42,569 nucleotides of DNA from positions 1-42,569 of IMG/VR virus record IMGVR_UViG_3300009528_000023, one strand, 5' to 3'. The notes below the pieces were generated by a model, which worked only from the letters and a program-made list of their open reading frames with translations, was not told the origin of the DNA and did no database searches. The position numbers and the translations under genes were made by a program. Shown here piece after piece: positions 1 to 42,569 of the stretch (positions are counted from its first letter, which is position 1; each line of letters starts with the position of its first letter). Origin of the DNA: a virus.

Positions 1-2
1 AA

Positions 3-206
3 ACTGAAAAAGATAAGTATGGATATCATTGTTACCGATTTGAACAAGCTGGTGATATAAGGACAGGAACAGACGCAAACTTTGTAGCTGAGGCTATACT
101 TGACAGGGCTAAAATGGAAGCACACGGCGGGCGGCTGGTAATCTTCCACGACCCAAGGGTTGAGTTATATGATAAGGTAGCTGTCCATGATACTAGGGGA
201 ACATAA
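3..206 (+). CDS. 3' end of a phage tail/baseplate-type protein (partial)
   Basis: The window opens inside an open frame that ends at TAA 204-206. Its 67 residues (from TEKDKYGYHCYRF to HDTRGT) match, almost residue for residue, the end of the protein truncated at the right edge of the window (41564-42569). This is therefore either the missing 3' part of that gene in a circular genome or the end of a close paralogue. The stop overlaps the ATG of the next gene (TAATG), so the two are probably translationally coupled. No domain is recognised in this short piece. It lies upstream of fibre-like genes, which fits a tail or baseplate role. Confidence 0.75.
   Translation, partial: TEKDKYGYHCYRFEQAGDIRTGTDANFVAEAILDRAKMEAHGGRLVIFHDPRVELYDKVAVHDTRGT
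12..162. repeat. Left copy of diverged terminal repeat
   Basis: These 151 bases align without gaps to 42419-42569. I count 18 mismatches (about 88 percent identity), mostly at third codon positions; the protein changes are His/Asp, Met/Leu and Val/Leu. The pattern is real divergence under purifying selection, not sequencing noise. It marks either the overlap of a circular genome assembled from two strain variants or a tandem gene duplication. Confidence 0.85.
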
Positions 207-1390
207 TGGCTGTATCTATTTTTAGAGCCAATACACCAGGCTGGATAGGGGCACAGCACGCAATCTATGCAACTGCCCATGACGCCAATACTGGCACTGT
301 TGCTGAGGCTGGTGCTCAAGTTATTAGGAATAACTTTGAAGACTCTGATAGTACATATAGAGTGGGCAGGGGCTTTGTAAACTTTACCACCAGCGGTTTA
401 GGTACTATATCAGCAGCGAGGTTTTTCTTTCGTAGCAACGGGAGGAATGAGGATAATACTGGGCAGTCCCGTCTTTACTTGGTGAGGGGGATACAAGGTG
501 TTCCCCTAGTTGACACAGACTTTGGCGACCATTTGGGTTACACTGCCTCTGGTGGCTCAATAGTATTTGCGGATATGGGTCAGTACCCTACTGCTGCTGG
601 ACAAAATACTATTACCTTAAATTCAACTGGCAGGGGGTGGATATCTGCAACAACGAAGTTCTGTCTCAGGGTATCTGGGGACATAAACAACTCTGCCCCT
701 ACTGATACAGGTAGTGATGTACAGAACCACGTTCTACTTGATTGGGGAGGGGGATGGGTTGGTGTTGTTACCGATGCGGCTACGAATGTAGCTGGTCGCA
801 CAGCCACACTGAATGGGACATCTATTGGTAGTAAGTGGTCACCACCATTATTAGAAATTACACATGATGGCAGTAATCCAACTTACCCACGTTGTAGATT
901 CCAGTATGGCACAACCACAGCCTATGGCACCAATACGGATTGGCAGTCGGGGGTAGCTGTATTTGAAGCATTTACAGCCAACATAACTGGCTTGGAATTA
1001 GAGACAACCTATCATTTCAGAGCAGTGTTGGAAGATACAGACGGAACTGAGAATGGTGACGATGCAACCTTTACTACAATTATAGACGACAGGGTAACGG
1101 GGATAGTAATCAGGGAAGGGCCTGGTTACTACACAGACGAGCTTCATCTTGGTGGGCTTTCAACTTCTTGGAGATTGGTTGACATACAGAAACAACCAAC
1201 CCCTGCTGTTCCAAGCGAATATGCCGAACCAACGGCTGGCCCGCAGGTATGGAGTGGTCCCTTCTGGTATCAGCCCGACCTCAATCTTATCCCGTATGCA
1301 GACAGAGCAAGGGCAGAGGCAGAGGGTGGATACTGGTTCTGGATAATTGATGGACAGGTTACAAGAACCCCACCTTGGGAGGCTCAATGA
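206..1390 (+). CDS. Tail fibre-like protein with fibronectin-type segment
   Basis: A 394-residue virion-type protein. Residues about 1-190 are rich in Gly, Thr, Ser and Asn and look like a beta-sandwich (carbohydrate-binding or jelly-roll type). Residues about 215-295 have the spacing of a fibronectin type III or purple-acid-phosphatase N-like segment: a conserved Tyr-Gly, then FTANITGLELETTYHFRAVL. A Trp/Pro-rich tail follows (about 300-394). FN3-like modules are common in phage tail proteins and are thought to help surface binding. The start overlaps the previous stop, and the stop overlaps the next ATG (ATGA), so it sits inside the late operon. No enzymatic motif is visible. A capsid fibre is an alternative. 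Confidence 0.7.
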   Translation: MAVSIFRANTPGWIGAQHAIYATAHDANTGTVAEAGAQVIRNNFEDSDSTYRVGRGFVNFTTSGLGTISAARFFFRSNGRNEDNTGQSRLYLVRGIQGVPLVDTDFGDHLGYTASGGSIVFADMGQYPTAAGQNTITLNSTGRGWISATTKFCLRVSGDINNSAPTDTGSDVQNHVLLDWGGGWVGVVTDAATNVAGRTATLNGTSIGSKWSPPLLEITHDGSNPTYPRCRFQYGTTTAYGTNTDWQSGVAVFEAFTANITGLELETTYHFRAVLEDTDGTENGDDATFTTIIDDRVTGIVIREGPGYYTDELHLGGLSTSWRLVDIQKQPTPAVPSEYAEPTAGPQVWSGPFWYQPDLNLIPYADRARAEAEGGYWFWIIDGQVTRTPPWEAQ

Positions 1391-1629
1391 GAGAAGATAC
1401 AGGAAGACCAGATATAAGTTTCAAGCCAGTCTTTGTAGACGCATCATCAAGGGAATACTTTATATCTTTACCAAAGGCAAAACAAATTATAGAGGCAGGT
1501 GCAGTGGAAATTGAAAGGCTTTTAAGAGAACTAATGGCGATACAGAAGCAGATGGAAGAATTACTAAAGGCTATTCTTGTTGTTGAGGCTTCTGGACAAA
1601 ATTTAAGTGGAGATAAGGAGGACTACTAA
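1387..1629 (+). CDS. Small coiled-coil virion-region protein
   Basis: An 80-residue protein whose ATG overlaps the upstream TGA and is preceded by GGGAGG at about 1377. An open frame extends a few codons further upstream, but this start has the ribosome binding site. Residues about 35-65 are a charged amphipathic helix (IERLLRELMAIQKQMEELL) likely to form a coiled coil. The C-terminus is acidic. Its position between fibre-like genes suggests a small structural or assembly protein. No family is recognised. Confidence 0.7.
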   Translation: MREDTGRPDISFKPVFVDASSREYFISLPKAKQIIEAGAVEIERLLRELMAIQKQMEELLKAILVVEASGQNLSGDKEDY

Positions 1630-2186
1630 TGGGAATGGTATTAGAGGGTAGAAGCGGAATACCAATCGAGGGCAACGCAAGGGGGCAACTTTCGACCCAC
1701 GCTACTGCCGTGTCTGAAGAACACGAAGCAAATCTGGCGAGCGATGGATATGTCTTGCCTATAAATGGCATTGATGTAAATGGAGCAGAGCATATCGTTG
1801 TTATAAAGAACGGGGATGACAGAGACCTTATCATTACAGCGATTACACTGTCTGGCTCTGAGACTGGACGCTGGGTTCACGTATATCTAAACGAGTCATT
1901 CACCTATGCTGCTGGTGGGACTCCGGTAGTGCCTACGAATGTGAAGTCAGGAATAGTTGGTGGGGCAGAGGGAGAGTTCTATACCTTAGATGCTGCTGGT
2001 ACTGACATCACTACGTTTACAGGTACGTCTACCATCGCTGGTATCTATACGTTTCAGACGACCCCACTCACATACAGGACTGACAGCGGCTGGGTTGTTC
2101 CGAAGGGTCAGGTGTGGTCACTTTACAATGTGAGTAATAATATTGTCTATAATGGTCACATTTCATTCTACTACCACCACGGTTAG
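1629..2186 (+). CDS. Probable virion structural protein
   Basis: A 185-residue protein that is beta-rich, with many Gly, Thr and Val residues. It is translationally coupled to the upstream gene through TAATG. The alternating hydrophobic pattern (HIVVIKNGDDRDLIITAITL and following) fits a beta-sandwich tail or decoration protein. It resembles the next gene in general composition but no convincing alignment was seen. No catalytic motif is visible, and its role is inferred only from the late-operon position. Confidence 0.7.
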   Translation: MGMVLEGRSGIPIEGNARGQLSTHATAVSEEHEANLASDGYVLPINGIDVNGAEHIVVIKNGDDRDLIITAITLSGSETGRWVHVYLNESFTYAAGGTPVVPTNVKSGIVGGAEGEFYTLDAAGTDITTFTGTSTIAGIYTFQTTPLTYRTDSGWVVPKGQVWSLYNVSNNIVYNGHISFYYHHG

Positions 2187-2195
2187 GAGTAGTTA

Positions 2196-2666
2196 ATGGC
2201 AACACCAACGGTACTGTACAGCGAGGGTAAACCATTACACACTACGGAATGTACTATTTTGCCTGGGAAGGAGCTTGTTCTCTGTGTCACCACACCAGAG
2301 AAAGCACGTAGTGTCTTTAATAACGTGGCACTTACCACAAATGGAACGTATGTTAAGATAGCTACGCCCTTTGGCGATAGCACAATTGAAGTAACAGACC
2401 TCATCATATCGGGAGACGAGAAGGCTGGCGGTAGTGTCGTAGTGAGGTTTAATGACGGAACCAACACTGCGTTGGTGCATACTATATATGTAGCTTCAAG
2501 GGCAGCTACAGTTCCGATGCACTTTGTTGGAAAGGTTGAGGGCTGGAAGGCGGCTTATTTAGAGACTGCCGTTGTTGGAGACAGCTTTGCCGCAAATGTA
2601 ACTGCCGTCTATATTAAAAAGGCAGTAACTGGCAAGACATACGCCAAGTGGAATGCGGAGAGATAA
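2196..2666 (+). CDS. Probable virion structural protein
   Basis: A 156-residue, beta-rich protein preceded by TAGGAGT. Its N-terminus (MATPTVLYSEGKPLHTTECT) and repeated Val/Thr-rich strands look like a small tail or fibre-associated protein. The next gene starts immediately after its stop (TAAATG), indicating continued translation within the late operon. No family is recognised. Confidence 0.7.
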   Translation: MATPTVLYSEGKPLHTTECTILPGKELVLCVTTPEKARSVFNNVALTTNGTYVKIATPFGDSTIEVTDLIISGDEKAGGSVVVRFNDGTNTALVHTIYVASRAATVPMHFVGKVEGWKAAYLETAVVGDSFAANVTAVYIKKAVTGKTYAKWNAER

Positions 2667-2921
2667 ATGGGATACTGTCCATATTTTAATCAGGAATGTT
2701 ATGGGAGTACAAACTGCTCATGTTGGGATGACTTTGGGTGTTCTGTAAGATGCAGACCAGGTATCCCTGCTGTCCGTTCTGGAACAAATGTCTATATCCT
2801 TCATATACAATACGGCGATCCCAAAGGGCGCACAGAAGAAGTGGTTGTTTACGCCGATGCGACAACTGGGGCTATCGGAGAATCTGATGATATTACGGAA
2901 TTCACAATCTACATACCATAA
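2667..2921 (+). CDS. Cys-rich small protein
   Basis: An 84-residue protein. The first 30 residues hold seven cysteines (CPYFNQECYGSTNCSCW, then CSVRC), which suggests a metal-binding or disulfide-bonded knob. The C-terminal half is beta-rich. It begins directly after the previous stop. Cysteine clusters like this are unusual among the neighbouring virion genes. No family is recognised. Confidence 0.65.
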   Translation: MGYCPYFNQECYGSTNCSCWDDFGCSVRCRPGIPAVRSGTNVYILHIQYGDPKGRTEEVVVYADATTGAIGESDDITEFTIYIP

Positions 2922-3057
2922 AGGGGAAGCACCCCCTAGTGCATACTGGGATAATGTCCGCCTTCTATTAGAGACTGCTGAGGAGGAATTCATTGAAGCA
3001 CAGGATTATTTGGAGAAGGCGTTAGATAATATAGAAGAAGTGAGGGAACAGTTATGA
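2887..3057 (+). CDS. Small helical protein overlapping the Cys-rich gene
   Basis: A 56-residue protein. No usable start codon exists after the upstream stop, so translation must begin inside the previous gene. ATG 2887 with GGAG eight bases upstream is the best choice; a longer frame from 2788 has no good ribosome site. The second half (LLLETAEEEFIEAQDYLEKALDNIEEV, given here in part) is an acidic amphipathic helix. The stop overlaps the next ATG. It could be a small regulator or an accessory of the following membrane proteins. Confidence 0.6.
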   Translation: MILRNSQSTYHKGEAPPSAYWDNVRLLLETAEEEFIEAQDYLEKALDNIEEVREQL

Positions 3058-3299
3058 TAAAACATAGCAACTGGTATTGGATTAGGGAATTCACTGGTGA
3101 CGGCATAATGTGGCTGATGATTATCTGGAGTTCTATGCTATTTGGTGGCATAGCGACTATCGGGTATGCCAAGTTTGTTGAACCAAATATGTGGATACTA
3201 TATACGGAGATAGCCATACTCGTATTGTTCGCCTTTGTTGCTGTGGATAGGCTCATTGATGATGGTATACGATATGACCAAGAAAGGAGACTAAAATGA
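3054..3299 (+). CDS. Small membrane protein with two transmembrane helices
   Basis: An 81-residue protein with two hydrophobic segments at about residues 18-38 and 47-64 and a charged C-terminus (DQERRLK). It overlaps the upstream stop (ATGA) and the downstream start. It is the first of three consecutive membrane proteins at the end of the late operon, a place where phages often keep holins and their regulators. Whether it is a holin is inference. Confidence 0.7.
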   Translation: MIKHSNWYWIREFTGDGIMWLMIIWSSMLFGGIATIGYAKFVEPNMWILYTEIAILVLFAFVAVDRLIDDGIRYDQERRLK

Positions 3300-3490
3300 C
3301 TGAGGACAATGGATATCGCAAAGTAACCAAGAGAATGATTGTGTTGGGGCTGGGTAGTCTAGCTGGCGTTACAGCGACCTTTATGGTTGTCTGGGGTGGT
3401 CTCAATGGTGTTACAGAACTTTGGACATCTGGTGCTGCTATGATTAGTGTTGTTTTGGGTGGTGTCATAGGGCATTATCTAACTGATTAG
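3296..3490 (+). CDS. Holin-like membrane protein
   Basis: A 64-residue protein with a charged N-terminus (TEDNGYRKVTKR), a hydrophobic helix at about 13-33 and a second at about 41-60. It resembles small two-helix holins, which form lesions in the inner membrane at lysis. No family-specific motif is visible, so the call rests on size, topology and its place next to another lysis-like membrane protein. Confidence 0.6.
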   Translation: MTEDNGYRKVTKRMIVLGLGSLAGVTATFMVVWGGLNGVTELWTSGAAMISVVLGGVIGHYLTD

Positions 3491-3504
3491 AAAGGCGGTT
3501 TATT

Positions 3505-3687
3505 ATGGAAGAAGATGAGAAGAATAATGTTGGCAGACCACCAAGATATTTGACTATAAAGAAGTTTGAGAAATTCCTCACCAATGACTTTCACGGATTA
3601 AAGCTGCAAGTCAAAACTAATACAAGGCTCCTTTGGATTATCATAGGTTGCTTCATTGCCGCAAGTTTAATAGACCGCTTCGCTTAA
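3505..3687 (+). CDS. Small C-terminally anchored protein, XhlA-like
   Basis: A 60-residue protein with a charged, soluble N-terminus and one C-terminal membrane helix (LLWIIIGCFIAASLIDRF). The arrangement of a short polar helix followed by a terminal anchor is that of XhlA-type haemolysin or holin-partner proteins. It has an AAAGGCGG ribosome site and is the last gene before the strong terminator. Together with the two preceding genes it forms the best candidate lysis set, although no endolysin is recognised beside it. Confidence 0.55.
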   Translation: MEEDEKNNVGRPPRYLTIKKFEKFLTNDFHGLKLQVKTNTRLLWIIIGCFIAASLIDRFA

Positions 3688-3714
3688 TATAACAATTTAA
3701 TATTATATAATTTA

Positions 3715-3752
3715 CCCCTCTCTGTAAAAGGAGAGGGGGATTTATTTTTGTT
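3715..3752 (+). terminator. Strong Rho-independent terminator, end of late operon
   Basis: CCCCTCTC (3715-3722) pairs perfectly with GAGAGGGG (3731-3738), followed by a T-rich stretch to 3752. It separates the late genes from the early promoter at 3793. Confidence 0.9.
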
Positions 3753-3792
3753 TAATTGCAAAAGATTTATTTCCCGTAGGCGTGGAGGGGGG

Positions 3793-3821
3793 TTGACAGC
3801 CTTATAAATAAGTAGTAAATT
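3793..3821 (+). promoter_or_regulatory. Early promoter, TTGACA-N17-TAAATT
   Basis: TTGACA at 3793-3798 and TAAATT at 3816-3821 are 17 bases apart. They lie just downstream of the late terminator and 20 bases upstream of the first early gene with its AAAGGAGG site. This is the most likely start of the rightward early transcript. Confidence 0.7.
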
Positions 3822-3841
3822 GGTAGCATAAAGGAGGGGTG

Positions 3842-4075
3842 ATGAAGAAGTACAAGTTTAAAGTAGGCGACAAAGTAAGAATAAAATCTGGTGTGGATTT
3901 GGAGAGGATTACGATTGGGGGCGAGGAGAACATCAAGGAACTTATGAGCTCAGAATTAACCATTGATGATGCAACACCAGGGCAGGAGAAGTGGAGAGAT
4001 AAGGGGGTAGATGGTACTCCGACATACTCTATAGATGGGTGGAGAATACCAGAGAGTTTTCTAATAAAAAGCTAG
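3842..4075 (+). CDS. Small SH3-like early protein
   Basis: A 77-residue protein, first gene after the early promoter. It begins KKYKFKVGDKVRIKSG, a pattern typical of SH3-like barrel segments (KOW/CarD type) that contact RNA polymerase or nucleic acid. The remainder (residues 20-77) is not recognised, but its ending resembles small phage proteins that finish with a Trp-Arg-Ile-Pro-Glu-type strand. The start could be GTG 3839, one codon earlier. A role in early transcription control is inference. Confidence 0.65.
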   Translation: MKKYKFKVGDKVRIKSGVDLERITIGGEENIKELMSSELTIDDATPGQEKWRDKGVDGTPTYSIDGWRIPESFLIKS

Positions 4076-4093
4076 AATATAAAGGAGGGAGAA

Positions 4094-4255
4094 GTGAAAA
4101 TTAAACTGGATTGGGAACAGTGGAAAAGGCTGAAGGAGCTATTGAAAGTAGCAGAGATGATAGAGTGGAAATCAACCACTGGCTCTGCTAGATTAGATGA
4201 CCAAAGCACACAGATTGATATTCACGAAGTCATAACAATTACTATCCCCGATTAA
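4094..4255 (+). CDS. Small unknown early protein
   Basis: A 53-residue protein with a GTG start behind AAAGGAGGG. It starts with a basic amphipathic helix (KIKLDWEQWKRLKELLKVA) and ends with an Ile-rich strand. No family is recognised. Confidence 0.6.
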   Translation: MKIKLDWEQWKRLKELLKVAEMIEWKSTTGSARLDDQSTQIDIHEVITITIPD

Positions 4256-4271
4256 GGGCATAAAGGAGGAA

Positions 4272-4330
4272 CTTGCTGGTGTCCTTAGAAACTATCGGCA
4301 AGGAGGGCGAAACAGAGCCGAGCCAGCAAG
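4272..4330 (+). ncRNA. Structured leader element, copy 1
   Basis: CTTGCTGG (4272-4279) pairs perfectly with CCAGCAAG (4323-4330). Inside, CGGC and GCCG can form a second stem. The same closing stem and flanks recur at 7246-7309 in front of another small gene. This may be a folded leader RNA, or the similarity may come from the small peptide encoded at 4279-4341. Confidence 0.4.
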
Positions 4331-4341
4331 GAATATGGTAG
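4279..4341 (+). CDS. Possible 20-residue leader peptide
   Basis: A GTG at 4279 sits eight bases after AAAGGAGGA and opens a 20-codon frame ending at TAG 4339-4341, five bases before the next ATG. The predicted peptide ends with EPSQQGIW. A frame in the related element at 7273 encodes SSQPQQGF at the corresponding place. The frame may be translated as a leader that couples to the next gene, or the coding appearance may be chance within a structured RNA. Confidence 0.35.
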   Translation: MSLETIGKEGETEPSQQGIW

Positions 4342-4345
4342 CAAG

Positions 4346-4510
4346 ATGGAATACTTAAGATTATCAGCAGATGGTTTAACTATTTATACTGAGTGGTTAT
4401 TAAAAAATGGGGAACATATCAAGGTAGACTTAGACAGAGAGGATTACTTTGAGTATATTGAGAAGTTAAGGGCAGACGATAAGCAAGTTGAGCCATTGGT
4501 GAAAGAATGA
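4346..4510 (+). CDS. Small unknown early protein
   Basis: A 54-residue acidic protein (MEYLRLSADGLTIYTEWLL at the N-terminus). Its TGA overlaps the ATG of the next gene. It has no ribosome site of its own, which supports translation by coupling from the small frame just upstream. No family is recognised. Confidence 0.6.
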   Translation: MEYLRLSADGLTIYTEWLLKNGEHIKVDLDREDYFEYIEKLRADDKQVEPLVKE

Positions 4511-4830
4511 AAAGAAAACTAACAAACTTTGAATTAGAAACCATCATCAATTTTAATGAGGGTGAAGATACAGCGCATATCTTCACATACAACAAGACTT
4601 GGCAGAAACACCTTGAAAAGAAACTGGGGCTTAAACCGATTATGGACAATGGTGCTGGCGGTAGGGAATATGAAATATCAAAGAAAAGAATCAAACCACC
4701 AAGGGCTAAAAAGAAACTAACAATCAAGGCAAAGAGAGAATTGGTAAAGCGATTGGCAGTAGCACGCCAGAACACCGCTGAGAGTGGCAGAAACCCCAGA
4801 ATTGTGGGGGTTGCAAAGGATAATAGTTAA
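4507..4830 (+). CDS. Conserved phage protein of unknown function
   Basis: A 107-residue protein. The first 40 residues (FELETIINFNEGEDTAHIFT) match a pattern I know from many small phage proteins that begin with an acidic E-T-I-I-x-[FY]-N segment followed by a strand ending in TYN. The C-terminal half is strongly basic (residues 60-95, rich in Lys and Arg) and could bind nucleic acid. It is coupled to the upstream gene by ATGA. Function is unknown. Confidence 0.7.
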   Translation: MKRKLTNFELETIINFNEGEDTAHIFTYNKTWQKHLEKKLGLKPIMDNGAGGREYEISKKRIKPPRAKKKLTIKAKRELVKRLAVARQNTAESGRNPRIVGVAKDNS

Positions 4831-4850
4831 TACATAGAGGTTGGTATTAG

Positions 4851-5009
4851 ATGAAGAAATACGAGAAATGTCAGATGGTGGGTTGTAAGGAAACGGCCCG
4901 ATGTGGATTATACAGAAGGGTATATCTGGAAAAGAAGATATGGGTTGAAGTCTGTTATGGGCACGAGAAGGAAATAGGAGATGAAAATGTTAAAGCGGAT
5001 AAATCCTGA
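4851..5009 (+). CDS. Small zinc-finger-like protein
   Basis: A 52-residue protein with Cys-x4-Cys near the start (CQMVGC), a further Cys in a Thr-Ala-Arg-Cys turn, and a Cys-Tyr-Gly-His pair near residue 36. This spacing suggests one zinc site. It overlaps the next gene by about 20 bases in a different frame. It is one of many mini zinc proteins in this early region. Confidence 0.55.
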   Translation: MKKYEKCQMVGCKETARCGLYRRVYLEKKIWVEVCYGHEKEIGDENVKADKS

Positions 5010-5247
5010 AGAATTAGATAAGGCGTTTGATGGTGATTTTGGGAAAGTTCCCTTTGACCACTACCCAACACCAGAGGACATACATCTCGTAAGACTAGGC
5101 CTAGTCGCCCAAGCCCAACTTGATGCTGTTAAGAAAGAACTATTGGACAAACTAGAACCACTAGAACACCCTGAGACAGGTAAAATAATCGGAGCTAGTC
5201 TTATTTTAACTAAAGAAGAATACCAGCAACTCAGAGAGAACAAATGA
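4987..5247 (+). CDS. Small unknown early protein
   Basis: An 86-residue protein rich in charged residues, with a predicted long helix at about 35-60. Two in-frame ATGs exist (4981 and 4987). I chose the second because the AGGAG at about 4976-4980 is then at normal distance. The stop overlaps the next ATG (ATGA). No family is recognised. Confidence 0.65.
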   Translation: MLKRINPEELDKAFDGDFGKVPFDHYPTPEDIHLVRLGLVAQAQLDAVKKELLDKLEPLEHPETGKIIGASLILTKEEYQQLRENK

Positions 5248-5444
5248 AGTATATCTTATCAATAGGCAAAACACTACTGATACTAATATTGTCTGCTGAT
5301 TTACTTTACTTATATTACAGTGGTTTCTGGTATGACCCAAACCCCATTATTGAATTAACTGAGGTTGCAATACTTTGGATTATAGCTACCAGCTCGGCTG
5401 GCGCAACTTTAATAACATTCGCAAGGGGGGTGAATGATGGTTAA
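5244..5444 (+). CDS. Small membrane protein, two helices
   Basis: A 66-residue protein with hydrophobic segments at about residues 3-25 and 38-58. It is coupled to its upstream neighbour through ATGA and followed by a second small membrane protein, so the two may act together in the host membrane. No family is recognised. Confidence 0.6.
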   Translation: MKYILSIGKTLLILILSADLLYLYYSGFWYDPNPIIELTEVAILWIIATSSAGATLITFARGVNDG

Positions 5445-5631
5445 TTGGCTTTGTATTCATGGAGGGATAGCCCTTTTCAGTTTTGGTATTAGCCTTGCAT
5501 TTATATCAGGCGACTTTGAATTATGGGGTTGCCCCTGGAGCGTCGCTGTCCTTTGTATGTTTGGAACACTTGCATTGATGCTTAGTGGAATTCTACTACT
5601 CATTTATGGTATTGATAGGAAATTAAAATGA
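5434..5631 (+). CDS. Small membrane protein, two helices
   Basis: A 65-residue protein with hydrophobic segments at about 4-25 and 35-58 and a basic end (GIDRKLK). The start lies within the previous gene. ATG 5437 is an equally good start, being at better distance from AAGGGGGG. Its stop overlaps the next ATG. Confidence 0.6.
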   Translation: MMVNWLCIHGGIALFSFGISLAFISGDFELWGCPWSVAVLCMFGTLALMLSGILLLIYGIDRKLK

Positions 5632-5777
5632 AACACGAATCAGTATTTGACACAGTAAAGATATTGATGAGGGATGAGCGTTTAACCTATGAAGAGGCGA
5701 TAAAAGAAGTTGAAAAGAAACTAAGAGTTCCACTACCTATAGAATTAAAGGATAGGATAAGGGAGGAGATAAAATGA
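5628..5777 (+). CDS. Small helical protein
   Basis: A 49-residue, charged, all-helical protein (FDTVKILMRDERLTYEEAI and following) that looks like a compact helix-turn-helix or UBA-like fold. It overlaps both neighbours through ATGA junctions. Function is unknown. Confidence 0.55.
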   Translation: MKHESVFDTVKILMRDERLTYEEAIKEVEKKLRVPLPIELKDRIREEIK

Positions 5778-5992
5778 GAGTAGATGTATGGTTTCAAAGA
5801 AGTAGCCAGCCAGTAAGGTTTGATAATGTTTATGCGACTTATCAAAAGGGCGACTTATTCTGCGTGGGTTACGAAGATGAACTCGGCACTCATATAAAAA
5901 AATATCCAGTAACCCACCTATTCTGTGTACACGAAGAAGAGTTCCCGTCTAGTCAACCTAAGCCACCCACGCCAACAGTAGAGGGGGAATAA
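5774..5992 (+). CDS. Small unknown early protein
   Basis: A 72-residue protein with an N-terminal beta-rich part (MRVDVWFQRSSQPVRFDNVY) and a Pro-rich C-terminal tail. It is coupled on both sides. No family is recognised. Confidence 0.6.
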   Translation: MRVDVWFQRSSQPVRFDNVYATYQKGDLFCVGYEDELGTHIKKYPVTHLFCVHEEEFPSSQPKPPTPTVEGE

Positions 5993-6102
5993 TGTTAGTC
6001 ATTAAATTCGTTGGTAAAGCCCGCCAGCTATATATCCTACAAAGATTTCTTAAAAGGAATGGGCATCTGAAACTATCTGATATAAGGAGGGTAGAATGTT
6101 AA
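5992..6102 (+). CDS. Very small basic protein
   Basis: A 36-residue basic protein (net positive, many Lys and Arg) that starts at the TAATG junction with the previous gene and overlaps the start of the next one. The AAGGAGGG within its 3' end serves the following gene. It may be translated only at low level. Function is unknown. Confidence 0.4.
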   Translation: MLVIKFVGKARQLYILQRFLKRNGHLKLSDIRRVEC

Positions 6103-6341
6103 TACTGTGGGTTATATTAGGGATTATTGCTTGGTATGGGATTGGCCTGATAGGTAGTGCTATTGGGCTGGGCAGTATAGATGAGTATTTAATCAAAGAA
6201 TTCGGTAGTGGATACAGGGAGGGCGGCAAAAAGATGGGCTTTTTAATGGCCCTACTTGGCATTTCTAATTTGGCAGGTGCCATTATTGCTAGTAAAATGG
6301 GAAAACTTCCGCTTAAAATTAAATGGTATTGGATTAGATGA
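6096..6341 (+). CDS. Small membrane protein, two helices
   Basis: An 81-residue protein with an N-terminal hydrophobic helix (about 2-24, Gly-rich) and a second at about 48-65, joined by a polar loop with GYREGGKKMG. The ribosome site AAGGAGGG is well placed. No family is recognised; a host-membrane role is inferred from topology. Confidence 0.6.
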   Translation: MLILWVILGIIAWYGIGLIGSAIGLGSIDEYLIKEFGSGYREGGKKMGFLMALLGISNLAGAIIASKMGKLPLKIKWYWIR

Positions 6342-6369
6342 ATAGGCATTTAAGATTGGGGGATTTGAA

Positions 6370-6504
6370 ATGACAGAACAGGAAGCTAGGGAATTAGGGG
6401 AAGCACATTGGAAATATCTTGAAGAGCGGGAACATAAGGCTTTTATAGATGCTTGGATGCACTCGTGGAAGCACACTCAGGAGGAGAAAGATGCCCAAAA
6501 TTAA
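6370..6504 (+). CDS. Small helical protein
   Basis: A 44-residue charged helix-rich protein (TEQEARELGEAHWKYLEERE). A weak GGGGGA ribosome site precedes it. The GGAGGAG near its end drives the next gene. Function is unknown. Confidence 0.5.
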   Translation: MTEQEARELGEAHWKYLEEREHKAFIDAWMHSWKHTQEEKDAQN

Positions 6505-6688
6505 AACAGGTTACAGCAAGAATTTCGTAGCACACGGTCCGTGCAGGATTATATCAACAAGGGGCAAATATTTAATTCAGGCAATGGATAAAATTACACG
6601 CTTTGATGGCGGTGGATACTATACCTTTGGCAATTTAATGCTTGTCAATAAAGATGAAGTAAGTAATATCAAGGAGGAGGAGATATAA
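6491..6688 (+). CDS. Small beta-rich early protein
   Basis: A 65-residue protein. ATG 6491 follows AGGAGGAG and is preferred over a longer frame with no ribosome site. The sequence (GPCRIISTRGKYLIQAMDK, then a Gly-Gly-Gly-Tyr turn) suggests a small beta-barrel. Its stop touches the next ATG. No family is recognised. Confidence 0.6.
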   Translation: MPKIKTGYSKNFVAHGPCRIISTRGKYLIQAMDKITRFDGGGYYTFGNLMLVNKDEVSNIKEEEI

Positions 6689-7224
6689 TGGAAAAAATCA
6701 TAATCATAGACTCGTTTTGGACTGATGAGCATGATAACACTTGGGTTATGGACAAGGAGGGTAAGGAACATAAGATAGGTGAAAAGCGGAAGCCCGAAAT
6801 ACACGAACTTGTTCGGAATAGTGTAGGATTGGCGGTCAGGTTCACCTATGCAACATTCAACCAATGGGAGTATATCGCCAATGTAGAGCTTGTTAAAGAC
6901 CAGATTGACCAAACTAAGGGGTCGGTGGATACATCGGCTATGGAGAAATCGGCTAAGGAAGGGAAGCCATATGAAGTAAAGCCAGAAGCCAAGCCAACAA
7001 GACAGGGTTATAAGGCTGACCCTGCCAAGACAGAGAGCATACAAAAGCAAACAGCACTTATTCAATCCTGCAATCTCGCTGTATCTGGCGTGATAGATAG
7101 AATGCAAATTCTGACGTGGGCTGAGTTCTTTGATGGCTGGCTAAACGGTGATATTTATATTCCAGACAAAACCGTATTGGAGCTTTTCAATAAATATGTA
7201 GTAGCAGCAGCGAAAGAAGTCTAA
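6688..7224 (+). CDS. Possible single-strand DNA-binding or recombination accessory protein
   Basis: A 178-residue protein and one of the larger early genes. Residues about 1-75 are beta-rich with an OB-fold-like rhythm (TWVMDKEGKEHKIGEK, LAVRFTYATFNQWEYIANVE). A flexible Lys/Pro/Glu-rich linker follows (85-110), then a C-terminal helical part containing ESIQKQTALIQSCNLAV. Phage ssDNA-binding and replication accessory proteins often have this beta domain plus linker plus helix plan. The assignment is inference from architecture and early position. Confidence 0.45.
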   Translation: MEKIIIIDSFWTDEHDNTWVMDKEGKEHKIGEKRKPEIHELVRNSVGLAVRFTYATFNQWEYIANVELVKDQIDQTKGSVDTSAMEKSAKEGKPYEVKPEAKPTRQGYKADPAKTESIQKQTALIQSCNLAVSGVIDRMQILTWAEFFDGWLNGDIYIPDKTVLELFNKYVVAAAKEV

Positions 7225-7241
7225 TTGACAGTTGGTATAAT
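7225..7241 (+). promoter_or_regulatory. Extended -10 promoter
   Basis: TGG-TATAAT at 7233-7241 is an extended -10 element. A TTGACA at 7225 is too close to be its -35. Transcription would start near 7247, exactly at the first base of the structured element 7246-7309. Confidence 0.6.
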
Positions 7242-7245
7242 ATGG

Positions 7246-7309
7246 CTTGCTGGGGTGCCAATAAAAGGGTAAATGACTACATTAGAGTGTAGTAGCCAGC
7301 CCCAGCAGG
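7246..7309 (+). ncRNA. Structured leader element, copy 2
   Basis: CTTGCTGGGG (7246-7255) pairs with CCCCAGCAGG (7300-7309), a ten-pair stem with one G-U pair. Inside, CTACA (7277-7281) pairs with TGTAG (7288-7292). The closing stem and its flanks match the element at 4272-4330. The structure would begin at the transcript's first base and ends 21 bases before the ATG of the next gene. An overlapping frame from ATG 7273 encodes SSQPQQGF where copy 1 encodes EPSQQGIW. Confidence 0.45.
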
Positions 7310-7330
7310 GATTTAAAGGGGGGTTTAACA

Positions 7331-7585
7331 ATGGAGACAGAAAGATACGAACATCATGGCGTTACGGTTTGGGTTTATAGCGATTTAAGGGGGAAGCATA
7401 GACGGCATTGCCTTTGCTTTGATTGTCAATCATTCTATCCGGATGTTCCCGATATGAATTGTAAAATAGCGGAAGCACTTTTCAGGTTTGATAGATTGAA
7501 TGGTCTAGTTACGCCAGTATATGAATGTCCTGAGTTCATAAAGAGCGAATTTCCCGAATATCACAATTGGCTCAAAAACCGCTAG
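7331..7585 (+). CDS. Conserved Cys/His-rich phage protein
   Basis: An 84-residue protein with HRRHCLCFDC, NCKIAEALF and a final YECPEF. This is a pattern I recognise from many small phage proteins of unknown function (GKHR-x2-CLC-x2-C, then N-C-x-I-A, then P-V-x-E-C-P). Four cysteines and nearby histidines should bind one zinc ion. It has its own promoter and structured leader, unlike most neighbours. Function is unknown. Confidence 0.75.
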   Translation: METERYEHHGVTVWVYSDLRGKHRRHCLCFDCQSFYPDVPDMNCKIAEALFRFDRLNGLVTPVYECPEFIKSEFPEYHNWLKNR

Positions 7586-7591
7586 CTTAAC

Positions 7592-7620
7592 ATATTATAT
7601 GTAGTGCGCCCTTTGGGGGA
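7592..7620 (+). repeat. TAGTGCGCC intergenic element, copy 1
   Basis: TATATGTAGTGCGCC followed by CTTTGGGGG lies between the stop of one gene and the ATG at 7625. Copies with the same core occur before the genes at 8386 and 13278. The GGGGG part can act as ribosome site. Confidence 0.6.
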
Positions 7621-7624
7621 TTTT

Positions 7625-7948
7625 ATGTGCAGAGAAATACTATTGGGCAGTATAAGTTCTTCAAGAGAAGAGCAACTTGGGTTCCACTATTGGGACAATC
7701 GCCATCCATGTGGCTGGGTACATTGGGCGTTTGGATGGAAAACTGGAATAGACAATGACTTAATTTGTGTTTTCCCTAATGTTAAGACAAGGGTATTGGA
7801 ACATTATGCATTGAGTCCAGTTTGTTCTAATAGATTGTTAGCCCTTTTAGCCTTTATCATTAAGCGACTATTGTTTATACTTGACCCAGACCTAAGGTAT
7901 AGAAGAACCGAAAAGGATGGAGGGGAAAATAATGAAAGAAATTGTTGA
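7625..7948 (+). CDS. Small unknown early protein
   Basis: A 107-residue protein starting at ATG 7625 behind TTTGGGGGA. A longer frame from GTG 7604 would begin inside the repeated intergenic element and is less likely. Residues about 65-87 are hydrophobic (LLALLAFIIKRLLFIL) and might form one membrane helix. The N-terminal half is rich in Trp, His and Gly. No family is recognised. Confidence 0.6.
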   Translation: MCREILLGSISSSREEQLGFHYWDNRHPCGWVHWAFGWKTGIDNDLICVFPNVKTRVLEHYALSPVCSNRLLALLAFIIKRLLFILDPDLRYRRTEKDGGENNERNC

Positions 7949-8081
7949 AAAATTGATTGAGTACCACGAAAAATCACTTATCTCAACTCCATATTCGGAA
8001 GTTTATATCAAGCAGATAACAGTAATAGTATTGAGGAATTATCTCAAATATTTAACTGGGGGTAAAAAGACTAATGGATAA
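7932..8081 (+). CDS. Small helical protein
   Basis: A 49-residue protein (MKEIVEKLIEYHEKSLISTP at the start), largely helical and basic at the end. It overlaps the end of the previous gene and the start of the next. Function is unknown. Confidence 0.5.
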   Translation: MKEIVEKLIEYHEKSLISTPYSEVYIKQITVIVLRNYLKYLTGGKKTNG

Positions 8082-8343
8082 GAGTTTACAGCAAAGATGT
8101 CTTAGGAATTGCAGAAGCGTTGCTGATATGGAATTATACAGTAAAATATCTGAGTATGGTAACAAAAAATTAGGTCACATATGGAGATATAAACCAAATC
8201 AAGTACATAAAATAATGAGGGCTGTTATTAGTTATTGCATTAATAATGGAACAAAGTTACCTGATTATAAGCATACATTGGGTAGGAGAATGCAATTTGA
8301 AGATGGGGACTCTGGGGTTACAATCACTACTTGGGCACCGTAA
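8074..8343 (+). CDS. Small basic early protein
   Basis: An 89-residue basic protein, helical over residues 1-65 (MDKSLQQRCLRNCRSVADME) with a C-terminal strand. The high Lys/Arg/His content suggests nucleic-acid contact. It overlaps the upstream gene. No family is recognised. Confidence 0.55.
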   Translation: MDKSLQQRCLRNCRSVADMELYSKISEYGNKKLGHIWRYKPNQVHKIMRAVISYCINNGTKLPDYKHTLGRRMQFEDGDSGVTITTWAP

Positions 8344-8353
8344 CATTACATAA

Positions 8354-8376
8354 GCACTATAGTGCGCCATTAAGGA
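8354..8376 (+). repeat. TAGTGCGCC intergenic element, copy 2, with palindrome
   Basis: The core TAGTGCGCCATTA matches the copies at 7592 and 13246. Here it is joined to a perfect 12-base palindrome, GCACTATAGTGC (8354-8365), and followed by AAGGAG, the ribosome site of the gene at 8386. Confidence 0.55.
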
Positions 8377-8385
8377 GTAAAGAGA

Positions 8386-8553
8386 ATGAACAAAGAAGAA
8401 CACATAGCAAGGCACGAGATACTTCACAGGGAATTGGATGAGTTGGTGGCTGATATGATTACACATACCAAGATGTTGCCATCAAAGACTACTGTGATGG
8501 AATTAATGCAATGGTCGTGCCAGCAAAAAAGCGAACCAGCCGAGGATGAATGA
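8386..8553 (+). CDS. Conserved small phage protein
   Basis: A 55-residue helical protein. EEHIARHEILHRELDELVAD followed by MLPSKTTVMELMQW is a pattern I know from many phage genomes (a helix with H-x3-H, then a short loop, then T-T-V-x-E-L-M-x-W). Function is unknown; the fold looks like two antiparallel helices. AAGGAG is well placed upstream. Confidence 0.7.
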   Translation: MNKEEHIARHEILHRELDELVADMITHTKMLPSKTTVMELMQWSCQQKSEPAEDE

Positions 8554-8581
8554 AATACATATTATCAATAGGAGGGTAAAG

Positions 8582-8887
8582 ATGAGTGAACAGGAACTAA
8601 ATAAAAGGCTGGCTGAGTGGGCAGGTATTAATCTTTCTGGCGTTCCCAATGGTTGTGATCCACAATTCCACTTATCCCTAGATGCCTGCTTTAAGTGGCT
8701 GGTGCCGAAGCTATGGATATGTGATATTACACTAGAAGAGGGCATATTCTGGTTTGTTAGAGTGGCACACCCAAATTATGGAGAAGGCAAGGCTAACGGA
8801 GAAGCTGCTGATAATAAAGCACTAGCCCGAATCCTCTGCAAAGCCATAGATAAACTCATTAAGGAGGACAAAAATGAAACTCAATAG
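8582..8887 (+). CDS. Phage ABA-sandwich domain-like protein
   Basis: A 101-residue protein. ATG 8582 follows GGAGGG and is preferred over the longer frame. It has an N-terminal helix ELNKRLAEWAGI, then CDPQFHLSLDACFKWLVPKL, a central WFVRVAHPNYGEG strand and a final helix with ARILCKAIDKLI. This order (substrate-like N-terminal helix, F-x-x-S-L-x-A-C-F, then A-x-A-L-C-x-A) matches the small phage ABA-sandwich family found in many phages. The biological role of that family is not established. Confidence 0.7.
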   Translation: MSEQELNKRLAEWAGINLSGVPNGCDPQFHLSLDACFKWLVPKLWICDITLEEGIFWFVRVAHPNYGEGKANGEAADNKALARILCKAIDKLIKEDKNETQ

Positions 8888-9188
8888 AAAGAAAGCAAAG
8901 GAGATTTGTATAGAGCTATGGACAGATTTAGCTAAAACTGGCAAGTATAAGAAGGATTGGGCAGGCTGGGAGAAGTATGGTGGGATGGATAATGATTGCC
9001 CATTCTGTGAGTTTGCTTGTAATTCCGCAGGTGGAGTGGTTGATGCTTGCGATAGATGCCCCATTGTAGAGAGTGGATGGGTGGATTGTTATGAAATGGG
9101 ATTTGAGGAATGGGTAAGAGCTAGACAACCAAGAACACGCAAGAAATACGCCAAGATATTCCTAGAGAGGCTACTAGGGCTTAAATGA
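8874..9188 (+). CDS. Cys-rich zinc-binding phage protein
   Basis: A 104-residue protein with an N-terminal basic helix, then CPFCEFAC, CDRCP and a later Cys-Tyr pair: two Cys-x2-Cys pairs that should form one zinc ribbon. The C-terminus is basic (RARQPRTRKKYAKIFL). It is coupled to its neighbours by overlap. The family appears in phage early regions but has no assigned function. Confidence 0.65.
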   Translation: MKLNRKKAKEICIELWTDLAKTGKYKKDWAGWEKYGGMDNDCPFCEFACNSAGGVVDACDRCPIVESGWVDCYEMGFEEWVRARQPRTRKKYAKIFLERLLGLK

Positions 9189-9700
9189 GTGAAAACTTAG
9201 CTGATAAGGGAACACACGAACACTATAAACTTGTCAGGGAGTCTCCTGAATACAGGATGTCCTTGATGATGGAGGAACTACAAGCAGAGATGCAACCGCC
9301 TTGGGGTTCTAGGGAAGAGGAGTTACCTGATAGCAATAACATATCTATTACTGATAAGAATATGGGGGATAGGGGGTATGGGGGGAAGGGGGAATATTAT
9401 ACACCATATCTTGATATGAAGATTCGTGGGCTCAACCTTCACCTTGAGAAAATAGAGGACTTTGTTCGCATGGTTATGCCTATAATTGAAAGGCAAAAAA
9501 TACCAGTGAAGCTAGTTGAAATCCCGATGCCAAAAAGAATCAATATGCCCGTAATCACGAATGCGGTTGGTGTTGGGCAATTCCTTCGGCTTAAGTCAGA
9601 GTTCTTATACTGGCAATCAAAGCTAATTAAACACCTTGATAAGGGTAAAAAGAAGGAAAGTATATGGACAAATGATGGACACGAGATGGACAAAGTGTGA
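9185..9700 (+). CDS. Unknown protein just upstream of the candidate origin
   Basis: A 171-residue protein. The N-terminal 60 residues are polar, followed by a Gly-rich stretch (GDRGYGGKGEYYTPY) and then a helical C-terminal half (LHLEKIEDFVRMVMPIIER). Its last codons lie inside the ATGGACA repeat array. Its place directly before the helicase-like gene suggests a replication role, such as an origin-binding or helicase-loading protein, but no motif proves this. Confidence 0.55.
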   Translation: MSENLADKGTHEHYKLVRESPEYRMSLMMEELQAEMQPPWGSREEELPDSNNISITDKNMGDRGYGGKGEYYTPYLDMKIRGLNLHLEKIEDFVRMVMPIIERQKIPVKLVEIPMPKRINMPVITNAVGVGQFLRLKSEFLYWQSKLIKHLDKGKKKESIWTNDGHEMDKV

Positions 9701-9760
9701 CAAAAATGGATTTCAATGGACAATATGGACACAGATGGATATAGATGGACAAAATGGATA
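9664..9760. repeat. Iteron-like ATGGACA array, candidate replication origin
   Basis: Copies of ATGGAYA or close variants begin at 9664, 9675, 9686, 9697 (degenerate), 9706, 9716, 9725, 9735, 9745 and 9754. The spacing is 9-11 bases, one helical turn, all in the same direction. The array spans the end of one gene and the start codons of the helicase-like gene. Phased direct repeats of this kind are typical binding sites for a replication initiator. Confidence 0.7.
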
Positions 9761-10611
9761 AGGGCAGAAGTCTAGCACAGGAGATACGGCTTTGGGTAGC
9801 AGAGAATCCAGGTCGCAAGTTTGGCCTGAGCACGTTGGACAATGAACTAGGGATTTGGAGTACGGTTGATAAGAATAATCGTTGGCATATTATCCGCCGA
9901 TTGGTGGAAGAGGGGCTGGTTGAAAAGTATGGTGGTGGCTATCGGGTTATAGTTGATGGGCTTGTTACCCTTAACTGGAGGGCGGCAGATGAGAGTTTGA
10001 TATGGGATATTAAGTGGCCATTTGGGCTAGAGAACTATGTTGATATTCTCCCCAAGAATATTATTGTTGTGGCAGGCTCAAAGGATGCTGGCAAGACCGC
10101 CTTCCTACTCAATGTTGTAAGGCTGAATATGGACAAATACACCATACATTATTACTCAAGCGAGATGGGTGAGCTAGAATTAAAAAGAAGGTTACGTAAG
10201 TTTGAGGATACTGGTCTTGCCAAAATGGACAGTTGGAAATTCTATACCTATGAGAAGTCATTTGACTTTCAGGATGCGGTAAGTAAAAACCCAAATGATA
10301 TTCACATTATAGATTTCCTTGAAATACACAAAGACTTCTGGGAGGTCAGTGGTTTAATTTACCACATTTGGGATAAACTTGGTGGGATTGCCATTATAGC
10401 ATTGCAGAAGAACCCTGGTGCCGATATGGGGCTTGGTGGTGGGCGTAGCCTAGAAAAGGCAAGGCTTTATCTTACAATGGATATAAACAAACTCACTATT
10501 AAGGTGGGTAAGAATTGGGCACAGGAGACTGTCAACCCACGTGGTAAGAGTTGGACATTCCAGTTAGTCGGCGGTGCCAAATTTCTCAATATACAGGAGG
10601 CAAATGATTAA
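9745..10611 (+). CDS. DnaB/RecA-like replicative ATPase
   Basis: A 288-residue protein. Residues about 8-75 form a winged-helix-like domain (LRLWVAENPGRKF-type start, then HIIRRLVEEGLVEKYGGGY). Residues about 100-288 are a RecA-fold ATPase: Walker A GSKDAGKT at 111-118, SSEMGE at 138-143 (the DnaB SxEM motif), Walker B IHIIDFLE at 186-193, and ALQKNPGADMGLGGG at 219-233 in the place of the DnaB/RecA loop. It should bind single-stranded DNA and use ATP, acting as helicase, loader or recombinase. It lacks the DnaB N-terminal domain and is much shorter than a full DnaB. The start may be 9745 or 9754; both ATGs are part of the repeat array. Confidence 0.8.
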   Translation: MDKMDKGRSLAQEIRLWVAENPGRKFGLSTLDNELGIWSTVDKNNRWHIIRRLVEEGLVEKYGGGYRVIVDGLVTLNWRAADESLIWDIKWPFGLENYVDILPKNIIVVAGSKDAGKTAFLLNVVRLNMDKYTIHYYSSEMGELELKRRLRKFEDTGLAKMDSWKFYTYEKSFDFQDAVSKNPNDIHIIDFLEIHKDFWEVSGLIYHIWDKLGGIAIIALQKNPGADMGLGGGRSLEKARLYLTMDINKLTIKVGKNWAQETVNPRGKSWTFQLVGGAKFLNIQEAND

Positions 10612-10613
10612 AG

Positions 10614-10988
10614 ATGAAGAATAGAACAGGGGAATTGAGGGAACAATTGGAGATTATCTTGGGCAATTTAGTTACTAGAATAGCTACAGAGCATTATGAT
10701 TTTTATTATGCCGCAAAATTGGAAGCTGTGGGTTATGTTATTGAAGCCTGCAAGGAGAAGGGGATGGCTTTTGTAGTGGATAGGGAGTTGCCTTTATGCC
10801 CTGAAAAACCAGAATGTCAGCTAACAGATGGCGATATGGACAAAAGGGGGGTTAAGCCTCAGTACAGAAACGAATTCATATGCTATGTCGGGGACTTTCG
10901 CCACGCTTATATTACAGCAATCCAAGATATGATAATTTGGCACAGGGATAGTTTGGAGGAGATAGACATTGAAGAGAACACTGATTAA
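10614..10988 (+). CDS. Unknown early protein next to helicase
   Basis: A 124-residue protein starting three bases after the helicase-like gene. Helices at residues 5-50 are followed by a Cys-containing loop (LPLCPEKPECQLTDGD) and a C-terminal helix. It overlaps the next gene by 20 bases. A replication accessory role is suggested only by position. Confidence 0.6.
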   Translation: MKNRTGELREQLEIILGNLVTRIATEHYDFYYAAKLEAVGYVIEACKEKGMAFVVDRELPLCPEKPECQLTDGDMDKRGVKPQYRNEFICYVGDFRHAYITAIQDMIIWHRDSLEEIDIEENTD

Positions 10989-11400
10989 AAGGAAGAAGAG
11001 TAGGTTTGAGCCACACGATACACTGTGTAGTAAATATGTAAGGCTTATGTCCGGTGGATACTGCAAGAGGTGTTGGTTGAGGGGCAAGGGCGTGAAGGTA
11101 GATTGGCGTACTCTGCATTGGGCTCATTGTTTTAATAGAAATATACTGGCGACTAGGTGGGAATATGATAACTCCGCCCCGCTTTGTTGTGGTTGCCATA
11201 GGCATCTTGATTTGAACCACGAAGAAAAGCACGAGTTCTTTATGGGAATACTTGGTAGTAAAAGGTACAATGAGCTAAGGGAAATGGCTAAGCCTGGTGG
11301 TAAACCTGATAGGGACAAGATAAAGGCTGACCTTCAAGACAAGATTAGATTCTTGGAAGATGACAACGGTGGATGGATTTTTGTAGAAGATGATGACTGA
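10969..11400 (+). CDS. NinG-like HNH-type recombination protein
   Basis: A 143-residue basic protein beginning with TTG behind GGAGGAG. CSKYVRLMSGGYCKRCW, then LHWAHCFNR, a Thr-Arg-Trp-Glu-Tyr-Asp-Asn run and CCGCHRHLD make the order expected of NinG/Rap-type HNH folds (Cys pair, catalytic His, Asn, then Cys-x2-Cys-His). The C-terminal helix carries the usual LGSKRYNELREMA. NinG proteins of phage lambda type process recombination junctions. Nuclease activity here is inferred from the conserved residues. Confidence 0.7.
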   Translation: MKRTLIKRKKSRFEPHDTLCSKYVRLMSGGYCKRCWLRGKGVKVDWRTLHWAHCFNRNILATRWEYDNSAPLCCGCHRHLDLNHEEKHEFFMGILGSKRYNELREMAKPGGKPDRDKIKADLQDKIRFLEDDNGGWIFVEDDD

Positions 11401-11617
11401 AGACGAAAAGACGAAAGCCGTCAAGGGGTTCAAGCGACAACTAAATGGTGTAATGAGCGTGTTTCATTTCTATGGGCTACAAATATACATCCCAAATGCT
11501 ATTGAGGTGATCACTGAACTTGCCTTGTTACTACACAAGAGATTAAATGGGCAGGATATACCCGTAACATATGAACACGCTAACGAGAAGAAGCGACTAA
11601 GGGGTAAAGGAGGATAA
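11390..11617 (+). CDS. Small unknown early protein
   Basis: A 75-residue protein with a basic N-terminus, a hydrophobic strand-helix core (YIPNAIEVITELALLLHKRL) and a basic end (KKRLRGKGG). It overlaps the preceding gene; ATG 11393 is an alternative start. No family is recognised. Confidence 0.6.
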   Translation: MMTEDEKTKAVKGFKRQLNGVMSVFHFYGLQIYIPNAIEVITELALLLHKRLNGQDIPVTYEHANEKKRLRGKGG

Positions 11618-11618
11618 T

Positions 11619-11843
11619 ATGAGTTGGAGACCAAAAAACTGGGATAATCCCTACAGAGAGGATTACCACTACAGCGATAGACAAATCGCTTGGTGTCAGC
11701 ATAGGGTATTTGAAGCTGGTGCTGATGCGATGTTGTATGCAATTTTGGGAGCGCTACTGGATAGAAAAATTAAATTCAAAAGAAGTCGGGGTGTAGTAGA
11801 ACTTATTGTAGAGGAAGAAAATGAAATGCCTAAGACTGCTTGA
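11619..11843 (+). CDS. Conserved small phage protein
   Basis: A 74-residue protein starting SWRPKNWDNPY, followed by a helix with FEAGADAMLYAIL. The W-R-P-x-N-W-x-N-P start and the E-A-G-A-D-A-M helix are features I recognise from many small phage proteins of unknown function. AAAGGAGG lies upstream. Its end contains the -35 of the HNH promoter. Confidence 0.7.
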   Translation: MSWRPKNWDNPYREDYHYSDRQIAWCQHRVFEAGADAMLYAILGALLDRKIKFKRSRGVVELIVEEENEMPKTA

Positions 11844-11868
11844 CAATTCATCTTTACCCTGCTACAAT
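11840..11868 (+). promoter_or_regulatory. Promoter TTGACA-N17-TACAAT of the HNH gene
   Basis: TTGACA (11840-11845) and TACAAT (11863-11868) are 17 bases apart, near consensus. Transcription would begin about at ATG 11875, so the message would be leaderless or nearly so. Confidence 0.75.
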
Positions 11869-11874
11869 CTAAGC

Positions 11875-12225
11875 ATGAGAAAGAAATATCATGTTGGAAA
11901 AGACAACCCAATGTATGGGAGAAAGCATTCTGAGGCATCACTCCTAAAAATGAGACTGATTAAACTAGGAGAGAATAACCCATTTTGGCGTGGCGATAAG
12001 GCTGGGCGTGGCGCTCTTCACGATTGGCTGAAGTCGAGAAAGCCCAAAACTGTACTTTGTGAGAGATGTGGGGGTCGACCACCATTTGACCTTGCACTTA
12101 CGGGCTATAAATATACTCGTGATTTAAATGACTATCAATGGTTGTGCAGAAGGTGCCATATGGAAATTGATGGGCGCCTGGACAAGCTAATTAAGGTAAG
12201 TAAAGAGAGGAAAGCATCGTTGTGA
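11875..12225 (+). CDS. HNH homing endonuclease with NUMOD3-like motif
   Basis: A 116-residue protein from ATG 11875. MYGRKHSEASLLKMRLIKL (about residues 13-31) is the NUMOD3 DNA-binding helix found in homing endonucleases. ALHDWLKSRKPK then CERCG, LNDYQWLC and RRCHMEIDGR give an HNH-type zinc fold with two Cys-x2-Cys pairs. It carries its own strong promoter within the tail of the upstream gene, and no ribosome site is visible, as expected for a selfish gene inserted into an operon. A longer frame from 11821 is possible but would start inside the upstream gene and span the promoter. Confidence 0.8.
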   Translation: MRKKYHVGKDNPMYGRKHSEASLLKMRLIKLGENNPFWRGDKAGRGALHDWLKSRKPKTVLCERCGGRPPFDLALTGYKYTRDLNDYQWLCRRCHMEIDGRLDKLIKVSKERKASL

Positions 12226-12410
12226 GGTGTCCAAGTTGCAATATGGAAAGTATGCAACCTGAGTTAGACTTGGATGAGGGGAAAATCAGATGTTGTATGC
12301 TATGTGGTCACAGGGAGGATTTATATGGGCGTTCACTTGATGGTGTAAGACCGAGAGAATTTGAAAGAATATATGGTATGAAACTAAAACAACAACCGTA
12401 TGGACATTAA
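12222..12410 (+). CDS. Zinc-ribbon mini protein
   Basis: A 62-residue protein with CPSC at the start and CCMLCGH at about 24-30, a classic zinc ribbon. GTG 12222 overlaps the upstream TGA. The rest is charged (REFERIYGMKLKQQ). Many phage early regions hold such transcription-factor-like ribbons, but its target is unknown. Confidence 0.6.
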   Translation: MRCPSCNMESMQPELDLDEGKIRCCMLCGHREDLYGRSLDGVRPREFERIYGMKLKQQPYGH

Positions 12411-12422
12411 CGGAGGGAAAGA

Positions 12423-12608
12423 ATGAAAGTTTGGAAAGTAACTGAAGGCGATGGGGGAGGGAGTCCATTATACATAGATAGAATGGCAGTGTGGGATGAA
12501 ATCCAGGGTGGGCTAGAATATGATGAGATTGGCAACAAATACCTTATAGAAGTTGTAGATATGTCAGCTGATGTATTTTACAAACTACCAGAATGGGGTG
12601 GTTTTTAG
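12423..12608 (+). CDS. Small protein, paralogue of the leftward gene 18706-18897
   Basis: A 61-residue protein behind GGAGGG. It aligns over its length with the 63-residue product of 18706-18897: both begin MKV, have a Gly-Gly-Gly segment, and end with a D/E-MS-x2-x-F-x2-LPE-x2-G pattern. The two are therefore duplicated or separately acquired members of one family, now in opposite transcription units. Function is unknown. Confidence 0.65.
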   Translation: MKVWKVTEGDGGGSPLYIDRMAVWDEIQGGLEYDEIGNKYLIEVVDMSADVFYKLPEWGGF

Positions 12609-12649
12609 CCAGCGCTTAACAGTATTATATCAAGAGTTAGAAATACGAA

Positions 12650-12787
12650 ATGACAGATTGGCCGTTACTAGAGTGTATAGAGAATAGGGAAGAGTTTATA
12701 GAGAAACTAAAGAAACGTGGTATAATTAAGCGTGATTGGAAACCGCCCAAAAAGAAGAAGGGGGAAGGATGGAAGCTAAGGAAATAA
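12650..12787 (+). CDS. Small basic protein
   Basis: A 45-residue protein with an acidic first third and a very basic end (KPPKKKKGEGWKLRK). No good ribosome site precedes it, so expression is uncertain. It overlaps the start of the next gene. A TGG-TATAAT extended -10 lies inside it at 12718-12726 and could start transcription of the following genes. Confidence 0.4.
   Translation: MTDWPLLECIENREEFIEKLKKRGIIKRDWKPPKKKKGEGWKLRK
12718..12726 (+). promoter_or_regulatory. Possible extended -10 promoter inside a small gene
   Basis: TGG-TATAAT at 12718-12726 is identical to the element at 7233-7241. It would start transcription about 40 bases before the ATG at 12769. Confidence 0.4.
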
Positions 12788-12930
12788 CACTTGAGGAAAT
12801 AGTAGTTAAGATTTGGGGGATGGCACAAGCTAGTATAGAGCAAGGGAACCCACCGTATGAGGATAATGTGGTTCGTCAGGCAACGCTAGAGTGGGCTTTG
12901 GGGGAGCTTAAAAAGAAAGCCAAGATATAA
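12769..12930 (+). CDS. Small helical protein
   Basis: A 53-residue protein, mainly one or two helices (MEAKEITLEEIVVKIWGMAQ), with a basic end. ATG 12769 after GGGGGAAGG is favoured over an upstream frame. Function is unknown. Confidence 0.5.
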   Translation: MEAKEITLEEIVVKIWGMAQASIEQGNPPYEDNVVRQATLEWALGELKKKAKI

Positions 12931-12962
12931 AGGTGATAAATCTATATAAAAAGGAGTATGGA

Positions 12963-13223
12963 ATGGCTAAGATTGATTGCAATGTAGATTGGAATGGGTA
13001 TTTTAAGGGTAAGGAATTTGCAGATATATCAACCGAGCTTTATAGAGAATATGTTTTCCCTATGGGTGAGAAGGTTCGGATTGAACGCCCCCAATGGCTT
13101 AATGTTTCAAGTTCAGGTGGTCATCGCATTATAAGCCTAGATAGATATTCGCACTATATACCGTGTAAGTGGATTCATCTTTATTGGGAAGTCAAAAGCG
13201 GTAGCCCACACTTCGTAAGGTGA
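12963..13223 (+). CDS. Small unknown early protein
   Basis: An 86-residue protein. ATG 12963 follows AAAAGGAG at the right distance; an upstream GTG in frame is less likely. It is beta-rich with many aromatic residues (NVDWNGYFKGKEF; HYIPCKWIHLYW). No family is recognised. Confidence 0.6.
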   Translation: MAKIDCNVDWNGYFKGKEFADISTELYREYVFPMGEKVRIERPQWLNVSSSGGHRIISLDRYSHYIPCKWIHLYWEVKSGSPHFVR

Positions 13224-13245
13224 TAAATGGCGGAAGTGAGATTCA

Positions 13246-13271
13246 ATAATATGTAGTGCGCCATTTGGGGG
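13246..13271 (+). repeat. TAGTGCGCC intergenic element, copy 3
   Basis: ATATGTAGTGCGCCATTTGG continuing into GGG matches the copy at 7592 almost exactly and shares the core with 8354-8376. It again lies directly before a small gene (ATG 13278). Confidence 0.6.
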
Positions 13272-13277
13272 TGAAGG

Positions 13278-13451
13278 ATGAAAAGGATTTGGTGCAAGGT
13301 AGTCGGCTATGAGAGCTACCGATTTTATAAAGCACACGGAGATAGTATTATATTGAAGTTGGAATGTGGACACGAAGTAGGTCGTAAGGCTTCGGAGTGC
13401 TACACTATGCCCAAAAAGGTAATATGCAAACAATGCGAAATGCGGGGTTGA
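13278..13451 (+). CDS. Small zinc-binding protein
   Basis: A 57-residue protein with LECGHEVGRK near residue 30 and CKQCE at about 50, a Cys-Gly-His plus Cys-x2-Cys zinc site typical of very small phage treble-clef proteins. Its ribosome site GGGGGTGAAGG is part of the repeated intergenic element. Function is unknown. Confidence 0.65.
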   Translation: MKRIWCKVVGYESYRFYKAHGDSIILKLECGHEVGRKASECYTMPKKVICKQCEMRG

Positions 13452-13500
13452 TTTACATAGCCAAAAGGTGTAGTCAATCAGTAATGGAGTTAAATATCTA

Positions 13501-13959
13501 ATGGCGGAAGTAGAATGCAGGGATTGTTATGACTTCAAGGCTCGTAGATATAGGTATTTGAAAGAGTGCCTTGGCGGCGACTATTATACTTATGGAGATA
13601 TATTCTACTGTCGCTGGCAGATAATATGGGTGAGAGAACACAAGGAGAAGTTTAAGTGTGGCGTTTGGCCTGATATGCCTGGTGTTATAACATCTGAGTC
13701 TATCAAGAAGAAGCAGGCCGAAGCCCATTTTGTGAGGGCGTGTATCACTCACGCTGATGTGGACTCCAGGCTAATAAAGGCAAAGGGTGATGGCAAGTTA
13801 TTAGACAAAGAGATACAATTAGGAACGCCTATAAATGAGATGGATGATGAGGCTAAGTCGGCATTACGCTGGTGTGAAGGATGGGGAAAGAAAAAGGGAA
13901 CTTATGCAGAGTGGAAGAGAAAGAAAACCTATAGACAAAGGAGGAGAAATGAAAGCTAA
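13501..13959 (+). CDS. Conserved phage protein with N-terminal Cys motif
   Basis: A 152-residue protein. CRDCYDFKAR, then YCRWQIIWVREHKEKFKCG and WPDMPGVIT form a pattern I associate with small phage regulatory-type proteins. The C-terminal half is helical and very basic (LRWCEGWGKKKGTYAEWKRKK) and could bind DNA. A GGAG lies ten bases upstream of the ATG. It may be an early or late transcription regulator, but this is inference. Confidence 0.6.
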   Translation: MAEVECRDCYDFKARRYRYLKECLGGDYYTYGDIFYCRWQIIWVREHKEKFKCGVWPDMPGVITSESIKKKQAEAHFVRACITHADVDSRLIKAKGDGKLLDKEIQLGTPINEMDDEAKSALRWCEGWGKKKGTYAEWKRKKTYRQRRRNES

Positions 13960-14269
13960 GGATGTTAAGTGGTGTCCTCAACACGGCTATCCCTTGCCTT
14001 GCTACAAGTGTGGTATGCCACTATCGCAGGTTTCACAGAAGGAAATATTTAAGGCTGGCAAAAAGGCAGGGCAAGAAGATGTAATCAAGCGGATTGCTGC
14101 TGGTGAGGAAATTCTAATTGATAGTCAGAATGTTAGATACTACCAACTCGGAGGCGAGGAGTGGCAGAAGACGGCACAAACCCAAGCTGAAATATCCTTT
14201 AAAATGGGTTACAATCAAGCACTTGAAGATTATAAGGTTGACATCACCACTTCTGGCGTGGTAAAATAA
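13949..14269 (+). CDS. Zinc-finger-containing small protein
   Basis: A 106-residue protein from ATG 13949 behind AAAGGAGG; an upstream frame from 13835 lies within the previous gene and is rejected. WCPQHGYPLPCYKCGMPLSQ at 8-27 is a zinc-binding segment (Cys-x2-His, then Cys-x2-Cys). The rest is helical and contains two copies of a short motif around FKAGKKAGQ and FKMGYNQAL. Function is unknown. Confidence 0.6.
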   Translation: MKAKDVKWCPQHGYPLPCYKCGMPLSQVSQKEIFKAGKKAGQEDVIKRIAAGEEILIDSQNVRYYQLGGEEWQKTAQTQAEISFKMGYNQALEDYKVDITTSGVVK

Positions 14270-14287
14270 GAGAAAAGGAGGTGGTAT

Positions 14288-14926
14288 GTGCCAGAGTTAG
14301 GGGAGCGCATCAGGGGAGATATATTACTATCAATGAAGGGTAGGTCTAACGATTATTATGTATGGTATCAATGCCCTGAGTGTCTTATTGAAAGATGGAT
14401 TTTACAGTGGAAAACGAAACTCCCAAACTTCACTGGACTTTGTCAGGTGTGTAATGCTCGCAAGAATAATAACCGAGCGAAGGCAATAGGGGAGAAGCAC
14501 CCTCGTTGGAATGGTGGGCAAACAATAAGCAGGGGATATGTTTATATCTCCAATGACAGGCATCCAACCTGCACATCAAAGGGTTATGTGAAAAGGGCTA
14601 GGCTTGTATTGGAAGAAAGGCTGGGGCGATACCTTTTACCCGATTGCGTTCCACACCATCTAAATCACATAAGGAATGATGATCGGCCTAGTAATCTGAT
14701 TGAACTTACCAAGTCTCAGCATACAATTCTGCACGCCTTTGAACGCAGGCTTATAGCTGGGGCTAAATATCTTGGGATAAAGGAAGTGGTGGATTATATC
14801 AACAAACATCTTAGACCATTCTTTGTTGCATCCACGGAAAGGGAGTGGCAAACCTACATTGAGGGAGTGGGGTACAGAAATGTCCCCCCAATAATAGGAG
14901 GTGATACAAAATCGTGCCTAATTTGA
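14288..14926 (+). CDS. HNH homing endonuclease (HNH_3 type)
   Basis: A 212-residue protein with GTG start behind AAAAGGAGGTGG. Residues about 28-60 hold CPECL and CQVCN (zinc). Residues about 85-140 carry the HNH_3 arrangement: ISRGYVYI, a Lys-Arg-Ala-Arg-Leu-Val helix, then HHLNHIRNDDRPSNLIEL with the catalytic His-His/Asn signature and a closing Gln-His-x5-His. It should cut double-stranded DNA at a long site and spread itself. It is the second such gene in this region. Confidence 0.85.
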   Translation: MPELGERIRGDILLSMKGRSNDYYVWYQCPECLIERWILQWKTKLPNFTGLCQVCNARKNNNRAKAIGEKHPRWNGGQTISRGYVYISNDRHPTCTSKGYVKRARLVLEERLGRYLLPDCVPHHLNHIRNDDRPSNLIELTKSQHTILHAFERRLIAGAKYLGIKEVVDYINKHLRPFFVASTEREWQTYIEGVGYRNVPPIIGGDTKSCLI

Positions 14927-15006
14927 CAATGGGTATAGAGAAATGGTATAAGGGGTTAGGAATAATAAAACTATGCCCAAACACCTGCTGGGGGGTGAAC
15001 CCTTAG
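14914..15006 (+). CDS. Possible 30-residue leader peptide
   Basis: GTG 14914 sits after AGGAGGTG and opens a 30-codon frame ending at TAG 15004-15006. The stop lies in the loop of the hairpin 14997-15013, and the downstream ATG follows 12 bases later. The placement resembles leader peptides that control a hairpin by ribosome position. A promoter sequence overlaps the frame, so the coding reading may be accidental. Confidence 0.35.
   Translation: MPNLTMGIEKWYKGLGIIKLCPNTCWGVNP
14923..14952 (+). promoter_or_regulatory. Promoter TTGACA-N18-TATAAG with extended -10
   Basis: TTGACA (14923-14928), TGG at 14944-14946 and TATAAG (14947-14952) form a plausible promoter just after the HNH gene. It would give the phosphoesterase and the downstream membrane gene a separate transcript with a leader of about 60 bases. 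Confidence 0.6.
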
Positions 15007-15013
15007 CGGGTTC
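14997..15013 (+). promoter_or_regulatory. Hairpin directly before the phosphoesterase start
   Basis: GAACCC (14997-15002) pairs with GGGTTC (15008-15013) around a five-base loop, five bases before ATG 15019. No ribosome site lies between, so the hairpin probably affects initiation. Confidence 0.5.
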
Positions 15014-15018
15014 TTATT

Positions 15019-15837
15019 ATGACAGAGAAAAGTTTTGAGGACAGGATAATTGCACTAGACCTGCCCGAATGTAGTAAGGTTTATATAGTGCCACTTGCCG
15101 ACTTTCATTTGGGGGCGGTGGGTGTCAAACTAGACGTTATCAGGGGATATATTGATTGGATAAAGCAACGAGACAATGCCCGTACTCTCCTGAATGGCGA
15201 CCTTCTGAATTGTGCCGGTATCTATTCGGGGCCTTCTATCTTTGAAGACTTGGTAACACCTGACACAGCTTACGCTCAGTTAAGGGAATTGCTTAAACCT
15301 ATTAAGGACAAGATACTTTTTATTACACTGGGTAACCATGAGGAAAAGATATTCCGTCAGGTAGGGTGTGATTATATGTCCCGCCTTGCCTATGACTTGG
15401 GTGATGTACCTTACAGACCTAACGGTGGGATGGCTGGTATCAGGCTTCATAACAGTGGGCATCGTGCTATGCTGTGGATGTATGCCACTCACGGGTGGGG
15501 TGGTGCTAGGACTATCGGGGCTAAGGTTAATAAGGTAGAGGAATTAGCTAAGGCGGTTGGTGGTTGCCATCTATATATCCTCAGCCATGATCATACGCAG
15601 AATGTTCACAGATTAAATCCGAGAGTTCCGCCAAAGAGTGGGATCACATTCCATCGGCAGATGTATCAACAGACAGAACGCAAACTCTTGGTAAATACTG
15701 GTGGCTTTTATGATTATGTGGGGTATATCAGGCGGAGAGGTTACGCCCCACAAGATATAGGGACACCTAGAATACTAGCAGAATTAAGGCGCAGTAGACA
15801 AGAAGACTGGCATCTTGATTTACACAGCACAATTTAA
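15019..15837 (+). CDS. Calcineurin-like metallophosphoesterase
   Basis: A 272-residue protein with all metallophosphoesterase motifs in order: D28-x-H30 (ADFHLG), G60-D61 with N64, G105-N106-H107-E108, H158 (ATHGWGG) and H190-x-H192 (SHDHTQ). The family binds two metal ions and cleaves phosphodiesters or phosphomonoesters; substrates range from DNA ends to cyclic nucleotides. The substrate cannot be read from sequence. It has its own promoter after an HNH gene and is followed at 15891 by a PQ-loop membrane protein. Phages use such enzymes in recombination (SbcD type) or possibly in removing signalling nucleotides. It lacks the long C-terminal part of SbcD. Confidence 0.85.
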   Translation: MTEKSFEDRIIALDLPECSKVYIVPLADFHLGAVGVKLDVIRGYIDWIKQRDNARTLLNGDLLNCAGIYSGPSIFEDLVTPDTAYAQLRELLKPIKDKILFITLGNHEEKIFRQVGCDYMSRLAYDLGDVPYRPNGGMAGIRLHNSGHRAMLWMYATHGWGGARTIGAKVNKVEELAKAVGGCHLYILSHDHTQNVHRLNPRVPPKSGITFHRQMYQQTERKLLVNTGGFYDYVGYIRRRGYAPQDIGTPRILAELRRSRQEDWHLDLHSTI

Positions 15838-15890
15838 TATTAAGGGTGAGGCCGACATCAAGTAAGAGATTAATTGGTTGGCGGGATTAA

Positions 15891-16148
15891 GTGGGCGATA
15901 TAATAGGCTGGATAGGTGTGGGTTTTGGGCTGTTGGTGGCCCCACCTCAACTCGTTAAGATACTACGCACTAAAAGCCTGAATGATATATCCCTTTGGAC
16001 ATACACCTTTCTTGTCTGTGCCTTAATGTGTTACTTAGCTCACGCTGTATATATCCAGGCGGTTGTATTTATAGTAGCCCAGTCCTTTGGGGTAATATTG
16101 AACGGGGTGATTTTATTTCTCTTGGTTAGGAAGCGATGGCTGAAGTAG
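15891..16148 (+). CDS. PQ-loop (SemiSWEET-like) membrane protein
   Basis: An 85-residue protein with three membrane helices at about 3-19, 36-54 and 58-80. PPQLVKILRTKSLNDISLWT at 18-37 is the hallmark PQ-loop motif (Pro19-Gln20 and the following Lys-Ser ... Ile-Ser). A single three-helix unit of this size is the SemiSWEET form, which in bacteria forms a dimer that moves sugars across the inner membrane. The third helix has the family's FGVILNGVILFLL pattern. The start is GTG with only a weak GCGGGA site. Finding it in a phage is unusual. A sugar-transport role is inferred from family; lysosomal-type PQ proteins carry other solutes. Confidence 0.8.
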   Translation: MGDIIGWIGVGFGLLVAPPQLVKILRTKSLNDISLWTYTFLVCALMCYLAHAVYIQAVVFIVAQSFGVILNGVILFLLVRKRWLK

Positions 16149-16393
16149 AATTATATGAACAGTTAAGAACAGTTGAAATAATCTGGCTTGATGCTCGCTT
16201 TAGCTGTAGTACTTGGATGGATATTGAAGAGGCCAAAAAGATAACGTTAGCCGAAACACAAACGAGGGGAACAATCCTCTGTGAAGATGAAGGCTCAATA
16301 ACTCTTTATATGAACATTAACAAAAGCGATAATGATGTAGCCCACTGTGTTACAATCCCCAAGGGCTGTATCAAGAGCATCAAGGACATATAA
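16136..16393 (+). CDS. Small protein of a duplicated GCIKSI family
   Basis: An 85-residue protein overlapping the PQ-loop gene by 13 bases. It ends CVTIPKGCIKSIKDI, and the 78-residue product of 21226-21462 ends INIPRGCIKSIRRLE. Both have a Trp-Leu/Asp-Asp N-terminal strand and similar spacing, so they are paralogues. The compact beta-rich pattern suggests an Sm- or SH3-like barrel. Function is unknown. It is the last gene of the rightward early region. Confidence 0.65.
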   Translation: MAEVELYEQLRTVEIIWLDARFSCSTWMDIEEAKKITLAETQTRGTILCEDEGSITLYMNINKSDNDVAHCVTIPKGCIKSIKDI

Positions 16394-16401
16394 TACCAGC
16401 A

Positions 16402-16665
16402 TTAAGTTTTACTATCTGCTATGGCTACATATCCCTCAAGGTATAGAGACTTTAGTAATCCGTAAAGTTTTGATGATACCTCTGCTTCGTTGCCAGCTAC
16501 ACCATATAGCCTATCACAAATGTGTTTTAGTGCCTCATACATTTTAGGTGCTGACTTATGTAGTGGGCAGTAAGTTAATAGTGGTGGCGAATTCGGCTCC
16601 AAGAAAATAGAACAGCCACATGGTAGTTCCCATTCACCCTGCGTTATAACTTCCATATACTTCAT
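16402..16665 (-). CDS. Small Cys/His phage protein
   Basis: An 87-residue protein, last gene of the leftward block, converging on the early region. ATG 16665 follows AGGAGAAG; an upstream frame is rejected. CGCSIFL, then YCPLHKSAPKMYEAL form a pattern common in phage mini proteins (Cys-x-Cys, then Y-C-P-x-H-K-x-A-P-x-M). One zinc site is likely. No terminator was seen between the convergent ends at 16393 and 16402. Confidence 0.65.
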   Translation of the reverse strand: MKYMEVITQGEWELPCGCSIFLEPNSPPLLTYCPLHKSAPKMYEALKHICDRLYGVAGNEAEVSSKLYGLLKSLYLEGYVAIADSKT

Positions 16666-16666
16666 T

Positions 16667-16843
16667 TTACTTCTCCTGTGCTGGTGGGTATCTCTTATCC
16701 AACGCTTTAACCAATAAGTCGCTTCGTTCCAGTAGTTCCTGAACATCAACTATATTGTCGGTAATTTCCACTGTGCAATCAAAAGTATGAATACCCTTAA
16801 CTGATGTGCTTACACCCACTCGTTGCCTGATTGCTTTCTCCAT
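16667..16843 (-). CDS. Small unknown protein
   Basis: A 58-residue protein from ATG 16843 behind GAGGGGGA. It begins with a basic strand (EKAIRQRVGVSTSVKG) and ends with a charged helix. It lies one base from the end of the upstream gene. No family is recognised. Confidence 0.55.
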   Translation of the reverse strand: MEKAIRQRVGVSTSVKGIHTFDCTVEITDNIVDVQELLERSDLLVKALDKRYPPAQEK

Positions 16844-16844
16844 T

Positions 16845-17159
16845 TTAATCCCCCTCATCGTTCATAAACATTACTTTTACTTCGGCTATCCTGCCTTCAT
16901 CCCCACGCTTAATATAGACTGGATATACACCATCGCCATAACCCGTGGAGACACTAACGCCAAGACCACGATGACCCAGCTTATAATTCCACTGTGCAAC
17001 GCCCCTTTTCTCAATCTTCTGTAGTTTGTTACAGAACTCATCCCAAGTATTAGCGGGGTGTTCGTCAACGTCTGGAGTTACGCAGTAGCAAGGGTCGCCT
17101 ATCCAGCATAATCCAGCGTCAACCCCTATATGTCCAACGAGTTCCCATTTTTCTTCCAT
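16845..17159 (-). CDS. Conserved phage protein with DPCY/GYGDG motifs
   Basis: A 104-residue protein, the largest in the leftward block. GHIGVDAGLCWIGDPCYCV and STGYGDGVYPVYI are the conserved motifs of a beta-sandwich family (DUF4241-like) found in phages and bacteria. The G-Y-G-D-G-x-Y-P-V motif is well kept. The family's activity is unknown. ATG 17159 overlaps the stop of the upstream mini gene, with AAGGAGG inside that gene. Confidence 0.7.
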   Translation of the reverse strand: MEEKWELVGHIGVDAGLCWIGDPCYCVTPDVDEHPANTWDEFCNKLQKIEKRGVAQWNYKLGHRGLGVSVSTGYGDGVYPVYIKRGDEGRIAEVKVMFMNDEGD

Positions 17160-17242
17160 TACTTCCTCCTTAGTATTCTTTTAATTAGACCAGGCTTTCT
17201 TTTAAGCCACATTGATTTACCCCGTATATATACATCTTCCAT
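17159..17242 (-). CDS. Very small basic protein
   Basis: A 27-residue basic peptide (MEDVYIRGKSMWLKRKPGLI and a Lys/Arg-rich end) with a good GGAGG site. It overlaps the next start, so its translation may mainly serve coupling. Function is unknown. Confidence 0.45.
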   Translation of the reverse strand: MEDVYIRGKSMWLKRKPGLIKRILRRK

Positions 17243-17245
17243 AGA

Positions 17246-17416
17246 TTAAGCCTCCTTCACTTCTACAACTTTCAATTTAACTATCTTGCCCTCGCCTAAT
17301 TCTGTTCTCTTCTTAAAGCCATCAGGCGAACACATTTCTACTAAGAACTTCTTGTTGTAAACCATATAATAGTCATCTTTCTCATACTCATGCCACGCAT
17401 AAAGCTCACCTTTCAT
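17246..17416 (-). CDS. Small unknown protein
   Basis: A 56-residue protein preceded by AAGGAGGGGATG. It is beta-rich in the middle and Lys/Glu-rich at the end (KIVKLKVVEVKEA). It resembles small barrel proteins but no family is recognised. Confidence 0.55.
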   Translation of the reverse strand: MKGELYAWHEYEKDDYYMVYNKKFLVEMCSPDGFKKRTELGEGKIVKLKVVEVKEA

Positions 17417-17456
17417 ATCATCCCCTCCTTATTTAGTTAGATAACAGTAACCTAGT

Positions 17457-17630
17457 TTACTTGTCCTCATTGGGAACATTCTCCAACACCCACTTCCCTA
17501 GTTCTGTCAGGCGTCTATATAGTGGGGATAAATAGGTGCAATTAAATTTCCTCTCTACTATGACAGCTAGGATTAGTTCCTTATTGGTGGTTTCCCTAAG
17601 CTCCTCCGTTGTCCATCTGGGGCGTCCCAT
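17457..17630 (-). CDS. Small basic helix-turn-helix-like protein
   Basis: A 57-residue protein from ATG 17630 behind TAGGAGG; a longer frame is rejected. It has a helix TTEELRETTNKELILAVIVE and a short C-terminal helix. The basic GRPRW start could contact DNA. A small regulator is possible, but the evidence is only the helix pattern. Confidence 0.5.
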   Translation of the reverse strand: MGRPRWTTEELRETTNKELILAVIVERKFNCTYLSPLYRRLTELGKWVLENVPNEDK

Positions 17631-17640
17631 TTCGCACCTC

Positions 17641-17727
17641 CTATTTCGTAATATATTTATACCCTGCAAACATCAGTATTATAAACAGTCCAAAGACTAG
17701 ACTAAAGTATATTATTAATATTGTCAT
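17641..17727 (-). CDS. Micro membrane protein
   Basis: A 28-residue peptide that is almost entirely one membrane helix (ILIIYFSLVFGLFIILMFAG). Its ATG overlaps the upstream TGA, so it is coupled. Function is unknown. Confidence 0.5.
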   Translation of the reverse strand: MTILIIYFSLVFGLFIILMFAGYKYITK

Positions 17728-17861
17728 TTTATACCCCAAACATTTACATTGGCGACCTTAATGCCTAATTCTTTTAGGGCATCAATTATCTTATCCTCTA
17801 AAGCATACCTGTCACCCTCGCTAAGGTCATTTTCTGTTGTTACTGTTATTGTGAGTTTCAT
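17724..17861 (-). CDS. Small unknown protein
   Basis: A 45-residue alpha/beta protein (KLTITVTTENDLSEGDRYAL) preceded by GAGGAGG. Two strands around a helix give a ferredoxin-like impression. No family is recognised. Confidence 0.5.
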   Translation of the reverse strand: MKLTITVTTENDLSEGDRYALEDKIIDALKELGIKVANVNVWGIK

Positions 17862-17895
17862 TTTACCTTAACCTCCTCAGTGCTTTACCAGCAGG

Positions 17896-18084
17896 CTAAG
17901 CTTCCGTTTCAGTTTCCCCTAGTAGCAGTACTCTGTCGTGAAGGTTTGGGTATGAACGCATAGCTCTAACTCGTTTTAGGGCTTCAATGCCGAGCTGATG
18001 GGCATCGTTTCTTTCGGCATCGGTATAATCAGGGTTATGGTCATTATGAATGGTAAGGATTTTAATAGCTTTGTCTATGGTCAT
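17896..18084 (-). CDS. Conserved small phage protein
   Basis: A 62-residue protein from ATG 18084. MTIDKAIKILTIHNDHNPDY and QLGIEALKRVRAMR follow a pattern I recognise from many phage genomes (M-T-I-x2-A-I-x-I-L, then A-x-Q-L-G-I-E-A-L-K). It is helical. A longer frame from 18156 overlaps the upstream gene and is rejected. Function is unknown. Confidence 0.65.
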   Translation of the reverse strand: MTIDKAIKILTIHNDHNPDYTDAERNDAHQLGIEALKRVRAMRSYPNLHDRVLLLGETETEA

Positions 18085-18088
18085 TGTT

Positions 18089-18223
18089 TTACCTAACTCT
18101 GCCTTTCCGTTGTCTTTCCCATTCAGCCTGCCCCTTGGCGGCTCTGGCATTGTCACATTCCCTAAGTGCTTTGTCTATCTCAGCAGTGCAATAAAATAAA
18201 CTCCATTCTTTCCGTCTTGCCAT
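18089..18223 (-). CDS. Small basic protein
   Basis: A 44-residue basic helical protein (ARRKEWSLFYCTAEIDKAL). It is preceded by a weak GGGGG site and by promoter element A. Function is unknown. Confidence 0.5.
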   Translation of the reverse strand: MARRKEWSLFYCTAEIDKALRECDNARAAKGQAEWERQRKGRVR

Positions 18224-18238
18224 TGTTTTGCCCCCTTC

Positions 18239-18266
18239 ATTTGATACTACAATCATACCATATTAG
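18239..18266 (-). promoter_or_regulatory. Leftward promoter element A
   Basis: On the minus strand: TGG-TATGAT, five bases, then TATCAAAT, followed by the ribosome site of the gene at 18223. The same order and spacing occur at 18494 and 18660. Confidence 0.6.
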
Positions 18267-18279
18267 ATTAGCCTTAAGT

Positions 18280-18474
18280 TTAGGCTTGTTTGTTGACATT
18301 GCCCCTGACTATCAGCTTGGTATTTACCCAAACCTGGTAATCTCCAGCTTTGTCAAGATAGGTGTGGATATGACCCTGCCAAGTTGCTAGGTGTGAGTCA
18401 ATTTCTCGGTGTGCAAGGCGGTGTATAGTTCCAGCATGATGCCCATAGTTGAGATACCCTATTAAAGCTGCCAC
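18280..18474 (-). CDS. Small His-rich protein
   Basis: A 64-residue protein from GTG 18474 behind AAAGGAGG. The longer open frame to 18516 would run through promoter element B and is rejected. It holds a His-rich part (YGHHAGTIHRLAHREIDSHL), which might bind metal. No family is recognised. Confidence 0.5.
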   Translation of the reverse strand: MAALIGYLNYGHHAGTIHRLAHREIDSHLATWQGHIHTYLDKAGDYQVWVNTKLIVRGNVNKQA

Positions 18475-18493
18475 TGAACTTATCCTCCTTTCT

Positions 18494-18516
18494 ATTTGAT
18501 ACCCTAAGCATACCAC
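18494..18516 (-). promoter_or_regulatory. Leftward promoter element B
   Basis: Minus strand TGG-TATGCT, five bases, TATCAAAT, then AAAGGAGG. It matches elements A and C in spacing. Confidence 0.6.
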
Positions 18517-18523
18517 AAGCCAA

Positions 18524-18643
18524 TTAGTGCCTTTTAGTTCTGGCTTGTTCCACTTTAAACTCTGCCAATTCTGTTAATCCTCTAGTTTCTAGTTCTTGCA
18601 TTTCTGTAAGGGTTCTGCCTTTTCTTTCCTTCTTTTGTTTCAT
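18524..18643 (-). CDS. Very small basic helical protein
   Basis: A 39-residue peptide (KQKKERKGRTLTEMQELETR), all helical and basic, preceded by GGGGAGG and promoter element C. Function is unknown. Confidence 0.5.
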   Translation of the reverse strand: MKQKKERKGRTLTEMQELETRGLTELAEFKVEQARTKRH

Positions 18644-18659
18644 TGACCTTGCCTCCCCT

Positions 18660-18690
18660 ATTTGATAATACAAGCATACCATATTAGATT
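18660..18690 (-). promoter_or_regulatory. Leftward promoter element C
   Basis: Minus strand TGG-TATGCT, five bases, TATCAAAT, then GGGGAGG. The upstream bases (AATCTAATA) are also shared with element A. Confidence 0.6.
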
Positions 18691-18705
18691 TGGCTTAATA
18701 GTGCC

Positions 18706-18897
18706 TTACCAGCCTATAAATTCTGGTAGATTATTGAATGTCTCTTTGGACATCTCTTCTACCTTTATTTGCCACTCTTCACCCTCTTCGTTATATCGCA
18801 TCTGTGTTATTTCCTCCAACAAAGCTGGGCAGTTGGTGGCATCATAAACACAATTCGTACCACCACCCGTTATATGGGTAAGCCTTAATACTTTCAT
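18706..18897 (-). CDS. Small protein, paralogue of 12423-12608
   Basis: A 63-residue protein from ATG 18897 behind AGGGAGCGAGG. It shares an N-terminal MKV, a Gly-Gly-Gly turn and a C-terminal MSKETFNNLPE with the rightward gene 12423-12608. Function is unknown. Confidence 0.6.
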   Translation of the reverse strand: MKVLRLTHITGGGTNCVYDATNCPALLEEITQMRYNEEGEEWQIKVEEMSKETFNNLPEFIGW

Positions 18898-18929
18898 TGC
18901 CTCGCTCCCTTCCTTTGAATTTGCCTTAA

Positions 18930-19175
18930 TTATACTGGGCAATCACAAGGATGCCCATATTCTATATGATAAGACTGGTGGTGGGTGGTGTATGCCCGTA
19001 ACCTATCAATGGTGTGACCGCCTTGTTGCTTCCTTTCACAGCCCATATAATGGTAGCCATTGCGTCCAAATTTCTCGTCATTACCATTGACTAACTTAAC
19101 CAGTGCTTCAGGAACTTCAATACTTTCTCCCTTGGTGACTGGTTGCAACCTAGTTACTTGTTCAGTGTAGTTCAT
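18930..19175 (-). CDS. Small unknown protein, first leftward gene
   Basis: An 81-residue protein preceded by AGGAGGG. The N-terminal half is helical and charged. The C-terminal half is rich in His, Tyr and Cys (THHQSYHIEYGHPCDCPV), a likely metal site. It is the first gene of the leftward block, read from promoter element D. Confidence 0.6.
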   Translation of the reverse strand: MNYTEQVTRLQPVTKGESIEVPEALVKLVNGNDEKFGRNGYHYMGCERKQQGGHTIDRLRAYTTHHQSYHIEYGHPCDCPV

Positions 19176-19188
19176 TTTACCCTCCTAT

Positions 19189-19215
19189 ATTTGATACTAT
19201 CATTAAATCATACCC
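19189..19215 (-). promoter_or_regulatory. Leftward promoter element D
   Basis: Minus strand TATGAT, ten bases, TATCAAAT, then AGGAGGG. The spacing differs from elements A-C, so it is the least certain member. Confidence 0.45.
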
Positions 19216-19450
19216 AAACACCCATTACAATAGCAGGTGAACTAAGATAGAGCAAGGGATAGATAAGCAAAGCAGTATAATGGAAGGCAACTAGCCCATA
19301 CTCTATAGGGGTCACTAAATTGGGCAAAAGCTCTCGGATACTAGTTATTTGAGTGTGGAATAACTATCGGGGGAGCCACTCCCCAATGGATTGTTAGTCA
19401 AGTAGCCATCGCTACAGCTCTGCTGTACCAAATATATAATAAGGTAAGAT
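19216..19450. other. Divergent non-coding region with several hairpins
   Basis: No gene is visible between the leftward block and the ATG at 19451. TAGTTATT (19342-19349) pairs with AATAACTA (19359-19366). GGGGAG (19370-19375) pairs with CTCCCC (19379-19384). GTAGC (19402-19406) pairs with GCTAC (19411-19415), and TACAGC (19413-19418) pairs with GCTGTA (19422-19427); the last two share bases and exclude each other. TATAAT at 19276 could be a -10 without a good -35. The place next to a small-terminase-like gene also makes a packaging site possible. Confidence 0.5.
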
Positions 19451-19900
19451 ATGTTAGAAGAAACTATTAAGAGAATAAAGGAAACCCCTTTGCTTAACAT
19501 AAGTACTGCTGAAAGCCAATTCAGCCTATCTGATTTAGCTATACTGCCCAAGAACCAAAAGGGGGGCCGTAAGAAGCAAACTCATTACAGGACCGAAGCC
19601 ATACAAAGGCTACACGAAAATGTACTCAATGCTGTAAGGGTAATAGGCAGGGCAGTCAAGGGGAAGAAGGACATCTCCTGGCTACAGTTCCAGGCTGCCA
19701 CATACAATATAGATCAGGTAGTAGGGAAGTCTAAGGTAAGGATTGAAGCTGACATAGGGGAGAAGTCTTTTGACCGGCTATTAAAGATGGCCTTGGAGTC
19801 ACAGAGGCAATTACCGGAAGGCACGATAGAAGGAGAGTATAAGGAGATAGATGTACAAGAACAAAGAAGCACAGAGGGAAGCAGTAAGGAAAGCAGTTAA
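19451..19900 (+). CDS. Possible small terminase subunit
   Basis: A 149-residue protein. Residues about 20-45 are basic with GGRKKQTHYR. A helical core follows (HENVLNAVRVIGRAVKGKKD), then the segment NIDQVVGKSKVRIEADIGEK before a polar tail. The order 'charged linker, helix, [IL]D-x2-[VL]GK[SP]K, acidic end' is common in phage small-terminase-like proteins, which bind the packaging site. It lies some 2.5 kb from the large terminase, with small genes between, which is unusual. The evidence is pattern only; an unrelated DNA-binding protein is possible. Confidence 0.45.
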   Translation: MLEETIKRIKETPLLNISTAESQFSLSDLAILPKNQKGGRKKQTHYRTEAIQRLHENVLNAVRVIGRAVKGKKDISWLQFQAATYNIDQVVGKSKVRIEADIGEKSFDRLLKMALESQRQLPEGTIEGEYKEIDVQEQRSTEGSSKESS

Positions 19901-20105
19901 TAAACATCGCAAGGGTATTACATCGGGTATTACAAATGGGGGTATTACAGACAAAGGCGTTACGAAACCTGTAATACTATCAGATGGTCAACTATGGTAC
20001 CCGAACAACTATGGCTATCATCCGAAGGAATGTCAGTGCAATGCTCATAATGACAGGACCTGGATGACTGACACCGATTACCTGGGGATGATCACTCCTT
20101 TATAG
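19851..20105 (+). CDS. Small protein with repeated Gly-Ile-Thr segment
   Basis: An 84-residue protein overlapping the end of the previous gene by 50 bases, behind AAGGAG. It starts MYKNKEAQREAVRKAVNKHR (a helix pattern seen in many small phage proteins). Then comes GITSGITNGGITDKGVTK, in which the first three Gly-Ile-Thr units are encoded by near-identical GGGTATTACA repeats. A Cys-x-Cys near the end may bind metal. Function is unknown. Confidence 0.6.
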   Translation: MYKNKEAQREAVRKAVNKHRKGITSGITNGGITDKGVTKPVILSDGQLWYPNNYGYHPKECQCNAHNDRTWMTDTDYLGMITPL

Positions 20106-20128
20106 TGCGAACCCAGGTAATCCTTATA

Positions 20129-20140
20129 ACGTATATACGT
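20129..20140. promoter_or_regulatory. Perfect 12-base palindrome, possible operator
   Basis: ACGTATATACGT lies in the 190-base gene-free stretch 20106-20296. The rest of that stretch holds a weak inverted repeat GGGGT/ACCCC near 20215-20240 and the promoter at 20269. No gene is visible. Confidence 0.4.
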
Positions 20141-20268
20141 AGGGGATAGGCAGGAGTTAAACCTTCCCAAGAAAACGCCCAGGTTGAGCTGAGGGGTAGG
20201 CTTAATCTTACGGGGTATAGAGTATATATAGACCCCTGTTCCACGAATTATGAAAAACGAATTGCCTG

Positions 20269-20277
20269 TGTTATAAT
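20269..20277 (+). promoter_or_regulatory. Extended -10 promoter
   Basis: TGT-TATAAT at 20269-20277 is followed by CAGGAGG and the ATG at 20297. No convincing -35 is seen, as is usual for extended -10 promoters. Confidence 0.6.
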
Positions 20278-20296
20278 AAGCAACAGGAGGATAGGC

Positions 20297-20506
20297 ATGA
20301 GGATAACTGAGGGAGCCAGGCGGAAAAGGAGAGTAATTTACAAAGCCCCCAGGAGGGAGGAAATACGCAGGCCGAAGGCACCCCCACCCAAACCCATTCA
20401 GAGGGTAACTACTGGCAAAGCTGGGCCTCTCTCTCCATTATACTTAGCTGGAAAGGGGTCAGGTTTACCTGTTCATATTTGGAGAAAGATTAAAAGGCAG
20501 AGATAG
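20297..20506 (+). CDS. Small very basic protein
   Basis: A 69-residue protein rich in Arg, Lys and Pro (GARRKRRVIYKAPRREEIRR). It is probably disordered in part and able to bind nucleic acid. It is the first gene behind the promoter at 20269. Function is unknown. Confidence 0.6.
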   Translation: MRITEGARRKRRVIYKAPRREEIRRPKAPPPKPIQRVTTGKAGPLSPLYLAGKGSGLPVHIWRKIKRQR

Positions 20507-20563
20507 AATAACCCCTGTTATATGATATACTAATATTGAATTGTGTAGAAAGGAGGGAGGAAG

Positions 20564-20731
20564 ATGGAGAAGGAAGTAGCGGTAAGGGAATGGTGTCTTG
20601 AGAGGGCGATGTTATATCTAAAAGACAACAATATTGACCCTGACCGCATAATGGACACTGCCGATATGTTTGAAGTGTATATTAACACTGGCAAAGTCCC
20701 CAAGCGTATAACAGTCAGCAACCCAAAGTGA
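20564..20731 (+). CDS. Small unknown protein
   Basis: A 55-residue helical protein (MEKEVAVREWCLERAMLYLK) preceded by AAAGGAGGGAGG. It ends with a beta-like VPKRITVSNPK. No family is recognised. Confidence 0.6.
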   Translation: MEKEVAVREWCLERAMLYLKDNNIDPDRIMDTADMFEVYINTGKVPKRITVSNPK

Positions 20732-20751
20732 ATTACCTAGGAGGGGGTAGT

Positions 20752-20979
20752 ATGAGATTAGAGAAGATGGTACAAGATATGACTGAGCCGAAGGGGTTTT
20801 TAACCTGGGTTAATGAGATACCTAAGGAAGAGCGATGGTTATGGGAAGACCCGATAGCTCTTGAAACGGTTATGAGAGGGCTTGAGGATGCAAAGGAAGG
20901 CAGAATATCAAAGATAGATGCTGAGTTACTAAGGGATGAAGAATTAGATATAGAGGATGATTTAATACCTGACTTTTAA
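20752..20979 (+). CDS. Small acidic protein
   Basis: A 75-residue acidic protein from ATG 20752 behind GGAGGGGG; a GTG at 20728 is in frame but overlaps the upstream stop and has no site. EWLWEDP-type and LEDAKEGRISKIDAELL segments resemble the DNA-associated acidic domains of small antitoxin-like proteins, but no partner toxin is seen. The role is unknown. Confidence 0.6.
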   Translation: MRLEKMVQDMTEPKGFLTWVNEIPKEERWLWEDPIALETVMRGLEDAKEGRISKIDAELLRDEELDIEDDLIPDF

Positions 20980-20988
20980 GGAGGTAAT

Positions 20989-21186
20989 ATGGCAAGGATT
21001 CAAAATGGTGGGAGGAGACCTTTAAGAACCAAATCAGTCTTAGGGCAGGCTGGCAGGCCAGCGACTCCGAAGTTTGATGCTTTAAGAGGGCTCAAGGGGA
21101 AACCTGACAAGACTATAATTGATGTCCTGGTAGCCAGGAGGAAGGCCGTAGAGGATGCGATAAGGATTTTTAGACAGAGGAAATAG
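20989..21186 (+). CDS. Small basic protein
   Basis: A 65-residue protein with a Gly/Arg/Pro-rich start (MARIQNGGRRPLRTKSVLGQ) and a C-terminal basic helix. It is preceded by GGAGG. The stop is at the left edge of a repeated element. Function is unknown. Confidence 0.6.
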   Translation: MARIQNGGRRPLRTKSVLGQAGRPATPKFDALRGLKGKPDKTIIDVLVARRKAVEDAIRIFRQRK

Positions 21187-21220
21187 GGGTGCAAATCCCT
21201 AGTCACAGTTATATAGGGGG
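21186..21220 (+). repeat. 35-base repeat, copy 1
   Basis: The core CAAATCCCTAGTCACAGTTA recurs with few changes at 21626-21660. Each copy lies directly before a small gene and ends in a purine-rich ribosome site. A shorter inverted version (ATAACTGTGATGGGA) lies at 21461-21475. Confidence 0.65.
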
Positions 21221-21225
21221 ATGAT

Positions 21226-21462
21226 ATGAGGAAATTACCCTTACTTTTGGTTGAATGGGATGATTGTGTAACCGATTCCCGTTGGCAAGATGTTAATACG
21301 GAAAGCGGAATCCATACAAACCCAGCTTACTCTGTGGGCTGGCGGGTAAAATCCAACAAGAGATATTTAGTCATATCTCCAATGCGTGATTCTACTGACA
21401 AATGCGATGACCGCATAAACATACCGAGGGGTTGTATTAAAAGTATAAGGCGATTAGAATAA
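21226..21462 (+). CDS. Small protein of the GCIKSI family
   Basis: A 78-residue protein, paralogue of the product of 16136-16393: both end in a [IV]-x-IP-[KR]-GCIKSI-[KR] motif. It is flanked by a repeated element upstream and an inverted partial copy at its stop codon. Function is unknown. Confidence 0.65.
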   Translation: MRKLPLLLVEWDDCVTDSRWQDVNTESGIHTNPAYSVGWRVKSNKRYLVISPMRDSTDKCDDRINIPRGCIKSIRRLE

Positions 21463-21482
21463 CTGTGATGGGAGAATAGGTA

Positions 21483-21641
21483 ATGAAGATAACTAAAAGT
21501 GGGTTTCGTTTTGGTAGATTTATGTTAGATATATCCTATCGTCATAGAACGATATTTTGGGCAACTGGCTATCATGAGTATTATATCCGCCTTGGTATTC
21601 CACCCAAAGCAACAAAGCATAATACAGGTTCAAGTCCCTAG
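21483..21641 (+). CDS. Small basic beta-rich protein
   Basis: A 52-residue protein (MKITKSGFRFGRFMLDISYR) lying between repeat copies; its last codons are part of copy 2. AGGTAATG gives a weak ribosome site. Function is unknown. Confidence 0.5.
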   Translation: MKITKSGFRFGRFMLDISYRHRTIFWATGYHEYYIRLGIPPKATKHNTGSSP

Positions 21642-21660
21642 TCACGGTTATATAAAGGAG
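21626..21660 (+). repeat. 35-base repeat, copy 2
   Basis: AGGTTCAAGTCCCTAGTCAC followed by GGTTATATAAAGGAG; the same core as 21186-21220, again directly before a small gene. Confidence 0.65.
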
Positions 21661-21665
21661 TGAAG

Positions 21666-21833
21666 ATGAAACGGGGATTGTCAAAGTTCAAGCGAGATTA
21701 CCACTTCAGCGATTGCTCTGTTTATAATGAACCCGCTTATCCTAATGGTAGGTGCGATTGTGGGCTAAGTGGTTGGCAATGGCTCAATCGGCTCATTAAT
21801 AGAATAACCGGCAAACTACCACATATAGTATAG
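21666..21833 (+). CDS. Small Cys-containing protein
   Basis: A 55-residue protein with YHFSDCSVYNEPAYPNGRCD and CDCG, three to four cysteines and a His that may bind zinc. It follows repeat copy 2. Function is unknown. Confidence 0.55.
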   Translation: MKRGLSKFKRDYHFSDCSVYNEPAYPNGRCDCGLSGWQWLNRLINRITGKLPHIV

Positions 21834-21854
21834 ATACCACAGAGGATACAAGAT

Positions 21855-22025
21855 ATGGAACAACTAACTGAGCTTTACATTAAGGGGAAGATTACGGACA
21901 GGATACACGAACTATCGTTAAAGTTCTCCTATGAGATGTTACACGAAGGATATAGTTTTCTCTGTCCCCGTGATATACAAAGGCGGTTTTATGAGAAGTG
22001 GGCGGAGTACGCCTTGACTAATTGA
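21855..22025 (+). CDS. Small helical protein
   Basis: A 56-residue helical protein (LTELYIKGKITDRIHELSLK). It is the last gene before two terminators. No clear ribosome site is seen beyond GAGGATACAAGAT. Function is unknown. Confidence 0.5.
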   Translation: MEQLTELYIKGKITDRIHELSLKFSYEMLHEGYSFLCPRDIQRRFYEKWAEYALTN

Positions 22026-22034
22026 CCCTAGGGC

Positions 22035-22056
22035 AACGGCTTTATGCCGTTTTATT
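22035..22056 (+). terminator. Rho-independent terminator 1 of tandem pair
   Basis: AACGGC (22035-22040) pairs with GCCGTT (22046-22051), followed by TTATT. It ends the operon of small genes. Confidence 0.75.
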
Positions 22057-22066
22057 ACCAGTCTTT

Positions 22067-22098
22067 GGGGGTGGTTTGGATTAAACCCCCCTTTTTAT
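22067..22098 (+). terminator. Rho-independent terminator 2 of tandem pair
   Basis: GGGG, a bulge and GGTTT (22067-22077) pair with AAACC-CCCC (ending at 22091), followed by TTTTTATT. It sits immediately upstream of ATG 22100, so late genes must be read from a promoter not recognised here or by antitermination. Confidence 0.75.
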
Positions 22099-22099
22099 T

Positions 22100-22201
22100 A
22101 TGAACATAGCATTGATAATATTATTGGTGGTGGGTATACCGTTAGTTTATATCGCAGCAGTAACCTATTGGGATGAGTGGATGGTGAACAGACATGGTTG
22201 A
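22100..22201 (+). CDS. Micro membrane protein 1 of three
   Basis: A 33-residue peptide with one membrane helix (IALIILLVVGIPLVYIAAV) and a polar end. It starts two bases after the terminator's T-tract, without its own ribosome site, and overlaps the next ATG by eight bases. Function is unknown. Confidence 0.5.
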   Translation: MNIALIILLVVGIPLVYIAAVTYWDEWMVNRHG

Positions 22202-22298
22202 ACCGCCTTATGGGTGGCGATATTGGGCCAGTCTTATATTAGAAATGATGATATGTGCGATATTTTGTCTTATAGTGCACGGGTTAATTAATAGATGA
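22194..22298 (+). CDS. Micro membrane protein 2 of three
   Basis: A 34-residue peptide with a helix LILEMMICAIFCLIVHGL. Its ATG lies in the end of the previous frame, and its TGA overlaps the next ATG. The strict chaining of overlapping frames suggests real translation. Function is unknown. Confidence 0.5.
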   Translation: MVEPPYGWRYWASLILEMMICAIFCLIVHGLINR

Positions 22299-22384
22299 AA
22301 AAGATTATCATAGTAATACTGCTGCCAGTTTGGTGGCTTCTCTGGTTTGTAATAGCAACAAGCCTTATTGATTTGGTGAAATGA
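22295..22384 (+). CDS. Micro membrane protein 3 of three, coupled to terminase
   Basis: A 29-residue peptide that is almost all membrane helix (IIIVILLPVWWLLWFVIA). Its TGA overlaps the ATG of the large terminase (ATGA). Like the other two it has no strong ribosome site, so the three may serve as a translational lead-in to terminase as well as encode membrane peptides. Confidence 0.5.
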   Translation: MKKIIIVILLPVWWLLWFVIATSLIDLVK

Positions 22385-23799
22385 CAGTAGAATTAGAAAC
22401 AAAAGACACTCTTATAATACAGGAATTCGCTCACAAGCATCCCGATAAGTGGATAGAAGAGGTATTTAACTGCAAACTATGGGCGATGCAGAAGGATATA
22501 GCAAGGGATGTCTTCAAGCGTCGCAGGGTAGCGGTTAAGACCTGCTCTGGAACAGGGAAGACATATATCGCTGCGAGAATAGCGTTGTGTTTCCTCTATA
22601 CATTCTATCCATCAACGGTTCTGACTACCTCTTCCTCATTCCGCCAGGTTCAACACGCTCTTTGGAGAGAGATAAACTCAGCCAAGGGGAAGGCAACCAT
22701 CCCCCTTGCAGGGAAATACACCCTCACTTCAATTGATTTAGATGATAAGTGGTTTGCCATAGGAATCTCAACAAAGGAACCAGAGCGGTTTACTGGATTA
22801 CACAATAAGCATATGTTGGTAATTGCAGATGAGGCTTCAGGTCTTGATGAAGTTATATTCGCTGCAATGGAAAACCCCCTTTCAACTGGGAACACACATC
22901 AGCTTTTAATCTCAAACCCAACTCAACCCACGGGAAGTTTCAGGGATGCGTTCTCGTCTCCCCTGTATAATACTTTCTCAATAGACGCATTCCATACCCC
23001 GAATCTTGCTGCCTTTGGGATTACGATGGATGATATGAGGAGCAATACTTGGGCGAGCAAAATTACGGACGAACTCCCATATCCTGAGTTGATAAATCCC
23101 GAAGCTGTCTATGAACAATATCTCAAGTGGGGTGAGGGTAACTGGGCGTTTCAAGTTTGGGTACTAGCTAACTTCCCCCCGACAGGAACGGATACACTCT
23201 TTTCACTTGAAGAAATTGAATCAGCAATGGAAAGGCAGATTGAGCCGAATGGAGAGTTGTTCGGGGCATTAGATGTGGCGAGATACGGTGATGATGAATC
23301 TGTTTTCGGGTTAAGGTGTGGGGACCACGTCTATCCTTTCAGGTCGTGGGCACACGCTGAGACAACTCATACAGCGGGTAGAACGATTCGTGAGATAAGG
23401 ACAAACAAACCCTATATCACCACAGTGGACTCTGTGGGTGTTGGTGGTGGTGTGTTTGATATGCTTGAAGAAGAGGGACTGAATGTAGCTGAGTTCAATG
23501 CTGGGAATGAAGCGGTTGATAAAGAACACTTTGTAAACCGTAGGGCTGAATTGTTTTGGCTTCTCAAGGACAGATTCAAGGATGAGGCCATAGACCTCCC
23601 AGATGATGATTTATTGAAAGCACAGCTTCTTGATGTTAGATATACGTATGACCGCAAGGGCAGGATGCAGATTGAATCAAAGGAACAAGCTCGCTCTAGG
23701 GGGTCAAGGTCTCCTGACAGGGCGGATGCTTTAATGATGCTCTTCGCCCCAGTTTCGCTTAGAAAACTCACCAAACCAAGACAAAAATGCTCTATATAG
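22381..23799 (+). CDS. terL: Terminase large subunit
   Basis: A 472-residue protein of normal length. The ATPase domain has Walker A TCSGTGKT (54-61) and Walker B LVIADE (146-151), followed by the SNPT coupling motif at about 178-181. The nuclease domain has acidic residues at D298 (ALDVARYGDD), D350 (TTVDSVGVGGG) and about D449 (SPDRADAL). It docks on the portal, cuts the concatemer and pumps DNA into the head. The start overlaps the preceding micro ORF. The portal gene follows after three bases. Confidence 0.95.
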   Translation: MTVELETKDTLIIQEFAHKHPDKWIEEVFNCKLWAMQKDIARDVFKRRRVAVKTCSGTGKTYIAARIALCFLYTFYPSTVLTTSSSFRQVQHALWREINSAKGKATIPLAGKYTLTSIDLDDKWFAIGISTKEPERFTGLHNKHMLVIADEASGLDEVIFAAMENPLSTGNTHQLLISNPTQPTGSFRDAFSSPLYNTFSIDAFHTPNLAAFGITMDDMRSNTWASKITDELPYPELINPEAVYEQYLKWGEGNWAFQVWVLANFPPTGTDTLFSLEEIESAMERQIEPNGELFGALDVARYGDDESVFGLRCGDHVYPFRSWAHAETTHTAGRTIREIRTNKPYITTVDSVGVGGGVFDMLEEEGLNVAEFNAGNEAVDKEHFVNRRAELFWLLKDRFKDEAIDLPDDDLLKAQLLDVRYTYDRKGRMQIESKEQARSRGSRSPDRADALMMLFAPVSLRKLTKPRQKCSI

Positions 23800-23802
23800 T
23801 AG

Positions 23803-25542
23803 GTGCTTATGGAAGAATATCTTACCAAACATAAGAGACGCAAGGATGAATTACAGGGATTATATAATAGGATGGATGCCGACAGGAAATTGTATTACCT
23901 TGAACCCTATATAATGCGCAATATTGAAACGAATCTGGCGGTGAAGGGTGTCCACAATATTACATTAAATGATGCTGCCGTATTCGCCCATCGTGCAATC
24001 GCTATTCTCTCAAGTGCTTACCAGCAGGTGGTTGTAGAGGGGAAGGGTATAGACGCAACCTATATAGAAGATTTTATTAACGCCTGTTTATGGGAGGCTG
24101 ACCAGAATCTTATAAAACAGGGATACTCAACTCTTTATGCTTGGAATTGTGAACATGTCTGCATTCGTGGGAGGTTGTCTTCAAGGAATCTTATAAGAGT
24201 TGAAAACGGAGAATTGATAATAGATGTTATGCCTTGGGATACGAAGTATGTAACGTTTGAATTTGACCGCAATGGTCTTGATATGAATGCCTATGAGACA
24301 ATTCGTGGCAAGGCTGATATAAAAGCCGAATACAACAAGGATGTTGCTGGGAAAACTGGCAAGATTCTCGATTTATGGACTCCTAAACAGAACATCATTT
24401 CCATTGAGGGGGCTGACCAAAGGACAAAACCACACAAGTATGATGAAAACCCCTGTATATACCAAAGGGTTCCCTCTGGCTCTATGTTACAGGATGAACT
24501 CGCAGAGGAACATCGTGGAGAAAGCATATTCTCCCTTGATAGGGGTATGTATCTCAATTTGAACAAAGCAGCCTCAATACTTATGACACAAAATATGCAG
24601 TCGTTTCAGGCTGGGTTGCAATTGCATAGTGAAGCTGGTTCGGGGGCTGAACTTCCAGATGATAACCCACGTGACCCAGGGCAAATGACAGCAGTTGAGA
24701 TAGGTGGTGGGTTTACGCCAATCCCAACAAACGATATGAAGATGGCTACCCGCTACCTTCTCCAGATGCTAGAGGCTAGGGCGCAAAGGGGGGCACTTTC
24801 AAATATAGATTATGGCAACCTTTCCTTCCCTCTTTCGGCAGTGGCTATTGCGAAATTAAGTGAATCAAAAGACCAGATATTCGTTCCAAGGCTAATGGCA
24901 CTTTCGCTTTACTATCAGCAGTTGGCTAAATTATTTATAAGACAATTTATTAAATACGGGAAGAGTGCGGAGTTAGGAGAGGAATCCCACCGAAGGAGTT
25001 TTGAACCCAGTAAGCTAAAGGGTAGTTACACGATAAAATTCAGGTATTTCTCACAGTCTCCTGAGCAGGAGATAGCGAATTACTCTGTAGCTGTTGCTGC
25101 TATGGCGTTTTTGTCAGAAGACACCATAAGAAAAGATATTCTTAAACTCCGTGATCCAGATGGGGAGAAATTAAAGAAGAATGCAGAAAAAGCTGCTGTG
25201 TTAGATCCAGATCCTGTGTTATATGACACTATCGTTGGGCTTTATAATGAAGATAATACAATGTCAGATATTAAGGCAGATATGCTCAAGCCCACTCTTT
25301 TGAGTAGGTTGAGACAAAAGATGAGTCCCGTTCCCCAAGCTCCCCCAGTGCAAGAAGGGAAGGGGGCACAACCACCCGAAGGTTTAGTCCCATTAATGGG
25401 CGGTGGGGGTGGTGCTGTACGAAGACCCGTCGGTAGGGGAGAGCTTGAGCCTTCAGAGGAATTTGTAAGAGATGAGGAGGAGCGAGCTGGTGCGGCTACT
25501 GCCAATAGGGAACGCCGAGCAATAGAGGGTGAAAATGTCTAA
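23803..25542 (+). CDS. Portal protein
   Basis: A 579-residue protein placed directly after the terminase and ahead of scaffold and coat. The body is alpha-beta with long helices, and the C-terminal 80 residues are Pro/Gly-rich and charged (PPVQEGKGAQPPEG, GGGGGAV), as in many portals. The portal forms the dodecameric ring through which DNA enters. The call is by position, length and general pattern; the start is an ATG or a weaker codon just after the terminase stop (first residues MLMEEYLTKHKRR). Confidence 0.8.
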   Translation: MLMEEYLTKHKRRKDELQGLYNRMDADRKLYYLEPYIMRNIETNLAVKGVHNITLNDAAVFAHRAIAILSSAYQQVVVEGKGIDATYIEDFINACLWEADQNLIKQGYSTLYAWNCEHVCIRGRLSSRNLIRVENGELIIDVMPWDTKYVTFEFDRNGLDMNAYETIRGKADIKAEYNKDVAGKTGKILDLWTPKQNIISIEGADQRTKPHKYDENPCIYQRVPSGSMLQDELAEEHRGESIFSLDRGMYLNLNKAASILMTQNMQSFQAGLQLHSEAGSGAELPDDNPRDPGQMTAVEIGGGFTPIPTNDMKMATRYLLQMLEARAQRGALSNIDYGNLSFPLSAVAIAKLSESKDQIFVPRLMALSLYYQQLAKLFIRQFIKYGKSAELGEESHRRSFEPSKLKGSYTIKFRYFSQSPEQEIANYSVAVAAMAFLSEDTIRKDILKLRDPDGEKLKKNAEKAAVLDPDPVLYDTIVGLYNEDNTMSDIKADMLKPTLLSRLRQKMSPVPQAPPVQEGKGAQPPEGLVPLMGGGGGAVRRPVGRGELEPSEEFVRDEEERAGAATANRERRAIEGENV

Positions 25543-25705
25543 GGCAACAGTAGATGCGAAAATATCAAAATTGAATAAAGAAATAGACGCAATTTTGAAT
25601 CAGCAAACCCCACAAGGCGGGAATGCAAGATCGATGAATAGTTTAAGGGCTTTTATAAACAGAATGAAGGGGGTAAAGCGTGGCGGTAGTCCAACCCCTC
25701 GGTAA
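25535..25705 (+). CDS. Small protein between portal and giant gene
   Basis: A 56-residue charged helical protein (KATVDAKISKLNKEIDAIL) that overlaps the portal end and the start of the giant gene. The AAGGGGG ribosome site of the giant gene lies within it. It may be a small head-assembly factor; no family is recognised. Confidence 0.5.
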   Translation: MSKATVDAKISKLNKEIDAILNQQTPQGGNARSMNSLRAFINRMKGVKRGGSPTPR

Positions 25706-28700
25706 GAGAATTAAAATCCCCCCGATAGCCGAAGAAGAAGAGGAAGTCCCTAAAATTGAAGAACCAGAAGTGGAAATTCCCTGGGCTATCGGTATGGTAG
25801 AAGATGTTGGTAGGCAACTTGGTGGGCAGGTGATTGATGTTCCTGAAGCTAGAGTTTATACACCCCAAGATATAGGGGTTACGCTTCCCGAAGGTTGGGG
25901 GGTTAAACTCACACCCGCTGAAACTGAGCAAGGATTTACCTATTCCCTTGTAGAGCCAGGGGGCTGGGAGCTTTTTGGTGGTGATGTATATGTCTCCCCA
26001 GAGGGAGAATCCTATAGTCTGGCTCAAATGAGAAGGCTTGCACTGGCAGAAGAGTGGGATGAGTTTGAGGCACTACCACCCGAAGAACCAGAGACCGAGA
26101 TTTTCCGTCTTTTAGGGGGACTGTTCCCAGGGCGTGAAATCGGTGAGGTAATTGAATACTACTTCCCAGAAGTGGAGGAGGTAACTGTAACCCCACCGCC
26201 AGAAGAAAGAATAAGGATTGAAGAAGAACAGAGGATAGCCACTGAGAGGTGGGGCGAGTTCCTCTCCGAGATACAGGAAATCGGCAGAACCCCTGAAACG
26301 GAATCATTGTTAAGGATAATGTTCCCTGATATTAGTGACCCTGAATTAGAATCACTATTAACAGGGGAGCCAATACCAGTAATGGAACAGGCAACGATGG
26401 GCTTGGGGGCTGCTTGGGAAGAGTTGACTACAGGTGGCTGGACATGGGGTGAGGTTGGGGATGTTCTTTTGGGTGGGCTTGGTGTGCTTGGTGCTACGAT
26501 TGAAACATACGTCCAAAGACCCTGGGAAGCATTTGTGGGGGAGGCTAGGGCTAGATTCCAACTGGCAATCGGCCAGGGTAGTCCTGCTGATAGGCTTTTT
26601 ATTATAAGATTGGATAAGGCCTGGGAACAACACGGTTGGGGTTGGGCTTTTTCTGAAGATGTAAGCCTTGCTTGGGAGGAATACACCAATCAACTTACAG
26701 GTCCCGCTAGGGTAGCTACCGAGATTTCCGAGTGGCTTAATCCAGCTTATCTCATTACATTAGGTGGTATTGCTGGAACTGGGGCGAGAATGGTAAGCCG
26801 TATTCCAGTTATCGGCAACTGGGCTGCAAAAATGGCTGGGGCAGTTATCAAGACGGAGAGGGCAGTTTTCTACCCCATAACAAAGCCACTGGAATTAACT
26901 GCACGTGCAGCGGCTAGGATTGTTCCCAGTGCTGCAAGGAAGATTATAGGTGAAACAACGCATCTAATAATGAAACTCCCCAAGAGCGAGGCAATAGCAG
27001 CGGACTTATTTGCAAGCAATTGGATGAAGAGAGTAACACAAAGGATTGCCAAATTACCCCTGGCAAAGCCCTTTATTAGAGCGATTGACCCCAGACTGCT
27101 TGTTAGGTTGAATAGTGCGATTGTTGAGGATGTTGTTGGCAGGGCTGCTGGTGTTAAGTTGTTTTTTGAATCTGCTGGTAGGAATCTCAGGGCAGCGAAG
27201 CTCTTAGAGTTAAGAGGAGTTTCTGCTAACCCAGTTAAATTGTTTGGCTTTAATAAAGAAGGCGTTTCTACAACCATAAGGCGATTAACAAAAGATGCCA
27301 CTGGCACGCTTGAGGATATATTCATTCACCCAGGTAAATACGCCCTTAATGCCCGACAGATAGAATATGTCAATAGAACACACGAATTATTTACAGGCGT
27401 TACTGATTTACTCATAACTGAAGGCGTAGCCCCAAAGGGGGTTACTGCTGAATGGTGGGTTCACAGGGTGGTTATGGGTAAATATAACAAGGCTGGGGAG
27501 CTTATTCTTGTCAGAGGTAAGCCTGGGGTTAAGGGTGGTGGATTAGGGGCTAAGAGAGCCTACGAGATGCGCAGGAAGGCACCCACAATGGATACTGGCA
27601 TTGAGTGGGGTATTAGATACAGCCCCAACCCAGAAGAGTGGATTGGCACTTACATAGAAGAAGCCTTTAAGAAGATAGGTGATGAACGCTTTGCCCTAAT
27701 GGTCGCTGAATATGGGACTAAACCCTCAGTGATATTGGCAGAAAGAGCACCAGAGTTGGTGGCCAGAGCGGAACTCACACAAGCTGAGCTTGCTGGTGCA
27801 GCTAAGTTTGAGAGTGTTATTAACAGAGCCATACGAGGCGAGAGACTGCCAGAGGCAACCCTAAAAGCTATGGAAAAACAATTCCCAGAGTTGGGGTATC
27901 GTCTCAGGTATTTGACAAAAGAACCAACCACAGTAAAGGCTCTGGGTAAATACATAGAAACACTCAAGAGATACCCTGAAAAACCAGGACGTTTGCCCAG
28001 CGACCATAGAATGGCTGAGGCATTCAGTGTTATGCCCTTTGAGGAAAGGCTAGCTTATCGCTATGTCATAGAGGATTTGGCTGTTAAGACTGGTGATAAG
28101 GGTGCCAAGAGAATCCTTAAAGCATTAGATAGCGTGGATACGCTGCCAAGATATACACCAAGCGAGGGATTGCCTAAAGATATGTTTGGCTATCCTCAAA
28201 AGGGGATGGTTGAAGGTGTTGCTAGGGTAACTAGATTATCAGCCGATGATTATACCAGACTTGTTGAATTACACAAGAGGGCTGGATTACCACCGCCAGA
28301 TGTTGCTCTAAAACCAATGATAGAAGGCATTGAGGCTGAGACAATAATTAAGAAAGTCGCCTATGAGTTACCGCCTGTTAAAACAGGAGCGGAGAGATTG
28401 GCGGCATTAAACTCGTTAAAACTAGAGGCGAAAGCCCTGAAGGAAGCACGGAGGGGGCCTTTCTGGCAGGCCAAGTCGGAGAAAGCCCTTGAGATGGAGA
28501 AGATTAGGCAGCCAGGCATAGAACACGGTTACATTATGCAGCCTATGTTTGGCGGAAGACTCTATGATAGAGAGTTCATTGATGTAGTCAATATGTGGTT
28601 TGGGCATAAGAGCGGGCTAAAGGCGTTAAGATTTACCTCTGACTTGGCTGGAATTTTAAGAATTACAAAAGCTGCCCTTGACTTTTCCTGGCAAGCTATT

Positions 28701-31094
28701 CAGGGAATGCCCTCATTTGGTTTAGCCCACGCCTATTTACTGATAAACCCCCCTATTGGGGTTAAGTTGATGGGGCAGTGGTATAGAGGATTTTGGTATT
28801 CAGTCAACAGTTTCTTTAGACCAGAAGTTTTCTACAAAATGATGAAGGGGAAGTTTGGGAAATTAAGCACTGAGCGTATTGGCTTTGGTGGAAGTTCTCA
28901 GGCCATAGATTACTTTGAAGTCTTGGGGGCGAAGACTGGATTCGGGGGCTTTGGCGCGAAGGCTTTAAGGAGAATACCACTTGACCCATTTGGTAGGGCT
29001 GAGGTCGCCTGGTTGTCTGGTGGAGAGTATGTCAGAAACACATTCTGGGAAATCCTCGCACCATCCGCAATAAAAAGGGGACAGGAGTTTCAATTAGTAA
29101 GATTTCTGGATAGAATGACTGGAATAATTGATACTGCTGGTATGGGTGTCCCTCAACTTACAAGGCAACTTGAATCTTCTTTTATGTGGTTTGCCCCAAG
29201 ATACACCAGAGCCTGCGCATCAGTTCTGGCTAGTATATTTAGAGGTGGATATACAGGGCAAATGGCCCGTAAGGCACTGGGCGGGATGGTTAGTGCTGGA
29301 GTACTCTATTATTCTGCATTACAATATGGACTAGCTACTCTTGAGGGGAAATCACACGATGATGCTTGGGATTCTGTTCTTGAAGGGTTCGGTGTAGTTC
29401 AAGACCCGATAACAAAAGAATGGGGATGGAAGCCCTCGGCCAGATTTATGACTATTAAAATTGGCAACTACTATATGGGCTTAGGTTCATTCTGGTATGG
29501 TCTACTCAGACTTAGTGGCAATATTATGGCCACAGTAAATGAGGTCGGGGATAGAGAGATAATAGACTTCATAAAAATTATTAAAAACGGAAGCGTAAAC
29601 AGAGACAATCCATTCGTCTACTGGTGGTTTACCCGCACATCGCCAGTAACTAGCAATATAGTCCAGTTGGCAGAGCATAGGGACTTTCTTGGTTATCCGA
29701 TAGAATCCGTTGATGAATATTTAATGCACATAGCCAAGATGTTTGAGCCGATTTGGTTGGAACAGGGCGTTAATCCCTTGGTTTTCCCATCATGGTCTAC
29801 GGATGCGGAGATACCAGAGGGGTTAGCTAGACAACTTATTATACCAGCAGAACTATTCGGATTACGGACATTCCCTGAGAGTGGATGGGTAAGGTTCTAC
29901 GATAAGGCTAAGGAATATATACCCAGTATGCCAAGAGAAGAGCTTGACGAAGCACAGATAGGAGCTTGGAGGGATGACAAGCTGGAATGGGCACACCTAA
30001 CAGATGTGCAGAAGATGAATTTACTTGCCCGTTACTCAGACCTGAATGATTTATACATAGAAGCTCAGGCTGATAGTGCTGTAAGAGATAGTGGAATCTG
30101 GGGGCAATGGCAAGAAGTCATGGCGGAATCCAAAGAGATTTACTATGACAGGATTAACCAACTCACAGGACAATTAATAATGGGTGAGATAGATACCCGT
30201 GAATACAGGGACATGGCTGGTGAAGCTGGGCAAATGTATGGCGTGTCCCTTGAAACCATAGAGAGAGACCCGACTTATTCTGATATTTACAATTACTTCG
30301 CCAAGAAAGAGGAAGAGGAAGATAAATATGGATTTCTTGATGATATAGCCATGGCTGAATATAGTTCCCGAATCCTCTTCGCCGAAGATATGGTAGATAT
30401 AGATGGCAATTATGATTGGGATGAAAGGGATAGAAGGATAAGCGATTTCATTGAGAAGTGGGGGTTAGCTACATACGAAAGAATACTCAAATACTATGAG
30501 GAAAAGAAACGCATTGAGGGTCTTAATGAAGTCTGGCTCAGGAAGGCACACGACACGGAGCTTATCGGCAGGGACTACTGGGACTTACCCTGGAAGCCGA
30601 TTATAGATATATCACTCTCATCTGATGTTCCTGCTCCATACTTACCGCTTTGGCAAACATACATTAGTCTCAAAACAGATGAGGAACGGGAAGCCTTTAT
30701 AGTAAAACACCCCGATTTTACTAGGGACTGGAGAACGGAATACAGGATTGCCAACTCCAATATAGACGCTATGCTTGCCTTATGGGGTTATGGGGGTAAT
30801 CTACAATCAGCTGAAGCTTATAACCTTGTAGAAAAATGGGGGGCTGAGTTAGGTATCCCATTGGATCAGATGGGGCTTGGACTACCACCCAGAAATCTTG
30901 TAAAGAATTACTTTGAATATAAAGCTATATCTGCCGAGCATGGTGGCAACAGCAGAGAAGCCAAGGGATATAGGTATGATAACCCCGAATTTGATGAATG
31001 GGGGCAGGAGAATTGGGGCTGGAAGCCAGCCAGGAAGCCCAAGGAAGAGGCAGAAGAAGGCTACCTTGGCACATTAGAAGACATCTTAGACTAG
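25680..31094 (+). CDS. Giant virion protein, probable internal/ejection protein (LPD38-like)
   Basis: An 1804-residue protein, GTG start behind AAGGGGG. Residues 1-180 are acidic and Pro-rich. Residues about 350-420 hold hydrophobic helices (AYLITLGGIAGTGARMVSRI). A long helical middle follows. Residues about 970-1290 follow the pattern of large polyvalent protein domain 38: DFSWQAIQGMP, then FLDRMTGIIDTAG, then FMWFAPRYTRACASVL and a hydrophobic helix. The end (1400-1804) is acidic and helical. Such giant proteins are packaged in the head or ejected with the DNA. No RNA polymerase, protease or lysozyme motif was found by eye. Alternatives are a tape-measure analogue or a portal-bound internal core. 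Confidence 0.65.
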   Translation: MAVVQPLGKRIKIPPIAEEEEEVPKIEEPEVEIPWAIGMVEDVGRQLGGQVIDVPEARVYTPQDIGVTLPEGWGVKLTPAETEQGFTYSLVEPGGWELFGGDVYVSPEGESYSLAQMRRLALAEEWDEFEALPPEEPETEIFRLLGGLFPGREIGEVIEYYFPEVEEVTVTPPPEERIRIEEEQRIATERWGEFLSEIQEIGRTPETESLLRIMFPDISDPELESLLTGEPIPVMEQATMGLGAAWEELTTGGWTWGEVGDVLLGGLGVLGATIETYVQRPWEAFVGEARARFQLAIGQGSPADRLFIIRLDKAWEQHGWGWAFSEDVSLAWEEYTNQLTGPARVATEISEWLNPAYLITLGGIAGTGARMVSRIPVIGNWAAKMAGAVIKTERAVFYPITKPLELTARAAARIVPSAARKIIGETTHLIMKLPKSEAIAADLFASNWMKRVTQRIAKLPLAKPFIRAIDPRLLVRLNSAIVEDVVGRAAGVKLFFESAGRNLRAAKLLELRGVSANPVKLFGFNKEGVSTTIRRLTKDATGTLEDIFIHPGKYALNARQIEYVNRTHELFTGVTDLLITEGVAPKGVTAEWWVHRVVMGKYNKAGELILVRGKPGVKGGGLGAKRAYEMRRKAPTMDTGIEWGIRYSPNPEEWIGTYIEEAFKKIGDERFALMVAEYGTKPSVILAERAPELVARAELTQAELAGAAKFESVINRAIRGERLPEATLKAMEKQFPELGYRLRYLTKEPTTVKALGKYIETLKRYPEKPGRLPSDHRMAEAFSVMPFEERLAYRYVIEDLAVKTGDKGAKRILKALDSVDTLPRYTPSEGLPKDMFGYPQKGMVEGVARVTRLSADDYTRLVELHKRAGLPPPDVALKPMIEGIEAETIIKKVAYELPPVKTGAERLAALNSLKLEAKALKEARRGPFWQAKSEKALEMEKIRQPGIEHGYIMQPMFGGRLYDREFIDVVNMWFGHKSGLKALRFTSDLAGILRITKAALDFSWQAIQGMPSFGLAHAYLLINPPIGVKLMGQWYRGFWYSVNSFFRPEVFYKMMKGKFGKLSTERIGFGGSSQAIDYFEVLGAKTGFGGFGAKALRRIPLDPFGRAEVAWLSGGEYVRNTFWEILAPSAIKRGQEFQLVRFLDRMTGIIDTAGMGVPQLTRQLESSFMWFAPRYTRACASVLASIFRGGYTGQMARKALGGMVSAGVLYYSALQYGLATLEGKSHDDAWDSVLEGFGVVQDPITKEWGWKPSARFMTIKIGNYYMGLGSFWYGLLRLSGNIMATVNEVGDREIIDFIKIIKNGSVNRDNPFVYWWFTRTSPVTSNIVQLAEHRDFLGYPIESVDEYLMHIAKMFEPIWLEQGVNPLVFPSWSTDAEIPEGLARQLIIPAELFGLRTFPESGWVRFYDKAKEYIPSMPREELDEAQIGAWRDDKLEWAHLTDVQKMNLLARYSDLNDLYIEAQADSAVRDSGIWGQWQEVMAESKEIYYDRINQLTGQLIMGEIDTREYRDMAGEAGQMYGVSLETIERDPTYSDIYNYFAKKEEEEDKYGFLDDIAMAEYSSRILFAEDMVDIDGNYDWDERDRRISDFIEKWGLATYERILKYYEEKKRIEGLNEVWLRKAHDTELIGRDYWDLPWKPIIDISLSSDVPAPYLPLWQTYISLKTDEEREAFIVKHPDFTRDWRTEYRIANSNIDAMLALWGYGGNLQSAEAYNLVEKWGAELGIPLDQMGLGLPPRNLVKNYFEYKAISAEHGGNSREAKGYRYDNPEFDEWGQENWGWKPARKPKEEAEEGYLGTLEDILD

Positions 31095-31116
31095 CCAGTA
31101 AATCTTTAATACTGGC
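31094..31116 (+). promoter_or_regulatory. Hairpin between giant gene and scaffold
   Basis: GCCAGTA (31094-31100) pairs with TACTGGC (31110-31116) around a nine-base loop. It follows the giant gene's stop and precedes AAAGGAGG of the scaffold gene. It may stabilise the scaffold/coat message or be a weak terminator; a full T-tract is missing. Confidence 0.5.
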
Positions 31117-31142
31117 GATAAAATAAAAAGGAGGAACACACC

Positions 31143-31634
31143 GTGGATGAAGAGAAGAAAGCTGATGAAGTAACTACGGATGATAAAAGTTCGGAAGTTA
31201 CTCCAGCGGTGGCCAAACCTAGTTCACAAAAACCTGAGTTTACCAAGGAGCAGGAGGCGGAGGTTCTGAAGCGAGTTTCAGATGAGCTTGCGAAGAGGGG
31301 AGACAAGGCTAAAGACCTAGAAACTAAACTAGGGGATGCGACTAAATTCATTGACACCCTACAGGCAGAGCGACTAGAGGCTTCGGCTAAGAAGTTTGGA
31401 CTAACTGTAGAGAAACTCAAAGAAGTTGGGATTGAAGACCCCAAGAAGGTTGAGGCCTATGCTACCCTATTTGGCAAGACTGGGGATACGCTGAAGGATG
31501 ATCCCATACCTGATTCTGGAAAGACAGAGGGAGGTTTATCCGATGAGGCTTTCACAGAAGGCATTGGTTCTGGCAAAATTCCGCTAGACAAGGATGCCAT
31601 GGCGAGAGCCAAGAAACTCGGAATCACAAGATAA
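31143..31634 (+). CDS. Scaffolding-like protein
   Basis: A 163-residue, highly charged, helix-rich protein with GTG start. The N-terminal 40 residues are acidic and low-complexity, followed by a coiled-coil region (ELAKRGDKAKDLETKLGDA) and a C-terminal basic piece (MARAKKLGITR). Size, charge and position directly before the coat gene fit a scaffold, which guides shell assembly and then leaves. No protease gene is next to it. Confidence 0.65.
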   Translation: MDEEKKADEVTTDDKSSEVTPAVAKPSSQKPEFTKEQEAEVLKRVSDELAKRGDKAKDLETKLGDATKFIDTLQAERLEASAKKFGLTVEKLKEVGIEDPKKVEAYATLFGKTGDTLKDDPIPDSGKTEGGLSDEAFTEGIGSGKIPLDKDAMARAKKLGITR

Positions 31635-31646
31635 AGGAGAAAATAA

Positions 31647-32525
31647 ATGGCAGCAGGAATGACAATTACTGGTTCTCTTACTGACAGTCTACCTAAAATG
31701 CTAGCTTCAGCAAGAATTATCAGGGAGTTTGAGGGCGTTATGCCCCAACTAGTGGATGTGGTTACTCTGGGCGAGGGAGAGGGTTTAGATTGGAACGAAA
31801 TATCGCTAGCCCAACTTGTCGCTCAGGCAGTACAAGAAACTACAGTACTAAATAATCCGCAGCAATTGGCTGATACTATCTTAACAATCACTCCTACGGT
31901 TGTGGCTATACAGACTCGAATTACCGATAGGGTAGCAGCCCGAATATCTAATAATGTTTATGCCAAAATCGGTGCTCTTGCACAGAACGCAATTCAACGC
32001 AAGAAGGACGAGGATGGCATTACAGCACTGGATGCTGGCAGTTCTACATCTGACCCTGGGGCTGGTAACACACTAACCAGTGGGCATATTGCTTCAGCTA
32101 AATATAACATCTCAAGCAATGTTACTGAGCCTGGCCCTCCACCTTACCGATGTGTCTTACATGGCTTCCAGTTAAAGGACTTATTCGATGAACTAGTGGC
32201 TGGTATCGGCACTTACGTGACAATGGAGGGGCCGTCAGCCAGAGTATTTGCTACTGGGTTTAACCTACCCATTGCAGGTGTTGAGGTTTATGAGGATGGC
32301 AACATCCCTATAGATGGCTCACTTGATGCAAAGGGTGGTGTCTTTTCCCAGCAAGGAATCATACTGGTTCAGGGCAGAGCACCCAGAGTAGTACTTGTTA
32401 GACAGGAGCATATTGGTGGTGGAGCTACAGACGTATTCCATTACGATGAGTATGAATATGGACTCAGGGCTGGAATTGACTGGGTCTTCGAGATGGAGTC
32501 TGACGCTACCGCACCCACAAGCTAA
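31647..32525 (+). CDS. Major capsid protein
   Basis: A 292-residue protein. The N-terminal helix is followed by LDWNEISLAQLVAQAVQETT, TPTVVAIQTRITDRVAARIS and a large beta-rich half with YRCVLHGFQLKDLFDE and GVEVYEDGNIPI. This resembles the P22/HK97-like coat proteins of short-tailed phages: an E-loop-like start, a spine helix and a 'VLH/HP-x-Q-x-x-D' motif. It is placed after the scaffold. AAAGGAGA gives strong translation. The fold is inferred. Confidence 0.8.
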   Translation: MAAGMTITGSLTDSLPKMLASARIIREFEGVMPQLVDVVTLGEGEGLDWNEISLAQLVAQAVQETTVLNNPQQLADTILTITPTVVAIQTRITDRVAARISNNVYAKIGALAQNAIQRKKDEDGITALDAGSSTSDPGAGNTLTSGHIASAKYNISSNVTEPGPPPYRCVLHGFQLKDLFDELVAGIGTYVTMEGPSARVFATGFNLPIAGVEVYEDGNIPIDGSLDAKGGVFSQQGIILVQGRAPRVVLVRQEHIGGGATDVFHYDEYEYGLRAGIDWVFEMESDATAPTS

Positions 32526-32743
32526 TGAATAAGAATCGTGAGGTTTGGCAAGAGGCTCACGGTAAAATTCCTAAAGGATGGCTTATTCACTTTCTAAACG
32601 GAGATAAGCGGGATACTCGCTTAGAGAATCTTGCTGCGGTTCCCCGCTACCCAGTTCATCTGGGACAAGTAACCGCCCCTTATATCGAAAGGATAAGAAA
32701 AATAGAAAGGGAGCTAAAGCTCCTAAAGGAGAAAAACAAATGA
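32525..32743 (+). CDS. Short HNH-like protein behind the coat gene
   Basis: A 72-residue protein whose ATG overlaps the coat stop (TAATG). VWQEAHGKIPKGWLIHFLNG and DTRLENL match the C-terminal half of HNH_3 endonucleases, in which the usual His-His pair reads His-Phe. The N-terminal DNA-binding part and the first catalytic residues are missing. The C-terminus is a charged helix. It is probably a degraded or repurposed homing endonuclease; its AAAGGAG end serves the next gene. Confidence 0.6.
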   Translation: MNKNREVWQEAHGKIPKGWLIHFLNGDKRDTRLENLAAVPRYPVHLGQVTAPYIERIRKIERELKLLKEKNK

Positions 32744-33513
32744 GTATAACAGGACAAAGTGGAGTTGGCAAAATCCGTCTTTTCACTGATTGCTGCGGTA
32801 ATGAGATTGTCGTAACTAATGCTGAAGCTCCAACAACTCCAGGGCATAGCCAGGGACCATTCTCTGTGTTGGGTGATTTGACTCAATCAGATGCAGGTTT
32901 GGTATTACTGTCTAAGGCTAATGGATTTGCTAGACTTACTGCATCTGCTGTATCCAATGCTGATGGGTGTGCGTTGGCTACGGAAGTTTCATTCAGCCCT
33001 ATTTTGAATGGTACATTGATACTTGAGGCTAGGGTTGCACTCCAAGCTATAACGGCAAGGAATATCTTTATTGGGTTTACAGGAGTAATTGCTGACGACG
33101 TACTAGAACCATTAACCTGTAGTGGTACGACTGTTACTATTGCTGGTTCTACTTATGTTTCGGTAGGTTTCCTATTTGACAGCCAGATAACGAGGGCTGC
33201 GACTGCATCAACGGCATACTGGCTTATGCCCTACTTCCTTACTACAACTGCTACACAAACAGATACAGATATAGAGGCTTCTCAGTTAGTTGTAGCTGGT
33301 GAGTGTGATGTACTTCGTGTAGAAGTGGATAATAATGGTGCTGCGAGATGGTACATCAATGGTAAATTAGAACAGTCTATTGGTGCTGGTTTAGCAGCTA
33401 CGCCTGCTACTAAACTCGGTGCATTGTGTGGAGTTTGGTCCACAGCGTCTACTGAATCTGATTTAGATGTAGACTATCTATTGGTAACAGCAAACCGAGA
33501 CTGGACTAGGTAA
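32740..33513 (+). CDS. Decoration-like virion protein, copy A
   Basis: A 257-residue beta-rich protein. Both this and the next gene start with ITGQSG-x-G-x-IRLFTD, share FLFDSQ, DVLRVEV and AARWYINGKLEQSIG-type segments, and end DLDVDYLLVTANRDWTR. They are tandem duplicates about half identical by eye. The FxNGKLE-type strand resembles concanavalin-like sugar-binding sandwiches used in head decoration or fibres. Copy A has a longer loop with the CSGTTVTIAG segment. Confidence 0.7.
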   Translation: MSITGQSGVGKIRLFTDCCGNEIVVTNAEAPTTPGHSQGPFSVLGDLTQSDAGLVLLSKANGFARLTASAVSNADGCALATEVSFSPILNGTLILEARVALQAITARNIFIGFTGVIADDVLEPLTCSGTTVTIAGSTYVSVGFLFDSQITRAATASTAYWLMPYFLTTTATQTDTDIEASQLVVAGECDVLRVEVDNNGAARWYINGKLEQSIGAGLAATPATKLGALCGVWSTASTESDLDVDYLLVTANRDWTR

Positions 33514-33523
33514 GGAGGACGAA

Positions 33524-34276
33524 ATGGCAATAACAGGACAAAGTGGAGAAGGGATGATTCGCCTCTTTACCGATATGTACGGTAACGAGATTCCTGTCGG
33601 GAATACTGAAGCTGCAACAACCCCTGGACACTTTCAGGAAGATTTTTCCGTACTGGGAGACCTATTTGATGGCGATGCTGGACTTGTTCTTTTATCAAAG
33701 GCAAGTGGGTATGGTCGCCTTACAGGTACTGATGAGGCTGGTTATGGATGTGCCCTTGCTACAGAAGTTTGCTTTAGCCCTGCCTTAAATGGAACAATCG
33801 TTGTAGAAGCTCGTGTTGAACTACAGGTATTGACTGCCCGTAATATCTTTATTGGTCTTACGGGAACAATCGATGACAATATTGTGGAATCATTAACAGC
33901 GGGCACGGCAACCATAACAAAGGTTTATCCATCAGTCGGATTTTTGTTTGATAGTCAGCTTTCGTCTCCCTACGATACTATTTGGCATATGCCATATTTA
34001 CTGGCGACAGACTCAACCCAAACTTCAACAGATGTTGATGCTAGTCAAATTATTGTAGCGGGCGAGAGCGATGTTCTCAGGCTAGAAGTTTTCAGTGATG
34101 GAGCCGCAAGGTGGTTTGTTAACGGCAAGTTAGAGCAATCTGTCGGGCCTGGATTAGCTGCCACACCTGGAACTCTACTTGGTGTTGTTTGCGGATGCTT
34201 TGGAACAGCCAACACTATTACCGATTTAGATGTGGATTACCTTTTGGTAACAGCCAATAGAGATTGGACTAGATAA
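33524..34276 (+). CDS. Decoration-like virion protein, copy B
   Basis: A 250-residue tandem paralogue of the previous gene, behind AAGGAGG. The conserved start (ITGQSGEGMIRLFTD) and end are almost the same, while the middle differs by substitutions and small gaps. The two may form a mixed capsid surface or one may be a diverged copy allowing a change of host receptor. Function is inferred. Confidence 0.7.
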   Translation: MAITGQSGEGMIRLFTDMYGNEIPVGNTEAATTPGHFQEDFSVLGDLFDGDAGLVLLSKASGYGRLTGTDEAGYGCALATEVCFSPALNGTIVVEARVELQVLTARNIFIGLTGTIDDNIVESLTAGTATITKVYPSVGFLFDSQLSSPYDTIWHMPYLLATDSTQTSTDVDASQIIVAGESDVLRLEVFSDGAARWFVNGKLEQSVGPGLAATPGTLLGVVCGCFGTANTITDLDVDYLLVTANRDWTR

Positions 34277-34278
34277 TT

Positions 34279-34324
34279 TAGGGGCTTTGGGGGCAAGCCT
34301 GAAAGGTAGAAATACCAGCCCCTA
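34279..34324 (+). ncRNA. Structured leader RNA before a virion gene
   Basis: TAGGGGCT (34279-34286) pairs perfectly with AGCCCCTA (34317-34324). Inside, GGTA-GAAA-TACC (34305-34316) forms a stem with a GNRA tetraloop stacked directly on the closing stem. The other arm (34287-34304) is Gly-codon-free and purine-rich. It lies in an unusual 95-base gap of the late operon. A regulatory or processing element is likely; no known riboswitch is recognised. Confidence 0.5.
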
Positions 34325-34336
34325 CTAAAATTCAAG

Positions 34337-34356
34337 TGCTGCCTTTGCAGCATTTT
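34337..34356 (+). terminator. Terminator-like hairpin directly before a ribosome site
   Basis: TGCTGC (34337-34342) pairs with GCAGCA (34347-34352) and is followed by TTTT, then AGGAGG. It could reduce reading into the next gene, or be the second half of a switch with the structure just upstream. Confidence 0.5.
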
Positions 34357-34371
34357 AGGAGGAAAAACAAA

Positions 34372-35253
34372 ATGTCAATGTGGACTAAAAGCAAAATGCA
34401 CAGAGGGTGGAAATGGAACCATCACAATGACCAATTGCACTTAGTAGTCAACGGATTTACTCACCTTATATATGGTAACTATGGTGATGAAAAGGTGCAG
34501 AATGTCGCAAATATATTTGGTTGTACCCTAGGTACTAAAATGATTCTACCAGATGGTAGGGAATTCCGCCTAGCACAAGCGAGTAGTACAAGCTATTTGC
34601 AACCAAGCTACGGTGTTGCTGGCGACCAGACCTTTGTAAACTCTGGCACAGCAGTAGCTACCAGCGCTGCTGGGGCTTACACGGTTACCATGACCACAGA
34701 GGAAGATGTAACCGAAAATATGTTTGAGGATGGTTACTTGCTAGTTTCTACTGGTAGTGAAAAATATCCTATGTATAGGATTAAGGAACACCCTGCTGCT
34801 AACTCTGCTAGTTGTGTGATAACACTACGTGAGCCACTTACTTTGGGAAAAACTGGGGCTGCTGCCGTCAATTCATCTCAAACAGTTACACTGTTCAGAA
34901 ACATCTATAAAAGTGTTAGGAGTCCAAGGGCTGAGGGGGCAGTTGGCTTTCTGAAACGCCATTCCTGGATTGGTATTGCCACGCACTGCCCTTCCGTCAC
35001 AGCCTCATACTATTCTTGGCTTCAAGTTAGTGGTTGGTGTCCTATGAGTGGTTACGATAATATGGGTGCTTCTGAGGATGAACAGCAGACCTATTTCTGG
35101 CATGATGGTAGTATCCGTCTATGTACTACTTCAGCTGGCCTAGTGGAGGGTAAGCAAATATGTGGCATTGTGGCGCCATGTTCTCACTCGTCTAAAGGCA
35201 ATGAAGACCTCCCTGGGGCAACGATACCCGTATGGCTACAGTTACCACAATAA
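34372..35253 (+). CDS. Virion structural protein
   Basis: A 293-residue protein from ATG 34372 behind AGGAGG; a longer frame starts inside the hairpin and is rejected. GTKMILPDGREFRLAQASST is a segment often seen in virion proteins of uncultured phages, and the repeated Ala/Thr/Gly-rich strands fit a capsid-associated beta protein. It has a dedicated leader structure and probably high expression. Its precise role is unknown. Confidence 0.7.
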   Translation: MSMWTKSKMHRGWKWNHHNDQLHLVVNGFTHLIYGNYGDEKVQNVANIFGCTLGTKMILPDGREFRLAQASSTSYLQPSYGVAGDQTFVNSGTAVATSAAGAYTVTMTTEEDVTENMFEDGYLLVSTGSEKYPMYRIKEHPAANSASCVITLREPLTLGKTGAAAVNSSQTVTLFRNIYKSVRSPRAEGAVGFLKRHSWIGIATHCPSVTASYYSWLQVSGWCPMSGYDNMGASEDEQQTYFWHDGSIRLCTTSAGLVEGKQICGIVAPCSHSSKGNEDLPGATIPVWLQLPQ

Positions 35254-35256
35254 ACA

Positions 35257-35607
35257 ATGGATATAGTTAAAGGAACAACTTATGTACGGGGCGATGAGTA
35301 TTGTATAAATCTAGCTGAAGTAAATCTTGTCGCCCCCAATAAAGAAGGTGGAACTGGCTGGCACAGGTTCCAAATAATTGCTCTATATAGAGATAGGCAT
35401 TTATGTGTATACCGGGAAGATATGGGTATGACTAAAGACTTTAAGGCTGGTCAGTTCCGAGTAATGGGAGGCGTTGTAGACGGTAATAAAATATATCAAG
35501 AACACACAGTAAACGAAGTCAGGGAAATGGCTGATGATATGAGATGGAATAAACAAGCCATTGATGTCAAGGAGCTATTTCAAAACAATGAAATCAAAAT
35601 AAGCTAG
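35257..35607 (+). CDS. Unknown late protein
   Basis: A 116-residue protein beginning three bases after the virion gene, without a clear ribosome site, so probably coupled. It is mixed alpha/beta (VKGTTYVRGDEYCINLAEVN). A head-completion or connector role is possible by place in the operon. Confidence 0.55.
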   Translation: MDIVKGTTYVRGDEYCINLAEVNLVAPNKEGGTGWHRFQIIALYRDRHLCVYREDMGMTKDFKAGQFRVMGGVVDGNKIYQEHTVNEVREMADDMRWNKQAIDVKELFQNNEIKIS

Positions 35608-35646
35608 AAGTTTGAGTTAACGGGAATTAGTCATAAGGAGGATAAA

Positions 35647-36234
35647 GTGACTATAGAGGACACACAAACAAACGAAGCATTAATTGAAGAGATGCTAAGG
35701 GATGCTGAGAACGCACCCGAACCTGGCACGCTAGAGAAGGTTATCCACAAGGGGGACGAAGAACAACCTGCCCCGATGACACTGGCCAAACTTGAAAGTG
35801 CGGGCTGGGTGTATATCTACGAAACCAAGGACGGGCAGAGAAGCATAGCCAATAAGGGTATGCTACGTCAGTTACTCAAGCTAAAGAATAAGGATGGCAC
35901 GCCGAGATTCACTGTAAATAAGCCACCCTATGAGCCGAAGAGGGGGACTCTCAAGTGCCTACTTCACGGAGACAATCCTGATAGGGCACACTACAGTGAA
36001 CTGGGATTGCCCGTTTGTCCAAAGAGTAATATAACTAACCCACTTCAGGTCAAGAGGCATATGCAAAAGCGTCACCCTGTAGAGTGGGCAACCTTAGAAC
36101 AGGAACGCATAGAAAGGGAACGGCAAGAAGATAAAAGGGAAAGGAAAGAAGACAGGGAACTCCAACACGCCATACTGAAGGCTACAAAGCCCGAACTATA
36201 TGTAAGCAAGAGGGATAGAGCAAAGGAGGAATAA
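35647..36234 (+). CDS. Unknown late protein with single zinc-finger-like segment
   Basis: A 195-residue protein, GTG start behind AAGGAGG. Residues about 115-155 hold CLLHGDNP, a later Cys-Pro and KRHMQKRHPVEW, a C2H2-like arrangement. The C-terminal part is a highly charged helix (ERERQEDKRERKEDRE). Such a zinc-finger plus coiled-coil layout is rare among virion proteins. It could be an assembly chaperone or DNA-binding regulator of late genes. Confidence 0.6.
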   Translation: MTIEDTQTNEALIEEMLRDAENAPEPGTLEKVIHKGDEEQPAPMTLAKLESAGWVYIYETKDGQRSIANKGMLRQLLKLKNKDGTPRFTVNKPPYEPKRGTLKCLLHGDNPDRAHYSELGLPVCPKSNITNPLQVKRHMQKRHPVEWATLEQERIERERQEDKRERKEDRELQHAILKATKPELYVSKRDRAKEE

Positions 36235-36237
36235 GCG

Positions 36238-36414
36238 ATGCCAACGGCAGTTGACGCTCTTCGCAAAGAAAGTTCACCCGCTAAGGTCAGAGCTGCCATA
36301 TCTCAGTGTATAGCTTCAGAAATAAGAGGTGGTAGAGAACGTGACCAAGCCGTAGCTATGTGCTATTCAATGGCACGCAAGAAAACTGGCAAGACCTTAG
36401 CACCAAAAGAATAA
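36238..36414 (+). CDS. Conserved small phage protein
   Basis: A 58-residue helical protein. RKESSPAKVRAAISQCIASE and QAVAMCYSMARKKTG are motifs I recognise from many uncultured phages (A-I-x-x-C-I-x-x-E, then Q-A-V-A-x-C-Y-S-x-A). Function is unknown. AAAGGAGG precedes it. Confidence 0.7.
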   Translation: MPTAVDALRKESSPAKVRAAISQCIASEIRGGRERDQAVAMCYSMARKKTGKTLAPKE

Positions 36415-36434
36415 ATAAATAAAGGAGTTAAAAA

Positions 36435-38348
36435 ATGGCTGTAAAAAGAATAGTCACTCCAAATAAATTCATAGGACTTTCAACGGATACAAAGCCCACT
36501 ATGGCTACTGACTCAAGGGTCAGGGTGGGCGACACCTTCTACGAGACCAATACATTTGATATGTATGTTACTCGTGATGGAACTAACTGGTCATTAAAGA
36601 CACAAAATGTCACCGTAGTGGATGCAACTGGTATCTCCGCTGCTATGTTCGGTAAGCCCTCTTTGCAATGGCTTAATAAGGGTTCTGCAATATGGTCTAA
36701 GGAACACATGATATTCAGTGGATGGACTGCTAAACTTACTGGTGGCTACCAATCAGGTCATGATGACTGGTCAAGAGTTTCCTTCAATGTCAATAGTATG
36801 CCACTAAGTCAGTTAGAGTCAATCCTGTATGCCTACCGTATGACCGTAACTGAAACCGTTGGCCCCAATATATCCTTCGATGTCCACAATCCTGATGCCC
36901 CCAATCAGTGGGCAGAAATCAGCTATAGTAATGGTGCCCCTGGCATAACCAAGACTTCTGGTTGGAACTACTTTAATCTCCTACCCGCCTCAACTGCGGC
37001 ACTATTCTGGTTTGGTGATAACATTCTCACATCTGGCATAACGGGCAATGATGGTACAACCGTGGCAACACTGGCGACCTATCAGGCTGATGCCTTCTTT
37101 TCAACATCCGTTATTACCAAGATAAACATTGAATGGGGCTATCATAGCACAACCTACTTGGAGCCCGTCTTTATAGGTAAGATTGAGGTAAATGATATTG
37201 ACATCACTTTGGAACCCTCTGCGGAAGAGCAACTTGATATAGTAAGGGATGATACTGCTAAGGCTTTAACTACTATTCCAACCTGGACTTTTGGTACTCC
37301 TACTCTCTTGGCTTCTAACCAAGCCAGCGCTTCGTGGTATAGAGGGCATCAAATAGATGGCACATACCAGAAAGGTGCTACTGGTTGGTTGGCTGCTTTG
37401 TATGTTAAACCGGGTGCTGATGCTAGTAGTTTTGCCGAAGTCAATATACCTGTCAACGAATTGCCTGTACCGGAATTTACCGCAGCGATATGGTCATACC
37501 TCTTGACTGTATCTGGGATTCCCGCTGTCAGCATGATTATATGGCTACACGACCCAGCGGATATGGACAAACGTTGTGAGGTAACGCAGAGAACTGACCA
37601 TGCAGACCTAGAGGCTGCTGCTGGATGGAACGCCCACGAGCTTAATACAGATACCGCATATCTATACTACTATGGAGAAAATGTAGGTAGTCCTGGTCCT
37701 TGTGTTTCAGCAGGAACGGACTATAAATGGAATCAGTACACAGTTGATTCCGTTTTCTCTACATGGACTATCTACCGTATCTCGTTCTGCTGGGGTTGGT
37801 ACGGTGACCCAATGCCTGAGGCTTTCTTGGCTGATGTGAAACTCAATGGTGAATTAATTCCGCTTGGCCCAGCAGATGGTAAGCACCAGAGAACAGTTCT
37901 CACTACCAAGACCTGTGCTAGTTCTGGGGCGATAGCTGCTGATGATGTTGTATCTGAGAACGGCAGTTCAGGAACCGATTGGGACTTTAAGATGGGGGGT
38001 ACTGGATATATCACTAGAGCCGTGATAGCAAGTGCTACAAATGCAATAACACCTAGAGGGGTTCTGCAACTCTATACTAAGCCACCTACCTGCACTAAGA
38101 ATGACAATGCAGCTTCTAACGGCCCCGTTACCGCAGATATACCATATCTTGTGGGAACAGTAGCTTTCCCCGCTATGAGTGATGATGGTACTGGCCATTC
38201 TTATTCTGTAGCCACACCAAGCACTTCTGGCAACCTTCCCTTGGCGTTTGATACCCCTATGTTGTATGGGGTGTTAATAACTAAGGATACTGCTACTTGG
38301 GGTCAGGCATTGATTAGTATTAGCCTTTCTGCTGATATGCAGGATTAG
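36435..38348 (+). CDS. Large fibre-like protein with duplicated domain
   Basis: A 637-residue beta-rich protein. Residues about 65-262 and 275-480 are two copies of one domain: both contain a Trp-rich start (WLNKGSAIWSKEH / ASASWYRGHQ), an FNVNSMP / VNIPVNELP segment, DVHNPDAPNQW / WLHDPADMDKR and an INIEWGY / RISFCWGWYG segment, then a [KV]I-x-VN/LNG strand. The N-terminal 60 residues are a short adaptor-like piece, and 490-637 are another beta region. It is a good candidate for a receptor-binding or head-fibre protein. No enzyme motif is visible. Confidence 0.65.
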   Translation: MAVKRIVTPNKFIGLSTDTKPTMATDSRVRVGDTFYETNTFDMYVTRDGTNWSLKTQNVTVVDATGISAAMFGKPSLQWLNKGSAIWSKEHMIFSGWTAKLTGGYQSGHDDWSRVSFNVNSMPLSQLESILYAYRMTVTETVGPNISFDVHNPDAPNQWAEISYSNGAPGITKTSGWNYFNLLPASTAALFWFGDNILTSGITGNDGTTVATLATYQADAFFSTSVITKINIEWGYHSTTYLEPVFIGKIEVNDIDITLEPSAEEQLDIVRDDTAKALTTIPTWTFGTPTLLASNQASASWYRGHQIDGTYQKGATGWLAALYVKPGADASSFAEVNIPVNELPVPEFTAAIWSYLLTVSGIPAVSMIIWLHDPADMDKRCEVTQRTDHADLEAAAGWNAHELNTDTAYLYYYGENVGSPGPCVSAGTDYKWNQYTVDSVFSTWTIYRISFCWGWYGDPMPEAFLADVKLNGELIPLGPADGKHQRTVLTTKTCASSGAIAADDVVSENGSSGTDWDFKMGGTGYITRAVIASATNAITPRGVLQLYTKPPTCTKNDNAASNGPVTADIPYLVGTVAFPAMSDDGTGHSYSVATPSTSGNLPLAFDTPMLYGVLITKDTATWGQALISISLSADMQD

Positions 38349-38357
38349 GAGTAAGTT

Positions 38358-39623
38358 ATGGCTGATAGATTTTTTGTAATGGGGCAGGTCTTCATTGCTG
38401 ATGGCACAACCACAACCGATAAAGCTGGCAGACAAACCACTGACCAGACTATAACCGTAACTGGCGGAGCAGGAAACTTTACTATATATATGACTCAAGG
38501 CATGACGGGAACTGTTACAAGTGGAACTACTGCCATAACTGGTTCTCCTGTTACACTAAATGCAGGGGTCAATACTTTAGTCGCAGATGGGGATGGGGAC
38601 TGCACAATGGATATAACCATTGGGTCAGCCGCTAATTGGGACTCTGTTCAAAGCTGGTCTGCTGCATCGGGTGGAACGGGTGGTGCGTCTGTTCCTACTT
38701 CAAGTGATGACGGGGTATTTGATGCTAACTCCTTTACGGCAGGGTCGCAAACCGTAACAGTAGATGCTACTGCCAGTTGTCTTGATTTGGATTGGACGGG
38801 AACCACAAATACACCAGATTTGGCTGGTAGTGCTGACTTATACACAGCGGGTGATGTTACTTATATTGCTGCTATGACCACTACATACAGTGGCCTTCTA
38901 AAAATGTATGGGACTATAACATTCACAAGTGCAGGTAAGTTAGGTTCTGCCAACTTACGAGTTATGGGAGCTACATCGTTAGGGGATGCTTTTACCACAA
39001 CAGGTTATCTCCAAGTATATGGTGGGAAAACCTTGACTACAAATAGCCATAACATAACCTGTGGTGGAGTCCGTTTCAACCAAGTGGCTGCTCATACTAT
39101 AAACTTAGGTACATCTACTATAACCTGTACCTCTTGGACTATTGATACTGGGGGGACACTTACGGTTACCACTGGGGCATCAACTATAAAAGTAAGTGGG
39201 ACTGGTGGTTTCAACGGCGGAGGGCAGACCTTCTATAATGTAGAACTCAACGGCACAGCCCATACCATAGCAGGTTCTAATACATTCTCCACCTTAACCC
39301 TAAAAGCAGACACAACCCAAACCATAACTTTCACAGATGGGACTACTCAGACTATAACAACCCCAGTATTTACGGGTTCCTCTGGTAAGATAAAGACTCT
39401 CACGGGTACGGGCACTGCTGGCTGGACTGTCACAAAGGTAGGTGGTGGTGAAGTGACTTGTGACTATATGAATATAAGTTATGGAGATGGCCAACCACAA
39501 CAGACGTGGATTGCTGGAGTTAATAGTACAAAGGGTGCTGTTACTACTGACGGCTGGTTGTTTGGAAGGCACTGGGCAGAGAGAAGGTCTGGTTGGCAGA
39601 TGTTACTAGCGGGGAGGTATTAG
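38358..39623 (+). CDS. Beta-helix-like adhesin or fibre protein
   Basis: A 421-residue protein very rich in Thr, Gly, Ser and Ala. Repeated short strands (TITFTSAGKLGSANLRVMGA, NLGTSTITCTSWTIDTGGTL) form a regular right-handed beta-helix-like rhythm over residues about 110-340. Such surfaces occur in tail spikes and fibres that bind or cut host sugars. The last 80 residues (WLFGRHWAERRSGW) look like a C-terminal cap. Confidence 0.65.
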   Translation: MADRFFVMGQVFIADGTTTTDKAGRQTTDQTITVTGGAGNFTIYMTQGMTGTVTSGTTAITGSPVTLNAGVNTLVADGDGDCTMDITIGSAANWDSVQSWSAASGGTGGASVPTSSDDGVFDANSFTAGSQTVTVDATASCLDLDWTGTTNTPDLAGSADLYTAGDVTYIAAMTTTYSGLLKMYGTITFTSAGKLGSANLRVMGATSLGDAFTTTGYLQVYGGKTLTTNSHNITCGGVRFNQVAAHTINLGTSTITCTSWTIDTGGTLTVTTGASTIKVSGTGGFNGGGQTFYNVELNGTAHTIAGSNTFSTLTLKADTTQTITFTDGTTQTITTPVFTGSSGKIKTLTGTGTAGWTVTKVGGGEVTCDYMNISYGDGQPQQTWIAGVNSTKGAVTTDGWLFGRHWAERRSGWQMLLAGRY

Positions 39624-41564
39624 ATGGCACCAAAAACAAGTGCGAATTTAGTAGATGGAGCAGAACGTATATTAGAAGACGGAACTGCTAATACCATATT
39701 TTCTGCCACCGATATAGCTGCCCAACTACAGGACTCCCTTAAAGAACTTTCTGAATACTCCCCTTGGGAGATTATGCAGACCAAACTAATGGAGAGTTCC
39801 CATAGACTTGGCGAACAACTCACAGGGAACAAGGGTAGGGAGATAGACATATCCGATATAGAGAACCTGATTGACCTGAAGGTTGAATACCCTGTTGGTA
39901 ACTTTCCACCCACATTCAGAGATTTCAAGAGATATGGGGGGAAGCTGTATCTTGATATAACCTCCCGCCCTACCCCTGGTCAACAGAATGATTCGGCTGG
40001 CGATGCTCAGGAATTAACTGGGACTGTAACCTTGACTTCGGGTTCTAATGCTGTAACTGGAAGCGGAACTGCGTTTACCTCAGAGCTTGAAGTTGGTTAC
40101 TACATCTCAACAGCTTCGGGTACTAATTGGTATAGGGTAGCCAAAATAACTGACGACACTAATCTAGTCATATCAATAAACTGTGCCACTGCCGACACTG
40201 GGGCGGATACTGCTGACTCCACGAGATACTGGTATGAGTATGTCAACCTATGGTGTAAGAAGAATCACTACGTAGAAGCTACCATGACTGATTTCTATGG
40301 TGCTATAGACTCTGGCTCTGCAAGTGGTTACGCACAAGATGTTTACAGGATTCACGTTGATGCACTGGTAGGCGTTACTACCGTACCGAAGGATATGCTC
40401 TTTTCAATAACGGGTACTCTGGGTATCTACAGAACTACAGAAGCCTCAACACTTTCAGGCGGTGAGGGTGATTTGATAATAGAACCACGCCTTAAAGAAA
40501 GGGCTGCCGAGAATACGAGAGTTACTTTCCTTGGTTCTTCCCTTAATCAAAACGAAGAACGGCTCTTGATGGAGTTAGTCGCTGCTAGGAGTGCATTCAA
40601 CTGGGTTGGAGATGCAAGGACAGCTATTGATACTGCGATTTCAGGTTACGGGTCAGCAAGTTCAGTCTGTGGCAATATGTCTGCTGTTGTAGGGCAGATT
40701 GTTACTGATGTAGGACTAATGAAGAGTGTTATCCCTGCCTCCCTTGCGACTGCCAAGACAGCCATTTCAAATGCTTCCAACAAGGTGGGCAGTGCTGCCG
40801 CTGCTGCTGCTTTGATTGATAGTGCAATAGGAGACTATACATCGGCCTCCCCGGGGGATACGGCACACGTATCTTTAGGGAATGCTTTTGACCAACTTGA
40901 CTTTGCGATTACACAAATAGGTGTAATAAAAACCGCAATAGCCACCGAGGATACTTTGATTGACGATGCCCTAGATGCCGTATCTGACCAGATTGGCGTT
41001 GCCGTTATAGACCTGACTACTGATTTTGATGGTGTAATCAATACCATAACTACAGGCAAGAATGTAGAACAACTATATATAAGCAAGGCTATGGCTCAAC
41101 TTTCAATAGCAAGGGCTAAACTTGATGAAGCGAGGGCACTTCAGACACCTGATAAGCATTATGGAGACCTCGCTGCACAAGAGGTTCAGCTTGCAATGGC
41201 ACAAATCAGGGAGGCACAGGGCTACATCGCATTAGAGAGTACCATTGTAGGTGAGAATGCTGTTGCTGTAAGGTCTCATATCACATCAGCGCAGGGATAT
41301 ATACGGGTAGCCGATGCTTACATTCGGGCTGACGCACAGAACGTAGCTAGTTGGGGACGTGCCATTAGTGCTGAGTTAAGTGGTGTTACGGGGTATGCAC
41401 GGCTAGCATCTAACTACCTCCAACAGGCAAATACAGCAATAAGAGCCTCCTACTCTATAACTGCTGTAAACAGGTGGGCACAGCTTAAACTTAGGGATAC
41501 CCTGATGGAGCTTAGAAGGATGCGCAAACCCAGACAGAAATCATATTCTTATCCGAGGGAATAA
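39624..41564 (+). CDS. Large virion protein with long coiled-coil C-terminal half
   Basis: A 646-residue protein. Residues about 130-165 contain GTVTLTSGSNAVTGSGTAFT, a short structural repeat well known in phage virion proteins. Residues about 310-625 are Ala/Ile/Leu-rich with heptad-like spacing (AVVGQIVTDVGLMKSVIPAS; QVQLAMAQIREAQGYIALE-type helices), probably a long trimeric coiled coil. The C-terminus is basic (RRMRKPRQKSYSYPRE). It fits a fibre or neck-appendage shaft. Its stop overlaps the next ATG. Confidence 0.65.
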   Translation: MAPKTSANLVDGAERILEDGTANTIFSATDIAAQLQDSLKELSEYSPWEIMQTKLMESSHRLGEQLTGNKGREIDISDIENLIDLKVEYPVGNFPPTFRDFKRYGGKLYLDITSRPTPGQQNDSAGDAQELTGTVTLTSGSNAVTGSGTAFTSELEVGYYISTASGTNWYRVAKITDDTNLVISINCATADTGADTADSTRYWYEYVNLWCKKNHYVEATMTDFYGAIDSGSASGYAQDVYRIHVDALVGVTTVPKDMLFSITGTLGIYRTTEASTLSGGEGDLIIEPRLKERAAENTRVTFLGSSLNQNEERLLMELVAARSAFNWVGDARTAIDTAISGYGSASSVCGNMSAVVGQIVTDVGLMKSVIPASLATAKTAISNASNKVGSAAAAAALIDSAIGDYTSASPGDTAHVSLGNAFDQLDFAITQIGVIKTAIATEDTLIDDALDAVSDQIGVAVIDLTTDFDGVINTITTGKNVEQLYISKAMAQLSIARAKLDEARALQTPDKHYGDLAAQEVQLAMAQIREAQGYIALESTIVGENAVAVRSHITSAQGYIRVADAYIRADAQNVASWGRAISAELSGVTGYARLASNYLQQANTAIRASYSITAVNRWAQLKLRDTLMELRRMRKPRQKSYSYPRE

Positions 41565-42569
41565 TGAGAGTAATCTCAGATGAACTCTTAGCTGCAATGA
41601 AGGGTAATGCCCGCACCCCGTATGTTAAACTGGAATTTACCTCAGCAGATGGGAATACGACAGTTGACTATTCAACCCGTAGGCTGGGGATAGAATTTCA
41701 CTATGAAGCATATAATGAATACGGCACTATTCTTTTAAGAAACAACGACCTCGGTGTAGCTGATATAAAGGGCTACTGGATTGAGCCTATATTGGGCTAT
41801 GATGCCTCTGGGGAAGGTGGAAGTGCAACTGAGGGTGGTACTTACCCTACAATGTGGGTCAAGAATATATTTGACATCTCTATGCCTGGGGTGAAGATGA
41901 GAGCTCTTGAGCTTGAGGGGATGTGGAAGAACCTAAAGGAAAGGGATTGTAATGTAGGGGATGAAGGCCCGTTCCATCAAGCCACCTATACGGAGACAAG
42001 CACGATACATTCAATCATAGGTGTTGTGCTCGCTGATGCAGGGTTTGGGCTTGCGGCTTTAACTTCAGGAAACGATGACGGTTTTATTAACTCGTTCACA
42101 CCCACATTCAAGATAAACGAACAACCATACGAAACATACCAGCAGGTTATTTACAGGTTAATCATAAGGACAAAGTGCTATCTCCAGACCGAACCTGGGC
42201 TGGGGTTGATAGACCCGTATTTCAGGACTGTTTATCCCCAATCTTCTGATTCTGTTAATGAGACATACTATTCTTACCAAGCTCCCTGGTTTGAGGAATG
42301 GGCTTATAAGACACAGTTAGTCATTCCTAACCACGTCCACGTCTACTGTGATAAGGACGAAGATGGGAATTTTGGCGACCCGCCTCTCACGGGGCACGCA
42401 ATAGATCAAGATGAGATAGATAAGTATGGATATGATTGTTACCGCTTTGAACAAGCTGGTGATATACGAACAGGGACAGATGCAAACTTCGTAGCAGAAG
42501 CCATACTTGACAGGGCTAAACTGGAAGCTCACGGTGGCCGGTTGTTAATCTTCCATGACCCAAGAGTTG
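41564..42569 (+). CDS. Tail/baseplate-type protein (truncated by window end)
   Basis: At least 335 residues, cut at the right edge. A beta-rich N-terminal part (PYVKLEFTSADGNTTVDYST) is followed by GVKMRALELEGMWKNLKERD, a helix with IHSIIGVVLADAG, and an acidic Asp/Tyr-rich end. The last 50 residues match the partial protein at 3-206. If the genome is circular the full protein has about 350 residues. The family is unknown; a short-tail or baseplate part is inferred from its neighbours. Confidence 0.7.
   Translation, partial: MRVISDELLAAMKGNARTPYVKLEFTSADGNTTVDYSTRRLGIEFHYEAYNEYGTILLRNNDLGVADIKGYWIEPILGYDASGEGGSATEGGTYPTMWVKNIFDISMPGVKMRALELEGMWKNLKERDCNVGDEGPFHQATYTETSTIHSIIGVVLADAGFGLAALTSGNDDGFINSFTPTFKINEQPYETYQQVIYRLIIRTKCYLQTEPGLGLIDPYFRTVYPQSSDSVNETYYSYQAPWFEEWAYKTQLVIPNHVHVYCDKDEDGNFGDPPLTGHAIDQDEIDKYGYDCYRFEQAGDIRTGTDANFVAEAILDRAKLEAHGGRLLIFHDPRV
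42419..42569. repeat. Right copy of diverged terminal repeat
   Basis: Aligns without gaps to 12-162 with 18 mismatches, mostly at third codon positions. See the left copy. Confidence 0.85.

Follow-up and report, generated by a model that had tools for sequence, protein, structure and literature searches.

Reiterated promoter-like elements with an invariant start octamer in a block of mini genes from an uncultured phage

Reiterated promoters before small phage genes have been described in several groups. The early promoters of the Herelleviridae (Kayvirus 515A1 and Listeria phage CKA15) and the host-takeover module of SPO1 place many sigma-70/A promoters before short groups of small genes; in the SPO1 module, strong promoters and ribosome sites go with small genes (PMC6873191), and the Kayvirus early promoters display a TRTGN extension, a 17-bp spacer and a 5-bp spacer that is followed by a preferred T (PMC7698491). 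Lactococcus phages of the genus Audreyjarvisvirus (949-like; WRP3, phiL47 and AM1) contain a leftward block of small hypothetical genes with the start region TATCAARW. In cluster K mycobacteriophages (SAS/ESAS) and in Microbacterium phages, a repeated promoter-bearing intergenic element is found in one orientation ahead of non-structural genes (PMC3203893, PMC11373665, PMC7302621), and the PeSL cassettes of T4-type phages are reported to pair a promoter with a stem-loop between small genes (PMC4503421). A block with likenesses to each of these was analyzed here in a window of 42,569 nucleotides (the whole stretch of DNA under study) from an uncultured phage.

The block (positions 16402–19175, minus strand) consists of 14 ORFs of 27–104 aa. 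All ORFs listed in the initial annotation were recovered at the lengths given there, and codon usage favored the ORF's own frame in 12 out of 14 cases (the exceptions are the ORFs at 18930 and 17641). The rightward genes diverge from the block at 19451. In leftward order, the block encodes proteins of 81 aa (18930–19175, an orphan), 63 aa (18706–18897), 39 aa (18524–18643, no homologue among the fetched loci), 64 aa (18280–18474, an orphan with a GTG start), 44 aa (18089–18223), 62 aa (17896–18084, homologues in relatives G003 and G009), 45 aa (17724–17861, a weak match in G002), 28 aa (17641–17727, hydrophobic), 57 aa (17457–17630), 56 aa (17246–17416), 27 aa (17159–17242), 104 aa (16845–17159), 58 aa (16667–16843, a homologue in G005 with 56%) and 87 aa (16402–16665, partial homologues in G002, G009 and G012). 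The proteins are mostly orphans, and only the 104-aa protein matched a named family above the cut-off (DUF4241/phrog_5209, of unknown function). The 63-aa gene has a paralogue on the plus strand (12423–12608, 36% identity, E = 1e-7) and the 44-aa protein displays marginal similarity to the C-terminus of the 13501–13959 product (E = 0.007). Homologues of some block genes occupy other orders and contexts in the relatives which, together with the paralogue on the other strand, indicates that the block genes move.

Four copies of an element (P1–P4, all on the minus strand) share one layout: an extended -10 (TGN plus a hexamer), exactly 5 nt, the octamer TATCAAAT, a ribosome site and a start codon. 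P1 (19176–19230) precedes the 81-aa gene and contains TGA followed by the -10 TTTAAT (19207–19202), TATCAAAT (19196–19189) and a -35-like TTGTAA (19230–19225) located 17 bp upstream of the -10. P2 (18644–18698; TGG with TATGCT at 18678–18673, octamer at 18667–18660), P3 (18475–18523; TGG with TATGCT at 18512–18507, octamer at 18501–18494) and P4 (18224–18286; TGG with TATGAT at 18257–18252, octamer at 18246–18239) precede the 39-, 64- and 44-aa genes, respectively, and occupy the three largest gaps of the block. For the four genes directly behind P1–P4, no convincing homologue was found in the sequences searched. Measured against the canonical form, in which a TTGACW lies 17 bp ahead of the -10, P1 carries a partial hexamer and P2–P4 carry no -35 hexamer, and P1–P4 would therefore be classified, by sequence, as extended -10 promoters of the reiterated sigma-70/A kind and not of the canonical form.

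The initial annotation had reported TGG-TATGMT, five bases, the octamer and a ribosome site at start points 18239, 18494 and 18660. All three match exactly, and in the whole window GGTATGMT-N5-TATCAAAT occurs without mismatches at these minus-strand positions only. Allowing up to three mismatches gave 5 sites against 0.98 expected, a number that was reached in 1 out of 100 shuffles. A fourth site at 19189 (P1) had been called similar, which is correct but understated: TGA-TTTAAT-GATAG-TATCAAAT retains the extended -10 and the octamer with 5 nt between them, and P1 was left out of the pattern definition, yet fits the register. The background frequency of TGN followed by a hexamer that matches in 5/6 bases or better is about 0.07% of positions. 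A relaxed motif (T[AT]NNNT-N5-TAT[AC]A[AG][AG][AT]) is matched nine times in the window, and of these only P1–P4 lead on to a ribosome site and start. A candidate fifth copy, degenerate in sequence, falls within the 28-aa ORF (17643–17666, minus strand; CAGGG-TATAAA-TATAT-TACGAAAT, then AGGAGG and the start at 17630); its score of 9.5 makes it the next-best minus-strand site after 40494 and, with random maxima of 12–15, is not significant alone.

The most probable interpretation (probability of about 0.72) is that P1–P4 are reiterated promoters at which the host RNA polymerase, carrying its main sigma factor (sigma-70/A), starts inside TATCAAAT. The polymerase would recognize the extended -10 (TGN-TATGMT or TTTAAT) and initiate most likely at the A of the octamer, 7 nt past the -10. 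Transcripts would open with AUCAAAU and lead through an unstructured leader of about 20–25 nt directly to a strong ribosome site followed by a mini gene, with the octamer acting as an initiation or initially transcribed signal for conserved host machinery. The block would then be an early-type region for small accessory proteins, broken up into some four or five short units that overlap and have one promoter each. This interpretation draws on the common register, its recurrence in other phages, the association with gene starts, the placement in gaps and the leaders that are predicted to be open. Several predicted promoters of the same type lie on the same strand, one per short group of small genes, and the earlier proposal of a promoter-leader unit ahead of short mini-gene groups is supported. 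Several observations count against the sigma-70/A interpretation: P2–P4 lack a -35 and the -10 TATGCT is mediocre, neither the element nor an enrichment of the octamer was found among the capsid relatives, and the one control octamer gave a modest contrast (see below).

The comparison with the Herelleviridae early promoters reveals two differences, the lack of a -35 in P2–P4 and the invariant start octamer of the window; SPO1 contains a single TATCAAAT, near gene 60, with no proper -10. An extended -10 with no -35, as in P2–P4, also characterizes late promoters in Kayvirus 515A1 and in Listeria phage CKA15 (PMC7698491, PMC12282133), which raises the question of whether a phage-encoded sigma factor serves P1–P4. 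However, such late promoters stand before structural genes and read TGYTATATTA, whereas no element was found before the structural genes of the window and the -10 hexamers of P2–P4 are TATGMT and not TATATTA. P1 carries a -35-like hexamer, the octamer accompanies -35-bearing promoters in Brochothrix phage A9 and others, and no sigma factor was identified, which together make a phage sigma factor very improbable. Two further candidates were rejected. Reading TATCAAAT itself as a -10 or as a T4-late-like box would put the start about 7 nt downstream, at or past the ribosome site. An archaeal promoter, prompted by the best match of the terminase (a Methanosarcinales virus), is disfavored by an upstream AT stretch that is present in P2 and P4 only, the bacterial extended -10 in four out of four copies and the TTGACA...TATAAT promoters of the capsid relatives.

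The noteworthy part of the finding is that the octamer is shared across phages. The same layout, in multiple strand-biased copies ahead of mostly small genes, was found in Brochothrix phage A9 (four copies), the Lactococcus WRP3 group and three uncultured phages (G032, G037 and G038). A9 was picked without using the motif, whereas G032, G038, WRP3 and G037 were found through it. The A9 copies read TATACT-TAGGK-TATCAAAT-ribosome site on -35-bearing promoters, and one of them differs from P3 at 1 base out of 19. Most copies in these other phages have TTGAC 17 bp upstream, and the register after TTGAC-N17-TA...T is also seen in G032, G037 and G038. The promoters of A9 and Audreyjarvisvirus, with their TTGACW 17 bp upstream, differ in this respect from those of the window, with which they were compared through the motif only. 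In a permutation test at this register, the octamer ranked first of 280 in A9 (4 against a mean of 0.23) and likewise in G032, G038, WRP3 and G037. The start region TAT(A/C)ARRW is located 5 nt past the -10 in A9, WRP3 and G037, as it is in P1–P4. The exact element was found in 98 IMG/VR stretches; the 80 stretches listed have one copy apiece. For the one control octamer used (TACTAAAT), 10 out of 112 occurrences were start-associated against 20 out of 120, and 3 against 15 together with TATAAT, a modest contrast that is suggestive only. A literature search for the octamer gave nothing relevant among the papers listed. The common register behind canonical promoters of unrelated phages lends support to the earlier suggestion that the octamer would be the first transcribed bases, and we propose that unrelated phages share it because conserved host machinery reads it.

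The recurrence also bears on whether TATCAAAT, perhaps with a TTAAGSC box near -30 in P2 and P4, is bound by a regulator of the phage, either a repressor or an activator of the MotA type that replaces the -35, so that P1–P4 would form a phage-specific regulon. The octamer is invariant across P1–P4 and the -10 is variable, P2–P4 lack a -35, P2 and P4 have 50 nt in common (84% identity), and the literature suspects start-associated phage repeats of being regulator sites (PMC3203893, PMC11373665). However, a private operator does not explain why unrelated phages with different hosts have the octamer in this register too, and for this reason a phage-specific operator is disfavored; TATCAAAT also lacks dyad symmetry and no regulator was found among the proteins scanned, leaving this explanation unlikely. 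Alternatively, the repeats could be relics left when intergenic regions recently duplicated or recombined, as the 50 nt common to P2 and P4 might suggest, and the octamer would then have no selected role. This is scarcely credible given that P1 and P3 match the other copies in the functional core only and that the octamer keeps its register in unrelated phages.

In the mycobacteriophage SAS, the 13-bp conserved sequence lies at the ribosome site, 3–9 bp from the start, unlike the octamer of P1–P4, which is located 13–19 nt from the start codon. The ESAS inverted repeat (15–17 bp, with the -35 and -10) has no counterpart in P1–P4, and no inverted repeat of at least 12 nt was found in the element. 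A role of the conserved part at the RNA level, as a leader for translation or stability (a start-associated sequence) with incidental promoter-like bases, would fit the ribosome site and start directly after every copy, the unstructured leaders and the other repeated start-associated sequences carried by relatives G010 and G012. It is nevertheless improbable: the spacing of the octamer is fixed relative to the -10 and variable relative to the start codon, the ribosome site itself varies among copies, and the octamer is linked to canonical promoters in other phages. Modest hairpins precede P2 (z = -1.95), P3 (z = -1.87) and P4 (z = -2.02; AGCCT/AGGCT, 18286–18270), a possible likeness to the promoter plus stem-loop reported for the PeSL cassettes, but they are weak and mutually dissimilar, and P1 has none (z = -0.38).

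The initial annotation had put forward recurrence in related phages as a check. The register recurs in the unrelated phages above, but a search of 27 capsid relatives did not turn up the element; the single match there, with two mismatches, is attributed to chance. In an unbiased count upstream of starts in the relatives, TATCAAAT ranked 67 of 280 (no enrichment). Host takeover, anti-defence and cassette-like gain and loss, as put forward in the initial annotation, are hypothetical: homologues of some block genes do occur elsewhere in the relatives, but they have no copy of the P1–P4 element. The promoters of the capsid relatives are TTGACA...TATAAT, often with TG. When the terminase and the genes for the 81-aa and 87-aa proteins were used to look for close relatives, they yielded G001 only, which is without positions 11635–20585, and the phage has no cultured close relative. 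A host search with the capsid against GTDB genomes gave one weak match (37%), and a search against Rfam gave nothing credible.

Overall, the block is a real reiterated-promoter mini-gene block of a kind that is already known, and its analysis marks out the mini genes and their likely transcription units in a phage without a cultured close relative. A tentative further possibility is that TATCAAAT, or in wider form TATMARRW, constitutes at -1 to +7 an unnamed initially transcribed element that arose convergently in the reiterated small-gene-block promoters of unrelated phages. If so, the element would determine where transcription starts, how the polymerase of the host escapes the promoter or what becomes of the transcript; the promoters that it accompanies in this phage lack a -35. 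Small phage genes of this class include host-shutoff proteins in other phages. Judged from sequence, the shared octamer looks like a widespread phage route to switching on small genes, and the order of -10, 5 nt, TATCAAAT and ribosome site is a simple sequence handle for locating blocks of small phage genes.

All 14 leftward ORFs of the block (27–104 residues, window 16402–19175, minus strand) were present as the initial annotation gave them, and for 12 of the 14 the own reading frame was the best by codon usage. The pattern GGTATGMT-N5-TATCAAAT, which had been claimed for three shared start points, occurs there in three exact copies with octamers ending at 18660 (P2), 18494 (P3), and 18239 (P4) on the minus strand, and these copies take up the three widest gaps within the block. 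P2 and P4 have 50 nt in common (84% identity). The fourth point (P1, 19189, minus strand), described as similar, is sharper than claimed: aligned by the octamer it reads TGA-TTTAAT-GATAG-TATCAAAT and has the full layout of the other copies (TGN, a hexamer with four to five matches to TATAAT, five variable bases, the invariant octamer, and a ribosome site). The GGTATGMT pattern was defined without P1, and TGN plus a hexamer with at least five of six matches is found at about 0.07% of positions; this rarity means that the register of P1, being independent of the pattern definition, backs the promoter reading. The octamer lies at a constant distance from the −10 hexamer in all four copies but at 13–19 nt from the start codon, which ties it to transcription and not to translation. 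Judged from sequence, the promoter-leader idea is well supported; the proposed host-takeover, anti-defence and cassette roles of the block are hypotheses.

The most economical reading is that P1–P4 are host sigma-70/A promoters, at which the host polymerase would initiate within TATCAAAT. A −35-like hexamer is present only in P1 (TTGTAA at 17 bp), and its absence from P2–P4 would allow for an activator, or for a sigma factor of the phage, at these three. The leaders are open. Hairpins upstream of P2–P4 (arms AGCC/GGCT, z about −1.9 to −2.0), weak and noticed post hoc, resemble the PeSL composites of T4-type phages; the same analysis found no such hairpin at P1. Two other repeats were seen on the plus strand of the window: AATA..GGTKCAARTCCCTAGTCACRGTTATAT (21182–21211 and 21621–21650, 25 of 30 positions identical), which is tRNA T-arm-like, stands shortly before two small genes and yields no tRNA prediction by ARAGORN, and a ATATTATATGTAGTGCGCCCTTTGGGG-like sequence (about 7589 and 13241, 24/30 identical), the first copy of which closely precedes the gene at 7604.

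A second virus record, G001, covers window 1–11634 and 20586–42569 joined across the window ends, which makes a circular or permuted genome of about 42.4 kb probable; the window itself has 42,569 bases. The two are 100% identical except for 28 mismatches, all in the 5.5-kb piece extending to the window's right end, and strain variation at the end junction is probable; window 1–161 and 42409–42569 overlap imperfectly and are spanned by G001. The block happens to be missing from G001. Since the recognizable genes outside the block are all rightward, in the circle the rest of the genome reads outward from the divergent region 19176–19450, of which the block is the leftward arm. A single 1804-residue ORF (25680–31094, plus strand), for which no PHROG match was found, lies between the genes presumed to encode the portal and the capsid.

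Only the 104-residue block gene scores above the cut-off of a named family (DUF4241, phrog_5209); its homologues in Streptomyces phages are also on the minus strand and of unknown function. The 63-residue gene has a paralogue at 12423–12608 on the plus strand. For the genes directly behind P1–P4 the searches gave no convincing homologue, and the 44-residue gene behind P4 showed marginal similarity within the window (E 0.007). The plus-strand small genes at 16136–16393 and 21226–21462, which flank the block region, encode C-terminal ends (IPKGCIKSIKD and IPRGCIKSIRR) that look alike by eye in the ORF list; the products may be paralogues.

Capsid searches gave 80 loci, namely G001 itself and others at 60–70% identity. 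Three block genes (87, 58, and 62 residues) have homologues, in other orders, in five virus records (G002, G003, G005, G009, and G012), but the element was not found there, nor anywhere in the 27 capsid-relative records searched whole, apart from one chance match with two mismatches. G010 carries its own SAS-like series, start-associated GAAAGTGAGGCACCAAAATG or variants before about ten small genes (L234:1–4100), and a promoter TTGACA-N16-TATTAT; G012 carries start-associated AAACTTGGAGGTA before three genes and, by eye, a TTGACA-N18-TATGAT-like sequence ahead of its block. What recurs among the capsid relatives is the architecture and not the sequence.

The layout of the element does recur in unrelated phages. 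A search with a loosened −10 returned multi-copy records, which are therefore motif-chosen: TANNNT-N5-TATCAAAT occurs six times in G032 and five times in G029 (one strand each), five times in G037, and four times in G038, and the reversed pattern has no match in these four whole records. G029 is identical to Lactococcus phage WRP3 over the 10.8 kb compared. Most copies have TTGAC 17 bp upstream and are followed, often directly, by a ribosome site and an ORF. Because these records had been chosen by motif, named phages were surveyed. Brochothrix phage A9, picked beforehand, contains four copies, each TTGAC-N17-TATACT, N5, the octamer, a ribosome site, and ATG; one (TATACT-TAGGG-TATCAAAT) is a single base of 19 off P3. 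At this register the octamer itself is the commonest in A9 among 280 permutations (4 vs. a mean of 0.23). The genes behind the A9 copies (121–258 residues) are small, not mini. In Lactococcus phages WRP3, phiL47, and AM1 (L529–L531), small hypothetical genes form a leftward block in which promoters close to the consensus TTGACA-N17-TATAAT are numerous; over 26 promoters the start-region consensus is TATCAARW. A511 and EF24C have a looser version (TATAA/TATAAGAT), and SPO1 has too few promoters to judge the start region. In control loci the octamer was found in 0 of 135 promoters and the T6/A7 preference was weak. In the published early promoters of Kayvirus the register is that of the element: the −10 is followed by a spacer of 5 bp and a preferred T (PMC7698491).

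An octamer common to phages of different hosts is less likely to be a private phage operator, and the better candidate for its reader is conserved host machinery, the polymerase at the start site and on the initial transcript. The block is a case of the reiterated promoters of small phage genes, a known kind, to which the start octamer found across phages is a noteworthy addition.
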